This document shows, in pieces, positions 1 through 64,000 of a DNA stretch of 64,000 nucleotides (positions are counted from its first letter, which is position 1; every line of letters begins with the position of its first letter). The notes under the pieces were generated by a model. It saw only the letters and a list, made by a program, of their open reading frames with translations. It had not been told where the DNA came from and did no database searches. The stretch spans positions 1 through 64,000 of the forward strand of contig VCMS01000138.1 in NCBI GenBank assembly GCA_022539475.1, given 5' to 3'. Made by a program: the position numbers and the translations under genes. The stretch is from Gracilaria domingensis (lineage: Eukaryota; Rhodophyta; Florideophyceae; Gracilariales; Gracilariaceae).

Positions 1-229
1 ACTGGTGCCACCGAAGGGAAGCGATTAGCCAAGTTTTGGCGTTGCAATCTGCTGATTACGAAGAGATGGAGGCCCAATTGGGATGAAGGAATTGTTATGT
101 GTTTTTGCATACCAGAGCTATCGTCTACCACTCATAGAGTGCTCTGACGCCCATCTCTTAAGTATCAAGTACCTGGCGAAGAGTAGGACTTCTCTCAGCG
201 CGAGCACCAAGAATCTTGCATTGCTATAG

Positions 230-646
230 TTGTGTGGTCGCCATTCTAACTTGAAGATACTGTCTCGCTGGGGGGTTGACGCCGAGCAGAACGTCTGGAT
301 CTGCAGAAGTGACAGAAGTGTTGAAGTAGAGCCAACTGATTGGGACTGTGCAAGAGCGTCAGTACCTGAGATATGCCATGTCGCCCTGCAACTCATGTCT
401 CGTGAGGGAATGCTGGCCCATTTCGAGGATATATGTGAGACTGTGAGTGACATAGGTCTCACACATCTGTCCCATACTCCGCTATATGTTTTGGATGCCG
501 AGGAGTTTTCCTTCATTCTTGATTGTCTTCAGATGTTTCTATTGAAGGGCAAGTCGACGAAGACAAAGCAATGGAAAAGCTTTGAGGAGGTTCGAGGTTT
601 CTTTATGATAGAGCAGTGTCTCTGTTCCGCGCGGCTAGAGCAGTGA
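230..646 (+). CDS. Unassigned ORF, possible 5' part of the next gene
   Basis: An open frame of 138 codons that I cannot assign to a family. It has ordinary amino-acid composition with no low-complexity tract, signal peptide or membrane segment. It overlaps the start of the next open frame (from 616) by about 30 bases in a different frame. Both frames read plausibly across the overlap, so it may be an upstream exon or an N-terminal part split off by an intron or indel. I could not find a convincing GT-AG pair that joins them. The window edge is close, so more of the gene may lie to the left. Confidence 0.35.
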   Translation: MCGRHSNLKILSRWGVDAEQNVWICRSDRSVEVEPTDWDCARASVPEICHVALQLMSREGMLAHFEDICETVSDIGLTHLSHTPLYVLDAEEFSFILDCLQMFLLKGKSTKTKQWKSFEEVRGFFMIEQCLCSARLEQ

Positions 647-2795
647 GGAATGAACTGAACGAGGAAGAGTCCATGGAAGTGTTCCTGAAACGCGAAGTCA
701 GTCTTTCTGCTCCATCGAATGAAGATGACGTTGAAGACCCAGACAACAACGCAGCTGTGTATCAGTTCCTTTTGGGACAAGTTGTGAACTTCAACACTTT
801 GCCGCGTGTTCGGAGCAGGACGAACTCAATTAGAACTGCCACGACTTCCGTTCAGAATCGATTGCGGACGATGCTCAAGGTAATTCCGCCCCCTGCACCA
901 GTGAAGCAGTCCGTGACAAAGAGGAGGACTCCCGCTGCTGCTGCTGCAACATCTGACAGTGAAGAAGGGGAGCCGCGAAGAAGTGCACGAGAACGGGCGC
1001 AGGTGAGTTATAGGGAAATCGAACACGGCCGAAATCGAGGTGCCATAGAAGTTCTGGATAGCTCTGAAGAAGAACAGCGGGCTCCGCCGAGGAAGAAACG
1101 GAGAAAGACTTTCACACAACAGATGAGATCTACTCTGAACAGCATGACACCGGATGACCTGATGTCTCAACTAAATGAACATGTGCTGAGAGGAAGGTCG
1201 ATGAAGGTTCAGTTCGTGGCATTGGGAGAGGGAGCGAATGCAGAGAACGCAGGCAGTTCTGCATTTGTGGATGACGAAGAGCTTCTTTCTGTGACAGTTC
1301 CACGGGTTGTCACCGTCGAGAAAGATGCTGCGCCAGACGATCAGCAAGAGACAGGTGGGGGGTCATTTGATGACGAGTTACCTACAGCTCTTCCGGAATC
1401 TGAGGAGCACGGACTTGTTCGAGGTGACCCATATGATGGCCCACTGAACCCATCATGGTGCGGGTATGCCAGGCTGAGACCGCAGGAATGGCAAGGGAAG
1501 AACGTAATTGAGCACAAGGACCCCTGGCTCAGAGTCATTCACTTGCCGAAGGGACATAGGTCGGAGCTGCTAAGTGTCTCGAATCTCAGAGATGTACACC
1601 ATCTTGTCTTTTGGCACGCTGCAAGGGCTGAACATCGCCTACGGGCGGAGAATTTGGTATGCAGTATCCTCGTACTCGACCGACAGGTATGGATGATGAA
1701 GAGGTGCTGTGGGTTGCTGCGAAGGAGCATGACGAATTTGGGCAAATGTTCTTCGCCCGAATGCAAGCTGAGCTAAGGCAGAATGGATATTGCGTGCTTG
1801 ATGGCTTTGCGACGGATAATGGTGTCCCTAAATGGGAGGAGTTAGAAGAAGTTCGGGAGTTCGGAGATGTGTCGGGGAAGTTGGTGGACTTCTTCGAGAA
1901 TGAGTATGGAGCGATGCCGGATATACGGAAAGGAGAGGAACAGAAGTCGTTTGTTCCAATAATCAACGATGATGAAGGATGGAAGGACGGTAGCGATGGA
2001 CCATTTGAGGGGAGATTGATGTCGACACGTTGGGGTACGGTGGAGAAGCCGGAGGATAATGAGGAGCTCAGGTGGGTTGTAAGGTCGCGTGCTTTACTTG
2101 ATGTTCGAATGGGTACAATTGCTGCGGCTTTGGGACTATGGGACAATGAAAGGGAAGCTGTGAAGATGTACACTCCGAAAACTGGTGGTCGATTTCTGGG
2201 GACGACGAGAAAGTGCAAGCGCCAGACGCTGCACACCGACTTCAGTGGTCTGGTTACGAAGGAAACAATGAATACTGGCAACCCCGGATACTTTGTAATG
2301 GCCTCTGGGAAAGAGGGCTTTCCTCTCTGGGTGAGCGCTGGAAGCCATCAACTGGTGGGGATGAACAACCAACAGTTGCGAGTGATGTCGGAGGTGTATC
2401 CAGCGAAGAAGATAATCATCCCACCGTACTCTGTATTCGTGGGCCGTGGTGATGTGACACATGCTGGAGCAAGTGGGAAGGACAAGGTGGATAGGCCCGA
2501 GTCTATGGATTTGCTGGTTAGATACCACATGTACATGGTACCAGAGGGCTACGCACTACCTGATGCTGTTCATCGGGTGCGGGATTTCCGACCCACGTTT
2601 GTCAATGGTGACGAGGAGGAGGAGGCGGAGGATGAACTGTTGTCCGATAAGGAGGTTGGGGCGGTTGACATGGACGAAGACCAAGTGGTCGTGGAGATTG
2701 GTGTGGAAGCGGACGCCGGTAGAACCGAAGTGCTCGAGAGTAGTAGTGATGACGATTTGCCAATAATGAGGCTGCGAGCGCCTCGAAGTGGATGA
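616..2795 (+). CDS. Probable two-exon gene: disordered charged N-terminus plus 2OG/Fe(II)-dioxygenase-like domain
   Basis: Two overlapping open frames (616-1776 and 1659-2795) look like one gene. A 47-bp intron at 1657-1703 (GTATGC donor, GAAGAG acceptor) joins them in frame; this is a prediction. The N-terminal half is disordered, with acidic serine runs and basic clusters such as RKKRRK that suggest nuclear targeting. The C-terminal half has features of the 2-oxoglutarate/Fe(II) dioxygenase fold: an H-x-D pair in LHTDFSG (near base 2232), a downstream His in DVTHAGA (near 2456) and an Arg in LLVRYHMY (near 2515), in the order of the facial triad plus substrate arginine. The extreme C-terminus is acidic. 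The dioxygenase call rests on motif order only, and I cannot place it in a named subfamily. A frameshift instead of an intron is the alternative. Confidence 0.45.
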
Positions 2796-3095
2796 GAATG
2801 AGATGATTAGTAAATTATGTGTGTCTTGCGAGTATTAAGAGTAGTATACTATTACAAGGCTATACATATGAACATAGAAAAGGTGCGGCAGGCTGGTAAT
2901 TGAACAAATGTCATACGTCTTTGGTCCAGTTGCGTCTAATTGCAACATGCCAAATGCTCGGTATCGTTAACATCATTGGTGGCACCATTCAATTCGCAAT
3001 TGAACATGTAGCGTCCTAACACTTCTGAAACTGCACTTAAGGTTGCTTTTAAGAGAAGTATATGCAGTTCCTGTCTATGCGGTACTTGTGGCAGT

Positions 3096-3955
3096 ATGGT
3101 GACTGTATCAGGAAAAATGGCAGAGGAACAGAGAGACTTGGCGGAAATTTCACCAAATACCTTGTCTAAGTTCATATATGCCAATGGTTACGGTATATTA
3201 AGTTCCGTTGATGGAACGTTGAGAAGAGAAGGAGAGTCAATTCCAGAAGAAGTTGTGAAGTGTATGAAGTTCATTGACGAACGTGTTGGTTTCGGACTTG
3301 TCACAGGGGGTGATGTGGCGACGTGGAGGGGAAAATGGAAGGACTCGGAGACTATAAGTTTGGTGTCTCGGCGAATCATGGAGCTTTCCTGCGTTTCTCT
3401 GACGAGAGGGAAATTAAGGGTGCATTCAATGATCACACCCTTGACCACACTGTTGACGGACTACTGTTCCTGGCAAGGGATTTGAATAGGAGGCATGGTA
3501 TTGTGAATGATGATGACAAGGGGTTCGTGGAGACCAGAAGTGATAGTGGCCTTCCCAATTTCGTGTACAACAAACTGTGGCAGTGGAAAGAAGAAGTGGA
3601 TTCTGCTATTGGGGACCTGTTGCAGAAGATGGATGCGTTTGTTATCTATCCCGGCGATAAAAGTTGCGAAATTGTGGACAAGCGATACACAAAAGGAAGC
3701 GGAGGAGAAAATCTTGTGGATAATGAACCGAGATTTATTGATACGGATGACGTCGTGACGTTCGGAAGTGCTTTGAGCGACGGGCCTTTGCATGAGGTAG
3801 GCGTGTACGGCGTTCACGTCAAAGAAGATTGTATCCCGCGTGGAGTACACAACCTGTTCGAAAGCGTGGAGGATGTACATTCGACAATTATGTTGGTGGC
3901 TCTGTTGTACGGCTACGAGGAAAAGCAGCACGATAAAAACCACCAAGATTCATAA
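3096..3955 (+). pseudogene. HAD-superfamily phosphatase pseudogene, convergent with an intact copy
   Basis: This is a diverged copy of the phosphatase encoded just downstream on the opposite strand, so the pair is an inverted, tail-to-tail duplication. The catalytic DxDGT motif of the HAD family reads SSVDGTL here where the intact partner reads SDVDGTL, so the nucleophilic Asp is replaced by Ser. The frame then breaks near 3320-3330: the N-terminal part runs in one frame to about there and the remainder (FGVSANHGA, SGLPNFVYN, YTKGSGG, FGSALSDGPL) continues in another frame to 3955. Both defects predict a dead enzyme. Until the break, spacing matches the intact copy closely, which argues against random similarity. 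A two-exon gene is less likely because the catalytic Asp is lost as well. Confidence 0.75.
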
Positions 3956-3985
3956 AAGGGTATTGAGATATACACGACACTTTTA

Positions 3986-4879
3986 TTACTGAGATCTCAT
4001 ATCATAGCTAAGTATTAAAGGCATCGTAGCACTTGAAACAAATTCCAAGAGCATTTCTAAACCTTGACACTTGCATTTTCTGTACCCGTACAGTTCTGCC
4101 ACCCTTCTGATGGTCTCATGCACGTCCTCCACGCCATCAACAAGATATGTTACCGCTGCTGGATGGTCTTCTCCCTTCACATGAACTGCCAGGGTTGCCA
4201 TTTCATATAGAGGGCCATCATTGGAAGCATTCCCGAAAGCAACGATTAAATGTGTGTCGAACTGGGGGTCGTTTTCAACCAAGGCTAGCGCCCCACTATT
4301 TTTCGTGAAACGAATGTCCCCTATGTCACAGTTTTCATCTTGAGGGTACGCAACCAGGTTCGGAAAGGATGTCAACACTTTTGAAATACCGGAGTTAACT
4401 TCTGTTTTCCACTTCGACAGTCCATTGTACGTGAAGTTAGGGAGTCCACTGTCTTTTCTAGTGCTCACCACTGCTTGTTGACGCTCTTCGTGAAGTCCGT
4501 GCGATTCATTTAAGGAGAGTGCAAGTCTCTCAAGTTCGGCTGCACATCTTTCGTAACCTTCCCTGTCAAGGTCCTGATCAATTTCGGTACCATTGGATAA
4601 TCTCACCCGTGCGCCTTGGTTTCCAGAGATGCCAAAAGTGTAGCCACCCAGGTGCTCCATGAAACTCTCGGCATCCTCTATATCTCGCCCAGTAGCAATT
4701 CCGAAACCAACGCGTGCGTTGATGTACTTCATGCATTTGACTGTTTCGGCAGGAATGTTCTCCCCAGCTCTTTTCAGAGTACCGTCAACATCACTAATCA
4801 CGGCGTAGCCATTTTCGAATATTTCGTTAGCCAGCTGCTGAGGAGTTACTTCTTGGGCTCTAACTTCCGAGTTATACAT
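3986..4879 (-). CDS. HAD-superfamily (Cof/IIB-like) phosphatase
   Basis: Predicted phosphotransferase or phosphatase of the haloacid-dehalogenase superfamily, about 297 residues if translation starts at the ATG ending at 4879. The frame is open for another 39 codons upstream, but that stretch is His/Thr/Pro-rich and looks like leader. Motif I is SDVDGTL near the N-terminus with both catalytic Asp residues. Motif II is probably the Thr in IATGRD. Motif III Lys is in RFTKNSG, and motif IV is the Asn-Asp pair in FGNASNDGPL, where the family more often has G-D-x-x-N-D. The cap lies between motifs II and III, as in the IIB class of sugar phosphatases. Substrate is not predictable. It converges on a dead inverted copy at 3096-3955, with only about 30 bases between the two 3' ends. 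Confidence 0.7.
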   Translation of the reverse strand: MYNSEVRAQEVTPQQLANEIFENGYAVISDVDGTLKRAGENIPAETVKCMKYINARVGFGIATGRDIEDAESFMEHLGGYTFGISGNQGARVRLSNGTEIDQDLDREGYERCAAELERLALSLNESHGLHEERQQAVVSTRKDSGLPNFTYNGLSKWKTEVNSGISKVLTSFPNLVAYPQDENCDIGDIRFTKNSGALALVENDPQFDTHLIVAFGNASNDGPLYEMATLAVHVKGEDHPAAVTYLVDGVEDVHETIRRVAELYGYRKCKCQGLEMLLEFVSSATMPLILSYDMRSQ

Positions 4880-4996
4880 GTTTTGAAAGCTTTCGAAAGG
4901 GTTGTTTTGCAAATGGGTGTGGGTATACGAATGAGAAGGATGTGATTGATGTTCACAAGGTGTTTCGTAGTATAAAAAGAGTCTAAGAACGACCAT

Positions 4997-5499
4997 ATGC
5001 GGGTATTGTAGTACTGTTTTAAAACGTTACTAGGAGGAGAAGTTTTTGCATCGATTTGAAGTAAAGAAAGGATGATTTAGTCCTAAATTATATGTACGGG
5101 TTCAAGTGGGTAAAGAAAACTGTAAATATCTTTAACATCAGCTTAGAAATCAAGAAGAGTAAAACAACCTCCATTATGGGTTGAAACCCATAAAAGGTTT
5201 ACCTTACTTTATACGGGTGCCCCAAGTAATGCAAACGCTTAGTTCTTCAGAAATATCACAATTTTTGTACTTGTTTCGTTACTAGTATCGTGCACTTTAA
5301 TGATATGGAATGACCATTTTCTATCTAGCAAAATCTTAACGAAGTATTAGTGATAAGGGATGTAGGATTTAAAGGGGCATATTTGAACCACAGAAGGAAG
5401 AACAATATAAGTAATGTAATAGGAACAGGTCATTTCGATAAAGTAAGTTTTATGTCTAACTATGTCTAAAAGGTTTACAACACCGAAAAGTCATGTGTT
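4997..5499. other. AT-rich intergenic stretch
   Basis: About 500 bases of AT-rich sequence between two minus-strand genes. I see no ORF, repeat or RNA gene. It should contain the promoter of the phosphatase and the 3' end of the reductase-like gene. Confidence 0.5.
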
Positions 5500-6408
5500 C
5501 TAACCGCAACGCTGGGGGAAGGGGGAGGGGGATAACTTTTCCTTAACAACGTTGACGTAGTTTGTATGAAAAGGAGCGGGGTCACCGCCTACAATGTTTC
5601 TTTCTTGGCGGGAAAAGTCGTAGAAGTACGCGTTCCTAAACTGAAAGTCGGAGAAAGAAGTAGGGAAGCCAACGAGAGTTTTCCCATATGCAAGAAGTCG
5701 CCCAACGGTCTCTTCCAGGTTGAAAGTAGTAGCTGTCTTAAGCGAAACTATCTTCAACAGCTCTTTCATTATTGTGAGCACAACCGTACTGCACTCCGTA
5801 GCGACTACGTCCATAGGAATGAAACCTCTTGAGGCCCCGACGATTTTGAACGCTGATAGCCACACGAGCTTCTCATAATAGCTTACGAGAAATGTGTCTT
5901 CGTCGACAACCCCGCAAGTGAGACCCATAGACGTAAACCTGTCTGCAACGTTGGAGGCCCACTTTCCTGTTGCGACAGTGAGACCATCCGGACTTTGAGG
6001 AGTGACACCATCCTGCGGAGCTGCGTTTCTTGAGAGGACACCAACGTATAGGACAACTTTTGAACATTTGTCCACACCGAGCTTCGAAAGCAATGGTATG
6101 ATGTCTCCATTCTGGAAGAAAACGAGATTCTCTCTGAGCGAATAAGGGCAAGCCTGAATTACGGTCTCCAGGGTGTTCGTTCTTCCACAAACTAGTATCG
6201 GTACATCAGAAAGATGAGAGGTAGCAGCCATGCTGCAGAATTCGTGTGCGGAAATGACCGTATCTTCTTCGTTCGCCAGCATGGTACCTATACGCCCCCT
6301 TCCAACAATAACGGCCCGAGTCCTTCGGGCGGGAGATGAGGCCTGAGGGACGTCAGAGTATCTGGGACTCGGAGGCGGAGTCGGAGGCATGTCGGACTGG
6401 GCGTTCAT
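5500..6408 (-). CDS. Ketopantoate-reductase-like NAD(P)-binding protein
   Basis: A 302-residue protein if it starts at the ATG ending at 6408; the frame is open further upstream but with no sign of conserved sequence there. After a Pro/Ser-rich N-terminal tail of about 30 residues comes a Rossmann-type dinucleotide-binding start, VIVGRGRIG (GxGxxG), followed by the CGRTN segment at the second strand. Later come the YEKLVWLSAF region, typical of the helical dimerisation half of PanE/ApbA-type 2-dehydropantoate reductases and their 6-phosphogluconate-dehydrogenase-like relatives, and a long helical C-terminus. It probably reduces or oxidises a 2-keto/2-hydroxy acid with NAD(P)H. True pantothenate synthesis is not established, because the catalytic Lys and Glu cannot be assigned with certainty by eye. 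Confidence 0.55.
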   Translation of the reverse strand: MNAQSDMPPTPPPSPRYSDVPQASSPARRTRAVIVGRGRIGTMLANEEDTVISAHEFCSMAATSHLSDVPILVCGRTNTLETVIQACPYSLRENLVFFQNGDIIPLLSKLGVDKCSKVVLYVGVLSRNAAPQDGVTPQSPDGLTVATGKWASNVADRFTSMGLTCGVVDEDTFLVSYYEKLVWLSAFKIVGASRGFIPMDVVATECSTVVLTIMKELLKIVSLKTATTFNLEETVGRLLAYGKTLVGFPTSFSDFQFRNAYFYDFSRQERNIVGGDPAPFHTNYVNVVKEKLSPSPFPQRCG

Positions 6409-6805
6409 TGCAAGTGTTCGATTGTTTTTGTGTGACGATAAAAAGGGAAGATGGGGCGGAGAACTGCTGGGGTAAAGAGTGATACGTAAGTACAAACGGT
6501 TGGGAAGCGCAGAACGGGAACATGGTTCACTTTGTGAAAGTGAGCGAAATGTATGATATGTGATTGTACTGAATGAATGATAGGCCTTGTATGAGACGAC
6601 AAGCCACAAAGTGTGATGATGTTTTATGAAAGGTAGGTGGAACAGTAGAAAGTGTGCAATGAATGAAACTGATTTCGAACCTGAGTTGTAAAGTAGTTGT
6701 AAAGTACGAGTTACGGGGAGCTTGAATACAGGATGAAAGGAGCCATTTTGGCTTCATAAATGAGGTGAACGGGTTTTATAGCTTCAATCGGATTGCCATA
6801 ATTAA

Positions 6806-7126
6806 AAGGATGGAGTTGCGTTGCGCCCGAATACGTCTATAAAGGTCGTAGAAGCACTTATGAAGGAAGGAGTTGTAGACATGTTATTGTTGATGACGGT
6901 GGAGCCAGGGTTTGGAGGACAGGCGTTTATGGAGGGTGTTCTTGATAAGGTGCGACATGCAAGGAAGTTGTACCCAAGAATAGGGATACAGGTGGATGGA
7001 GGTATTGGACTGAGTACTGTGAAAGCAGTAGTGGAGGCCGGTGCAAACATTTCAGTTGCAGGATCTGCCATCTTTGGCTCGAGTAACCCAGCTCATGTCA
7101 TAGCTGGTTTTCGAAAGGTTGGTTAG
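6806..7126 (+). pseudogene. C-terminal fragment of ribulose-phosphate 3-epimerase
   Basis: About 106 codons with the unmistakable second half of a ribulose-5-phosphate 3-epimerase (Calvin cycle and pentose-phosphate pathway). MTVEPGFGGQ carries the phosphate-binding and active-site loop, IQVDGGIG the catalytic Asp strand, and AGANISVAGSAIF the final phosphate-gripping turn. An in-frame TAA at 6803-6805 precedes the first matching residues, and the N-terminal half of the roughly 220-residue barrel is absent upstream. There is an AAAAG just before the fragment that could be a splice acceptor, but no N-terminal exon is visible in the preceding 400 bases, which belong to the reductase promoter. 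Read as a truncated pseudogene. Confidence 0.75.
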
Positions 7127-7759
7127 AGATAGTAGCATAAAATTATTGTTTATTACATTGTTACCTTTACGTGTTATCACAACTAAATTCTCCGTCTCCA
7201 TTGGAGATGTATTTCTCTTGTATGACAACCGGGAAAGGATGTGAGAGAACATCAATATATCCCCAGTGGACGCTGAGAGGGAGGATGAACTACTCTACGT
7301 GCTACCATTGTTACCCATCCGGTGTCGAGTGGTGACATATTCTTTTTTTGTCACAACCCACAAAGGATGGGACGGAAGAAGAAGATGCCCCCAGTCGAGA
7401 CAGAGGGTGAGCAACTCTAAGTACAATCACTAGTCCCTAGCTTGCCTCCACTGGCAATATCTTCCTGTTTTGCTATAACCATCGAGTGGGGTTATGGTGG
7501 AAGAGAAAAATATCACCGGTCGAGGCGAGGTGGGTGGGGACTATGTGAAGAGGGGACAGAGAGATGGCGCTTAAATAGTGGAAGGTGCGGAGGTGTACAG
7601 TGGATGTTTTGGCGGGAAACGGGATGAGGGAAACAGGGACAATCATGGTGCTGGATATAGCCCGTGTGGTTGGACAGTTGGGGTGGACAGCACAGTTTAG
7701 CTCGATTGCACTGTATCGCAGCGGAAACTTCGATCCAACTACTATTTCTTCTTCTGAAG
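7127..7759. repeat. Noncoding stretch with a degenerate tandem repeat
   Basis: No gene recognised. Between about 7245 and 7540 I see two to three degenerate copies of a unit of roughly 120 bases, each with a CCCCAGT-CGA-like core, a GAGG-rich segment, an aactcta segment, and a pyrimidine stretch followed by an ATGG-like sequence. Copies differ at many positions, so the array is old. Confidence 0.35.
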
Positions 7760-8689
7760 ATGTCGAACGGATACGTGAAGGATGAGGAGCTGTGGGTGCT
7801 GTTGGAGGGGAAGGAGGTACCGCAGACGCCGTCACCAAAGCGGGAAGAGGACGTGATTACGGCGGCTGGTCGGATGTCGCAGAAGAAGGAAGTGGCTGAT
7901 GAAGGAAAGAAGTGTGAGGCGAGGAGAGGGGATGGTGATGAGGTGGAGAAGGGGGTAGAATTGGAGGTGGAGGGGGTCGCAATGGAGAGAAGGGGTGCGG
8001 TGCATCTGAGTCAGTTAGAGGTTGGAGACCAGATAGAGAGTGGGGGCGGAGAGGGTGACAGGGAGATGCGGTTTGTGGGGGAGATGAAGGCGAGGGTGGG
8101 GATGTTGGGGTTGGTGATGAAGGAGCAACTGGACGATGGAATTGTGGAGATTGTAACGGAAATGGGCGGTGTGGTGCTGAGTGGGGGTGGTAGTGGTGTT
8201 TCGGTTGAGGCGATTTCGAGCCTGCGAAATTCGCTGTCGGTATTGGGAGTGGAGATGAGAAATCATGTGTATGGGATAGTGGAGTGTGCGGGAAGGGAGG
8301 TTGGAGAGTTGCGGGAGGATAATAGGGTTCTGAACGAGAGGTTGGACGTGCTGGAGAAGGAGGTGAAGGAGCTGTTCAAGAGGCAAAGATTGGTGGAAGA
8401 GGAGACGGTGAAAGGAGGTGTGGAGGGGAAGACGGAGAAGGGAAGTGTGGGAAGGGTGGCGGTGCAGAAGGGGTCTCCTGTGACACCGAAGACAAAGGGT
8501 GGTGGGGTTGGGGATGGGAAGAGCCGTCTGAAGAAGAGGCGTAAGGAGATGAAGAAGGTGGAGGAGGAGGTGCCGCGGGAGGGAGTGGGAGCTCCGGTGG
8601 TGACTGGGTTTAGGAGTGCGGCGGAGGTAGCGCGGACTGCGAAGGGGATTCTGAGGGGACAGGAGGAGAGAAGGATGGGAGGGATTTGA
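7760..8689 (+). CDS. Highly charged coiled-coil protein, unassigned
   Basis: A 309-codon frame from the ATG at 7760; the frame is open about 30 codons further upstream. The product is rich in Glu, Lys, Gly and Val, with a heptad-like central segment (from about codon 175: VGELREDNRVLNERLD, LEKEVKELFKRQRL) that should form a coiled coil. A basic stretch, KSRLKKRRKEMKKVEEE, lies near the C-terminus. The plus strand is strongly G-rich and C-poor throughout, unlike its neighbours. Coiled coil followed by a basic region is the layout of non-LTR retrotransposon ORF1 proteins, but no reverse transcriptase follows, so that is only a possibility. No family recognised. Confidence 0.4.
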   Translation: MSNGYVKDEELWVLLEGKEVPQTPSPKREEDVITAAGRMSQKKEVADEGKKCEARRGDGDEVEKGVELEVEGVAMERRGAVHLSQLEVGDQIESGGGEGDREMRFVGEMKARVGMLGLVMKEQLDDGIVEIVTEMGGVVLSGGGSGVSVEAISSLRNSLSVLGVEMRNHVYGIVECAGREVGELREDNRVLNERLDVLEKEVKELFKRQRLVEEETVKGGVEGKTEKGSVGRVAVQKGSPVTPKTKGGGVGDGKSRLKKRRKEMKKVEEEVPREGVGAPVVTGFRSAAEVARTAKGILRGQEERRMGGI

Positions 8690-9246
8690 AGCCGTTTTGG
8701 GGCGAGGCGGGTATACGAGAAGGGGGAGAGTTGTGCACCTGACTTCTACAAAATGAACGCGTGATGGGCGAGAAATGGGTAAATAGCGGAGGTGGTGTGG
8801 ACTGGGAAGAAGTGATGGGACGATTGAGGTGGGATGAATTGCGATTGGCATTGCAACATGGGAGAAAATGGAAACGCAAACTAGCACGAGTGCAGTTTTG
8901 AGAGAGGGTCGCGGAAAAGAGTGAATGGGGTGGTGCGGCGAAGTAGAACCTCTACAAAAACTAGGGGACCCAAGCACTAAACTGCGCGAAATGGAATTTA
9001 ATATTCCAAAATTTCTTAATTTTTTGAGTGCCAGCCTCTGCTACCCCCTCGCGCGCCCCAAATAGCCCCAAAACTAGCTTAGTTTCCAAAGCGAACAGAC
9101 TATATTCCACTTTGCAGAACACAGACGCGGCTGTAAATAGATGAACGTAAGCAAGTTTTACCCTGTAGTGCTGTCAGCTGCAGATGGCAGTCACAGAGGG
9201 TCACGATAACACCTCCGCAGTGCCAGCTTGTGGACGACATGCACTG
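8690..9246. other. Intergenic stretch upstream of the tRNA-like gene
   Basis: No convincing gene. It ends with a short C-rich segment (CCCCTCGCGCGCCCC near 9045) and then the tRNA-like sequence. Confidence 0.4.
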
Positions 9247-9332
9247 AAGCGGCCATAGCTCAGTCGGTAACCACCTTTGTGTGCTTTTTGTGTGATCTGG
9301 GGGTCCTGGGTTCGAGCCCCAGCTCTGCTTTT
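9247..9332 (+). tRNA. Degenerate tRNA or tRNA-derived sequence
   Basis: Both internal RNA polymerase III boxes are present: an A box TAGCTCAGTCGG and a near-perfect B box GGTTCGAGCCC inside a T arm whose 5-bp stem (CTGGG/CCCAG) pairs fully. The acceptor arms AAGCGGC and TCTGCTT pair at six of seven positions, counting one G-T. A T-run follows at the 3' end. The D-stem partner is missing and the anticodon arm does not fold convincingly, so this is probably a decayed tRNA or the head of a tRNA-derived element. Element I is inserted about 75 bases downstream. Confidence 0.4.
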
Positions 9333-9405
9333 CTACACTCATGGTACACCAAGCACGCTTGTTGTGGAACGCTGATAAGTTTTATCGTTTACCTACGTTT
9401 GGTCC

Positions 9406-9931
9406 GTGTCGTACAATGGATTTTGCCTAATGGTTCTGCTACAAAGGGGATTATGAGGAGGAATTGACCGGTTGATAATGTGCTACAGATCTACCACGTG
9501 TTTGTTGACGGCTTTGTGGACAATCTACTAACTAGTTATTAATTTAGATAATTTATTTAATTATGTAGATATTTTAGAGACGCACGTGGTGCATCAGACA
9601 ATACGTCTGACACGTGTGCGAGATCGCGTTGACCCGGCAGCCATACGTAGGCGCTGCCGAGGTCCGTGTCTCCTACGACTTGTAAAGTAAGCACCAACTT
9701 GGTAAAGTCTTGCCTTTCTGGTTAAGAACTACCACCGCTAAGGTCTTGTGCGTACGCTTGCGCTCCCGCTTGTCGTTTCCGATACGGCCGAAGCTAGCAA
9801 TCCTACCTACTGTACCACTTGGTATTCAGGTGCTCGTCTACCGTCGTGGTTCGTCTCCTACTTCGTACCTTATAGGTCGAGCCCTCGCTGGCTCCCCACA
9901 ACCGACGAACACCGCCCGTGGCTATACGACA
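9406..9931 (+). repeat. 5' LTR of Element I
   Basis: Starts at TGTCGTACAATGG and ends at GCTATACGACA. It contains copies of the ACC-N4/5-GGT motif (for example ACCAACTTGGT and ACCACTTGGT). Matches the 3' LTR at about 98 percent. Confidence 0.95.
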
Positions 9932-9936
9932 TATTT

Positions 9937-9952
9937 TGGTCTCCCGACCGAG
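9937..9952 (+). promoter_or_regulatory. Primer-binding site of Element I
   Basis: Five bases after the LTR lies TGGTCTCCCGACCGAG, beginning with the TGG that pairs with the CCA end of a tRNA. Its first 12 bases are identical to those of the Element II primer site, so both probably use the same tRNA primer. Confidence 0.7.
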
Positions 9953-10093
9953 AAGGTTGTTGTTGAATAACACCTAATAGATGTTTGTGGTGTCCACTTT
10001 GGAAACGAAGCCCTTCGTAGGACGAAAGGAATTCAAACCAATTCGGTAGTTGGAATACCAAGAAAACAATTAGCTACCCCGGTCAGCCAAATA

Positions 10094-12307
10094 ATGGTGA
10101 AAGCTAAGAGGTCTATTCAAGGGTCTAGTGCCCCTTCAAGCCTTGCAGGTGGACCTTCTGTACCTCTGGTAAAACCAATTTTGGATAACCCGGAGGAATT
10201 GCTACGTAACCCAAGAGGTAAAGCTGTCCGTCCCGGCGACCCGGTGGCGACTGCGCCGTCGGATACCGTGAAGGTCAACCCTTATGGTGAAATGGTTGAG
10301 GCGATCTGGCCTCGTCTTGAGGAGCGAGCCAGATATCTCCTGACCCACGTAATGAAGGATGCCACAACCAATAAGGTAGACCTTGAAGGTGGAACAGCTG
10401 GGCCCTCTTTGGACGTGGACACAATTACCCGAGTGGTAATTGACCGCGTGGTTGTGGAAGTTAGGGCAATGTTACCGAAAATGGTGCGCGAGTACCTATG
10501 GACAGACGTCAAATGTGAGATATACCGCGTGGTTCAAGACCTATGGATTACCGAAGGGTACGCAGAAGGAAAACCATCTACGGTGAACATGGTAAGCACA
10601 AAACCTCATGAGGTCCCGAGGGGTTCGCTACAATATCCTCAGTCTTTTCCGGCTGACAGTGGGGACCACAAGGGTTCGTTGGGACGTGACCGCAAGGGCT
10701 CGGCAGCAGATGTTCCGACCGGTTACTATTTGCCCAAAACAATTGGTATCGCTCGAAAGGGTACCGGAGGAGGTGGCCCTGAGGGTGATTCGTCTGACTC
10801 GGAGGATGAGCGGCGAAGAAACCATAAAGGTAAGAAATAGGAGAGCCGTCGAGGTAGGCAGAGGAAATGGGATTCGAGTTCTACTTCGTCGAGTTCAGAT
10901 ACCGATTCGGAGTCCTCGGAGGACGAACGTAAAGGTAAGAGAAGGAGAAGGAACAAAACCAAGAGATCTAGAAGAAAATCTAAGGGAACCCGCAAGGGTC
11001 GGAAAAGAAGGAATGATTCTGATACCGAATCAGACACCGTTTCGGGCCTGGAGGTAATTCAGCCGTTGAACGACCTGTTCACCAAAGCGGTTGATTACAG
11101 GACCTACAGGTTACGGAACAAGGATTCTGACTACCCCGATGCGGTAGCTCAGAAAATTACTAAGAATCACAAGAAGCACAGCTTTCAGATGTATCTACCG
11201 GTGAGGATCCCATCGCGGTGATTGAGTTTCTGCACAAATTCAAGATCGCCTGTGACCAGAATGGTTTTTTCGAAGGGGCTGCCATGTGGTTGTTCCAGTT
11301 CTACCTTAAAGGACAAGCCTACCACCGCCTGCAGGGGCGCCTTCGAGGAAATACCCTAGTGGTTGACGACGAAGAGACGGAGATGTTGGAGAGCTACCCT
11401 GAAGTGGTTAATTTCGAAATTAGAGACATATGCGATCGATGAGGTAATACAGGAGTCCTACTCGGAGTTGCTCGCATACCGTCAAAGGCCAGGCCAAACC
11501 GAAATAGAATTCTCAGTTGCCTTGTGGAACCTAGCCACGCGATGCGGGAACGTGATCACTACCACGAGGTTAAAGTCAATGTTCTCTGACAATGTTGACA
11601 GAGCCATCCGCTCTCAGGTACGTAATTACTTGACGACTAACCGAAAGGTAGACTACGATGCCCTTTCCAGGTACGCTCAGGGTCTGGGCGACACGCTCCG
11701 CATGGGTAAGAAACCGACTCATGGTCCTACCACAAGGGAGAAACCGAAACGGTCCGTGATGGAAATCGAAGAGAACTCTACCACAGATGGTGATTCTTTG
11801 ATCAGGATACCAACTGGTACTGCAATTCCCTTGGTTGCTGCACCACATGGAAATTCCTGACCCTCTACGGTAGGGAACTGGTCAACCACACCAATTGGCA
11901 TTCCTCAGTCTGTCACGCCTCCGACCAGGGCGGCAACACAGTCACCTGCTTCCGTCGGTACTCGTCAACGGAATGCACCAAGTGCTTCTAATTCGTCTTA
12001 TGCGACGGCGAACACTGGGGAAAGAAAGTCTACCTCGATGGTAATGAGGGACCCAACCACAGGGGGTATGCTTTGCTGGTTCTGCCTCTCGGGTGATCAC
12101 GTTGCCAATAGGTGCGATAAGCTACCGCCCAGCCTACGAGATAATCTCGTGCAGGCCAGGCAGGAAAACCACTCTCACCTATTCGGTTCAGACCGGAACG
12201 AACCAACTGGTAACAGGACTGGACCATCCGGATCCCGTCAGGTCAACCTTGTGGAACAGGAACCGATCTTGGAAACTTCCTCTGCTCCCAAGCAGGAGGA
12301 AAACTAA
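10094..12307 (+). pseudogene. gag: gag of Element I (broken)
   Basis: Gag polyprotein, mostly in one frame but disrupted. It begins with a Lys/Ser-rich region, then an acidic and Arg/Lys-rich stretch (near 10800-11030), a capsid-like domain (near 11200-11650, with GEDPIAVIEFLHKF matching the Element II capsid segment GEDPILVLDFLSRF), and a CX2CX4HX4C zinc knuckle (CWFCLSGDHVANRC near 12070). Damage: TAG at 10838-10840, a segment read in a shifted frame between about 11200 and 11420, and TGA at 11858-11860. The zinc knuckle remains. The ORF ends at TAA 12305-12307 directly after GGAAAAC, and pol continues in the -1 frame. Confidence 0.85.
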
Positions 12308-15300
12308 AACCGGTTGTGGTTGAGACCACACCCAACCGGAAATTGGATGGCCATTCGATACCGAAAGGATTGGATGAAACCGTGAAAGACGAGAACAGTA
12401 CACCAATGAATGTTATGTTCATGAAGTACAATAACTATAAAGTTGGTGTCTCGCTTTTTTTCTCACCTTCCCATGCGGTTCCTGCAGTTTCTGTCCTCGA
12501 TACCGGTGCCGGTCCATGCATATTGAACACACGTATGGTACCCAAGTCGGTATTGGATACACTCAAGCAGGAGGCCACACCCAACCCTTTGGTAGATGCG
12601 AACAACCGCCCTCTGCTAATCAGAGGAACGCTGACCACGATGGTGCAAATTGGAACCTGGAAGGTATGAGTGAAATTCTACGTGGTGGACCGATTGGCTG
12701 CGGATTGCATCCTGGGAACCAGCTTCATTGACAACCACGTCAGAGCAATCTTCCCAGAATCGCAGACAATCCTGCTCGGCTACGGTGATAGGGTTGCCAT
12801 TCAAGGTCACACAAAGACCAAGAATGGATGGGTTCGAACACCAACATGGAAACTCCCAACCAATACCGTTTCCAACAAGGTTAGACTCACCAAGAAGGTT
12901 TCCATACCGCCTATGCACCAGACTAATGTAACGGTTTCATGCGATACACCAGGACTGGTAACGTTGCAGAACCATCCGAGGACAGCGGAACGACATCTTA
13001 CCTTAATGGCTAACGGAATTGTTGAGAACGTACCTCACAGACCATTTCAGGTATACCTCAGCAGTTTCGGAAACCACACGGTGAACTTGCCGAAGAATAT
13101 CGTGATAGGTGTCGCTCTACCAGCCCCAAGTGGTGTATTCATCATGCCAACCGAGTCTGGCGAGGTCACCTACTCTAAGGAAGGGGGGAGGAAATCGTTT
13201 GCGAACAACCAAGTGGTATCGACGAATGCTGACGAAAAGACCGTACTGGCTGACACCGAGACCTATGCGGTAGAAGCCAGGAAGAAACTGGAGTTAGACC
13301 CATTGAGAGATTGGAGAGAGGAATTCCATGTAGGTGAGGACCACTGTCACAACAAGCGATGTATCCTCCGTCTCCTTGAAGAATTTGAAACCATTTGGTC
13401 GGGCCAATTAGGTGAGATCAAGGCGGCCGAGCACCGCATCGAACTTGTGCCTGGCTCTCAACCAATATGGCAACAACCCTACCGTGCAGGTCCGAAAGCC
13501 CGCGGTGTGGAGTTGGAGGAGGTGGAACGGATGCTCCGTGAAGGTGTGATTGAACCCGCTCAATCTGAATGGGCCAGCCCAGTGGTGTTGGTCAGAGAAG
13601 GGGAGATCCTAGAATGAGGTTCTGTATCGACTATAGGAAGTTCAACAATGTCACCGTACGGGATTCGTACCCAATACCTAGGATGGACGAGTGCATTGAT
13701 TCCCTTGGGGATGCACAAATATTTACCACTTTGGACGCCAATTGCGGTTATTGGCAGATGCCTATAAGGGAAGAGGACCGAGACAAAACGGACTTCACCT
13801 GCCATGCTGGTATTTACCGTTTTACTCGGATGCGTTTTGGTCTTTGTAACGCACCCGCTACCTTTCAGCGAGCGTTAGATATTATCCTTTCAAAGGCCAA
13901 GTGGGGAACCGCATTGGTATATCTAGATGATGTTATCATCTATTCCAGATGGGTGAAAGAATATTTCGTTCATGTCCGTCAGGTGTTGAGACTACTACAG
14001 ACCGCACGGGTAACGTTGAAGCTCCGCAAGTGCTTCTTTTTCGATACCAAAATGGAATACCTGGGCCACACAATTAGCCCAGGTCGCCTTTTGTTTGCAA
14101 AGCGCAATTTGCGAGCAGTCCAGGAAGCGAAAGTACCGCGGTCCCAGACCGAGGTGAGGTCCTTTATTGGTCTCTGTAATGTTTACAGAAGGTTCATCAA
14201 AGGATTCGCGACCATTGCGGCGCACTTGAAAAGGAAGCTCCTAAAAGGTCAGCCCATGAGGTTTGAGATCCTCTCGGACGAAGAGATGGACGCGTTCGAA
14301 ACGCTCAAGCGAGCGCTTCTGAATCCACCAATATTTTCGCTACCCAAAGCTGGTTACCGCTACACGCTGGATACCGACGCTTCCGACGCCCAAATTGGTT
14401 GCTGCCTCATGCAGGAGCAAGAAAACGGCGACAAGCTACCTATTGGTTATTGGAGTCGAGCACTGACCGAAACGGAGAAGAACTACACTGTCACCGAGAA
14501 GGAATGCCTAGCGGTACTGTGGAGCATACTGATGCTCCATCCCTACCTATATGGTGAACGTTTTACCTTGCGGACTGATCATGACTCCCTTAGGTGGATA
14601 CTGGGATTATCAGATGCGTCCGGTCGGTTGGCCAGGTAAAGATTACGTCTATCCGAGATCGAGTTCGACGTAGAGTAACGTCCTGGTATAAAGCACAAAG
14701 TCGCAGACGCTCTGTCTCGTCTGAGTACCGATGGGTTAGATACCGAACCGGTGGAAGACGACATACCGTGCTTCACGATTTCAATTGACCCAAGTGGTAA
14801 TTTGACCGATACGGTTCAGGGAGTGTGGGAGCTACCTGGTGAAGGTGAGCTGTGGAATGAGAATCTGTACCAATAGGTCATGGCTCTCGAGGAGATGGAC
14901 ATCACGCCCATCCCAAGAGAGGAGTTCCTTCGGGAGCAAGCCAACGACGCGTATTGCAAGTCGTTGGCAGACCAAGCTGGTAAGAAGGGATCTCAGTTTG
15001 ACATCGACCGAAACGGATATTTGGTACGGAAGTCGAACCTCGATGGTTTGCTCCAAAAGGTTGTACCGAAATCCTTGCGGCCTAGAGTCCTTTACCTGAC
15101 TCACTTCTCCAGGCTGGCTGGTCACCCAGGTGGTACGAGGACTTGTTACACCTTGAGGAGGCAGTTCTACTGGCCGCATATGGCACACGATGTGTATTCC
15201 TTTGTGGCACAGTGTGAGTCATGTTTGAAAACCCGTGGTGGTGTGCGCAAACATAGGAAGTACCTCAAGCTGTTTCCAGCAGCGCGCACTATGGAGTTTG

Positions 15301-16592
15301 TCGCTATTGACCTTTTAGGTCCACTACCAAGAACCTCAAGGGGGTACCAACACATTATGGTTATCACCGATCGGATCTCAAAACTAACTCGAGCTATACC
15401 TCTGAGAGACACGAAGAGTACCACTTTGGCCGTTGCGTTTCTCAACAATTGGATTTACCCATATGGTGCGCCACTCTACTTGCTGACCGATAATGGTTCG
15501 AACCTCGCGGCGAATTTTTTCGAAGCTGTTTGTCACCTTTTAGGTATCAAACACTACTTCACTACCGCCTACCACCCGCAAACCAATGGGCAAGTGGAAA
15601 GGTTTAACCAAACGTTGGTCTCGAGGTTGCGCCACTACACTGAGGAACGCCAAACTGGTTGGGATGAGCTGGTTCAGCCGCTTACCTACTCCTACAACCT
15701 ACAGGTGCATCGCTCTACGCAGACAACACCGTTTGATTTGGTGCTGTCGCGTCACCCCCCGGGTATTGTCCTTCAAGGTGAACCCACAGGGGAGGCACCA
15801 GCTGGTTCTTTAAGTCCCGCTCAGGTGAAGAGAAATACCTTATTGAGGTTGAGGAAAGCTTTGAAGTACGCGCAGAGCAAGCTCACTGCCGCTCAGCGAC
15901 GCTACAAAGCAGACTACGACCGAGAGGTAAATCGAGTGGTATCGGTAGAACCGGGTCAGTATGTCTACCTAGACGTACCTCCAAAAGGTTCGGGACCAAG
16001 GCCTGGTGACGAGACAGATGACGAAGAGATTGACCGCGAGGTTAACTTTAAGTTACTCCCAAAATCTACGGGTCCCTATAAGGTTCTGAAGTTTACTGAC
16101 CAGACGGCGACAATACTCCAAGATGGTATGCACAATACTGTGTCAATTGAACGCGTATCGGTGGCACCGGAGGCGGTTCAACACCGTAGGGATGCGGGAG
16201 AACGCGCGCGAGATCGCCGTGCGGCTGAGCTTCGCGCTACACCAAGTGGTGAAGAACAACCTTTAGAGGTAGGTGAAGACGAAGGCGGAACCGATCCGGA
16301 CTACATCTCACCCGTGGAGGAGCGAAGTGACCCTGATAGTGAAGCTCGGAAAACCTTGAAGGACATCGCGACAAACGCAGAGAACCAAGTGGTAGACGCA
16401 CAGGAGTCGGATGAATATCCTGTGGAATCCATCGTCGGTCACAAACGTACACCAGAAGGTCTTAAGTACCGCGTACCGTGGTATGGTTGGGAGCCGGAGG
16501 GTGACACTCCTGAGCCACCCTCAGTTATCCCAAAGAACTTCGCCATCCGATACTGGCGGAGGCGAGGGGAACCTATGCCACCGGACGGTTGA
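12301..16592 (+). pseudogene. pol: pol of Element I: protease, RT, RNase H, integrase, chromodomain (broken)
   Basis: The -1 frame is open from the gag stop onward. Domains in order: aspartic protease with LDTGAG near 12495; reverse transcriptase with WASPVV near 13572 and the catalytic YLDD near 13917; RNase H with LDTDASD near 14368 and RTDHDSLRW; integrase with an HHCC zinc finger near 15100-15230 and the DDE core (VAIDLLG, TDNGS, TNGQVERFN); and a C-terminal chromodomain-like segment (LKYRVPWYGWEPEGDTPEP near 16460). Damage: TGA at 12667, a frame change near 13600, and stops at 14637 (TAA), 14676 (TAA) and 14874 (TAG). The integrase-chromodomain part (14880-16592) is still one open frame of 570 codons. 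Confidence 0.92.
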
Positions 16593-16621
16593 CTTGTCTA
16601 ACAACATCTGTTGACTCCTCT

Positions 16622-16634
16622 AAGAAGGGGGGGA
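16622..16634 (+). promoter_or_regulatory. Internal polypurine tract of Element I
   Basis: AAGAAGGGGGGGGACA lies 30 bases after the pol stop. Element II has a second polypurine tract at the corresponding place, so this is probably a duplicated plus-strand primer site and not chance. Another G-run (AAGGAAGGGGGGGGGAGAAG) lies near 17520-17540. Confidence 0.5.
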
Positions 16635-17029
16635 CATAGTCTCCCCCCTCTTTTGTTGCTACTAACTTATAACCAATTGGTAACATGAGGTAACTAACCA
16701 AACGGAATATTCGCGAAAAGTTGCAACCACAAAGGAGAGCATTTGTTGGTGGTGAAGAAACCTCAGGGGAGATGGCGCCCATGATCAGTAATGATGAAGA
16801 CGCGACGTATACATGGAGCCGTGGAGGTCGTGCGTAGCACGTGCCGCACCACGCGACGCACGCCCCCCGGTCCGGGCACGCGCCTCACGCGTGCAAGACT
16901 AAATGGTGGAAATCAAAAAATTTCCCTTTTTCAGATGGCATAAGTGCACGCGCATCATGCTTCGAGCCTGGTGCGAGTAACCGATTCGGTATACACTATT
17001 GTGTGTAGCGTGCATACGCACGCACGGTC

Positions 17030-17225
17030 AAAAAATTCAAGTATTTTGACCTCGCGGCGGTGCAAAATCGGGCATTTTCAGCCTCTGAAACCGCCTGGTT
17101 TCCGAGATACAGACCAAAAAATGTTTCGGCGTTTTTGATACCATTTGGTGGGGTAATTTCGGCGTCAAATTTTTTGATTCGCCTTGCAAGTAACCTCTTG
17201 GTGTGAACGCCTCGCGCGCCTACAT
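17030..17225 (+). other. Conserved structured box shared with Element III
   Basis: About 190 bases that align, with few gaps, to the sequence flanking the Element II insertion (51990-52097 joined to 63876-63970). It contains three consecutive interrupted palindromes: GGTCAAAA with TTTTGACC, TTTCAG-CCT-CTGAAA, and GAAACC-GCCT-GGTTTC. Arms of the first and third differ from Element III at paired positions, which preserves the inverted symmetry. Function unknown; it lies in the noncoding part between pol and the 3' LTR. Confidence 0.65.
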
Positions 17226-17595
17226 TCAGCCCAAGAGGCGATGCATTCTCCCTGTAATACACTGCTGGACACCACAAAAACACGCGCGTAGCTCGCAAGC
17301 ACCAATATGGTACAGCGCAACGCCTCACACTATGCGCGCCGTGCTGCGTTGTGTACCATGATCGTGTGGGACCAACTTGGTTTTGCAGAGCACTGTCTTG
17401 GTGGCGCCCTAGACGGAACCGAATAGCAGACCTTTATGGATCTGAATAACGTTTACCACTTGGCTTACTTTGATTCCTTCAAAGGTGTGAAAGTCTACTA
17501 CCACCGTGGTACGCTGGTCAAAGGAAGGGGGGGGGAGAAGCTTATACTCTTTTGTTTTCAATGACCACTTGGTGAAAGCTAGACACCGGAACAGT

Positions 17596-18521
17596 TCACG
17601 ACCGTACAGGTGACGACCTAAAAGGTTCTCCGCGTAGGAAGAAACACCAGAAAGGTTTCGAAGCTCGGGAGGAACTTACCACTTGGTGAAGCGACGAGGA
17701 GGGAACGGAGAGTTCTTCGCCACTCGTCCGACAGTACCACATGGTTATTCTAGGAACTCTAACGAGTAAGAAACCTTTATGGTAACGACCGAAACAATTT
17801 GTAGAACAGCTCAAATGCACCACCACAGTTTGAGAAGGAGAAAAAAGGTACCAATGGGTGAAGAAGAAAATTGAACTTTTAGGTATTATAAGGCCAGTTG
17901 GCGAGTACCGAACGGTAGATTGGAATTCTCAAGAGAGAAGAGTACCGAAAGGATGCTAATTGGGAAACGATTGAGACCACGTGGTGAGAAGAAGGAAAGA
18001 GTTGGAAGGAAATTCAGTTCGTTTCGGATGGTTACCAAAGTGGTACAGAAGGGAAGCGGGCTACCAGAAGAATATGTACGGAAATACCAAATTGTTATAG
18101 CATGTCGAGAAGGACAGGTGAAGGAACCACGACGGTGTAAGCACAAACCACGAGGGTATTGGGCGCGAGCTGAAACCTTTCGGTGAGCAGCTTGGTGGGA
18201 TAGAACGGGACCGGATCGCACCCTTTGTCGGCGATTTGAGGAGACCAGAAACGGTCACCAAAGACGTTGCGAACCACCACCTCGGTACTCCAATGTGACA
18301 ATTAGTTAATTGGAAGTTAGGTGCTGACCTAACTGGTACTGGTAGACATACCGAACCGGTTTGCAGTTGTACCCATTCCGTGGAATGAGACCTGAGAGGC
18401 TCCGGAAGAGCTCAACTTCGAAGACGCGGGTTTCATTAAGCGCCATGTAGGTGAAATTGAAGAACCGCTTGGTAAGAAAGAGTGAAATTTCCACATTGTG
18501 AGTGGGAGAAATGGACACCAT
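17596..18521 (-). pseudogene. Possible decayed antisense ORF of Element I
   Basis: In the position where Element II carries its antisense 599-codon ORF, Element I has only short minus-strand frames. Two of them faintly resemble the family: one with FGRYHKGF followed by VPRITMWY (near 17740-17800; compare TGRYLPLP...VPRGCHVE in Element II and QGRYVTIP in Element III), and one with SLFLTKRFFNF...LSGLIP (near 18400-18500). The similarity is weak and by eye only, and chance is possible. Confidence 0.25.
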
Positions 18522-18797
18522 CTTGGGCGGAATTGAACCAAACCAATTGGCATTTCTGAGACCGCAACCGTATTATGAGAGAAGCTGTTCGAAGAATGGG
18601 GAGATCTATGACATACCTTGAAAGGCAGACCTTTTCGGTGAATTAAGAGAAATTTATTTCTATACCACATGGACGCAACGAAACATTATGCCTAAGACCA
18701 ATTGGTTTTTCTGTTCTAATGACGAAGAGAAAAACATGGTTGGGACAGAAGAAACCACGATGTGGAATCAAGGAAGCCACGGAGCGTTTCTCATGGT

Positions 18798-18807
18798 AGG
18801 AAGGGGG
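18798..18807 (+). promoter_or_regulatory. Terminal polypurine tract of Element I
   Basis: AGGAAGGGGG two bases before the 3' LTR, the expected primer for plus-strand synthesis. Confidence 0.7.
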
Positions 18808-18809
18808 TC

Positions 18810-19334
18810 TGTCGTACAATGGATTTTGCCTAATGGTTCTGCTACAAAGGGGATTATGAGGAGGAATTGACCGGTTGATAATGTGCTACAGATCTACTAC
18901 GTGTTTGTTGACGGCTTTGTGGACAATCTACTAACTAGTTATTAATTTAGATAATTTATTTAATTATGTAGATATTTTAGAGACGCACGTGGTGCATCAG
19001 ACAATACGTCTGACACGTGTGCGAGATCGCGTTGACCCGGCAGCCATACGTAGGCGCTGCCGAGGTCCGTGTCTCCTACAACTTGTAAAGTAAGCACCAA
19101 CTTGGTAAAGTCTTGCCTTTCTGGTTAAGAACTACCACCGCTTAAGTCTTGTGCGTACGCTTGCGCTCCCGCTTGTCGTTTCCGATACGGCCGAAGCTAG
19201 CAATCCTACCTACTGTACCACTTGGTATTCAGGTGCTCGTCTACCGTCGTGGTTCGTCTCCTACTTCGTACCTTATAGGTCGAGCCCTTAATGGCTTCCC
19301 ACAACCAACGAGCACCGCCTGTGGCTATACGACA
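18810..19334 (+). repeat. 3' LTR of Element I
   Basis: Starts TGTCGTACAATGG and ends TATACGACA, matching the 5' LTR with about 11 differences in 526 bases. Followed by GTCTG, the right copy of the target duplication. Confidence 0.95.
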
Positions 19335-20020
19335 GTCTGTATGTCGCCTGCTTAGAAGTTTAACCTCAAAAACATTTTTGATGTTGTCGAAGTACCCATA
19401 TAGCGTCACAAAAGAAGGCAATCGCTATTACGATCGAGCTTATATATTAGAACAGCACAAGCTGGCGAGCACGTAAAACATATTTTGGCGTGATGCGAAA
19501 ATGTCTCAGACTAATGGGCTTTTGGGATTTGTTTGTTTAGTATCAAAACACAATTTACGCTGCAAAATTCTGTCATTTTAGTATTAAAAAATCTGGTGTC
19601 AAACTTATGAGCAACAATTTACTCTGCAAAATGCAGTTACTTTAGTTTTAATCAAATCTGGTGTCAAAGGCTCAGATGATTGCGTGTACAGCTTTGACAG
19701 CCCGCGAATCGAATTCTTTACCAAACGTTATTTTGTTAGTGTTTCTATGGAGTGAATGCAGCATATCTTTGACTGGAAAACAGATTTGTTTTTTTTAACC
19801 TACACGGATAGTTTGCTTTTGTTCTCGTTCACGTCGGATCCGTTTTGTGCTCAGCGTCTACCACGCTCGAAGCATTGACTTTTGCTTTTGTGATGCGATG
19901 AGTTTGGTCTTCAATTGACTTTCATATGTACTGTGACGTAGTGCACAGTAATGAAGCATGTCATGTAACTTTCATTTATTCTTAATCCTCTTTTACGAAC
20001 GACATGTAAGGCGGCTTTAT
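19335..20020. other. AT-rich intergenic stretch
   Basis: No gene visible. Contains two similar phrases (a CAATTTAC...TGCAAAA...TTTTAGT unit near 19548 and again near 19606), a short degenerate direct repeat of about 60 bases. Confidence 0.4.
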
Positions 20021-20573
20021 CAGGCCCGTTTTTATAACTAGATTTTTGAGCAAGTCCAGAAGTCAAAATTACTCAAAAAAGTTCGTAGTCAGTCACATTT
20101 AGTCAAATCTTCCTTGGTTCTTTCTCTAAGCGCGTTTACTAAGAAATTAAATTGCGTTGCTTATGGCCGGAGATATATAAGTATATATGTCAATTTGCTT
20201 AGGTTCTAACAAGGTATATTCGTTCTAAAGAATGTTATTATCAAACTTCAAGTTTTAGAAAAGTTTTTAAAAATGAGCAAAACATTGAAAAAAACACCAA
20301 TATCAATAAAACAAAGGGATATCCTCACAAATTGATAACTATGTTTACTATTTATAGCCAAAAATAAACGTAAGATTTAATTTGAAAACCATTTAGGCTC
20401 CTATATATTACACACGTGTAGGAAAATTAGTGGTTATGAATGTGACACGTATGTTAATGGCCACGTGGGCTGTAAATGACTAAATGTGACTAGAATTTTA
20501 TTGCATTTGCTAGTCAGTCAGTCACTAGTCACTTATATTTTTATCGAGTCAGTCAGTCACAAATACGGGCCTG
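20021..20573. mobile_element. hAT-like non-autonomous transposon, 553 bp
   Basis: Begins CAGGCCCGTTTTTATAACTA and ends with the inverse of CAGGCCCGTATTTGTGACT. Both sides carry the same 8-bp target duplication GGCTTTAT (20013-20020 and 20574-20581). Terminal CAGG, 8-bp duplications and subterminal TAGTCAGTCA repeats are typical of hAT elements. No transposase frame inside. The right end is the same family as the 184-bp element at 43582. Confidence 0.85.
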
Positions 20574-20892
20574 GGCTTTATATTCTCAAATCGGACGACG
20601 TTTTCATTCTTTTCGTTAATAATCGTTATTTTTTCACTGGCAGAAGATCAACGTACGTACTTCGATCTTTGATACCGTCATCTCCCTGAGCGTCCACTGT
20701 CATTCTTCGCGTATCTACGCGGAAACCCATGAATAATCCTGAAACCTATTATCCGTATAATATCCTCTCCACCAGATTTGTCGACGCAACAGTCAGCTAC
20801 GTGTAGGCATATCTGCGAGCGCCAACCCGTCAGAGACTATCTGAGACCCACGCACCCACGACTATCACCAACTTCTCTCCTCACACCAGCAA

Positions 20893-21855
20893 ATGGCAGA
20901 CACTTCCAAAGACTCAATTTCGCGTACCCGTCTTCTCGGCCTCGACATAGTAACACTGAACACTCCTGAAGCAATAACAACCGCGCTCAACTCCGGCGAT
21001 CTCGCACGCTTCACGCAAGTCATTTCCTCGGTCAACGATCTCCCATGGTTGTTCCGCTGGTTCTTTCCTCTTACCCGCTTCTACAACGTCACCCTACGTA
21101 GCTGGTTTATGCCCTTTCGCGCCACTGACGATCCTACCTACCCGCCTTGTCGCGCATTTCTGGACAAAAAGTTTGCCGTCCCCCAAGACATCTCGGCAGT
21201 CGTTTCTGAAACCGCCGACGCCCTGCAGAACCCTGAGAAGCTCCCGTCGGACCGAGTGTTATCCGATTTTTGTATTCGGGCCATCTGGCCGCATTTTGCT
21301 CCACCAGGACACCCGGACATTCCCAAAGACACACTCGATTCTGTGGACAAGCAGGTCGGTGGAGTGGTGGACTCCATTCTACCGTGGCGTTTCCTGCCGG
21401 CCAAGCCGAACATCGCCGACGTGTACGAGTTTACGGATGAATCACTCAAGCGCACTGGCGAGCGAGAGGCATTGCCAGACCCGGGAGTGACAGACATGGC
21501 GCACGTCATGTTTGCTATGAACATCAATGGCCCCCCCTTGCTTCGCGAGGTCGCCACGAGCATAGACGACGATGTGGACGCCATCTTCACCAGATTGGGA
21601 CTTGTCGAGAACTCTATCAGAATTGCCAAGCGTAGCGGTACGTTGGGTGGCTTGCTTGACGACAACGAGCCCGCGGAGGCGAAGAAGACGATGGTCATGT
21701 GCAATATTCGCAGCGCAGCGAGGGCGACGCGGGATATTGCGTATGCATTTTCGTCGGGGCCTGGTACGCGACGTTGTGCGGCCGAACCGGCTATTGTTGC
21801 TTATGTAAAGGCGGTACAGGAGGAACTCAAACGCCGGAGGACTGGTAGCAGCTGA
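20893..21855 (+). CDS. Unassigned 320-residue protein
   Basis: A clean open frame starting at an ATG with an A at -3 (CAAATGGCA). The product is soluble-looking, with a Trp/Phe-rich hydrophobic patch at about residues 52-75 (LPWLFRWFFPLTRFYN) that could be a membrane-associating or lipid-binding helix, an acidic middle and a basic tail ending KRRRTGSS. I recognise no family. Its gene is the next one upstream of the convergently placed fatty-acid alpha-dioxygenase, but the 1.8-kb gap and opposite orientation give no strong functional link. A hAT-like element sits 320 bases before its start and may contribute promoter sequence. A 42-bp segment over its stop codon is duplicated at 23156. Confidence 0.6.
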   Translation: MADTSKDSISRTRLLGLDIVTLNTPEAITTALNSGDLARFTQVISSVNDLPWLFRWFFPLTRFYNVTLRSWFMPFRATDDPTYPPCRAFLDKKFAVPQDISAVVSETADALQNPEKLPSDRVLSDFCIRAIWPHFAPPGHPDIPKDTLDSVDKQVGGVVDSILPWRFLPAKPNIADVYEFTDESLKRTGEREALPDPGVTDMAHVMFAMNINGPPLLREVATSIDDDVDAIFTRLGLVENSIRIAKRSGTLGGLLDDNEPAEAKKTMVMCNIRSAARATRDIAYAFSSGPGTRRCAAEPAIVAYVKAVQEELKRRRTGSS

Positions 21856-21869
21856 CTGATGTCGTGGAG
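21828..21869 (+). repeat. 42-bp segment duplicated at 23156-23197
   Basis: The last codons and stop region of the 320-residue gene (from CAAACGCCGGAGGACTGGTA) recur 1.3 kb downstream with about four changes over 42 bases. Similarity stops on both sides. This may be a short dispersed repeat or a relic of a partial duplication of the gene end. Confidence 0.7.
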
Positions 21870-23677
21870 CTCCCCTGTACGAGATGGCTAATGGATCTTG
21901 TCTCCCGCAGCGCTCTCGGCATTGTGAATCAAACTTGGGCGCAAAGGGGCAGACGGTCTTGGCCGCAAAGGCCACGTTATTCGCGGCTACTGTTTGATGT
22001 TTAACTATCCTCCCTTTCTCTGCTGTTAGCGGAATGCCTACACCTTTGCTTAGCAAAGGTTAGAAGACCTTGTATCGATGAACGGTCGCAGGGGAGTGCG
22101 CTGTGCTAGTGAGCGTGGTGCAACCCGTGAGCGTGGTCCAACCCCTGCAAGTTGCAGGCTGCAACCCGTGTTTTCGCAACCAAATTAATTACTTATTTTT
22201 TATATGATTTAAACTGCTCGTTGTTTACGTTGACCTCATTGAGGCGAGTTGATTTTGAGGGAACGTGACTTCATTGGGTTTGAGTTTCTGGTGTTTTCTT
22301 CTTCTTCTTGGATTGCAGGTATGATGGACGCCCGCCGTGGAGACTGGGGAATGGGAGAATGTTGATTACTCGCATGAAAAAATTTATGGGCGCAAATGGG
22401 AGCAGCATGAAGTTGATGTATATAGACCAGTACAAAGGAAAAAACTTGAATTGTGTGTTAGCTGTAGTAAGCAATCTCGACAGCAGCTTACGTGATGAAC
22501 TGCCTCCGAATTGAGAGGAGAAAAGACCATGAAGGAGGAACTGGGCGGGGTCAGCGAATCATATGCGGTCGAGCGACTGCAAAGTGCAAGAAAGAGCACC
22601 GCAGAATCGATTTACATTCGATCGCAAAGCACAGCGTGTCAAAGATTGACGGGACAGGGATGTCTACTGCGAGCGACAGTATCTATATAATAGCATGAAA
22701 ATATATCTGCAAGCCCTTTGGAGGCCTGCTTCAGGCTCTTGGCCGCCGTCTTCACGCATGGTGACATTTGGAACATGGAGCGAACAACACGGGCCCGCCT
22801 GATAAACTGGCACGATGCCCTCACAGCATGATGATCACGATGATCATGATGATGATGCGCAGCAGGGCCTACGCTGCCACGCAAAGTGAGGGAGACGCCG
22901 ATGTACAAATGACTTGAACTGGCCAGTTCACGCATGACATGAGCGCATTTGCGCTACAACTGGACATCGGGCAACGTGTATTGTCGTGACGATTTGATGA
23001 TCAAATTTTGATCTGATCAATGATTGTAATGTCGAAGGTTATAGAAAAAGAACGCGAAGTCGGTATAAGTTTACCAGAGTGCTCTCCCAGAGAATGCCCC
23101 CGGAATTCCCGTTGTTGCGCTCGAATCCGAGTACTTGTTGTGTCTCGCTCGGGCCCAAACGCCGGAGGACTGGTAGCAGCTGATCGATGCTGTGGAACAA
23201 CAAAGTTGCGTTGCTTTACGAGAAGGTCTGTCTGAGAAATGGTGACGTACATCCCAGGGTTGATTTATTGCTACGGCTTGAATGCTATTGCTCATTCAGT
23301 ATGTGTGTGTGCGTGTGTGTGTGTGTGTGCGTGTGTCTGAGAGAGAGAAAGAACAGTTCACAAAAGCAAGATATTTCAGATGGATTTCGTCCGTACGGAA
23401 TCGTTTGGTCCTCATCATCATCGTGTCATTTAACCTTGTCAAGCGTATGCTCCGATCTTGATGGTGATGGTGATGATGATGGTGATGATGATAATTGATT
23501 GAGAGTTTGCTAAGGCGATTGTATGGAACGGATGGTGCTCCAATATCAGCATTGTAACATTGAAATCGTTGACAGAGGTATGTACTAACTATTATATTAT
23601 CTGATGAGTCATCAGTGATGACTCATGCTCAATTGGCATGCCCAACGGAAAGGTTTCCGTGTGCGTGGTCAACACAA
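21870..23677. other. Intergenic stretch with simple repeats
   Basis: No gene I can support. It holds a GT-rich microsatellite (about 23299-23336), a TGATGG/TGATGATG microsatellite (about 23458-23492), the second copy of the 42-bp repeat (23156-23197) and a perfect palindrome at 23604-23626. Confidence 0.5.
23604..23626. promoter_or_regulatory. 23-bp perfect palindrome with two TGAGTCA sites
   Basis: ATGAGTCATCA, a central G, then its exact inverse. Each arm contains TGAGTCA, the classic recognition sequence of bZIP factors of the AP-1/GCN4 type. It lies just beyond the 3' end of the alpha-dioxygenase gene, so it could be a terminator-proximal hairpin or a regulatory site for either neighbour. 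Confidence 0.4.
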
Positions 23678-25670
23678 TCACATGTGCTCGGCAGGCCACT
23701 TGTCACGTGGTTTGAACGCTGAATACCCGTCCGGAATCTTCTTCTCCAGCTCCGGAAAATGGCGCTTGAGAACATCACGCATAGACGTCACACTCTTCAC
23801 CCACGCAAAGCCAATATCCGTGTACGTCTTGGCATTGAAGTCAGTGGTGAAGAAGCGATCTGCCTCCAGCCTACGCGACGCCATCAACAAAAAGATGAGG
23901 AACGCCGTCTCCGAGATAGCGAAGCCCTTGATCTTCTTCTCGGCGAGCATGCCGACCATCAAGTCCACATTCTCGATACCGTCCTCCCCGTATACCTCCA
24001 CCATCGCCTTATATGCATCTTCATTGTCGCCGCACAAATCCTTGATGCTCTTGAAGGCCTTCATGTGTAACGCACGTCTAAAGTCGTTGTAGCAGCGGAT
24101 GCCACGCTCTCGGTCGCGATACAAGTCTAGAGCAGCAAGATCGACGAGGTCCGGCTTCTGGCGCCCATATTCGTCAGTCGGTGGCAGCTGGCGCAGGTCC
24201 TTGGGATAGTTGAACAGCTCGAGGTTGCCGCAGGGATAGCGCAACACGGCGTCCCAATATTTTTCGGGCTCGCCTTCCTTGTTCAACTTCTCGTCGCCGG
24301 GTAGACCGATAAGGTCGCTAAGCGGCACAAAGTGAGAGTCGATCGGCAGGCCGTCGGGTAGAAGCGGGTGCAGTCGGTAAACGGAGACGAACTCCTCGGT
24401 GAGGCAATAGGGCACGCCATGGTTCTCGGTGTCCTGCGCGACAAGGCTGAACAGACCTGGCGGGCCTTTGCTGAACGGCAGACCAAGAGCTCGCGGGAGT
24501 CCGAACCAATTTGAATTCCTGTAGCGGATAGACGCAGGCATCGGAGGCGAAATCAACATGTGAGTATCGCTAGCAAACGAACGCGAAGATGGATGCGCAA
24601 GAGGATGGAGATGGCGTTACATTCAATACTTACATTCCAACCTCAAGAGTGTCCGTCTTGAGGAGCTCAACGGTCCAATCGATGGTATGAATCTTGGCGG
24701 TAATCGCGGAAACGGCCAAGCGCGCCAAATTGAACAACTTCTCATCATCTTCCTTCAGCTCCGGACGTGCTCCTGCAATGGCGTCGGCGATAGCATTATG
24801 CTCCCTCAAGAAGATCTCCTGCAGCAGTGACACGCCGACCCAGCTATTCTTCGAGTCTCCGACAAGGTTCGTTCCGTCATCAGCTTTGGGGAGTGCGCCC
24901 TCGATGGCGCCTTGATGGAGCTTGCCGCCGCGCCCTGTACGGGCGCGGGCGACAGCGACATCAGTCTGGCCGTACAAGAAGCTGGCGTCCCACCAGTGTG
25001 TGCGGAAGTTGTCGAAAAAGCCGTCGGTACGACGCTTCGTTGCCTTGAAGCGGAATGCAGTGAGCGGACACTGCGGTGAGCCGCTGGAAAGCTCAACGGT
25101 CTCGTCACTGTCGTGGTGGCCGAACCAATCATGTGACTTCGCAGCGCATACAGAAGGCCGAGAGAAATAGAAACGTGTTGAGGTTAGTAGGTTTAGTGAG
25201 ATATGAAGCGGAAATCAGCCGACAGCAGCAAATCGAGCTGCAAATAGAGTATGCAGCATTACCATTGCTTGAATCCACGCGGCGGCGAGGACGTTGAGTT
25301 GATCGCCAGCGGGGCGAAAGCCCTTCCGCTGGAGTAGTTTGGCGGCGACGACCTGCACGGGCGGGTCACGCGTAGGGTCCACGCTGTCCGCGGGGGGCAT
25401 GTTGCGCCCAAACGGGGTGTCGACGGCGCCAGTGGTGTAGTGAGCTTTGTCGTTGCCCTCGCCTGTCGGGGTGCGGAAGGGCGGCGGGTCTTGGCCATCG
25501 CGCGAGGTGTCGTCGAGTGGTGCCGCGTATAGGTTGACATCCTGCATCACCGTGCGGCGCGCCACAAGCGACAAGGCGCCGGGAACGGTGCCCAGCCCAT
25601 GTACGGGGATGATGTTGGATACGAGCAGCAACAGGCGGTGCAGCAGGTTGGGTTTCTTCGGCGGCTCCAT
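23678..25670 (-). CDS. Fatty-acid alpha-dioxygenase (heme peroxidase family), three exons
   Basis: Oxygenates free fatty acids at C2 to 2-hydroperoxides, a first step to oxylipins and C(n-1) aldehydes. I place three exons: 25670-25263, 25136-24634 and 24518-23678, with GT-AG introns of 126 and 115 bases (donors GTAATG and GTAAGT) that keep the frame, giving about 583 residues; plant enzymes are near 640. SHDWFGHHDSDE (residues 137-148) matches the distal heme His region of plant alpha-dioxygenases. VYRLHPLLPD holds Tyr351 and His354, spaced like the catalytic Tyr and proximal heme His. LAALDLYRDRERG and YNDFRR are family signatures. There is no secretion signal, although a hydrophobic stretch near residues 10-20 could associate with membranes. 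Two 33-bp direct repeats lie about 115 bases upstream of the start. It belongs to the same superfamily as cyclooxygenases, but the motifs point to the alpha-dioxygenase branch. Confidence 0.88.
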
Positions 25671-25783
25671 GGTTGAGCGGTGACGAGGGGGAGTGGAAGG
25701 TAGCTCTCGTTGGAGTGCCCGAAATCTAAGCGGGATCCTTATATCTTTGAGGGTTGGTTATGTATGCGTGTACTGGCCCAGTA

Positions 25784-25849
25784 AGATGTCTCTGATCTAC
25801 TGAATCAGAAGCAGAAAGATATCTCTGATCTACTGAGAATCAGAAGCAG
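25784..25849 (-). repeat. Direct repeats in the alpha-dioxygenase promoter
   Basis: Two near-identical units (25784-25814 and 25817-25849), each AGATRTCTCTGATCTACTGA followed by ATCAGAAGCAG. Within each, TCTGAT and ATCAGA form an inverted repeat. They lie 115-180 bases upstream of the start codon and could be paired regulator sites. Confidence 0.55.
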
Positions 25850-25861
25850 GGACGCAGTTCT

Positions 25862-27802
25862 GATTCAGAACCGGGTTTACAGTTCTGCGCTGACGATCTG
25901 CAACACTGCAGCGGATCAGCATCGTAAAGCCTTCCGCCAAGAATACGCATAAAGCCCAATGATACCCTTGGTACGTAATGTTCCGCCATTCATGCATGCA
26001 TTCATTCATCATGTACCGTCGCTACAATATGGATGATCACGGTGCTCCGAATGTTTGCGCCGGAGCCCACGAACTCCACGAAAGGCCCCGTGCGGGGGCC
26101 GAGAGGAAACGGAAAGGGCGAAATTTTTGATCCCCGATCTTCTTGCTTTTGCCACCGTTTCTCACCAACGCTGCTTCGATTTGATCGCGCTCGACAATCT
26201 CTTCATCAATCAGCACCCCATACCTGCTCCCGCGTAGAACGTTAAACAGCCAATGAAGAATCGTACGAAGGAATATCCCACAAGTCCAATCTACGAAGAG
26301 AGCAATACAGTACTTATGATGAGCTGAAAGCACTAAATCACTGCATCATCATCTGTTCCGCTGCCAATGTTTCCGGCATGTCCCCTTCACTGTCTAAACC
26401 TCTGGCGTGATTATTGTGAACATGTGTTTCGAATTTTGAAGATATTAGGTGTTGGAGTGCGGTTTGTGCGGAGTTTGTGGACGACACACACAGGACATAG
26501 ATAATGGAGAGGAGTGTACACCGTTGAGCTATACTCCGATTTCATTGCGCTTCTACGCGAATTAGTGCAAGCGCGAAATGTTTTGATGGCAAGAAAACGA
26601 CGAAATGGAGGTCTACAAACGAAGAGAACCGAACAGAGTCGAAGCAAAGAGGTTGTTGGATTCGATAGAAGAAGGACGTGCTGTAATGAGAAAACGAGGA
26701 GAAGAACAGGGAGGTGTAATTAAGATGTACAAGCGTTCTTCAAGAGTCTCAAGATTGTACTCGATAAATAAAAGTCTCGTTCGATATCTACGGGGAGGGG
26801 GGAGCGCTGGGAGACACGAAGAAGAAATGGAAGGGCTATTGTTCGTCGAGCATTGGGAAAGCGTTACTGCTGTCAACAGAGCTTTCTAGATGAATGAAAG
26901 CGATGGGGCTGGGGGGGTCTAAGATAGCAAATTGCCTCTCTAACATTCGCGAACTGTTACACGGTGATGGTCTCGAGAAAGCAGTGCAGTGTAGCGAAGG
27001 ACATAAAGGCATTCGAGAAGTGGAGGTGAGAGAGGCATGTAACAATACCTCGAATCCGAGTTTTGATGGCATACTGCATACATTCTTTCACCGGTTGCTA
27101 TCTTAAGGATAGCCCTCATATCCTCTTCTCGATTGGGGCTAGTAGGGAACATGATCAAGATAATATCTTTATTATGCTATGGGACATCCGTTTATCGACA
27201 TTTCTTACAGTATTATATCACGTCGCTTACCCCATGTCGAGACTGCTTGAAGGGTACTAAATTTTTTGTTACAAGAGTTGGTACTACTAATCCTGGTCAC
27301 AAACCATTGCAGAGGAAGCACAAGAAGCATTGGATGGCGATGGAAAGGTAGGACTTCTCAAAAGCTTGTTATCAATGGTGCCACAGTTATACGCCGCTGC
27401 TTGGTTAGGTATGTATAAAAGGAAGTCTGATTTTCTAACTAATGAATGGTGTGGGGTTACGAGTCACCTCAGGGAATTCGCCGAGCTTCTGCAGAAGCTT
27501 GAACGACATCAAGAGGCAACATGCTTCGTATGACGTTGCTGAACCGCCCCCAAGATAAGATGATACTTCCAAGCACTTTCATGCGTGGAAACGTCCCATG
27601 GCTTTGACATCCAGCGCGGCGATGCGATGTGCGCGGACAGATAGCTATCTTCGTGCGTGCCTGTCTTTATACACTCTCCATAAAGTATCAATCTCGAAAA
27701 CGCATCCCCAGCACACGCACGCTCACACTACATAACACACAGGAAGTACAACACCAATAAACATAAAGCTCCACTACGCAAACGCGAGAATTACCTGCTA
27801 CT
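25862..27802. other. Intergenic stretch, no gene supported
   Basis: About 1.9 kb. It contains a strong hairpin (GGCCCCG-TGCG-CGGGGCC-like, near 26084-26102) in a G+C island and several short frames without family features. One frame at 26605-26889 (charged, 94 codons) cannot be excluded. Confidence 0.35.
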
Positions 27803-29862
27803 TCACAGCTCTCCTCCGCCACCATCCCCACCACCAACCTCAACAGCCACGTTCGTTCCAGCGATCCCGTTGGCAAGCTCACTCGCACCAACTTCGCCAC
27901 CGTTTCCGATCGCCGCTCCCCCGCCAACAACGTTGCCAGCCTTCTTCGCATCATTCTTTGCCGCCTGTTTTCTTGCACGCTCCATCTTCTCCTTCGCTCT
28001 CGCCAGCCCCGAAACGATATCATCTGAGAAATCTCTCATCATCCTCAAGAGATCCTCCTGTCTTCCTCTCGACATCTTGTTCCTCTCACCAAAGTGCTGC
28101 ATCATACTTTGCAACTTCTGCATCATCAGACCTCTCAACGACACAATCTCTTCCCGAACCTTTGTGGCCTCCTCAGCAAACACCTCCATCTCCGCCTTGA
28201 ATGCCGCAAGCGTCTGATCGTCTCCAATCTGCTTGATCTGTTCTGAAACATTAGTCACAGACTCTAACAAGGCTTGCACCTCTTCCCCAATAGCTTCCAG
28301 AGAGAGCTCCTTTGATCTGGCTAAAGTGGGCATGTCATCCAACGGCAAAAGGCCAGGATTATCCCTCTCCAACATGAAGATGAGGTAATCCAACAAAGTG
28401 TTACCCTTGGCATCCTTCACCGTACTCAACATAGCCAAGGCCTCCAACTTAAATCCGTGCGCACCACCACGTCCAGTTCCAGAATTGAGGAAGTTACCCA
28501 GCGCCAACACAGCCTCCAAAATACGCGCAAGCTTCTCAGAGTTCATCACTTCAACAGGAATCATGGCAAAGGTATCCATGTTTCGGATGACATCCACAGC
28601 CTCATCGTTGAAGGTCTTCGCCGCCAACGCGCACAAGATCTTTCCACGCAGTCCCTTCAAGTCTGCCAAATCCATCATAAACGCGTCAGTCTTATCAACC
28701 TCGGCGCGAATATTGGCGTTCTGCGCCAGCAGCATCTCCTCTTCCTGCGTTGGACAAACAAGCAACAAAGCTTGCAAAGTACCAGCCTCCATCTCCTTGT
28801 ACGTAGGAACTCTGACAACGTCCTTGATAGCGTCAGCACTCATCTTCAAGTTAGCCAACAAGATATTGACATTATGCTTGCGCTTATGCGGAAGCACTTC
28901 GGTCTTGACCTCAGCGGCGGCAATCTGGAATCTCTGCACAACGTCGACGCCAAACAGATCATCAATCTGCTCCTCGTCCAGCCGCACATTGCTCTCATCC
29001 AAAGTGGGCCAGAACGAGTTGTTGACCAAGTTCATGGGCACCTTCGCCCAATGAAGCGGTTTCTTCTGTCGACCCCTCGCACTATTCTCCTTGCCCTGAA
29101 CCTGTCCCATCGGCGCCTTGGGCACCGGCGGCATACCCGGCGCTCCGAGCAGTAGGTGCACCAGGCGCTCTCGGCGTGGGTCCATTCGCAGCCTGATTCT
29201 TCCTGGCGGCCGCGGCGGCAGCCACAGCGCCCGCAGCACCCGGCGCATTTCCAGCGCCGCCACCACCAGGACCAGCACCACCTCCCGGCCCTCCTCCGCC
29301 AGGTCCGCCGCCACCGGGTCCGCCGCCGCCGCCGCCACCCGGACCAAAGCCACCGCCGCCACCACCCGGTCCGTACCCTCCGCCGCCGCCGCCCGGACCG
29401 TAGCCGCCGCCGCCGCCGCCGCCGCCGCCACCGAGCGCGCCTTCCGCGTACTCGTCGGGAATGGTGACCATTTCGCCGCCCTGGGTGCGGGCTCCCTTTG
29501 CGCGTGAGTCGACGCCGATCCACGCGGTGATGATGTTTCCATCCTTGTCTACGCCCGCGACGACCTTGCGACGACGACCGCGGCCAAGCGGCCCGACTTG
29601 GCGCTGCTTGACGGCGTAGCGTGCCGGATCGATGTAAAAGCCGAACTGGCCGCGTTCAAAGCGCACTGTTGGGGGGGTGTTTGTGGCGCAAGTTGAGCAC
29701 AAGTGGTCAGTGGGCGGCGCGGCGTGGGCGGCGCGGCGGCGGCGGCGGCGCGGTTGACGGGAAGGACGTACCGAATTCGTGTGCCATGCTCTGCAGCCTG
29801 ACGAGGACGTCCGGGCCGAGACGATCCTCCAACGTGGAGCGCGCGTCATACTTGCGCGACAT
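27803..29862 (-). CDS. Formin: glycine-rich linker plus FH2 domain
   Basis: Actin-nucleating protein that stays on filament barbed ends. Exon 1 (29862-29772) encodes MSRKYDARSTLEDRLG and joins, through a 106-base GT-AG intron, an exon starting VRFERGQFGFYIDP. A GYGPGGGGGG-type repeat follows (about 29440-29220). The FH2 domain then runs from KKPLHWAKVP (near 29060), with the lasso Trp, through LGNFLNSG and GFKLEALAML (near 28480), the hallmark core, to a Lys/Arg-rich, probably autoregulatory, tail and a Gly-rich end. The Gly-rich and FH2 parts are in different frames. A 55-base GT-AG intron at 29136-29082 would connect them exactly, although an indel in this GC-rich tract is possible. The usual proline-rich FH1 is reduced to short PPVPKAP-like traces or replaced by the Gly repeats. 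It is transcribed divergently from the FAD oxidase. Confidence 0.85.
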
Positions 29863-30430
29863 GGTTGCGGGGAAGCGGGCAGCTGCCAACGGCGCGCGCG
29901 ACTGGGAACGGCGCGAGCAACTGCGCACGGCGCCAGCGACGGGCGGTGGGGGAGGGGGGGGGGCGAACTAAGCGCGCGGTGAACGGCGCAGCGGCGGCAC
30001 GAGGCGCGAGGCGACGGCGCGCGCGCAGGGTGTACGGTGGCGCGCGCGTCGCTTGGCACGCAGCGCGCAGCCCAAAGCCAAGCTTCAGCTACGCGCCACA
30101 CGTGGCCACGCGCCGGCGCCCGCCCCGGTTGACAGTGGCGCAAACGCGCGCCGCGCGCGCGCGTGCACGCGGGTGAGCGCGGCAGGCGCGGCGCGCGCGC
30201 CGTGGCGTTCCACACGGTGTACCTTCGCGGCCGCCCTACGTGGCGCGCTGCCGCGCGCGCGCGCGCGCGCCGCGCCACGCGCACCGCCGCTGCGCGCCTC
30301 GCGCACCGCCGCTGCGCGCCGCGCGCCGCCGCTCTTAAGGCGCCGCGCGCCGCGCGCCGCGTAGGCGGCGCAATGCCTCATAGGATACCGCGCAGTACAT
30401 CGCCCGGCGGTCGCGCCCGTCATCGTGAGC
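29863..30430. promoter_or_regulatory. Extremely GC-rich divergent promoter region
   Basis: The 570 bases between the divergently transcribed formin and FAD-oxidase genes are dominated by GCGCGC runs (densest about 30130-30370). Open frames here are compositional artefacts. The region must hold both promoters, and CpG density is far above the rest of the window. Confidence 0.6.
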
Positions 30431-31921
30431 ATGGCCAACATGTTGTTGTTCCTGTTACTGACGTGCATGCTGTGTCAGGTGCGCGCCAACGACCGCGTGC
30501 ACCGCCTCCGCGCGTGCGTCGGCGCCGGCGTCCCCGTGTTCGCGCCGGCCAACCAGCGCTTTGCCGCGCTCAAGCGCCTGTCGTTCCGCTCCAATCGCGC
30601 AAACCCGCTCGCGATCGTCACCGCCGCCAACGAGTGGCAGGTGTCCAAGGTGGTGCGCTGCGCGCGCAGCGCGGCGCTGCGCGTGTGCGCGCGCTCCGGC
30701 GGGCATTCGCTGATTGGCCACAGCCTGTGCAACGGCGTGGTCATCGATCTGGCGCTGATGAACGCCGTGTCCATGCAGCCGGGCAACGTCGCGCTCGTGC
30801 AGCCCGGCGCCAACATGGGCGAGGTGCTGTGGGCGTTGCACAAGAAGCGCCGCTGGATGGCGGCCGGCGTGTGCCCGTCGGTGGGCTTTGCGGGCTACGT
30901 GCTGGGCGGCGGCCACGGGCCGTATGAGGGGCGCCTCGGGCTGGCGTGTGACTCCATGCTGTCGTTTCGCATGGTTCTTCGCTCTGGCAAGGTCGTCGTT
31001 GCCTCGCGCTCGCAGAGGCCCATGCTGTTTTGGGCGATGTGTGGCGCTGGCGGTGGCCACTTTGGTATTGTTACTGCCTTCCGCTGGCGCACTGTCACGT
31101 CAACTCCGTTTGATCGTGCCGTGGTTTTCCGCTTCCACTGGCCGACTGACGTCGGTGGTCAGCTGCTCGAAAAGTGGCAGCAGTACGGCGAATGGGGCGG
31201 CAATGTATGGTTCCGAATTGAGGTCTACCTCAGCAACCGCGAGCAAGGTGTGTTTGGCTATGGCGCCTGTTATGACGTTAACTCAGTCGCGGACTGTATG
31301 AAACGACTCAACTTCGCTCCGTTCTTCAACACGCCGGGCAGGTCTACCCGGTACATGTCAAAGGTCAGAAATGCCCTGGATACCCATGCTTTCTTCGGCC
31401 CGGAGGGAGGATGGGGAGAACGACGCGCCTCCAACCTGTACAAGGCTATGCTGCAACAGCGTGGTACGCAAGGGAGTGCCGCTAACGACCGCATCTACCA
31501 GTCCACTTTCATGAACATGAACAAGAACAGAATGCCGTCGAGACAGTTCTGGCAAAAGTACGTCAACTTTTGTCAAACCGCTTTCGGACGATCCAGTATT
31601 CCGTGGGTTGTGTGCGAGATGAACTTGTTCAATAATGCTATCGACAAACGACGCAACAATGCATTTGCCTTCAGGGGTGCTAATCTAATCACCCATTACA
31701 TTGTCGGCGGCGGAACGAAGCCGCACAGAAACTTTGTGTATAATTGGATGAAGAATCATTTGAAGCCGTTTACCTCGGGTGTCTATGTCAACTATGCGGA
31801 ACTGGAGCTGGCCAACTATGCAAAGATGTACTGGGGAGGAAACCTGCGAAATCTGAAACTCGTGCAAAAGTGGTATGACCCTCGTTACTTCTTCATGCAC
31901 CCGCAGCCGATTCCGAAGTGA
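30431..31921 (+). CDS. Secreted FAD-linked oxidase of the hexose-oxidase/berberine-bridge family
   Basis: A 496-residue oxidase starting at the ATG at 30431. The first 19 residues (MANMLLFLLLTCMLCQVRA) are a signal peptide, so the enzyme enters the secretory pathway. It has the two covalent flavin sites of the bicovalent group: the His in RSGGHS and the Cys in GVCPSVGFAGY, followed by the GGGHG turn. The C-terminal WYDPRYFFMHPQPIP fits the BBE motif (YDPxxFF). Family members oxidise sugars or aromatic alcohols and give H2O2. In red algae, hexose oxidase of this family is known and H2O2 production is tied to defence and wall chemistry, but the substrate here cannot be read from sequence. Its codon use is GC-rich in the first 400 codons and more balanced later. 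Confidence 0.85.
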   Translation: MANMLLFLLLTCMLCQVRANDRVHRLRACVGAGVPVFAPANQRFAALKRLSFRSNRANPLAIVTAANEWQVSKVVRCARSAALRVCARSGGHSLIGHSLCNGVVIDLALMNAVSMQPGNVALVQPGANMGEVLWALHKKRRWMAAGVCPSVGFAGYVLGGGHGPYEGRLGLACDSMLSFRMVLRSGKVVVASRSQRPMLFWAMCGAGGGHFGIVTAFRWRTVTSTPFDRAVVFRFHWPTDVGGQLLEKWQQYGEWGGNVWFRIEVYLSNREQGVFGYGACYDVNSVADCMKRLNFAPFFNTPGRSTRYMSKVRNALDTHAFFGPEGGWGERRASNLYKAMLQQRGTQGSAANDRIYQSTFMNMNKNRMPSRQFWQKYVNFCQTAFGRSSIPWVVCEMNLFNNAIDKRRNNAFAFRGANLITHYIVGGGTKPHRNFVYNWMKNHLKPFTSGVYVNYAELELANYAKMYWGGNLRNLKLVQKWYDPRYFFMHPQPIPK

Positions 31922-33400
31922 TCCGGTTCTTTCTGGGAACAATTTTGTCGCAACAAGCCAAAGCACGTCTTCTGCTGCCTGCTGTCAAATGGGGCAGGCG
32001 TGTTCGGAGGTCAGTGACACAATATTGCTGCTCAGAAGCCGATAGTGGCCCAGTAGAACCTGGGGGCCTCTGTGGTCACGTGGTGTACCGTGATCATGAG
32101 CTGTGTGGAAGAACGAACCGTGCTGATGTGGAACGTTCTGGCTCTAAGCTCGGCCTCATGCTGTCCACAAAAGTTGCTTGTACAGGGCGTCAAGTGACGC
32201 ATTCAATATTTGGTGATCTGTTTTGAGTAGGGAAGGGTATCCTTATATCCTTACATCCTTGTATCCTTCTATAGTCTAAACGGAGCCTGGTAGTTGGAGC
32301 TTATAGATACCCTCATACAACCTGTAAAGGAAGGTAGACCGCGACTCTGCCGAAATGTACTGTAGTATTTTGTTCCTATGTTTGACAAACAGTGGCAAAG
32401 CTCAGAAGGCCGTCACAGTGGTAGATACCCGAGTTATTGGAGCACCGCAGCCATAGTACCAGGGAAATCGGCTGTCTCAGAACGTTTCGATTCTGTGCTC
32501 CATCACCTTCATTTACCTCAGTCTCGGCAGCCGCACTTGTTTTTCGCAAGGTTGGACCATCTTTAATGTACAGAGTGAATCGAATGCGCCTCCTGGATTC
32601 TCAAGCCAAAGTGGAAAACACGTTTCAAACCCATAGAGACCATTTCATCTTCACTGTTTTGCTGCACTTCTGATGTGTTTCGACTTGGTGTGGTCGCGAG
32701 ACCGAGTCTTCTCGAATTATATCGCACCAGTTCATACGTCCGTCTCAAAAAACCGCGCTTATCCCACTCATGAACTCGTCATTATGACCACCTATTAGTG
32801 CATATCCTTTCGGTGCAACGCGGGCGGTTGCTCAAAAACAAACGATAAATTGAGGCACTCGTGTGCACACGCATGATTCCAACACCAGAAGGCTTGCTTG
32901 TAGAGCAGGCTAGATACCAGGTACAGTTGGCACTGACTGATAGGTTTCTGTTCCAACTCCTATTTCTGGGCTCTTGTTAGTGCTTGAGATTCCGACGCAA
33001 GATGACGCCTGTACAAAGGCTTGGAATTCTATCGAGATGGGAACCGCGAGAATAATATTCTGCAAACAGCATCTGCGATATCTACCCTTGGTCACGTAGT
33101 TACTACGATAGTCGTGTAAAACAACCAGAATTGATAATCAGGGTGCCATTCCATCCGCATACAACAAGTCGATGTCGCCCCGTACAACACGGCATCTGCG
33201 ACGTTTGGAGCCAATCATGACAAGCATTGAAAGTACAAAGTGAGCCAACCTGTTTCACGACGTAACCAACTGAAGTCTTGAAAAAAAAAATAAAGGCCGC
33301 AACACTCCGAGGCTTGGTGTGCAACGGGTGTATTCAAACGTCTAGCCGTCCGGCTAAATCCCGGAGTCTGAGCAGCTCTCGAGTTCTCCGGCCAACTGGC
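31922..33400. other. Intergenic stretch, no gene supported
   Basis: About 1.5 kb without a convincing frame. It contains a short imperfect run of TATCCTTACATCCTTG-type units near 32240-32272 and an A-run near 33279. Confidence 0.4.
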
Positions 33401-33406
33401 TGCCAC

Positions 33407-33413
33407 TATATAA
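33407..33413 (+). promoter_or_regulatory. TATA box of the DM9-repeat gene
   Basis: CTATATAAGGGG, about 150 bases before the start codon, with a pyrimidine-rich stretch (CTTCTACCTCGTTG) about 15 bases further on. Confidence 0.5.
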
Positions 33414-33557
33414 GGGGTAGCCTTCTACCTCGTTGTTGTTCTGCCCCTGCGTGTCAGTGGTTCTCAAGCCACAAAACATCCAAAGTCTTGCCGACCCCCC
33501 TTGCTTCAAATCATCCTAGGTCCGCAGAGTCGTGCTTCCTTCATTCTCAGTCCAAAA

Positions 33558-34040
33558 ATGGTTCGTGTCTACTGGTCTCATTACCACCGGAACTCCCACC
33601 ATCTTCCTGACCACATGGTGGAAGGCGGCGTAAGGTACAACGGTGAACCATATTACATCTGTCGTGCTTTGGTCGAAGAAGAGCTCTGCATTGGAAAGTT
33701 CTACCCTCATCGAAGAATAGCAAAAGTACCGTACGGAGGGAAGGAATACACGTTTAGATCCTGTGATATACTGGTGTGTGACAAACCGCAGATGCTGCGA
33801 TGGGTGCAAATGGAAGGCGGCGAGACGCCGCTCGGTGCTATTGGTGGCGGTTGTACCAAGAATGGTACAATCTTGTTTGTCGGTCGTGCGCGAGAAGATC
33901 ATGAAACTATGCCAGGAAAGATATATCCAAAACACCATCGAATCTACGTTTGTGATGACGGGAAAGAAGTTTCACATTATCACTACGAAGCGCTTGCCAT
34001 AAGGCATATCATTCCTCGGCGACACCACCATCACCATTAG
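33558..34040 (+). CDS. DM9-repeat (DUF3421) protein
   Basis: A 160-residue protein starting at the ATG at 33558; the AAAA before it suits initiation, and the short open stretch upstream lacks homology. The two halves repeat the DM9 pattern: VRYNGEPYYICRALVEEELCIGKFYP, then a middle strand with WVQMEGGETPLGAIGGG, then NGTILFVGRAREDHETMPGKIYP and IYVCDDGKEV. The G-x-L-x-V-G-R-A and P-G-K-x-x-P elements are hallmarks. In animals, DM9 proteins bind mannose-type glycans and act in agglutination or immunity, so a lectin-like role is a fair inference. The protein has no signal peptide and ends in a run of five His after RR. Confidence 0.8.
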   Translation: MVRVYWSHYHRNSHHLPDHMVEGGVRYNGEPYYICRALVEEELCIGKFYPHRRIAKVPYGGKEYTFRSCDILVCDKPQMLRWVQMEGGETPLGAIGGGCTKNGTILFVGRAREDHETMPGKIYPKHHRIYVCDDGKEVSHYHYEALAIRHIIPRRHHHHH

Positions 34041-36116
34041 CACCACGAGCACCACGATTAGGATCACTGAGCGAGAGAAGTTAGATTTGTTTGATGCGCT
34101 TGTACTGCGCTGTACCAACTTGGTGTGTACGTTCGTAGTTGTTGAACTTGAAAGTTTTTAGCGTAAAGCTGTCAAGCATTATTTTGCAAAAATGCACGTG
34201 TATTACTCATTGGTTGCCGGAACGCTACCCGAACCGTAACTGTAACGGCATCACGTGCTTTCTGCGTCGTGCCACGTCGATGCATCTCAGCACATTTGCT
34301 GCTGACCAGATGAATTTTTGAATTCGATCTCAGTTGTTTTCGTTTTTGATGCGCTCCTTGGCTTCTCGATTGGCAGTGGAAGCACTATGGATCCGGTGCG
34401 CGTGCTATCGAGTTCATCCAGGGTGGTCTATTTTTTTCCGGCAGCTCCCCTAGAATGTTTCGTAACTTCAGATTGAAGTCCAACTCTGACAATAGACTTT
34501 CTACCGGAGCTCGTTCACAAGCGCTCACATGAGCCTCCCTTCCAACAAACTTGTTGATACGTCAACCAATATATGCTCTCTCTCCATTCCAACTTCTTCA
34601 TTTGTTAGTCTGTGCGATGTGTCTCGTTCGCAAATCTAGCCATCCGACCATATGTTCTTCATCCGTGAAACCCTTGTTTCGCTTCCAGATGCAACGCATC
34701 GGACTGTAGCATGCCTTCGAATTTTCATTTTTTCTTCTTTTACCACAACCTAGGATCCCACTCATGAAAAGGAGGCTGACTCAGGCAAACCTCAGTCACT
34801 CTTAAGTGCAGTGTGTCACAGTCGGACGAATTCTTAATTCATTGTACAAATCCATAAGCAAATTTACCGATACATCATCTACTGTTTTGAAATGGAGCAC
34901 CCGTTATGCAGCCGACAAGTTCTAGTTCTCGGCGAGAACTAATAAACTCTCTAGTGGTTTTACATTTTAGATTTGATCAGTGAAATTAACTCTTTTCGAA
35001 GGAAAAAACTGTTTGCAAGACCGCCTTCTTTAGGAACAAACGAACCTCCATAGAATAATGAAACATGAAAATGCAAGCAACCTAACTCATATCAAGTAGC
35101 AAGGCTTATTTGTAGCAGCACAGAATATCCTTCTAGACAAGGCTTTCAATAAATCAGATAACCTCATTGAAACCCGGATGTTTTCGACCAATACTGCATC
35201 TTGTTCAATGCCCGGGTGTCCTGCGTACAAATGGGACCATGATGGCTTGATGTATAAAATTTACATGTGGGAAAGGAATATAGGTTTGTCTGTCAAAATT
35301 TCCGTGGGTTTTCCGAGCATGATGAAGTCACGTAACCCCCCAGTGCTCATTAGCTGATCCACTCTGGTGGGCCTTTTACGTGACTATTCACTTGTTGTAC
35401 TTGCACCCTGTAGGTCTTGACCATGGGGTCCAAGTACTACAAATGAATGGGTCTGAATTTAAATTTGCCTGAGAGAGAGCTGGGCTTTCCGTTGAAAGAG
35501 CACCACTTTCAACAGAGACTCTTGAATCTGAGTTGTTTGTAACTCCCATTTCACAATAGAAACACAACTACCTTTGTCATTGACAAACTTTTGCGGGCGA
35601 GGGAGATTGAATTGTACGGTACGAGTGAGACGGCTTTCATTGTGCAGCCAGATTGCACGTACCGACATGATCCGGCGTGGACAGAATATTGTCCCGTTCG
35701 CTATTGGCACTATTACGGATGCATATTACCCTTTTCAACAACGACAACATTAAGTGCTTTGTTCGGGGTTCGTCAAACAGATTAATATCATCCTGAGATA
35801 AATATATAAGTCTTAGACCATGAATTACACTCAATATTGAGCTACTCCCATTAATTCATACAGAGAAGAGCCTGGCTGCCCCATCCACGAGTGTCTGAAT
35901 TCCATACAGTACGAACTATGGGTCTTTCTTCCTGTATCTACCCAAAAAGTGGACATAGAAGTAGCACATGAAATGAGAATTGCAATTCCAATGTTGTAAT
36001 CAAATCCATGGGGACACGAAGGGCTCCTTCTTCCATTATTTAAGCCCGAGACTCTGCTACCTCTCTACCAATTTCAAACTCAGTTCTGTGCCGCAAATTT
36101 CAGCTCTGCTTACCGG
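34041..36116. other. Intergenic stretch, no gene supported
   Basis: About 2 kb of AT-rich sequence with only short frames. The last 100 bases before 36117 should contain the promoter of the GTPase gene. No repeat or RNA gene was recognised. Confidence 0.4.
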
Positions 36117-37646
36117 ATGTTGTACACTTCACTGAAATCAATTGATATCGATCCACATCTCGTATTTCAAAGTATGTCGGAAGCTCTAAGCTGTTATGAC
36201 GTAGCGTATAATCGGACACTTGGTGAAAAAATTAATGCAATTGCAGAACTTGGCCTCGTTCTAGCTGAGGAATCAATAGCTTGTCCAGGACTAGAAGCAA
36301 TCGAACGTAAATACTTAGTGACCATGGGAGGGGTTGGTTGTGGTAAGTCTTCCGTTCTTGAGGACCTGGCCGGCATTCGGTTTCCTAGAGCCGAAAACAC
36401 ATGCACACGAACGCCGACAGTGGTTCATTTGCAGGTAGATCCAGACATCAATAAGAATACCATCGCAATATCGCGACAAGAGGATTTTCGAAATCCCAAA
36501 AGCTGCGAGGACATGGAAGAGTTGGAGAAAGAACTCAGAAAAATAGCTCTGGATGTAAAGCAAAGTGGAATTCCTGTCAAGGATGAGCCAGTTTACACTC
36601 GATACGTTCGCAGAACCGGTCCTACTATGACTCTGATCGATCTTCCTGGAATATCATATTTTGATCCTAATGGTTTTGATGTCCATGAAGCAACAACTTC
36701 GATGATCAGGAAATACGCAGCTCATGAAAACATGATCCTACTCATTGTTTTTCGTGCTACAGAGGAATTCGGGAGGAAAGCTTTTGCTCTCGCTAAAAAG
36801 TACGACGAAGATAGTATTCGCACAATTGGTGTCGCAACTAGGTGCGATACAGTTGAAACCGATTCAGCTACTTTCCTTCCGCAAATGAGAATGGAGGATC
36901 CAAACCCGAGACTCCTACATGGTTTTACAGCAATCCGGAACAGGCTACGAGGGGAAGAAAGTTTGAGAATAGAAGATTTTGAACAAGTTCTATCCACACA
37001 TGCTTTGCTACAGCAACTGGACTGCACCACAACAGGACTAAACGCTTTGGCAAAAAAAGTTGTCCACGTACAAAGCAATGTCGTCGATGAGTTCATAAGT
37101 AACACTACCGAGAGGGTAATATCCAAAGTTGGAAACATTGAAAAGGAACTGCCAACTTTGCGTTCCAAGATTCAGAACAAAGCAGATGAAGCAGCACTTG
37201 TCGAAGAAAAAATGAATACGACAATGCGTGATATTGAAACAATTAGGTCTAACATCCAGGAAGCGCAAGGTGAGCTGAAAGGTACTTCCGATCGCATTGA
37301 AATCATAGAGCGTGGGCTCAAAGTACTTAAAGACGACACGCATGAGAAGAAGATGACGTTGCCAACTGTTGCAAGCGAGATTGAGGAAGCAGATTCTAGT
37401 ATCACAGATTTGAAAGGCAGAATTGAGACCATTGGAAGCAATCTTGCAAATAATGCTAGCCGCATTGGGAATGCAGAGAGCCAACTTGAAGCCGTTGCTA
37501 ACAGAATTCGTGCTTTAAAACGAGATATTCTTGGAATTAGGTCTGACAGAGATATAGCGTGGAAACCGAAATTGACAAGCCTACTATCAAAAGCCGCAAA
37601 GATTGGGACGCCAATGCCGATGGGGAGCCGCTTTCAAAATAAATAA
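36117..37646 (+). CDS. Dynamin-like large GTPase (stops at an in-frame TAA)
   Basis: GTPase of the dynamin superfamily, which remodels or divides membranes. The first ATG is at 36117, and a second at 36174 fits the usual family start better. Motifs: G1 GGVGCGKS (residues 71-78); G2 within the NTCTRTPTVVHL segment; G3 DLPG (near 175); G4 TRCD (near 242), matching the dynamin form T[KR]xD. The middle region becomes helical, with a long coiled coil from about residue 330. Translation stops at TAA 37644-37646, but the same frame resumes straight after with 161 more codons of perfect coiled coil (next entry). No PH domain or GED is evident. It may be a pseudogene with one nonsense change, or a gene with readthrough. 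Confidence 0.8.
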   Translation: MLYTSLKSIDIDPHLVFQSMSEALSCYDVAYNRTLGEKINAIAELGLVLAEESIACPGLEAIERKYLVTMGGVGCGKSSVLEDLAGIRFPRAENTCTRTPTVVHLQVDPDINKNTIAISRQEDFRNPKSCEDMEELEKELRKIALDVKQSGIPVKDEPVYTRYVRRTGPTMTLIDLPGISYFDPNGFDVHEATTSMIRKYAAHENMILLIVFRATEEFGRKAFALAKKYDEDSIRTIGVATRCDTVETDSATFLPQMRMEDPNPRLLHGFTAIRNRLRGEESLRIEDFEQVLSTHALLQQLDCTTTGLNALAKKVVHVQSNVVDEFISNTTERVISKVGNIEKELPTLRSKIQNKADEAALVEEKMNTTMRDIETIRSNIQEAQGELKGTSDRIEIIERGLKVLKDDTHEKKMTLPTVASEIEEADSSITDLKGRIETIGSNLANNASRIGNAESQLEAVANRIRALKRDILGIRSDRDIAWKPKLTSLLSKAAKIGTPMPMGSRFQNK

Positions 37647-38132
37647 CAAAAGCTGGACGAAATGGAGGAACAAATTAGACAATTTGAAGCGAATCTGGAA
37701 GAAGAGTTTAAGAGGCACGAAGAGCTTTCTCAAGAAATGATTAGGAAAAGAAATGCTCAAAATGAGCTGGAAACAGATTTGAAAGAGCTTGAAGCGGAAC
37801 TACAAAAAGAGGCTGAAAAGCTTGAGAAGGGGAAAAAGGCCAAAGCAGAACTAGAGGAGGCCATTTTAAAAACCAACGAAAAGCACGAGAAAGAGGTCAC
37901 CGAAGTACAGGAAGAACGTGAAGCGAAAGACTATCGCCGAAGGTCGCTGAATTCTTTGAAGGAGTCCGAAGAGGAATTAAAAAAATTGATGAAAGAACGC
38001 GAAGAAGAAGTAGAAGCGCTGCGCAAAGAAATCGAAGAGATGCGTCAACAAGAGTTGATGCTGGAAGAGAAACACATCCAATTTACCGAAGTGTTAGAGC
38101 GCCTGCAGAAACTTACCGGCCTGGATGAATAG
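37647..38132 (+). pseudogene. Coiled-coil continuation of the dynamin-like gene after an in-frame stop
   Basis: After TAA at 37644-37646 the reading frame stays the same and open for 161 codons to TAG at 38130-38132. The whole stretch is a Glu/Lys-rich heptad coiled coil (for example LEEEFKRHEELSQEM, KLEKGKKAKAELEEA) that extends the coil of the upstream GTPase. A separate small gene starting at the ATG at 37662 is possible. I tried the intron whose donor is at 37541 and found it would break the frame. Confidence 0.6.
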
Positions 38133-40178
38133 AAATCGCACCGATTTTTCTTGAGCAGAACTTGTGGATGATACGGGCCTTTTTGCACAAGAAGCAGAAG
38201 CAATGGCTAATTTTCTTTGGTTTGGGTAAGCGGGCATGAGGGTCTCACCGAAGAGAGATTCAGGAGAGCTGAGCTTCATCGCCGGGCGCATTTGTATCAT
38301 AGTGCAGTGCAGCACCATAGTTTGTAGAAATATTAGTTGTTTAGACGAATAAAGTAAGGGCTTCCACGCTATAGTACAAAATGGTTCAACTTATGATGAT
38401 GGATGATTGGTGTTTGAAGGCACAAACTATCTAGATAATTGTATCTCAGCGTTAGCAATACTTGCAGTACCGCATTTTGCTGTGGTGGTGTCTTGAAGAG
38501 ACTGAAGACGATAAATTGTAAACTAGCCACCTGGCTGTTGGCGACTTTTTGGGCTCCTACACTGTAAGGATCAAGCGAGCGAGAAAAGAACGTTCCATTA
38601 ATAGAGTATATAGCAAGCCTGATATAAGGACGACAGGGATGTTCTTTGTTAAGAAATTCTAACGGCGTATTCGGCGTATTCGTCTACTGTGCACTCCATA
38701 CTGATCAGTATGGGGCAAAGATTTCGATGCTCGAGAGGCGTTGAAGCACTAATACAACCCTAAAGCTAAGGAGCGCGTGTATTCGAATAAACATTGGATA
38801 ACCCCCCCGAAAAAGATATGTTTGTGGAAGCAAAATTTGCATACAAGACCATCCAGCGCATTTTTTCCTGGGTTCCTTTGTTGCGGCAAGCAATACAAAG
38901 TTACGGCGAATTTCTATGCAAGTGGATGGATGCTATGTTTGCTTTCTGTATTTCTCTATATATAATCTCTATCAGAATGTTAGTCCTTTATTTAGCTGTG
39001 GAGCGGCCCGTAGTACCGTTCCATGGGTTGAAGAGACTGTGCAGAAACCAAAGCTCGGATCGGGTTCACATGCACGACAGACTCATCAATCAGAAGACAA
39101 GAGCTGGTCCCAGAAGGGTTAGACAGGTTATATCGACCTGCACTCTTCTGGTGAATTGCAGAGTTAAAGACTTCCAGAATTTCGTAGAACACGGTAAAGG
39201 ATTTACAGTATACAAGGGTAATTGGCGCTGAGTCTGCGTCGCAGACCCAAACGGCCCAAATACGGGGCCGCCGTCGATCCGTTCATCGATGTCGCTCGCC
39301 GTCGACTATCGAAGTTTTCTTCTTGCCACCTTGACCACGATCCTCGGTCGGCTCTTCTCTACACCAGCTGGCCCAAATCCCTGTTACGGTTTGTGTCGGA
39401 CCCGGAAAACATCGTCGTGCTTTGGCTGCAAGGTGCTACGCGGAGATGCCCCTCCCCCCGTGGCTTGGCGATAAAGCTCGTCCCACTGGACTGAGTCCAC
39501 CTTGCTTACCAGAGAGCTTTGCTCCAGGACGATTAATACTGTATGTTAAACCGTATAAACATTACGAAGGTGGGGTAGAAAAGCTTTTGACGCAAGCGCT
39601 GAAAGACGGCGGCAACAAGGTTCCATTGGCGCTACTAGCGCCCCTGACAGCAACTTCGTGCCCTACAGGTTCACGTATAAATTATAGTTAGCCCTGCAAG
39701 CTTCGGAAGAAGCCAAACGACTCATCTGGCTTCGTACTCGCTTTCGCGTGCGACGGTACCCAAGCTGTCAGCAACACGATACGCGCCCCCCATCCCAGTC
39801 GTCTAGCATCGTTGCCATGACAAATTCACTCACCACTTCGTTAACCAATCAGCCTTATCAATTGCCTTCTCATTGAGTATGATGTGCTCACCGTCCGGCA
39901 TGTTTCATCCCGCTGTAACTTTGCTCGCAACGACGTCTGTCATTTTGCTCACGCCCATGTCAGTCTGGGACTCCACCCACTAATCATCAGATGGCCACGC
40001 TACCGTCTTCCACGCCTCATTGCTGCCACTTTCACATGGCACGCGGGATGTCTATCAATTCAATTCAAACGCCGACTGGTGAGACGTCGTCAATCCTCTT
40101 CAAAAGCCGATCCTCCACTCTGACGACGCACCGTGCAGTTCGTCGTGAGTCAGAGCTCATCGTCTTGCGCCTCACACC
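38133..40178. other. Intergenic stretch, no gene supported
   Basis: About 2 kb. Short frames at 38794-39231 and 39222-39494 overlap out of phase and show no family features. A G+C-richer part (39200-39500) could be an old gene remnant. The last 250 bases should contain the promoter of the secreted cysteine-rich gene. Confidence 0.4.
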
Positions 40179-41201
40179 ATGAAGTCGACCATCTTCTCTG
40201 CAATCCTTGCAGCCTCTCTTGCCTCCCTCTGTTTGGCAATCAGAGTGCCAACCCCCCCGTTCCCAATAACATGTGCCATCATTCGTTGCGCCGACGGCAA
40301 GACATGTATGGAATCTCCTACCGGTCCAAAATGTGTGTCACCTCCGACCAATCCACTTCCGCCGCCTGCGCCAACGTCGTGCGCCACCGTGCGCTGCGCC
40401 GCTGGAAAAGTTTGTGTGGAGACTTATGAGGGCGCTCAATGCGTCCCATCAGGTGGTGCATCACCCCCTGCTCCGGATCCCGAACCTGTTCCCCCAGCTA
40501 ACTGCTCTGAGCTCGAGTGCGGTTCTGGTGAGTTCTGTATTGAGACGCCTGGCGGTCCCGAATGTACGCCCGATACGGGCTGTGCCGCTGTTACATGCGT
40601 GGTTGGCAGTGAGTGCGTTGTTACGCCGACAGGTCCGGAGTGCCGACCGACCGACTCTTCGTCTATGCCACCGCCACCGAATCCGGATACTTGCGCTTGC
40701 TTCCAGATTTTCGACCCTGTTTGCTGCCGGTTCGAAAACGGGGAGCAGAGAGTTGTGGGTAACGATTGTGAGTGTTCTGGATGTGGTTCAGGGACTGTTG
40801 TGTCAAGGGGTGGATGTCCGCCAGCCTCGTGTGCCGCTCTTGACTGTTCGCCTGGCTTCAGCTGCGTCATCAAAGATGCTGTTGCTCAGTGCATTGAAGA
40901 CGAAGTTCCGTCTTGCAATTGCCCTCTGAATTTCGATCCGGTATGTTGTCAGACACCATCTGGGTTTGAGACGAGGAGCAACTCTTGCTTTTGTAACTGC
41001 GAGCCTTCCAGCAGAGTCCTCACGCGCGGAGAATGCCCTATAGTTCCTCCGACCGGCTCTGGTAATTGTTTGTGCTTCGACTTGTACGCTCCAGTGTGTT
41101 GCAGGAGTGCACAAGGTAATGTCTTCGAGGCTTCCAATTCCTGTCGGTGTGAGTGCAACGGAGGGACTGTCGTTCAATCTGGCTGTGGCATCCATGCATG
41201 A
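40179..41201 (+). CDS. Secreted cysteine-rich repeat protein
   Basis: A 340-residue protein with a clear signal peptide (MKSTIFSAILAASLASLCLA). The mature part is built of two kinds of Cys-rich module linked by Pro-rich spacers. The first is a short unit, C-A-x-x-x-C-x-x-G-x-x-C-x-x-x-x-x-G-x-x-C, repeated at least five times (for example CATVRCAAGKVCVETYEGAQC, then ELECGSGEFCIETPGGPEC), similar to the Cys-rich modules of follistatin-like and certain adhesive proteins. The second is a unit with C-x-C-F-x-x-x-x-x-P-V-C-C (CACFQIFDPVCC, CNCPLNFDPVCC, CLCFDLYAPVCC), present three times, reminiscent of atypical Kazal-type modules. Likely an extracellular matrix, adhesive or inhibitor protein; target unknown. 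No membrane anchor at the C-terminus. Confidence 0.7.
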   Translation: MKSTIFSAILAASLASLCLAIRVPTPPFPITCAIIRCADGKTCMESPTGPKCVSPPTNPLPPPAPTSCATVRCAAGKVCVETYEGAQCVPSGGASPPAPDPEPVPPANCSELECGSGEFCIETPGGPECTPDTGCAAVTCVVGSECVVTPTGPECRPTDSSSMPPPPNPDTCACFQIFDPVCCRFENGEQRVVGNDCECSGCGSGTVVSRGGCPPASCAALDCSPGFSCVIKDAVAQCIEDEVPSCNCPLNFDPVCCQTPSGFETRSNSCFCNCEPSSRVLTRGECPIVPPTGSGNCLCFDLYAPVCCRSAQGNVFEASNSCRCECNGGTVVQSGCGIHA

Positions 41202-41902
41202 CATTAGGATCATCGTTGTGTCTATTTAGCTCCGGACTTCGAAGTGCTGAATGCGATGCAGTTCATCTCAGGAACTGTTCATTTCAGGAACAAGGACAGT
41301 TTTTAATCTCGCTCTCTCAGTTTGTGAATATTGAACAATGTCGGCAACTTCGGGGTGTTGTGAGATTTCTTTGATGCATAACGAAGTACCCCAATACAAT
41401 CAAGCTTTCCTTATCGTACATGACCAGAATCCTCTATATGATAAACGCAATCACGAAGCAGTATTAAAGTGCATATGACTTCAGCTTGCTCCGAGGATGA
41501 ACGTCGCATTCGCATGTGCGGCTTTTTGTCCGTGTAATTCTTCGTGTGTGACATACTGCTTGTACGTGCAGTTGCTCGTGTACTCGTTAGTTCTTTGCGT
41601 GTAGCTACGGTAGATCGCACTCCATCAGCTCGAGCCTGACCGATCAACTCGGCTTCGATGTATCAAGGCACCAGGCAAGGCTATCGGGGTCTTGTCGCCG
41701 AGCGCGGCGTTTTTGCTGTATCTAATTATATTATCTACTCTGCCTCTCTATATCCCCACACTGATTCCCTGATTTCTCGTCTTTCAAGAGGCGCAACGGA
41801 TTTGCCTCCGAGCCTTAGGATAGCCTTAGCGCGGGGGTCGGCTTGTCTCAAGGGAACAGTCACTCTCTATTGTGCTCACTTTCACAGTTTTTGGGCAACA
41901 GA
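41202..41902. other. Intergenic stretch
   Basis: No gene supported between the secreted protein and the hAT-like element. Confidence 0.4.
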
Positions 41903-42655
41903 CAGGGGTAGGACGCAATCGATTGCTTGGGCAATCGATTGCGATTGCACCCTGCAATCTCCGATTGCAAAAGGATAGCGTATTGCAATCTAGATTGCAA
42001 ATAACTCTTGCAATCCCAATCGCGATTGCAAAGATTCCTGCAATCGCGATTGAAAGAGTTCTAGTAATCTCAATTCATTTTTGATTGCGATTGGAGTAAA
42101 CTTGTTAGAAGAACTTGAATTGTTGCAGCTTTGATCTTTTTGCACGTGAACTCTCGCTTCTGGGACATGTATACTGTCCGTGATGCTCTGCATGCTATTC
42201 CTATTAATTCTTCAAGTATGTTTGGTTTGCTGTTAGGAACTGCAGAGGACTTTGACATATCTTGAGTAAACATTGTGTTGTTTTGATTGTGGTTTTTGCT
42301 ACAAATCTATTCGTTTTGTTTCTAAGTGCAGCACTTCGCAGTTGTAGAAAAGATCGGATATAGTTGTGCAGTTCGTGATTGCACTCTTGATTGCAAATGA
42401 GTGTGAAATTGCAATCGGGATTGCAAATGACTACGCAATCGCAATCGCGATTGCAAAGCAAATGCATAGTGCAATCTCGATTGCAATGCAAATACATATT
42501 ACAATCCCGATTGCAAAGCAGATACATATTGCAATCCCGATTGCAAAGCAAATGCATATTGCAATCCCGATTGCAGCTTTTCTTAGAGGCTCGATTGATT
42601 GCCGGATTGATTGCAATTGATGCAATCGATAGCAATCAGATTGGGGCTACCCCTG
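41903..42655. mobile_element. hAT-like non-autonomous transposon with internal palindrome arrays, 753 bp
   Basis: Termini CAGGGGTAG and its inverse CTACCCCTG. Both flanks carry the perfect 8-bp target duplication GCAACAGA (41895-41902 and 42656-42663). Both ends are filled with copies of TGCAATC and GATTGCA in inverted pairs, forming TGCAATC-NN-GATTGCA palindromes (for example GCAATCGCGATTGC). The middle (about 42110-42350) is free of them. No transposase frame. Confidence 0.88.
42360..42580. repeat. Tandem array of TGCAATC-NN-GATTGCA palindromes
   Basis: A near-regular array of about seven units with a period near 31 bases. Each unit is an inverted pair TTGCAATCCC/GATTGCAA joined by an AAATACATA-like spacer. 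This is the right subterminal region of the 753-bp hAT-like element; a shorter, less regular array (41915-42100) fills the left end. Likely transposase-binding sites. It is not a CRISPR array, because the spacers are similar to each other. Confidence 0.85.
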
Positions 42656-43069
42656 GCAACAGAGTACAGTACATACTCTTTATGCACTACATAGCCAAGC
42701 CGAAGGCTAACGCTAATGCAGACCTCTTAAAATAAGTTGCTCTTCTCAGTGTGGGACCTAGCTAGAGAAGCAGAGGGTGTTTTGTCGCATGTATTTGTAG
42801 GGTGCACACCATCTCTTCGTCTTCTTAGATCTCCAGACCGTGACCCGTCATCATCTGATGAGAACAACGACGTTATGGTGTTCGGCACAGGAAAGACAGA
42901 GCCCTTAAGTATGAGACGTATTCCCTAATAGAACGCGTTAGATGGGCAAGCGAGACCCGGAAAAGGTTCTTCGGCGAATGGGGTGAGCGATGTCCGTTTC
43001 CTGCGGACGTCCTTGCTAGATCGCATTCACCTCTCGTATAGGAAGACGAAGTCGTGGAAGATCAGCCAG

Positions 43070-43385
43070 AGAACTTGAGAAAGAGGTAGGTCCTAAGCGT
43101 TTTATCCGCGCTGACCATCTTAGTAATATCCTTCGCAATTGGAGTTGGGTCACACCATCCAGAAACATTGGGGAATACGCCATGTTTTTGGCAGAAAACA
43201 GCCACCGTTTCGCTTCAGATTTGGCTGTACGTGAATTGCCCTTCTTGGGGCGCGTGCAATTGCTATTGACTTGCATGACCTCTCGGCGTTGCAGCAATCT
43301 TGATATCCCGTCTTGCAACGCCATGGTGATTGTTGTCGGCGGATTAGGTAGCAACTATTTGCAATCCAAAGCCTACCGACAATAA
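43070..43385 (+). pseudogene. Unassigned ORF remnant
   Basis: An open stretch of about 95 codons ending at 43385, without a start codon near its beginning, plus a further out-of-frame open piece upstream (about 42925-43040, ERVRWASETRKRFFGEWG). Composition looks like real protein, but I recognise no family. Probably a broken gene or transposon remnant. Confidence 0.3.
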
Positions 43386-43581
43386 CGATCTTGATCACAA
43401 CAACAAGCTGTGGTGTGCATTTGGAGGGCTTGGTAGGAACCGGCGTGGTTGCCTCTTACTGTGTTGCAACTTACGCCTGCTCAAGTATTGTCTTCCCTGT
43501 TCGATTTGTGATGTAGAGAGTCTCTGCAAGAGATAGAGTTCGAGAACGGCCGTTTGGTGTGGAAGGCTACCATCTCATTTG

Positions 43582-43765
43582 CAGGGCCGTATTTGTGACT
43601 ATCAAAATTGTAAATTGAGTAGTCACTAGTCAACAAAAATGACAAATCGACTAGTCACAACGCTCTAAAAATAAGGAAAAAATAGCATAAGGACTCGTCG
43701 TTCTGCGAAAGTAGTCAGTCAAACTCTATTATTTGGAAAAATAGTCAGTCACAAATACGGGCCTG
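43582..43765. mobile_element. hAT-like miniature element, 184 bp
   Basis: Termini CAGGGCCGTATTTGTGACT and the inverse of CAGGCCCGTATTTGTGACT. Perfect 8-bp target duplication CTCATTTG (43574-43581 and 43766-43773). Subterminal TAGTCA repeats on both sides, same family as the element at 20021. Confidence 0.9.
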
Positions 43766-44040
43766 CTCATTTGTCACCTGTCTGGATGGAACAGACAAGC
43801 CTTCGGTTTTGTGTCCTTGTCGAATACATGGAAGAGATCTTCCATGTAGGGTTTTAGGCCCGTTCTACACCAACGAAACCACCTAGTATTTTGTCCGAAA
43901 ACAACCGTATCCTGTCCATTTCCCATTTCATAGGACAAAAAATGTTTTGTCCAATATCCCCACGATCTTGGGGTCGCTGTCGTAGCGACCCCAACTTGCT
44001 ACAACCGCGAGACAGTTCCCCTAGATATTTGGCAGAGAGA

Positions 44041-45222
44041 ATGTCAACGCCTCTACGTCATCAAATTGTCACCGCTCTCTCTGCCTGGATCGCCGCAGAT
44101 GAAACCGACAGCAATACCGTCGCGGTTGTTCTTCACCACACGACGCAAGACAACACGATTCTGCTGGGCGTACCGCAGGACAAACGAGGTAGCAGCGAAA
44201 GCCGTGCATGGCGTCTACGTCGAAACAGTGTAAACTGGTTCTACGAGTATGCCCTCAAAAGAGAATTTCAGATGTCATTCCCTTGGAAGCAAATGTTCCG
44301 TATAGAATATACTCTGTTTCGGACAATTGCAGACTGTATACGCCCGGCTATTCAAAGAACTGACACGAACTACCAAAAAGCGTGGTCCGTAGATATCAAA
44401 CTCGCTGCTTTTCTGCTCTATGTTGGAAGTTCTAATTGTGAGGGAACCGCATGTCAACTGGGAATAAGAACCAGTACTGTGTCGTTACTGATTTCAATTG
44501 TAGCTAAAGCTATAGTGCAGCAGTATCGATCGGAAATTTGCTTCCCAAATGACAATGACTCAATTGCCAAGGCCATGAGTGGATTCAAAAGCATTTCAAG
44601 ACTCCCCCATTGCGTTAGCGCTGTGGCTGTTGTGACTGCAGACAGGAAATTTATCTATGCAGATATAGAGCGACCAGGAGTGCTGAGTGATTCTACAATT
44701 TATCAACGATCGTCCTTGAAACGGAACATAGAACAAAAGTTATGGCTTGGAAGCATTGCTCCTGATTTGATGGTAAGCGGTGTGCCTGTGAGACCATATT
44801 TGATCGGCGACTGCGACTTTGAGCTCGGTATCACAATGAAGAAAACAGCTAGTGCACGCGAGAAGCAAGCCAATCCGGTATTGAATCATTGGGATGCAGT
44901 CGCGAGTGAAGCGCGTAAGCCTGTCCAGTGCGCATACGGCATACTGAAACAGAGGTTTCCGGTACTAAAGGAGAGTGTGAAAATGCAGCATGAAGATGAC
45001 ATTTCGCTCGTTTGCCACGAAGGTTTAGTGCTACAAAATTTGAGTGTGGACGACGGAGACTTTCAAGGGTATGAAATCGAAGCGCCTGGTTTGTTTTCTG
45101 GTGATGATTGCGTTTCAAGCCACACAGCAGGCGCAAAGCGACAGAGGGATGCATTGCTTTACTACATAATCAACAGTTCCTCCAATGAAAACTCAGAAGA
45201 GGTTCATATCTTTTCTACTAAG
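44041..45222 (+). pseudogene. Harbinger/PIF-type DDE transposase, catalytically dead and cut by an LTR
   Basis: A long open frame (open from 43891; the ATG at 44041, MSTPLRHQIVTAL, is the likelier start). It has the Harbinger order: a helical N-terminus, the segment FIYADIERPGVLSDSTIY (compare the family pattern W-P-G-S-x-x-D-S), and the C-terminal LIGDCDFELGI and FPVLKE blocks. Two catalytic positions are gone. The segment expected to hold the first Asp (family GAIDGTH) is missing between PHCVSAV and VVTADRKF. The Glu of the third motif (family V-x-E-x-A-F-G) reads PVQCAYG, with Gln. The frame runs at 45223 straight into a reversed LTR and stops at 45336, so its last 38 codons are LTR-derived. 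A domesticated, non-transposing protein is possible, but the LTR fusion suggests decay. Confidence 0.7.
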
Positions 45223-46079
45223 TGTGGTGCAAAACCATTGACGGGAAAACAGCAAACCGCGTCGCGGACGAGCACCTCAGGGTGTTCAGGCCCTGCTCCC
45301 TGTGAAGGGCAGTCGAGCGGCAGAACCCTCCGATAGGGCCAACACGAGCCGGGTGTAAATCCGGGCGGCCCCGATCTGGGCGTGCAGTCGGAGGTAGAAG
45401 GGGTAGAATCGGCGTAGGTATCCGGATGGTTCCGGCGAGCCACAGCGAGTGGGGGTATCCAGCCCAACGGTATGGGACGACAAAAGATCAACAAACGAGC
45501 CGCACTGCGGAGCACTGACTCGCGATAAGCGGGAAAACTCCCGAGACAAATAAAACAAACCTACAATGTAGGGCAGAGTAGCAAAAGCCGTAAGACGGAA
45601 ATGAAAACAATAAAATAGATAAGAAAAGTGCCGTGACGACGGATTAGTACTCCTCAGGGACGGAGGTTGGTTGATCAGCCCGGAATTGCGGCGGTATTCC
45701 CCAGGATGGGGCTGGTGACTGTGCGCAAGCGGCAAGAAGATCAGAGCCAAAGGCCTCGTTGAGGTTTACTTCCCGTACAGTGGCGGCAAGTGCCGCCACT
45801 TATATACGGCACTTGAAAATATCAATTAAAATATCTAACTATCCGGCGCTGCCGGCCAATACACTACAGGTGTGCCCCCGTGGCATGCTTGCCACGGGGC
45901 CCGCGCGATCGGGCCAACTTGGCACACGTGTGCAGAAATACTACCCTTCCTAGGCATACCCCAAAATAGGGGCACTACCCCAGTAGCCTCTCATAACCTG
46001 AGGTGTCGAAGCCGGTAACGGATCAACAAACTATGAAAAGCACCTCGGTGCACCCCCACAAAGGGCGTTTTGCTCTACA
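45223..46079 (-). repeat. LTR of the reversed Element II relative
   Basis: 857 bp, inverse of the Element II LTR, with the same ends (TGTAGAGC and GCACCACA) but more differences than the two LTRs of Element II show to each other. Its far end meets the transposase frame. Confidence 0.92.
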
Positions 46080-46132
46080 TCTCCCCCTTCTCAGGCTGAG
46101 ACACCGACTCCGTCGGCTCGATACGCCTCGCG

Positions 46133-47932
46133 ATGGAGCGATATAAGGAAGTCTCCCAAGACGGGTCTGCCGAGAACTGTTCGGAGCCACCAACATTTCC
46201 GGTGTCAGTAGCGAACCTCGTCATCTCGAGCCCTTCCGCGATGTCCAACGCACCGAACGGCCCTCCGTCCTCGACGGCACGCATGCAAGTGTCGAACCCG
46301 CCGTTCCGGTCTGTACCTCTCCCGCAGTCGGCGGCTGCCTCCCAGCCGGGTTCTTCCGGACAAGATCACGCTCCAGCTCAGGCTGGTCCCGCGCCCGTGT
46401 GGGATTGGTTCAACGCCGAGATGCCAGCTACGCTGGGTGGATGGCCTACCGCAGGCGCCTTACGCATCCGGGATCCGCACCGGCACAGTTTCCTTTTTGC
46501 CCAGGCTCCCTGGTTTGACGCCGAAGCCGTTCGGGATACAGAGCTCGTCGACTCGTACGCTGTCGACGGTCAACTCCCTGGTGGGCTTCCTGCTGACGTT
46601 ACCCGTTCATGGGACTGGATCGCCCGCGTTGCGGTTATACCGAGCTGCCTGTTTGTAGGTCGAAACGAGACGAGACAATTCGCTCGCAATGAGATGGCCC
46701 GCATTGGGTACGCGCGACACTTCCGAGCTCCGAACGAACATCCGGTGCCGGCACAGTACCAGTACGATGTGGCACGTTACCGAACTTTCGGCGAGGTCGG
46801 CTACGGCGACCACCTAGCCAACGCGTTGGACGAAATTGACCGATATTCGGATACCGTTCAGCCGCAGCAGGAGTTGATCCTGTGGGCGCGGCCGATCCTT
46901 CGCGCCGAGTTCCGGTTCCTTCGCCGTCCTGGACGGTCTCAATTTCATGAAGGCCTCCGATTCGAGAGGAAATGGCGTTCCCGCTTCGGGGTACTGGTGC
47001 CGTACCAGTGCACGGAGGTGGAACGCATTGCGCGTCATTCCCATACTGGGCGATACCTACCGCTGCCGTCATTCTGGCCTGCGGTCGAAGTCCCACGAGG
47101 GTGTCACGTAGAGCTACCGCCCTGCCTAACTTACATAGGCTCGTACTTCATGAACGATCCGCCTCGCGGCCTGTGGAGCATCCTGGCAACAGAATGGACC
47201 GTCCGCGTTGCGGCTTTCCTCCTCATCGAGGCATATGATTCGTACCGAGTTTGGTTCATCCCGGAACTCATCCGGCAAGCGATCCGAGCGTTGGATCTCT
47301 CCGAAGTGCTCGGCTCGGTCCGCAATGCGCGCGAAGCCACCGCGTTGGTGGACGTCATTGACCAGATTGACTGGAATGAGGTGCCTGCTAGTCAGGTTTC
47401 CGACGGAGTCCGTCGGCAGTCGGACCGTTCTCCCGGACGGAACGTCAACGCCGGCGACTTCGTATACTTTGACCCATGGATTTGGGAGGTAATTGGCCCC
47501 GCTGAGGCGGCTGGTCGCCGCCGAGAGGAGCGATATATCCCGGAAGGGCACCCGCGTGGGTTCGTATACGTCGACGATGACGGTGATGACCCTGCAGAGG
47601 GAGGAAGTCCCATGGATGAGGGGAGCCCAGTGGGGGTTGCCTCGGAGCCCGACGCTACGGGAGATGACGACGAAGTCGTGATCGTTGACCCACCCACTGT
47701 AGCGGCTCCCGCTCCGACCGGTTCGTGGGCTCAGGATGTAGCATCCGCCGTGGGCGGCAGTTCTTCTCTCACTCCGCGAGCGGCGGTCATTCGCGACTTC
47801 CTTCGAGGCGTGGGAGTGGCCGTTCCCGATACGGTGACCGACGAGTCGGAGTTGCAAGCAATAGCGGCACAGCGCTTCTCCGGGGCTCCCGGTAGTGGGG
47901 GCACCCCAGGTGCTGGACCGTCCGGCGCGTAA
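46133..47932 (+). CDS. Antisense-ORF protein (599 residues), copy in the reversed relic
   Basis: An intact 599-codon ORF, antisense to its retroelement, starting 54 bases from the LTR. The product differs from the Element II copy at about eight residues. Features: a Pro/Ser-rich N-terminus of about 85 residues; a middle with several Trp/Arg-rich blocks (WARPILRAEFRFLRRPG, HTGRYLPLPSFWP, IDQIDWNEVPA) and no transmembrane segment; and an acidic C-terminal region including DDDEVVIVDPP, which has the form of a SUMO-interacting motif (VVIV flanked by acidic residues). No known family. It lacks a signal peptide and a membrane helix, so it is not an envelope. A diverged homologue lies at 49667-51816. 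Any transcript must begin within the adjacent LTR, read in reverse. Confidence 0.8.
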   Translation: MERYKEVSQDGSAENCSEPPTFPVSVANLVISSPSAMSNAPNGPPSSTARMQVSNPPFRSVPLPQSAAASQPGSSGQDHAPAQAGPAPVWDWFNAEMPATLGGWPTAGALRIRDPHRHSFLFAQAPWFDAEAVRDTELVDSYAVDGQLPGGLPADVTRSWDWIARVAVIPSCLFVGRNETRQFARNEMARIGYARHFRAPNEHPVPAQYQYDVARYRTFGEVGYGDHLANALDEIDRYSDTVQPQQELILWARPILRAEFRFLRRPGRSQFHEGLRFERKWRSRFGVLVPYQCTEVERIARHSHTGRYLPLPSFWPAVEVPRGCHVELPPCLTYIGSYFMNDPPRGLWSILATEWTVRVAAFLLIEAYDSYRVWFIPELIRQAIRALDLSEVLGSVRNAREATALVDVIDQIDWNEVPASQVSDGVRRQSDRSPGRNVNAGDFVYFDPWIWEVIGPAEAAGRRREERYIPEGHPRGFVYVDDDGDDPAEGGSPMDEGSPVGVASEPDATGDDDEVVIVDPPTVAAPAPTGSWAQDVASAVGGSSSLTPRAAVIRDFLRGVGVAVPDTVTDESELQAIAAQRFSGAPGSGGTPGAGPSGA

Positions 47933-48069
47933 TTCCCCGGCTCGCGATCCCCGACGGGCTACGGTAGTCCGCGATAGACCCCGATGATGAGGGGCGACCC
48001 AATAGTTAGAGGTAAACTTCTCCAGCCGTGCTGGCTTGGCTCAAACTCTTCGTCTTGCTCTCCCCCTTC

Positions 48070-48261
48070 TCAGTGGGCAATACCTCGTTTGAGGCTGTTG
48101 CGAATGGCCCACAAGAGAGGGGTAACTTTTCCGCACAAGCGGCTGTAGCGATAAAACTTCTTAGTCTTCCTTCCAGTGTCCTGGCTTCTTCTCCTTCTTC
48201 TTAGGCTTCTTTCTTCTTTATCTTCTTCTCCACTGTAAGTGACTTCCGCATTTCGCGGCAT
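48070..48261 (-). CDS. Small basic ORF (63 codons) of the relic
   Basis: Encodes 63 residues with a strongly basic middle (LRRRRRSQDTGRKTKKF), on the same strand as the relic's pol, after pol and ending at the internal polypurine tract. The Element II counterpart (60834-61025) differs at three residues. Whether it is translated is unknown. Confidence 0.4.
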   Translation of the reverse strand: MPRNAEVTYSGEEDKEERSLRRRRRSQDTGRKTKKFYRYSRLCGKVTPLLWAIRNSLKRGIAH

Positions 48262-48420
48262 GTTTGTTCAGCAAAAGCTGTCCGCTTAGAGCGGCCTGGT
48301 CCGCCTGAGGCGGCTAAGTGATCTCAAGTTAACTTAGTTGCACCCGCTTGACGCGGCATATTCTTGCGTAGTGCAATACTGTCCGCATGAGGCGGCATAT
48401 TCCGTCCGAGACGGCTGCGC
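48235..48420 (-). repeat. Six CCGC-N5-GCGG palindromes in the relic
   Basis: CCGCATTTCGCGG, CCGCTTAGAGCGG, CCGCCTGAGGCGG, CCGCTTGACGCGG, CCGCATGAGGCGG and CCGTCCGAGACGG lie within 190 bases. They match, inverted, the six in Element II at 60674-60850. Confidence 0.9.
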
Positions 48421-48577
48421 TCAATAGGAACGTGGGTGGTCAACCCACTTGGGCCTTGTCCAGCGTAGCCGGTATCGGTGTCCGTGTGCGACGGTGGTAC
48501 TGCAAGACCTTCGAGCGAGGCAAGTGCTCAATGGGCTCGTGCGTATCCTCTGAGGAGGCGTAGCCGTACCAACGGAC

Positions 48578-49354
48578 TCAATACAGTAGTTCCCCGTCAG
48601 GGGCGTAGCCGTGACTTACCAGACGGTCAATGACATATTCCTTATCGAGAACACTCCGCTCTGCATGCGGCTTGCTTGAAGAATCCTCTTTCGAGGCGTA
48701 GTCGTCGCTTCTCCCGTCGTGGGCATCGTCGTTCGTGATCGGCTTCCGTCCTGACGGCAGTACATCCTGTACGCCAGGCTTTGGTCTCCGTGACCATGGT
48801 ACTTTCCTGACCACCATGCTTCCAGATTCCTGGTTCTTCTCCCCATGCTGCTGGGCTGTGACCGTGCTTCGGTCTTCTCGAATAGCGAGCTTCCGGCGTT
48901 CCGGCACAATCTCCCGTTGCGACGGTGAACGGTCCGCAGAGCGGTGAGCCAGCGAGTGGTGTTCTGGCACGTGCCGTGGCGGCGGTTCGCCGCGCGCTGC
49001 GGTTTGCGACACCTGCGCCTTTGCATGGCTGTCAAGAGCCGATTCAAATTCGGAATTTTTTGAACCGTTTTTAGGCGGCGCCAGGTCTGTGGCTGGCACA
49101 TGTCCGGCTTGCGCACTGTAATCCTCGGTTGGAGGCGGATCTCCCACGGAGCTCGACACTTGGCGCGACGTGCACGCGTCGTCAGTGTGAGATAGTGCGC
49201 GCGAGCGACTACTCAAGAGAATGTCCGGGAACGGTGGTGTGGATGCGCGGCACACGGGGTGTAAGGCCGTGTGAGCTGCCGAGTCGGAAAAGACGGTCGT
49301 TGAAGGTGCGGAGTAGTCCATGGCACTCTGTGGTGAAACCGAGTACGGAGACAC
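48578..49354 (-). pseudogene. Pol C-terminal remnant of the relic, cut in the chromodomain
   Basis: Continues the frame of the Element II pol tail: the variable Ser/Pro/Glu-rich linker followed by the start of a chromodomain (DKEYVIDRLVSHGYAPDGELLY). The frame stops at TGA where Element II has CGA, a C-to-T change in a CpG, so the chromodomain is cut before the WYGY segment. Unlike the nearly identical antisense ORF next to it, this tail is only roughly 60 percent identical to Element II, judged by eye. Confidence 0.8.
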
Positions 49355-49400
49355 GCGCAGTCCAGAAAGGTACCACGCGCCTAGCCAGAGAGCCGGTGCA

Positions 49401-49666
49401 ACGGTAGTGATATCGCCGCAGAACAGCCTGTGCGGGTCTTAGACAAGCTGGGTTCCTACTACGACTTAGGATCCGTGCCACGGGAAACAAGACGAAGAAC
49501 CTAGTAGGAAGCACCTTGGTTTACTGTCATGGTGGCTACAGCCGAGCTGGCGAAAATAAATACCTCGTCCGGCGTCGCCACACACGTGTACGACTTACCG
49601 ATCACGGAGCACTAGCTGCCACCGGCATACACGTGGACTACTACTACTACTATATCTACTACAACA
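49401..49666. other. Junction between the relic and Element III sequence
   Basis: No gene. The end of the relic and the start of Element III-related sequence must lie here, but I see no target duplication. An ACTACTACTACTAC run (near 49637) precedes the next ORF. Confidence 0.35.
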
Positions 49667-51816
49667 ATGTCATCCGACGAGCGGGTTTCCTTACAGTGCC
49701 ACCACTGCAACCGTCACGGCACAGTATCTTACAGACCCCCCTTCTTAGCTTGTTGTCCGTCCTCGGACAACGATTCCCTCAAAAACGCTAAATCCGATTT
49801 CGGGATCTACATCATACAGTGCCCCACCCAGTTCGCCTTGTTTTTTTTGCTCATAAAACTTCCGACTTCCGGTGCCGCCAGCTCTTGCTTTTCTAAACAA
49901 ATCCTGTCTCCTCCTCCGCAACGGTTCCTCACAGCTATGCCTCAGAGTGGTAACCAATGGGTAAGTCCGGATACGGAGTTTGAGCATCGACGCTTAGGCA
50001 ACCGCAACCGAGTTGGCGCGCGCTCAGTGGCACTACCGTACTCGGTTAATCATTATGTATCCCTTGGCGGGGAATTCTTCGACGCTCAGCGGTTTGCAGC
50101 AATACCATCGAATCCCGAAAGGGGGTACTTCTCCAGCAACAAACGCCTCCGTGATGGTGCCTGGAAAGCGCGGTGGGCCCACATGCGAGTTAATCCTCTT
50201 CATTCCGACATCGGTGTCCGCCTGGATCCTGGTCTTCCAACGGATATGCCATGGGTCCGTTGTCTGCCGGAGCGAGAATACCAAAGCCGCCTGGTCGCGA
50301 TACTACTCCTGCTTCGCGCTCAGTTTGGAGATCCCTCCGTTTCGGTTGCCGCAGGACACTTCCCTCCTCCTGGTCATAACATCCTCGGCTTGGTAGCGTG
50401 GACACCGCCGTTCGATGAGATATACTTCTTCTCGAATCGAGACCACTGGGGCGATGACGTTAGCACCGAAGCTCGCATCCGGGACGGCCATGGCTTCTTC
50501 TTCTCTTGGCAGAACCAAGAATTCCATGATCTGCTTCGCCCTTTGCGCCAAGGTCGTTATGTCACAATTCCGGAATCGGGTGTCTTCGCGGTGAGCCGGT
50601 ATCTCTGCGTGCCGACGCCACCAATCATCTCCTACTTTTCCGCGTTGTTACTGACCGAGAACCGCCTTGCCACCCTTGCGTGGCAGGTACTGAACGCGGA
50701 GTGGATCGTCTTGGCATTCCTGAGCTTCTTTTTGCCGCCCGATACGGTATGCGCATGCAGCTCAACTTTAGCGACTGGAGACTTGGTCACGATCGTGATT
50801 TGAATTGCCCCGCAGGGCGTCTCTTTCGCCTCCCACCTGAGCTAGTGCGTTTAATCCGTGACGTCGGGGTTCAAAACATTGTTCGAGGAACGGAGTTCAA
50901 GGCTTCCGAAGCGGATTCTCTCCTTGACTACGTCTGTCAGATCGATTGGGACAGGACTCCAAGACCGGGCTTTCTTTGGTATGATTACGACTCCGACAGT
51001 TTTCCGGACATCCCTCGACATCCTGCGATGCGAGATGATGGGAAAGAGTACTTGCACAACCCTCCGTACCTTCCCGAGGCGGAATGGATGGATGCTCCTA
51101 GGAAGAGCGTTCAACTATACTCTCCGAGGGCGGCAGGGTTCGTAAAGGAGTCACTACCTGGTGGGCACCTCGGTCCTGTTCTTCGCTCAGTGCTGCTTGA
51201 TTCTGATCCGGTCATAACTGCGGCTGCGCAGGTCTTCCCGAAAGAATCCGTTTTGGAAGGCAATACGGAGGACGTTCAAACTGCAGTTCCAGTTTCAAGT
51301 CCGAACATCGAAGCTCCAGAAAATGAAGTTCAAAGGACGCAAGTCGCAGCAGGAGCCGACAAGAATGGGCAGCCTTCGAATCTACAGCTTCCTCACACAA
51401 ACAAGCCCGAGACAGCGGATGAAGATGAGACCGATGCGGCTGTTGCCACTGCGCTGCAGTCGCTGAATGATGAGTGCGAGAGGCTCGGTTTGCCGCGATC
51501 CAATAGTGCGGTACAGGCTCTCCAACGGGCCAAAGAATGGGCTGGGAGCGCATCTCGATTGCGAGAGTACGCGAGCCAGTTCAGCGAGTTCCGTGACCGG
51601 TTTGCAAGGCGTGCGATAGATGTCCACAACGACATGTGCAACGCGATGGATGGTATCCTCCAAGGGGCGCAAGCAAGCCTCATTGAGGATGTGACAGATA
51701 CGTTTCGATTGGCGCCATGGACGGGCGAAGCACTCAAACCAGAACTTGCTTTGTACCCAACGGTCACGCCACCGCAGTCTCCAATACCGGAAGCGAAGGA
51801 CGTTCCGCAATCGTAG
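49667..51816 (+). pseudogene. Diverged homologue of the antisense ORF, belonging to Element III
   Basis: Two overlapping frames (49667-50803 and 50680-51816) form one gene broken by a one-base slip in an oligo-T run near 50726-50733. The order of blocks follows the 599-residue protein: PGLPTDMPWVRCL, RLVAILLLLRAQFGD, LGLVAWTPPFDEIYFF, LRQGRYVTIPE, VCQIDWDRTPRPGFLWYDYD. The last is close to VIDQIDWNEVPA...FVYFDPW. The N-terminus (MSSDERVSLQCHHCNRHG) has a CxxC-type pair not found in Element II. The C-terminus is a probable coiled coil rather than the acidic tail. No introns with correct frame were found at the break. The gene is followed after about 170 bases by the box shared with Element I. 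Confidence 0.65.
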
Positions 51817-51984
51817 CTGTTTCTGGACCTCAAGCTCGACTGCGTGATCAAGTTTGGTTGCATTGCGCAAAGCAATGCACAGCGATGTACACGAAATAAA
51901 CGATTGATTTTTCGAAGAATGCCGTACTGAGATGCATCCATTGTGCGCTTAGTAGCCGAATCGGTTGCCAGTAATACGCGTAGG

Positions 51985-52097
51985 GCGCGCGCGCTGGCAC
52001 TCAAAAAATCCTAAGTATTTTGAGCGCGCCAGGAGCGCAAATCGCGTGTTTTCAGCCTCTGAAACGGCTTCGTTTCCGAGATATCGGGCAAACAAGT
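51985..52097 (+). other. Left part of the conserved structured box (Element III)
   Basis: Similar to 17030-17115 of Element I, with the palindromes CTCAAAA/TTTTGAG, TTTCAG-CCT-CTGAAA and GAAACG-GCTT-CGTTTC. It is cut by the Element II insertion after CAAGT and continues at 63876. Confidence 0.75.
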
Positions 52098-52956
52098 TGT
52101 AGAGCAAAACGCCCTTTTATGGGGATGCACCGAGGTGCTTTTCATAGTTTGTTGATCCGTCATCGGCTTCGACACCTCAGGTTATGAGAGGCTACTGGGG
52201 TAGTGCCCCTATTTTGGGTTATGCCTAGGAAGGGTAGTATTTCTGCACACGTGTGCCAAGTTGGCCCGATAGCGGGTGCGCCGTGGCAAGCCTGCCACGG
52301 TTGCACACCTGTAGTGTATTGGCCGGCAGCGCCGGATAGTTAGATATTTTAATTGATATTTTCAAGTGCCGTATATAAGTGGCGGCACTTGCCGCCACTG
52401 TACGGGAAGTAAACCTCAACGAGGCCTTTGGCTCTGATCTTCTTGCCGCTTGCGCACGGTCACCAGCCCCATCCTGGGGAATACCGCCGCAATTCCGGGC
52501 TGATCAACCAACCTCCGTCCCTGAGGAGTACTAATCCGTCGTCACGGCACTTTTCTTATCTATTTTATTGTTGTCATTTCCGTCTTACGGCTTTCGCTAC
52601 TCTGCCCTACATTGTAGGTTTGTTTTATTTTGTCTCGGGAGTTTTCCCGCTTATCGCGAGTCAGTGCTCCGCAGTGCGGCTCGCTTGTTGATCTTTTGTC
52701 GTCCCATACCGTTGGGCTGGATACCCCCACTCGCTGTGGCTCGCCGGAACCATCCGGATACCTACGCCGATTCTACCCCTTCTACCTCCGACTGCACGCC
52801 CAGATCGGGGCCACCCGGATTTACACCCGGCTCGTGTTGGCCCTATCGGAGGGTTCTGCCGCTCGACTGCCCTTCACAGGGAGCAGGGCCTGAACACCCT
52901 GAGGTGCTCGTCCGCGACGCGGCTTGTTGTTTTCCCGTCGAGGGTTTTGCACCACA
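52098..52956 (+). repeat. 5' LTR of Element II
   Basis: 859 bp. It contains several perfect inverted repeats, for example GTGGCGGCACTTGCCGCCAC (about 52379-52398) and CCGTGGCA-AGCC-TGCCACGG (about 52281-52300). Multiple short open frames inside it are not genes. Confidence 0.95.
52372..52379 (+). promoter_or_regulatory. TATA box in the 5' LTR of Element II
   Basis: TATATAAG, immediately before the GTGGCGGCACTTGCCGCCAC palindrome. In the 3' LTR the same site reads TATGTAAG, one of the few differences. Confidence 0.6.
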
Positions 52957-52959
52957 AAC

Positions 52960-52980
52960 TGGTCTCCCGACTTAGAATCG
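52960..52980 (+). promoter_or_regulatory. Primer-binding site of Element II
   Basis: Three bases after the LTR is TGGTCTCCCGACTTAGAATC, which would pair with a tRNA 3' end including CCA and T arm. The T-loop read from the complement (TTCGATT-like) is regular for a tRNA. The first 12 bases equal those of Element I. Confidence 0.7.
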
Positions 52981-53120
52981 GCTTAATTGGCCAACGTTCG
53001 TTGGAGTTGGTTCGTTTGTTTGGAGCCCAGATAGCTGGGAATATCCGTTCTTACGGTTCTCTCATTGTCCGTTTTCGGAAGTTGTTTTGGTTGCCCATTG
53101 GCCGACTGTGTCGGTGAACG

Positions 53121-55130
53121 ATGTCGTCCCGTCGCAGGAGTGGCGCGCCACGTGCCGCTTCTGTGCCCGGTTCGTCCGGCTTGCCGGCAAGTTTGCCTCC
53201 GTTGCCGAAGGACGCACTGGAGGTCCCAGGCAATGGCGACCCGAAACCGGCTTCCCGGGGCCGCCGTTCTGATAACGGGACCCCACCCACTCGTGGGCCA
53301 ACTGAAACCGCACCTGCGGCTGATGCCGCCGCAGCGGTTGACGTTATGTCGTCGCGGTCCGACGAGTATACCCTCCGTGAATTAGAGGCTCAGGTTCGCA
53401 TCCTGCAGAACTCCCAAGTGGGCCTCATCCGGGACATTACGAAACTCCGGCAACGGCTCGATGAAGCCGGTGTCCGGGATGTTTCGAGCGACGTCCGTGT
53501 TTTACGGTCTGATGTCAACCAGATTATGGAACACCGACAGGTGTCGGCTGGTCTGCACGAGCAGGCTGCCGCACGCCTGGACCGCCTGGCTACCCGTCTG
53601 GAGACGGTCGAGCAAATCATCGTATCTGATGCTGTTGCGCCGGGAGCCCCGGTTTCTGAGGGTTCTCAGCACTCGCGCCGTTCCCGGGATCGTCCGGCAA
53701 AGAAGAAGGTCAAGGTTGAGTCTGACTCGTCTTCTTCATCCTCTTCTGATGAGGAGGGCCCCAAAAAGGGATCGTCTACCGACTCTTCGGACAGCGCGGA
53801 AGAGCGCTCTCGCTATCGTGCATCCCGTTCGCGGGCTACTGAAGCCACTTCTGGCGTTGCACGAGGCCGTACGAAAGGACGGAGACACCTCGGATTGAAG
53901 GAGTTGAAGCCGACAAACTTACTGTATCGGAAGCTACTATCTTACCGATATTATCGGCTTGATGACACGACGCCACAGAGGACCCCACGTGGGACTGGCA
54001 AAGTGCGAAATCATCTCCGACAAATGGAGCTCACGCTAAAGCCCCACAAGTTCTCTGGGGAAGATCCAATTCTTGTCTTGGATTTTCTTAGCCGCTTCGT
54101 AGCGGAAGCCGATGTACTTCGGATGAGTGAGGCACAGGCCTACATCGCGCTGCCGTACTTTTTGACGGGTGTAGCCGAAGATCAATTCAATTCGGTTCGT
54201 GGGTCGTCTCGCGCCTCCGAAGGAGGAGTTACGTGCTGGCCGGAAGCGGTACAATATCTCCTGCGCTCTTACGCGACAGGCAATGCGATACAAGGTGCTA
54301 TACTCGCGCTGCGAGACACGAAGCAAGGAGCCGAAGAGTCGGAAACCGTTTATTCGACCCGCCTTAATAAGGCTTTCCACAGATGTGGCAACGTGTTCTC
54401 CGCAGCTGAGCGGTGTACGATGTTTGTTGATGGACTGGACCGATCAATTCGGACGTTGGTAGCCCATTATCGGGAGAACAAACGCCGGATTACCTATCTG
54501 GAACTCGTTCAATTTGCCCAAGCGGAGGGAGATGCAGCTCGAGCACGCACTGGTATCAAGGCGCGCACGCGCCGACTCCTTCATGTAGAAGGCCGAGACT
54601 CCTCACTGCCTCACTCGCGAGGTTCTGTTCAAGGGGGTTATGATAACCTGCACCTGTTACAGGACGATGGTTCAATGCCGAGTTCGGAATTGCCGTCGAC
54701 GACGGAGCAGTCTACAGTGGACGGAGACCCCGCTTTGTACGCCGGACGTCAAGTCCCGGCATTGCCCGTGCCGCACTCTGGCGGATATCGAAGCCAACGC
54801 CCTGGATGGAGGGACCCGTATCCTCCTCGACAGGAGCGCCGGCCGCCCAACGCGGATCTTCTTCGTCACCTTATTTGTCATACCTGTTACAGGCCAGGGC
54901 ACATCGCTCCGAATTGCTTAATGCCCATACGGGATATGGCGAAGATAGTGCCTCAGTATGAGTCGTTGACGCCCGCCGAGCGGGAACGTGTTCCCGACAA
55001 ATCGTACCTTCGTGCGAAGGCGGAGACTCAGCCTGGAAACCAGGAAACGGTGCCATCGAATGGTGGAACTGTAGCCGCCCCTGCGGAATCGCAACCTCCG
55101 CAGATTGGCGGCGACGCTCAGAAAAACTGA
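53121..55130 (+). CDS. gag: Gag polyprotein of Element II
   Basis: 669 residues, forming the particle that packages the element RNA. Start is the first ATG after the primer site, with a Ser/Arg/Gly/Pro-rich N-terminus. Residues about 80-170 form a coiled coil (LEAQVRILQNSQVGLIRDI...). A low-complexity acidic/Ser stretch (SDSSSSSSSDEEG) is followed by an Arg-rich part. The capsid-like domain starts with KPHKFSGEDPILVLDFLSRF (near 54045). A CX2CX4HX4C zinc knuckle, CHTCYRPGHIAPNC (near 54879), lies near the end. The frame ends at TGA 55128-55130 immediately after GAAAAAC. Coding appears intact. Confidence 0.9.
   Translation: MSSRRRSGAPRAASVPGSSGLPASLPPLPKDALEVPGNGDPKPASRGRRSDNGTPPTRGPTETAPAADAAAAVDVMSSRSDEYTLRELEAQVRILQNSQVGLIRDITKLRQRLDEAGVRDVSSDVRVLRSDVNQIMEHRQVSAGLHEQAAARLDRLATRLETVEQIIVSDAVAPGAPVSEGSQHSRRSRDRPAKKKVKVESDSSSSSSSDEEGPKKGSSTDSSDSAEERSRYRASRSRATEATSGVARGRTKGRRHLGLKELKPTNLLYRKLLSYRYYRLDDTTPQRTPRGTGKVRNHLRQMELTLKPHKFSGEDPILVLDFLSRFVAEADVLRMSEAQAYIALPYFLTGVAEDQFNSVRGSSRASEGGVTCWPEAVQYLLRSYATGNAIQGAILALRDTKQGAEESETVYSTRLNKAFHRCGNVFSAAERCTMFVDGLDRSIRTLVAHYRENKRRITYLELVQFAQAEGDAARARTGIKARTRRLLHVEGRDSSLPHSRGSVQGGYDNLHLLQDDGSMPSSELPSTTEQSTVDGDPALYAGRQVPALPVPHSGGYRSQRPGWRDPYPPRQERRPPNADLLRHLICHTCYRPGHIAPNCLMPIRDMAKIVPQYESLTPAERERVPDKSYLRAKAETQPGNQETVPSNGGTVAAPAESQPPQIGGDAQKN
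55119..55130 (+). promoter_or_regulatory. Probable -1 ribosomal frameshift site of Element II
   Basis: The last gag codons are CAG AAA AAC TGA. In the -1 frame the same bases read GAA AAA CTG AGC and stay open all the way into pol. The tandem AAA-AAC codons before a stop are suited to slippage, and Element I has GAG GAA AAC TAA at the same place. No downstream stem-loop was confirmed. Confidence 0.6.
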
Positions 55131-55246
55131 GCAAGGGAGCCTCCAGCAATGGAGAGGCGCCCCCAGCGACGGGGTTTAGCGCGCCTGAGGCTGAGAAGCC
55201 TCGCTCCCCGGTCACAATCCTTTCGAGGAAACTGGCCACTACAGAC

Positions 55247-58200
55247 GTGGACTCTGAGCACCTTGGTGTCTTGCGTCGCCCGTGGATACGGTCTAAGAAC
55301 AGCCGGTTCCCGGATAGAGTCCTGGTCATGGCGAAACGTAACTACAAAGTTTACGCCGACCTGGGTGTTTCCGACCAGTACATGGTTCGGCAGTTGTCCG
55401 TGCTCGATACAGGAGCTGGGCCAAATTTCTTGGTTGAATCAATGATTCCGCCGCACTTGCGGTCTCGCGTTCGTGCGGCGCCGCAGATTGACATAGCGGA
55501 TGCGAACAATCGGCCACTTTCGACTGTGGGAGTAATAGACCTGCTCGTCAGGCTTGGCCGCTACGTGGCGAAGCTCGATTTCTTGGTTTGCAAGCAACTC
55601 GCTGCGCCGGTTATCCTCGGCTGCGACTTCTGTGACCGCTTCGTCGATGCAATTCGACCGCGGAAGCGAACCATCGAAATGGAAGATGGGACTACTGTAC
55701 CGATCGTTCGGCGTCCCCTGCGCCGGGCTCTGAAGAAGCAAGTCCCTTTGCCTGCGGCACAGAAGCCTACAGCCGATGAACGGAAGTCTACAAAGCTCCG
55801 AGTAGCTCGGCCCATTTCCATCCCGCCTGAATCACAGGTCTGGGTTACTGTGACCTCCCCACAATGTGGCTTACAAACGGTACAACCGTTGCCTGCGTTA
55901 CAGGAGAAGCATCAGCTTGCCCTCGCTAACGGGATTGTTTTCGTCGAACCCGAGAAGCCTTTTCAGGTGCTGGTTGCGAACTTCAGCCGTTTTTCTCAAC
56001 GGTTGGTTAGGAGCCAAGTTATTGGTTCGTTGCTTCCGCACCCTGCGGCTATAGTGCCTACTCAGGTTTCTATTGCCGAGGTTCTCGGAATCCTCGAAGC
56101 TGAGGAGGGGGAGGCGGAACGGAACAATTCCGAAACGACTGGACCGAACAGTTCGTCGGAAGATGCTACGCCGACTTCGTCGGATGCAAATAACCGCAGC
56201 CTGTCGAAGGAGGCAATGCCGACCTCGTCGGACAGTAATGATACGGACCTGAGTGCTGCTGACACGAAGGATAAGGCAGTACAGGAACTGGAGTCTCTGG
56301 ATCTTGAACATGTCCCAGAGACTCACCGCGATAAATTGCGGCACATGCTTGAGGAGTTCACGCCCATGTGGGATGGCACACTAGGTAAGATTGGTATTAC
56401 CGAACATCGGATTGATTTGCTACCGAATACTCGGCCCATTTCACAGCACCCTTACAGGGCAGGACCGACAGCTCGGCAGGAGGAGAAAGCTCAAGTTGAG
56501 AAGATGCTCCGCGCTGGAGTTATCGAGCCGGCTCAGTCACCTTGGGCATCGCCGGTGGTGCTCGCGCCCAAAGCTGATGGGTCTTGGCGATTTTGCATCG
56601 ATTACCGCAAGCTAAACGCGGCTACGGTCAAGGATGTGTATCCTATCCTACGAATGGATGAATGCATCGATTCATTGGGCGACGCGAAAGTGTTCACAAC
56701 CCTAGACGCGAATTGGGGCTATTGGCAAGTTCCCGTGAGGGCTGAGGATCGTGACAAGACAGCCTTCGTTTGTCATGAAGGATTGTACCGATTCAATCGG
56801 ATGCCCTTTGGGTTAACGAACGCGCCAGCCACTTTTCAACGAGCTGTGGATATTTTGCTAGCCCGCTTTAAGTGGAAGACTTGCCTGGTATACCTGGATG
56901 ACATCATTGTCTACTCCAGCAACCTGGATGAGCACTTGACCCACGTACGGGATGTGATGCGAGTCCTACGCGATGCAGGCATTACGCTCAAGCTCAAGAA
57001 GTGTGAGTTCTTTACCGAAACCGTCAGGTATCTCGGCCATGTTATCCGTCCGGGACGGCTTTCGATTGACGAAGTACGCGTGAAATCCCTCAAAGAGGCT
57101 AAGCATCCGAGGACGCAGACGGAACTCCGATCTTTTCTCGGCTTGTGCAATGTGTATCGCCGCTTCATTCCGAACTTTGCGGATATCGCTGCACCTCTGA
57201 ACGAGCTTCTTCGCAAAGGCCAGCCAGTCGATCTGGAAGAATTCGACAACCGCAAGGTCGCGGCTTTCTCGTCGCTCGTGGACGCGGTGACATCGCCACC
57301 TGTTTTATCCCTGCCTAGGGCTGGTTTGCCATATGCAGTAGATACGGATGCGAGCGACTACCAAGTCGGCTGTGCCCTATTCCAGACCACCAATGATGGC
57401 GAGCGATTGCCAATTGGGTATTGGTCAAGGAGCCTCAACGTTCACGAGAGGAATTACTCGGTATCCGAGAAGGAGTGCTTGGCAGTTGTCTGGGCGTTAC
57501 AGACACTGCGGCCCTATCTTATGGGGACCCGCTTCATTGTCCATACCGATCATTCGGCATTACGCTGGCTACTCTCTATAGCAGAGCCATCTGGCCGCTT
57601 GATGCGGTGGAGACTTCGCTTGTCGGAATTCGACTTCGAAATCCGTTACAAGAAAGGACTCCTGAACACTCAGGCTGATGCACTGTCCCGCTTGGAAACA
57701 GCGGCTGAAGCTGCGCCAGTCGATGATCTGGAGATACCGTGCTTCCTCGTGGAAGACGGCTCGAGCGATGCCGATGAAGAATCGGAAGGATGGGACATCT
57801 ACGATGCTGTTTTAGCCGTGTCTGACACGAAACCCGAACCGGGCTCTTTCGTACCGATCAAGCCGGAGGAACTCATCCGGGAGCAGCACACCGACCGTTT
57901 TTGTACGGAGATTCGTAGTCGCCTAAACGGTGGAGCACAGTTGCCTTTCGTCGAGAACGACCAAGGATTTCTAATCCGAACCGTCGGAAACAGGCCACAG
58001 ATTGTGGTTCCGCACTCACTTCAGTCACGAGTACTGCATTTGTCGCACTACGCGAAGTTGTCAGCCCACCCTGGTGGCAGGAAGTTGTACTACACCTTAC
58101 GGAAGGACTTTTACTGGCCAGCAATGGCTTTCGACGCGTATGCCACTGTTCGTGGATGTTCTGACTGCGCGAAGAACCGCGTCAAACTGCGGAAGTACTC

Positions 58201-60652
58201 CAAGAAGTTGGTACTCTTCCCTGCCAGGGCTCCACTTGAATTCGTGGCAATTGACTTGCTCGGCGAGTTTATCCGCACTCGCCGGGGAAACCGGTTTCTA
58301 CTTGTGATCACCGACCGTTTTTCTAAACTGGTACGGACTGTGCCTTTGACGAAGGTTACCGCCAGTGCGGTCGCCCAAGCTTTCGTTACACACTGGGTTT
58401 TTGTCTACGGACCGCCGATTGACCTGTTATCGGACAATGGACCGCAGTTTACGGCTAAGTTCTTTCAGGACGTTTGCCGCATCTTGCGGATCCAAAACTG
58501 GTTTACGACAACATACCACCCCCAGAGTAATGGGCAGGTTGAACGTTTTAACCGCACAATGCTCAATGCATTACGGACATTCGTTGCCGAACATCCGTCG
58601 GAGTGGGATCAATACACCGATGCGGTGACATATGCCTACAATACGCAGGTTCATCGCACTACTCAGATCTCGCCGTTCGAGCTTGTGCTATCACGCGTTC
58701 CACCTTCGGTGGCTATCGAGCCACAGCCAACTTTGGATAAGTTCCCCTCGCCTCGTCTACACAGGAACGCCTGGAAGGCCTGGCTTAAGAACATCATTCC
58801 TACAGTTAGGCAAAACATCGATAAGGCACAAGCCGCGTACAAGCGGAATTTCGACGCACGAATGCGCAGGGATGCCCCTCAGATCAGGGAAGGTAACTAC
58901 GCCTTCCTACGGAAGGAATACTATAACCCGGAAAAGGAGAAGAGGCATAAGCTCTCTCCTATCGCGGACGGCCCCTACAGGGTTATTTCTATCACCGATA
59001 CAACGGTTGTCCTCGATATTGAGGGTGAACACGAGCGTTTTTCGCGCGATCGCGTAACGCCTGCGCCACAGCCTGTTCGTCAGGAAAAGCAACCGGAAAC
59101 GCCGGACAGCGCTACGCCTACTGTGGACCAAGCCGCGACAGCGGGAGAGCGCGCTTCGTTGTCAGTCCTGCCGCATCCTAGCCGCGGACTTGCTGATTTG
59201 CCGGCAAAGCCGGAAGCTAACCCGCCAGTCTCGAACGCCGCACATGTCCACACGCGGATACTGGCCCCTCAGGGGATACTCAACACCACCCCCGACGCTC
59301 CAACTGAGGAGGGGGAGGAGGAGGTAAGTCGCTCGATTTCGTTGTCGCCGTCGTCGACGGAAGTGCCTTTGCAGGCCTCCGGGCCGCACGCAAGTCGTGG
59401 TGAAAGCACGCGGACGCGCGACGTACAGCCGAAGATTCGGAAAGAAGCGAGAAACGCGCAGTTATCGCGGAAGCCTAAAGAGGAACGCACCACTTCGGTG
59501 GAGCACGAAGCCGGAGAACCGGAAGAACACCAGGATGTAGCTGCTGCAGAAGTCGCCGCTTCGCCCGCGGATAGCACTGTACGGCCGTCACAGACGGAAG
59601 GACAAGAGCCTGCCCCAGCTGTGCAGCGTGAGACCGGTACGCCGGAAAAGAGGGTGGTAACCACCGCAGCAGCCACGTCGAATGCGGAAAGTACATGCCC
59701 GCCGCAGTCGGAGCCCGGCAGCGGCAGCGCACTCGCGTCAAAAGAAGCCGGAAGACCGGAAAAGAAGCCTGTCCAGAAAGACCGTGTTGTTACGGCAGAC
59801 CCGATTTCGGGAGATTTTATTGAAGCATCGAGTAATGAAGCCGTTGAAAACACGGAGGCAACCGCCGCAACAGCAGGCCGACATGCCACAGTAGGTGGGC
59901 AGCAGCCCAACGCTGCACACGCGCGCACGCTGCGCCAAGTGTCTGGCTTCGCCGGCGATCCGCCTCCAGTGGAGGGTGACAACACACGAGCCGGGCACGT
60001 GCCCGCTGTAAGGCTTGCGGCCGCCGGAAACGGAAATTCCGAATTTGAATCGGCAACGCACAGCCGTGCAACGGCGCAGGCCTCACCGCCAGCAATGCTT
60101 GGCAAGACGTCGCCTCGGCACGTGCCACGGCACCACTCGCTGGCACACCGCATTGCGGACCATTCACCCTCACTTCGGGAGATCTTGCCGGAACGCCGGA
60201 AGCTCGCTATTCGAGAACACCGAAGCTCGGTAACAGCCCGACAATACGGGAAGGAAAGCCAGAACTCTGGAAGCATGAATGACAGGAAAACACCATGGTC
60301 AAAATGGCTCTCGCCTGGCGTACAGGGTGTCTTGCCGTCAGGACGGAAGCCGAAAGTAACCAATGAAGCCCACGACGGGAGAAGTAACAACGACACCTCG
60401 AGAGAGGATACATCGACAAAGCCGCATCTTGCGCGGAAGGTCCTCGATGAGGAGTATGTCATTGACCGTCTGATAAGTCACGGCTACGCCCCTGACGGGG
60501 AACTACTGTATCGAGTCCGTTGGTACGGCTACGCCTCTTCAGAGGATACGCACGAGCCCATTGAGCACTTGCCTCGCTCGAAGGTCTTGCAGTACCACCG
60601 TCGCACACGGACACCGATACCGGCTACGCTGGACAAGGCCCAAGTGGGTTGA
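55247..60652 (+). CDS. pol: Pol polyprotein of Element II: protease, RT, RNase H, integrase, chromodomain
   Basis: 1801 codons counted from a GTG at 55247, but the frame is open upstream to the gag stop, so it is probably made as a -1 frameshift fusion rather than from its own start. Domains: protease with LDTGAG (near 55402); reverse transcriptase with WASPVV (near 56545) and YLDD (near 56890); RNase H with VDTDASD (near 57340) and HTDHSALRWL; integrase with HHCC zinc finger (about 58040-58160) and D-D-E core (VAIDLLG, LSDNGPQF, YHPQSNGQVERFN); a 400-residue variable Pro/Ser/Glu-rich linker; and a C-terminal chromodomain (EYVIDRLISHGYAPDGELLYR...WYGYASSEDTHEP, near 60450-60590), whose aromatic residues suggest binding of methylated histone H3 for targeted integration. 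All catalytic motifs are intact. Confidence 0.93.
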   Translation: MDSEHLGVLRRPWIRSKNSRFPDRVLVMAKRNYKVYADLGVSDQYMVRQLSVLDTGAGPNFLVESMIPPHLRSRVRAAPQIDIADANNRPLSTVGVIDLLVRLGRYVAKLDFLVCKQLAAPVILGCDFCDRFVDAIRPRKRTIEMEDGTTVPIVRRPLRRALKKQVPLPAAQKPTADERKSTKLRVARPISIPPESQVWVTVTSPQCGLQTVQPLPALQEKHQLALANGIVFVEPEKPFQVLVANFSRFSQRLVRSQVIGSLLPHPAAIVPTQVSIAEVLGILEAEEGEAERNNSETTGPNSSSEDATPTSSDANNRSLSKEAMPTSSDSNDTDLSAADTKDKAVQELESLDLEHVPETHRDKLRHMLEEFTPMWDGTLGKIGITEHRIDLLPNTRPISQHPYRAGPTARQEEKAQVEKMLRAGVIEPAQSPWASPVVLAPKADGSWRFCIDYRKLNAATVKDVYPILRMDECIDSLGDAKVFTTLDANWGYWQVPVRAEDRDKTAFVCHEGLYRFNRMPFGLTNAPATFQRAVDILLARFKWKTCLVYLDDIIVYSSNLDEHLTHVRDVMRVLRDAGITLKLKKCEFFTETVRYLGHVIRPGRLSIDEVRVKSLKEAKHPRTQTELRSFLGLCNVYRRFIPNFADIAAPLNELLRKGQPVDLEEFDNRKVAAFSSLVDAVTSPPVLSLPRAGLPYAVDTDASDYQVGCALFQTTNDGERLPIGYWSRSLNVHERNYSVSEKECLAVVWALQTLRPYLMGTRFIVHTDHSALRWLLSIAEPSGRLMRWRLRLSEFDFEIRYKKGLLNTQADALSRLETAAEAAPVDDLEIPCFLVEDGSSDADEESEGWDIYDAVLAVSDTKPEPGSFVPIKPEELIREQHTDRFCTEIRSRLNGGAQLPFVENDQGFLIRTVGNRPQIVVPHSLQSRVLHLSHYAKLSAHPGGRKLYYTLRKDFYWPAMAFDAYATVRGCSDCAKNRVKLRKYSKKLVLFPARAPLEFVAIDLLGEFIRTRRGNRFLLVITDRFSKLVRTVPLTKVTASAVAQAFVTHWVFVYGPPIDLLSDNGPQFTAKFFQDVCRILRIQNWFTTTYHPQSNGQVERFNRTMLNALRTFVAEHPSEWDQYTDAVTYAYNTQVHRTTQISPFELVLSRVPPSVAIEPQPTLDKFPSPRLHRNAWKAWLKNIIPTVRQNIDKAQAAYKRNFDARMRRDAPQIREGNYAFLRKEYYNPEKEKRHKLSPIADGPYRVISITDTTVVLDIEGEHERFSRDRVTPAPQPVRQEKQPETPDSATPTVDQAATAGERASLSVLPHPSRGLADLPAKPEANPPVSNAAHVHTRILAPQGILNTTPDAPTEEGEEEVSRSISLSPSSTEVPLQASGPHASRGESTRTRDVQPKIRKEARNAQLSRKPKEERTTSVEHEAGEPEEHQDVAAAEVAASPADSTVRPSQTEGQEPAPAVQRETGTPEKRVVTTAAATSNAESTCPPQSEPGSGSALASKEAGRPEKKPVQKDRVVTADPISGDFIEASSNEAVENTEATAATAGRHATVGGQQPNAAHARTLRQVSGFAGDPPPVEGDNTRAGHVPAVRLAAAGNGNSEFESATHSRATAQASPPAMLGKTSPRHVPRHHSLAHRIADHSPSLREILPERRKLAIREHRSSVTARQYGKESQNSGSMNDRKTPWSKWLSPGVQGVLPSGRKPKVTNEAHDGRSNNDTSREDTSTKPHLARKVLDEEYVIDRLISHGYAPDGELLYRVRWYGYASSEDTHEPIEHLPRSKVLQYHRRTRTPIPATLDKAQVG

Positions 60653-60673
60653 CCACCCACGTCTCTATTGAGC

Positions 60674-60850
60674 ACAGCCGTCCCAGACGGAATATGCCGC
60701 CTCATGCGGACAGTATTGCATTACGCAAGAATATGCCGCGTCAAGCGGATGCAACTTGAAGTTAACTCGAGATCACTTAGCCGCCTCAGGCGGACCAGGC
60801 CGCTCTAAGCGGACAGCTTTTCGCTGAACAAACATGCCGCGAAATGCGGA
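60674..60850 (+). repeat. Six CCGC-N5-GCGG palindromes downstream of pol
   Basis: CCGTCCCAGACGG, CCGCCTCATGCGG, CCGCGTCAAGCGG, CCGCCTCAGGCGG, CCGCTCTAAGCGG and CCGCGAAATGCGG occur within 180 bases. Arms are 4 bp (one with T/A in place of the outer-arm C/G), always separated by five bases with no fixed spacer sequence. The reversed relic has the same six. Confidence 0.92.
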
Positions 60851-61025
60851 AGCCACTTACAGTGGAGAAGAAGATAAAGAAGAAAGAAGCCTAAGAAGAA
60901 GGAGAAGAAGCCAGGAAACTGGAAGGAAGACTAAGAAGTTTTATCGCTACAGCCACTTGTGCGGAAAAGTTACCCCTCTCTTGTGGGCCATTCGCAACAG
61001 CCTCAAACGAGGTATTGCCCACTGA
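60834..61025 (+). CDS. Small basic ORF (63 codons) of Element II
   Basis: 63 residues, sense strand, after pol: MPRNAEATYSGEEDKEERSL, then an Arg/Lys-rich middle, then a hydrophobic KVTPLLWAI segment. The stop TGA is inside the internal polypurine tract region. Conserved in the relic with three substitutions. It could be an RNA-binding or nuclear-localising accessory, or a noncoding stretch whose openness is chance. Confidence 0.4.
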   Translation: MPRNAEATYSGEEDKEERSLRRRRRSQETGRKTKKFYRYSHLCGKVTPLLWAIRNSLKRGIAH

Positions 61026-61036
61026 GAAGGGGGAGA
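61024..61036 (+). promoter_or_regulatory. Internal polypurine tract of Element II
   Basis: GAGAAGGGGGAGA, identical over 13 bases to the terminal tract at 63004-63016 and conserved in the relic. It is about 140 bases before the 3' end of the antisense ORF. It may prime a second plus-strand start, as central tracts do in some other retroelements. Confidence 0.7.
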
Positions 61037-61163
61037 ACAGGAAGAAAAATGTGGGCCAAGCCAGCAGGGCTGGTGAAGTTTACCTCTAACTATTGAGTTC
61101 GCCCCTCATCATCAGGGTCTACTACGGACTACTACAGCCCGTCAGGGATCTCGAGCCGGAAAA

Positions 61164-62963
61164 TTACGCGCCGGACGGTCCAGCACCTGGGGTGCCCCCA
61201 CTACCGGGAGCCCCGGAGAAGCGCTGTGCCGCTATTGCCTGCAACTCCGACTCGTCGGTCACCGTATCGGGAACGGCCACTCCCACGCCTCGAAGAAAGT
61301 CGCGAATGACCGCCGCTCGCGGAGTGAGAGAAGAACTGCCGCCCACGGCGGATGCTACATCCTGAGCCCACGGGCCGGTCGGAGCGGGAGCCGCTACAGC
61401 GGACGGGTCAACGATCACGACTTCGTCGTCATCTCCCGTAGCGTCGGGCTCCGAGGCAACCCCCACTGGGCTCCCCTCATCCATGGGACTTCCTCCCTCT
61501 GCAGGGTCATCACCGTCATCGTCGACGTATACGAACCCACGCGGGTGCCCTTCCGGGATATATCGCTCCTCTCGGCGGCGACCAGCCGCCTCAGCGGGAC
61601 CAATTACCTCCCAAATCCATGGGTCAAAGTATACGAAGTCGCCGGCGTTGACGTTCCGTCCGGGAGAACGGTCCGACTGCCGACGGACCCCGTCGGAAAC
61701 CTGACTAGCAGGCACCTCATTCCAGTCAATCTGGTCAATGACGTCCACCAACGCGGTGGCTTCGCGCGCATTGCGGACCGAGCCGAGCACTTCGGAGAGA
61801 TCCAACGCTCGGATCGTTTGCCGGATGAGTTCCGGGATGAACCAAACTCGGTACGAGTCATATGCCTCGATGAGGAGGAAAGCCGCAACGCGGACGGTCC
61901 ATTCTGTTGCCAGGATGCTCCACAGGCCGCGAGGCGGATCATTCATGAAGTACGAGCCTATGTAAGTTAGGCAGGGCGGTAGCTCTACGTGACACCCTCG
62001 TGGGACTTCGACCGCAGGCCAGAATGACGGCAGCGGCAGGTATCGCCCAGTATGGGAGTGACGCGCAATGCGTTCCACCTCCGTGCACTGGTACGGCACC
62101 AGTACCCCGAAGCGGGAGCGCCATTTCCTCTCGAAGCGGAGGCCTTCATGAAATTGAGACCGTCCAGGACGGCGAAGGAACTGGAACTCGGCGCGAAGGA
62201 TCGGCCGCGCCCACAGGATCAACTCCTGCTGCGGCTGAACGGTATCCGAATATCGGTCAATTTCGTCCAACGCGTTGGCTAGATGGTCGCCGTAGCCGAC
62301 CTCGCCGAAAGTTCGGTAACGTGCCACATCGTACTGGTACTGTGCCGGCACCGGATGTTCGTTCGGAGCTCGGAAGTGTCGCGCGTACCCAATGCGGGCC
62401 ATCTCATTGCGAGCGAATTGTCTCGTCTCGTTTCGACCTACAAACAGGCAGCTCGGTATAACCGCAACGCGGGCGATCCAGTCCCATGAACGGGTAACGT
62501 CAGCAGGAAGCCCACCAGGGAGTTGACCGTCGACAGCGTACGAGTCGACGAGCTCTGTATCCCGAACGGCTTCGGCGTCAAACCAGGGAGCCTGGGCAAA
62601 AAGGAAACTGTGCCGGTGCGGATCCCGGATGCGTAACGCGCCTGCGGTAGGCCATCCACCCAGCGTAGCTGGCATCTCGGCGTTGAACCAATCCCACACG
62701 GGCGCGGGACCAGCCTGAGCTGGAGCGTGATCTTGTCCGGAAGAACCCGGCTGGGAGGCAGCCGCCGACTGCGGGAGAGGAACAGACCGGAACGGCGGGT
62801 TCGATACTTGCATGCGTGCCGTCGAGGACGGAGGGCCGTTCGGTGCGTTGGACATCGCGGGAGGGCTCGAGATGACGAGGTTCGCTACTGACACCGGAGG
62901 TGTTGGTGGCTCCGAACAGTTCTCGGCAGACCCGTCTTGGGAGACTTCCTTATATACCTCCAT
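61164..62963 (-). CDS. Antisense-ORF protein (599 residues) of Element II
   Basis: An intact 599-codon ORF on the strand opposite gag-pol, occupying nearly all sequence between the two polypurine tracts. It begins with ATG 54 bases inside the 3' LTR junction, so its promoter must lie in the LTR, read in reverse. The N-terminal 85 residues are Pro/Ser-rich. The folded centre has WARPILRAEF and the Trp-rich WIWEVIGPAE, and the acidic C-terminus holds DDDEVVIVDPS, shaped like a SUMO-interacting motif. A final helix (RAAVIRDFLRGVG) closes the protein. No transmembrane helix or signal peptide, no known DNA-binding motif, no recognised family. Plant Tat-lineage Gypsy elements also carry antisense ORFs in this position, without known function; whether they are related is untested. 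Confidence 0.85.
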   Translation of the reverse strand: MEVYKEVSQDGSAENCSEPPTPPVSVANLVISSPPAMSNAPNGPPSSTARMQVSNPPFRSVPLPQSAAASQPGSSGQDHAPAQAGPAPVWDWFNAEMPATLGGWPTAGALRIRDPHRHSFLFAQAPWFDAEAVRDTELVDSYAVDGQLPGGLPADVTRSWDWIARVAVIPSCLFVGRNETRQFARNEMARIGYARHFRAPNEHPVPAQYQYDVARYRTFGEVGYGDHLANALDEIDRYSDTVQPQQELILWARPILRAEFQFLRRPGRSQFHEGLRFERKWRSRFGVLVPYQCTEVERIARHSHTGRYLPLPSFWPAVEVPRGCHVELPPCLTYIGSYFMNDPPRGLWSILATEWTVRVAAFLLIEAYDSYRVWFIPELIRQTIRALDLSEVLGSVRNAREATALVDVIDQIDWNEVPASQVSDGVRRQSDRSPGRNVNAGDFVYFDPWIWEVIGPAEAAGRRREERYIPEGHPRGFVYVDDDGDDPAEGGSPMDEGSPVGVASEPDATGDDDEVVIVDPSAVAAPAPTGPWAQDVASAVGGSSSLTPRAAVIRDFLRGVGVAVPDTVTDESELQAIAAQRFSGAPGSGGTPGAGPSGA

Positions 62964-63003
62964 CGCGAGGCGTATCGAGCCGACGGAGTCGGTGTCTCAG
63001 CCT

Positions 63004-63016
63004 GAGAAGGGGGAGA
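63004..63016 (+). promoter_or_regulatory. Terminal polypurine tract of Element II
   Basis: GAGAAGGGGGAGA immediately before the 3' LTR; the standard plus-strand primer. Confidence 0.85.
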
Positions 63017-63875
63017 TGTAGAGCAAAACGCCCTTTTGTGGGGATGCACCGAGGTGCTTTTCATAGTTTGTTGATCCGTCATCGGCTTCGACACCTCAGG
63101 TTATGAGAGGCTACTGGGGTAGTGCCCCTATTTTGGGTTATGCCTAGGAAGGGTAGTATTTCTGCACACGTGTGCCAAGTTGGCCCGATAGCGGGTGCGC
63201 CGTGGCAAGCCTGCCACGGTTGCACACCTGTAGTGTATTGGCCGGCAGCGCCGGATAGTTAGATATTTTAATTGATATTTTCAAGTGCCGTATGTAAGTG
63301 GCGGCACTTGCCGCCACTGTACGGGAAGTAAACCTCAACGAGGCCTTTGGCTCTGATCTTCTTGCCGCTTGCGCACGGTCACCAGCCCCATCCTGGGGAA
63401 TACCGCCGCAATTCCGGGCTGATCAACCAACCTCCGTCCCTGAGGAGTACTAATCCGTCGTCACGGCACTTTTCTTATCTATTTTATTGTTGTCATTTCC
63501 GTCTTACGGCTTTCGCTACTCTGCCCTACATTGTAGGTTTGTTTTATTTTGTCTCGGGAGTTTTCCCGCTTATCGCGAGTCAGTGCTCCGCAGTGCGGCT
63601 CGCTTGTTGATCTTTTGTCGTCCCATACCGTTGGGCTGGATACCCCCACTCGCTGTGGCTCGCCGGAACCATCCGGATACCTACGCCGATTCTACCCCTT
63701 CTACCTCCGACTGCACGCCCAGATCGGGGCCACCCGGATTTACACCCGGCTCGTGTTGGCCCTATCGGAGGGTTCTGCCGCTCGACTGCCCTTCACAGGG
63801 AGCAGGGCCTGAACACCCTGAGGTGCTCGTCCGCGACGCGGCTTGTTGTTTTCCCGTCGAGGGTTTTGCACCACA
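63017..63875 (+). repeat. 3' LTR of Element II
   Basis: 859 bp, same ends as the 5' LTR and almost identical to it. Followed by the second CAAGT. Confidence 0.95.
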
Positions 63876-64000
63876 CAAGTAATCGCCGTTTTTGACCGTT
63901 TGCGGAGGGGTAATTTCCCCAACAAATATTTTGATTATCCTTGCAAGTAGCCTCTGGCGCTTCCAGGCGCTCCCTGCTGTATACGGGCCTAGAGAGCATG
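63876..64000 (+). other. Right part of the conserved structured box (Element III), window end
   Basis: After CAAGT the sequence resumes the similarity to Element I at CGTTTTTGA (compare 17128). Homologous positions carry different palindromes: CCGTTTGCGG here against ACCATTTGGT in Element I, and GCCTCTGGC here against ACCTCTTGGT there. Element III continues beyond the window. Confidence 0.75.

Follow-up and report, generated by a model that had tools for sequence, protein, structure and literature searches.

Structure of the locus

The window analysed here, a stretch of 64,000 nucleotides from the red alga Gracilaria domingensis, harbours two Ty3/gypsy LTR retrotransposons, named element I and element II, together with a partial inverted copy related to the latter (Table 1). 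Besides its LTRs, element I encodes reverse transcriptase, RNase H and then integrase (Pfam), which is the Ty3/gypsy domain order, and a zinc-knuckle-like stretch can be recognized by eye in its gag region. The Pfam Chromo score at the integrase end is 20.5 bits in element I, below the cut-off of 25.1, and 29.2 bits in element II, above it. Stops and frame changes break gag-pol in the window copy of element I, and the frames of element II are open, with a gag of 670 aa and a pol of 1896 aa. An accessory gene after pol of element I was rejected, as neither the window copy nor L031–L034 or L036 contain a post-pol open reading frame above 199 aa (stop to stop). The antisense open reading frame of element II has at least 72 genome matches at 93–100 % identity, and the structure predicted for its protein reaches a mean pLDDT of 45.1.

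The genome used for comparison comprises 77.9 Mb in 680 contigs, from which 296 kb were examined besides the window. For the LTR of element I, 40 similar places are listed in this genome, two of them within the window, and two scans of viral contigs confirmed no relatives there. The best named matches of the integrase come from Agarophyton, Gracilaria and Chondrus, as do those of a dynamin-like protein encoded at 36000–37646.

Table 1. Retrotransposon features of the window and the inverted repeats counted in them.
Feature	Position	Strand	Remarks
Element I, whole	9407–19334	+	Ty3/gypsy LTR retrotransposon of red alga
Element I, 5' LTR	9407–9931	+	TG...CA ends; preceding 5-mer GTCCG; 5 sites
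Element I, leader and gag-pol	9932–16592	+	57 ACC-N4/5-GGT sites
Element I, post-pol segment	16593–18809	+	without long ORF; 28 sites
Element I, non-alignable tail inside post-pol	17327–18774	+	compared with tails of L032, L034
Element I, 3' LTR	18810–19334	+	4 sites; following 5-mer GTCTG
Partial inverted element II-like DNA	45222–52094	−	76 repeats of the element II type
Element II, complete Ty3/gypsy	52098–63875	+	target duplication CAAGT
Element II, antisense ORF, 610 aa	61164–62996	−	33 mini inverted repeats inside

A dispersed inverted repeat throughout element I

A first-pass annotation of the sequence had estimated by hand about 29 copies of the palindrome ACC-N4/5-GGT at 16560–18720, where our recount gives exactly 29, and had proposed that more are found in gag-pol and the LTRs, as Table 1 bears out. 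The whole of element I contains 94 such sites against about 6.7 in dinucleotide shuffles, and the 54 kb of the window outside it contain 26. At spacer 4 there are 38 sites in 9406–19334 and 14 in the rest of the window (shuffle mean 3.3), at spacer 5 the corresponding numbers are 56 and 12 (shuffle mean 3.4), and the maximum in 300 shuffles of element I was 9 at either spacer. The remaining spacers from 0–3 and 8–12 yield 2–8 ACC/GGT pairs each, so that spacers 4 and 5 stand clearly above the others and above dinucleotide-shuffled sequence. The annotation had named a spacer of four or five only, whereas spacers 6 and 7 are raised as well, in coding DNA, with 18 pairs (17 in gag-pol, one after pol) and 13 pairs (12 and one), respectively. 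Among all combinations of 3+3 bases at spacers 0–14, ACC-N5-GGT ranks first in element I with a z of 16.8.

As had been claimed, the motif extends along the entire element, coding regions included: the 5' LTR, gag-pol, the post-pol segment and the 3' LTR hold 9.5, 8.5, 12.6 and 7.6 sites per kb, compared to 0.32 and 0.51 in the left and right flanking DNA. Within the gag-pol region 55 sites follow the ATG at 10094, the other two lying before this ATG or just downstream of it, depending on where the split is placed. Element-homologous DNA in 13 loci carries 8.3–14.5 sites per kb and the non-homologous DNA of 20 loci 0–0.6, except for L032, L034, L045 and L048. Of these, L032 and L034 hold other tails of element I and L048 a cousin element; L045 has nine sites outside its homologous part. 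In the host DNA examined, the motif showed no enrichment.

The sites are spread without helical phasing at the eight periods tried (vector strength 0.03–0.10), and an even spacing is suggestive only (CV 0.83 vs 0.99±0.10). Single substitutions are tolerated similarly in both arms, the outermost arm base being more tolerant of change than CC and GG. No preference for G.U-preserving changes was found in the arms, and changes of the outer A are independent of those of the outer T, without covariation.

Selection on the sites

Such a motif might result simply from base composition, from the encoded protein or from codon bias, and the ACC and GGT triplets are indeed each about 1.5 times commoner in element I than in its shuffles. 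Shuffling of synonymous codons nevertheless removes most sites (21 observed vs 5.8 at spacer 4, 28 vs 8.5 at spacer 5), and the sites begin in each of the three codon frames, albeit with only 1 of 28 spacer-5 sites starting at the third position. These two results led us to reject a protein repeat or codon bias as the source. As the motif is dense in non-coding tails too, and Tandem Repeats Finder detects no array inside element I, an origin from composition or protein sequence has next to no probability left. The missing array likewise rules out a tandem origin, in agreement with the annotation.

Further evidence comes from seven alignments of five copies at 74–92 % identity, in which four-fold degenerate arm positions are mismatched in 13/210 cases (6 %) and those elsewhere in 706/3046 (23 %), with 94/623 for unpaired ACC/GGT triplets; the copies are mutually related, so these pooled counts overstate independence. 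L033, which is 86 % identical to the window copy, keeps 63 of 85 sites of the latter where 38.5±4.7 are expected, and itself holds 94 sites, indicating turnover at constant density. Shorter alignments to L041, L037 and L039 (91–94 % identity) do not show arms clearly more conserved, with mismatches of 6.1, 4.2 and 5.2 % in arms vs 8.5, 6.4 and 6.6 % elsewhere, and of only 1.9, 1.3 and 2.6 % in the spacers, which is lower than in the arms.

The post-pol tail exists in two types, which match clearly only over one patch of 33 bp and over the final 35 bp, and whose similarity exceeds that of shuffles only slightly (46–48 % vs 42.5±1.4). Both types contain 15–20 sites per kb, compared to about 0.6–0.7 expected. 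The cousin element in L048 (8824–9948), which matches the LTR end over about 80 bp at 75–78 %, has 15 sites in 1.1 kb. The excess over codon shuffles, the conserved four-fold degenerate arm positions and the equal density in non-alignable tails together show that the motif of element I is selected and not duplicated.

Element II and a third family carry other versions

Element II contains 199 mini inverted repeats of a different form in 52095–63876, about 17 per kb, in which CC precedes two to three bases of free sequence, a loop of 3–6, the complements of those bases and a closing GG. They occur at 16–20 per kb in the LTR, gag, pol, a non-coding stretch and the antisense open reading frame, at 1.1 per kb in element I and at 0.4–0.7 per kb in the remaining parts of the window that were counted. 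The host stretch at 20–40 kb has more short stems than its shuffles, spread across loop sizes. Synonymous shuffles retain few of the hairpins, with 90 observed vs 11.6±3.4 in pol, 31 vs 5.1±2.3 in gag and 33 vs 7.0±2.4 in the antisense frame. Hairpins anchored by GG..CC or GC..GC are not clearly raised in element II, the largest excess being GG..CC in gag (6 vs 2.9±1.7); CG..CG hairpins are raised in pol (27 vs 12.8±3.3).

At spacer 9 the three successive inner pairs are Watson-Crick in 79, 73 and 56 of 134 repeats vs 39, 34 and 37, while the pair just outside the repeats is so in only 11/169 (44.5 expected). The common outside pairs among these 169 repeats are G..A (53), A..A (18), A..C (18), G..T (17) and T..C (16). 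This flank is oriented, G..A occurring 55 times and its reverse complement T..C 21 times. Inside the antisense open reading frame the ratio is 9 to 3 in the same sense as in the rest of element II, which means that the flanks are oriented relative to the strand of the element, whichever strand the gene is on; in the LTR the G..A excess is missing (4 to 5).

All tests on element II use a single copy, and those on the third family one partial copy. In an 84 % identical stretch of L037, the sole informative comparison, 125/137 stem pairs are unchanged vs 415/606 control pairs, and compensated inner pairs are almost absent, with a single case. A short 81 % stretch in L027 keeps 16 of 22 stem pairs unchanged, and in L046 and L042, which represent the third family at 64–68 % DNA identity, stem pairs of element II are no more conserved than controls. 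This family, located at 5161–9960 of L046, is 64 and 68 % identical in amino acids to element II pol over two long stretches; its stems are of the form TCC..GGA and follow both pairing trends, as counted in 17 sites only.

Pairing rules and the form that may be read

Both trends are found in element I as well. In the window copy the pair just outside the arms is Watson-Crick in 11/85 sites where 21.2 are expected (p 0.005), and all five other copies deviate in the same direction, four of them with p<0.05 and L034 with p 0.33. Conversely, the first inner pair is favoured (36/85 vs 27.2, p 0.02), again in the same direction in 5/5 other copies, with p<0.05 in four and p 0.09 in L032; at spacers 6 and 7 it is formed in only 7/18 and 5/13 sites. 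The statement that only the ACC and GGT arms are kept was nearly right, the qualifications being the looser outermost base and the enrichment of spacers 6 and 7 in coding DNA.

The annotation had taken the motif for a dimeric DNA-binding site. In such a case, half-sites on duplex DNA would bind a dimeric protein, encoded by the host or the element, which would coat the integrated copy, perhaps so as to oppose silencing, the role that VANC proteins have on VANDAL elements. The motif is symmetric and selected, and two half-sites read separately on duplex DNA fit the similar tolerance of both arms, the lacking G.U preference and the independent outer A and T. In element II, too, G.T is treated as a mismatch, and folding reveals no RNA context signal. 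What a dimeric duplex site leaves unexplained is the avoidance of flank pairing together with the favoured inner pair, both expected of a hairpin with a fixed end, as well as the inner bases of element II, which are free but complementary, and its strand-oriented flanks. The host DNA examined also shows no enrichment. We regard duplex half-sites as rather unlikely.

A simple RNA stem does not account for element I either and was rejected, since G.U is not preferred and the outer pair is not exchanged. Taken alone, the stems of element I are very weak, with a median of −0.9 kcal/mol. Inside the stem of element II, relative to expectation, G.T reaches 0.56, A.C 0.65, other mismatches 0.69 and Watson-Crick pairs 1.94, and in its flank G.T reaches 1.10, A.C 1.09 and Watson-Crick pairs 0.25. 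Hence G.T acts as a mismatch in the stem and counts as unpaired in the flank, unlike in ordinary RNA structure. RNA folding gave stem probabilities of 0.417 in own context vs 0.451 in shuffled context for element II (every second site, 109) and of 0.331 vs 0.405 for element I (84 sites). Plain RNA structure is thus unsupported, with G.T counting as a mismatch and no gain from the natural context, while the strand-oriented flanks speak for a single-stranded form. A cDNA, a need for folding in both strands, or a protein holding only Watson-Crick stems would each fit.

Perfect Watson-Crick complementarity without G.T is also what copying would yield if the repeats arose from a mutational process without function, for instance when reverse transcriptase switches template inside a small hairpin, and the repeats are indeed present in whatever part of the element is copied. 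Copying does not predict the avoidance of flank pairing, though, nor ACC/GGT ends that are sequence-specific with independent outer bases; anchors of the GG..CC and GC..GC kind show no clear excess, and the arms are conserved at silent sites instead of drifting like other silent sites. We therefore judge this origin to be improbable.

Proposed explanation

The explanation that we favour, if only tentatively, is that of family-specific, dispersed mini-hairpin codes read by an element-encoded protein, with Gag as first candidate. Element I has its own code, made up of about 94 mini inverted repeats of the form A-CC-(4–5)-GG-T scattered along it, and sister families have other versions, namely CC, 2–3 complementary bases, a short loop and GG in element II and TCC..GGA in the third. 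Where the nucleic acid of the element is single-stranded, as genomic RNA or cDNA, the sites may fold into tiny hairpins, whose terminal base pairs would be read by the candidate protein, most likely Gag/nucleocapsid. Together, many weak sites might then let this protein recognize nucleic acid of its own family for packaging or assembly, with code and reader presumably drifting together within each lineage; that the code differs between the families studied is in keeping with a reader evolving along with its element. The function may be packaging, protection or anti-silencing. Gag is placed first because the NC domain of Ty3 is required for packaging of its genomic RNA, as stated in the part of PMC4974528 used here, and because dispersed packaging signals have been proposed to be widespread in viruses in the corresponding part of PMC6281560.

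In general terms, we hold it quite possible, though short of probable, that red algal LTR retrotransposons carry a lineage-specific, element-wide mini-hairpin barcode by which an own protein tells own nucleic acid apart. With similar reserve we suggest that this barcode consists of a fixed stem end and strict Watson-Crick pairing, selected in LTRs, in genes irrespective of frame and even in a gene on the antisense strand. To our knowledge, barcode-type self-recognition of this kind is not known in any retroelement. Searches of one open-access library, without preprints and most subscription papers, turned up no earlier report in which inverted-repeat codes span a whole LTR retrotransposon or in which such motifs are described from red algae. 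How retroelement proteins choose their own genome among cellular nucleic acid is understood only partly, and a dense family-specific code in raw sequence would make this choice testable by swaps of short motifs in binding assays. If true, it would also mean that silent sites of mobile elements can come under element-wide selection, which affects transposon dating and classification.

Comparison with known systems

Arrays of VANC-binding motifs are described for Arabidopsis VANDAL transposons in the sections of PMC5735166 and PMC10398659 drawn on here. Such arrays share with the algal elements a short, dense motif that is family-specific and differs between families, and according to the same part of PMC5735166 motif density matters for their recognition. 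The VANC21 motif belongs to DNA transposons, which encode its reader themselves, and it is mainly found outside coding regions, where it forms tandem repeats that all point the same way (PMC5735166, same part). In contrast, the algal motif is an inverted repeat that is not in tandem and occurs in coding DNA in all frames as well as in LTRs, its carriers are LTR retrotransposons, and the reader protein is only a candidate.

Single-stranded RNA viruses have dispersed packaging signals, many sequence-structure motifs that share a recognition element (part of PMC6281560). Element II resembles them with its many stem-loops sharing a motif in coding and non-coding DNA, element I more weakly so. Here, unlike in those signals, it is the stem end that the motifs share, G.U pairs are not accepted, and a favourable RNA folding context was not found in elements I and II. 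Binding by coat or Gag proteins is part of packaging-signal systems and would, for the algal elements, be a prediction from sequence.

Sireviruses, which are Ty1/copia elements of plants, are LTR retrotransposons too, and they contain a palindromic motif in many copies; it has a short CGG-CCG core and a variable middle. As far as the consulted part of PMC2829016 describes them, these units number at most 32 and form clusters ahead of the TATA box in the LTR and close to env, whereas the algal motifs amount to 94 units in element I or 199 in element II and are distributed over a whole Ty3/gypsy element.

The complete Ty3/gypsy element II carries an antisense ORF between pol and its 3' LTR. The Pfam search gave no match for this ORF, and at least 72 near-identical matches to it were detected in the genome. 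Seven homologues were found, those with names belonging to red algae, with the top one from Gracilariopsis chorda at 65%.

Features in the window and in two further loci of the same genome (L046 and L048, own coordinates)
Feature	Positions	Strand	Length
tRNA T-arm-like stretch	9300-9330
GCAATC-N4-GATTGC-like inverted repeats	41960-42620
ORF with DDE_Tnp_4 match	43858-45336
Antisense ORF, element II	61164-62996	(-)	610 aa
Third gypsy family, L046	5161-9960
Cousin of element I, L048	8824-9948

The L048 cousin of the gypsy element I contains 15 ACC-N4/5-GGT sites within 1.1 kb; its alignable part is restricted to about 80 bp of the LTR end, and the Gag start is alike as judged by eye. The third gypsy family in L046, whose mini inverted repeats take the form TCC..GGA, adjoins or sits inside an element I copy in opposite sense.

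A stretch resembling a tRNA T-arm precedes element I by about 75 bp; ARAGORN reported no tRNA over the window. Of the five 2-kb blocks that make up positions 1-10000, four have a GC skew between +0.19 and +0.31, and no other 2-kb block of the window exceeds +0.10.

The GCAATC-N4-GATTGC-like repeats, clustered locally upstream of the DDE_Tnp_4 ORF and partly arranged as 24-60-bp tandem units, look like the subterminal sites of a PIF/Harbinger-type transposon.
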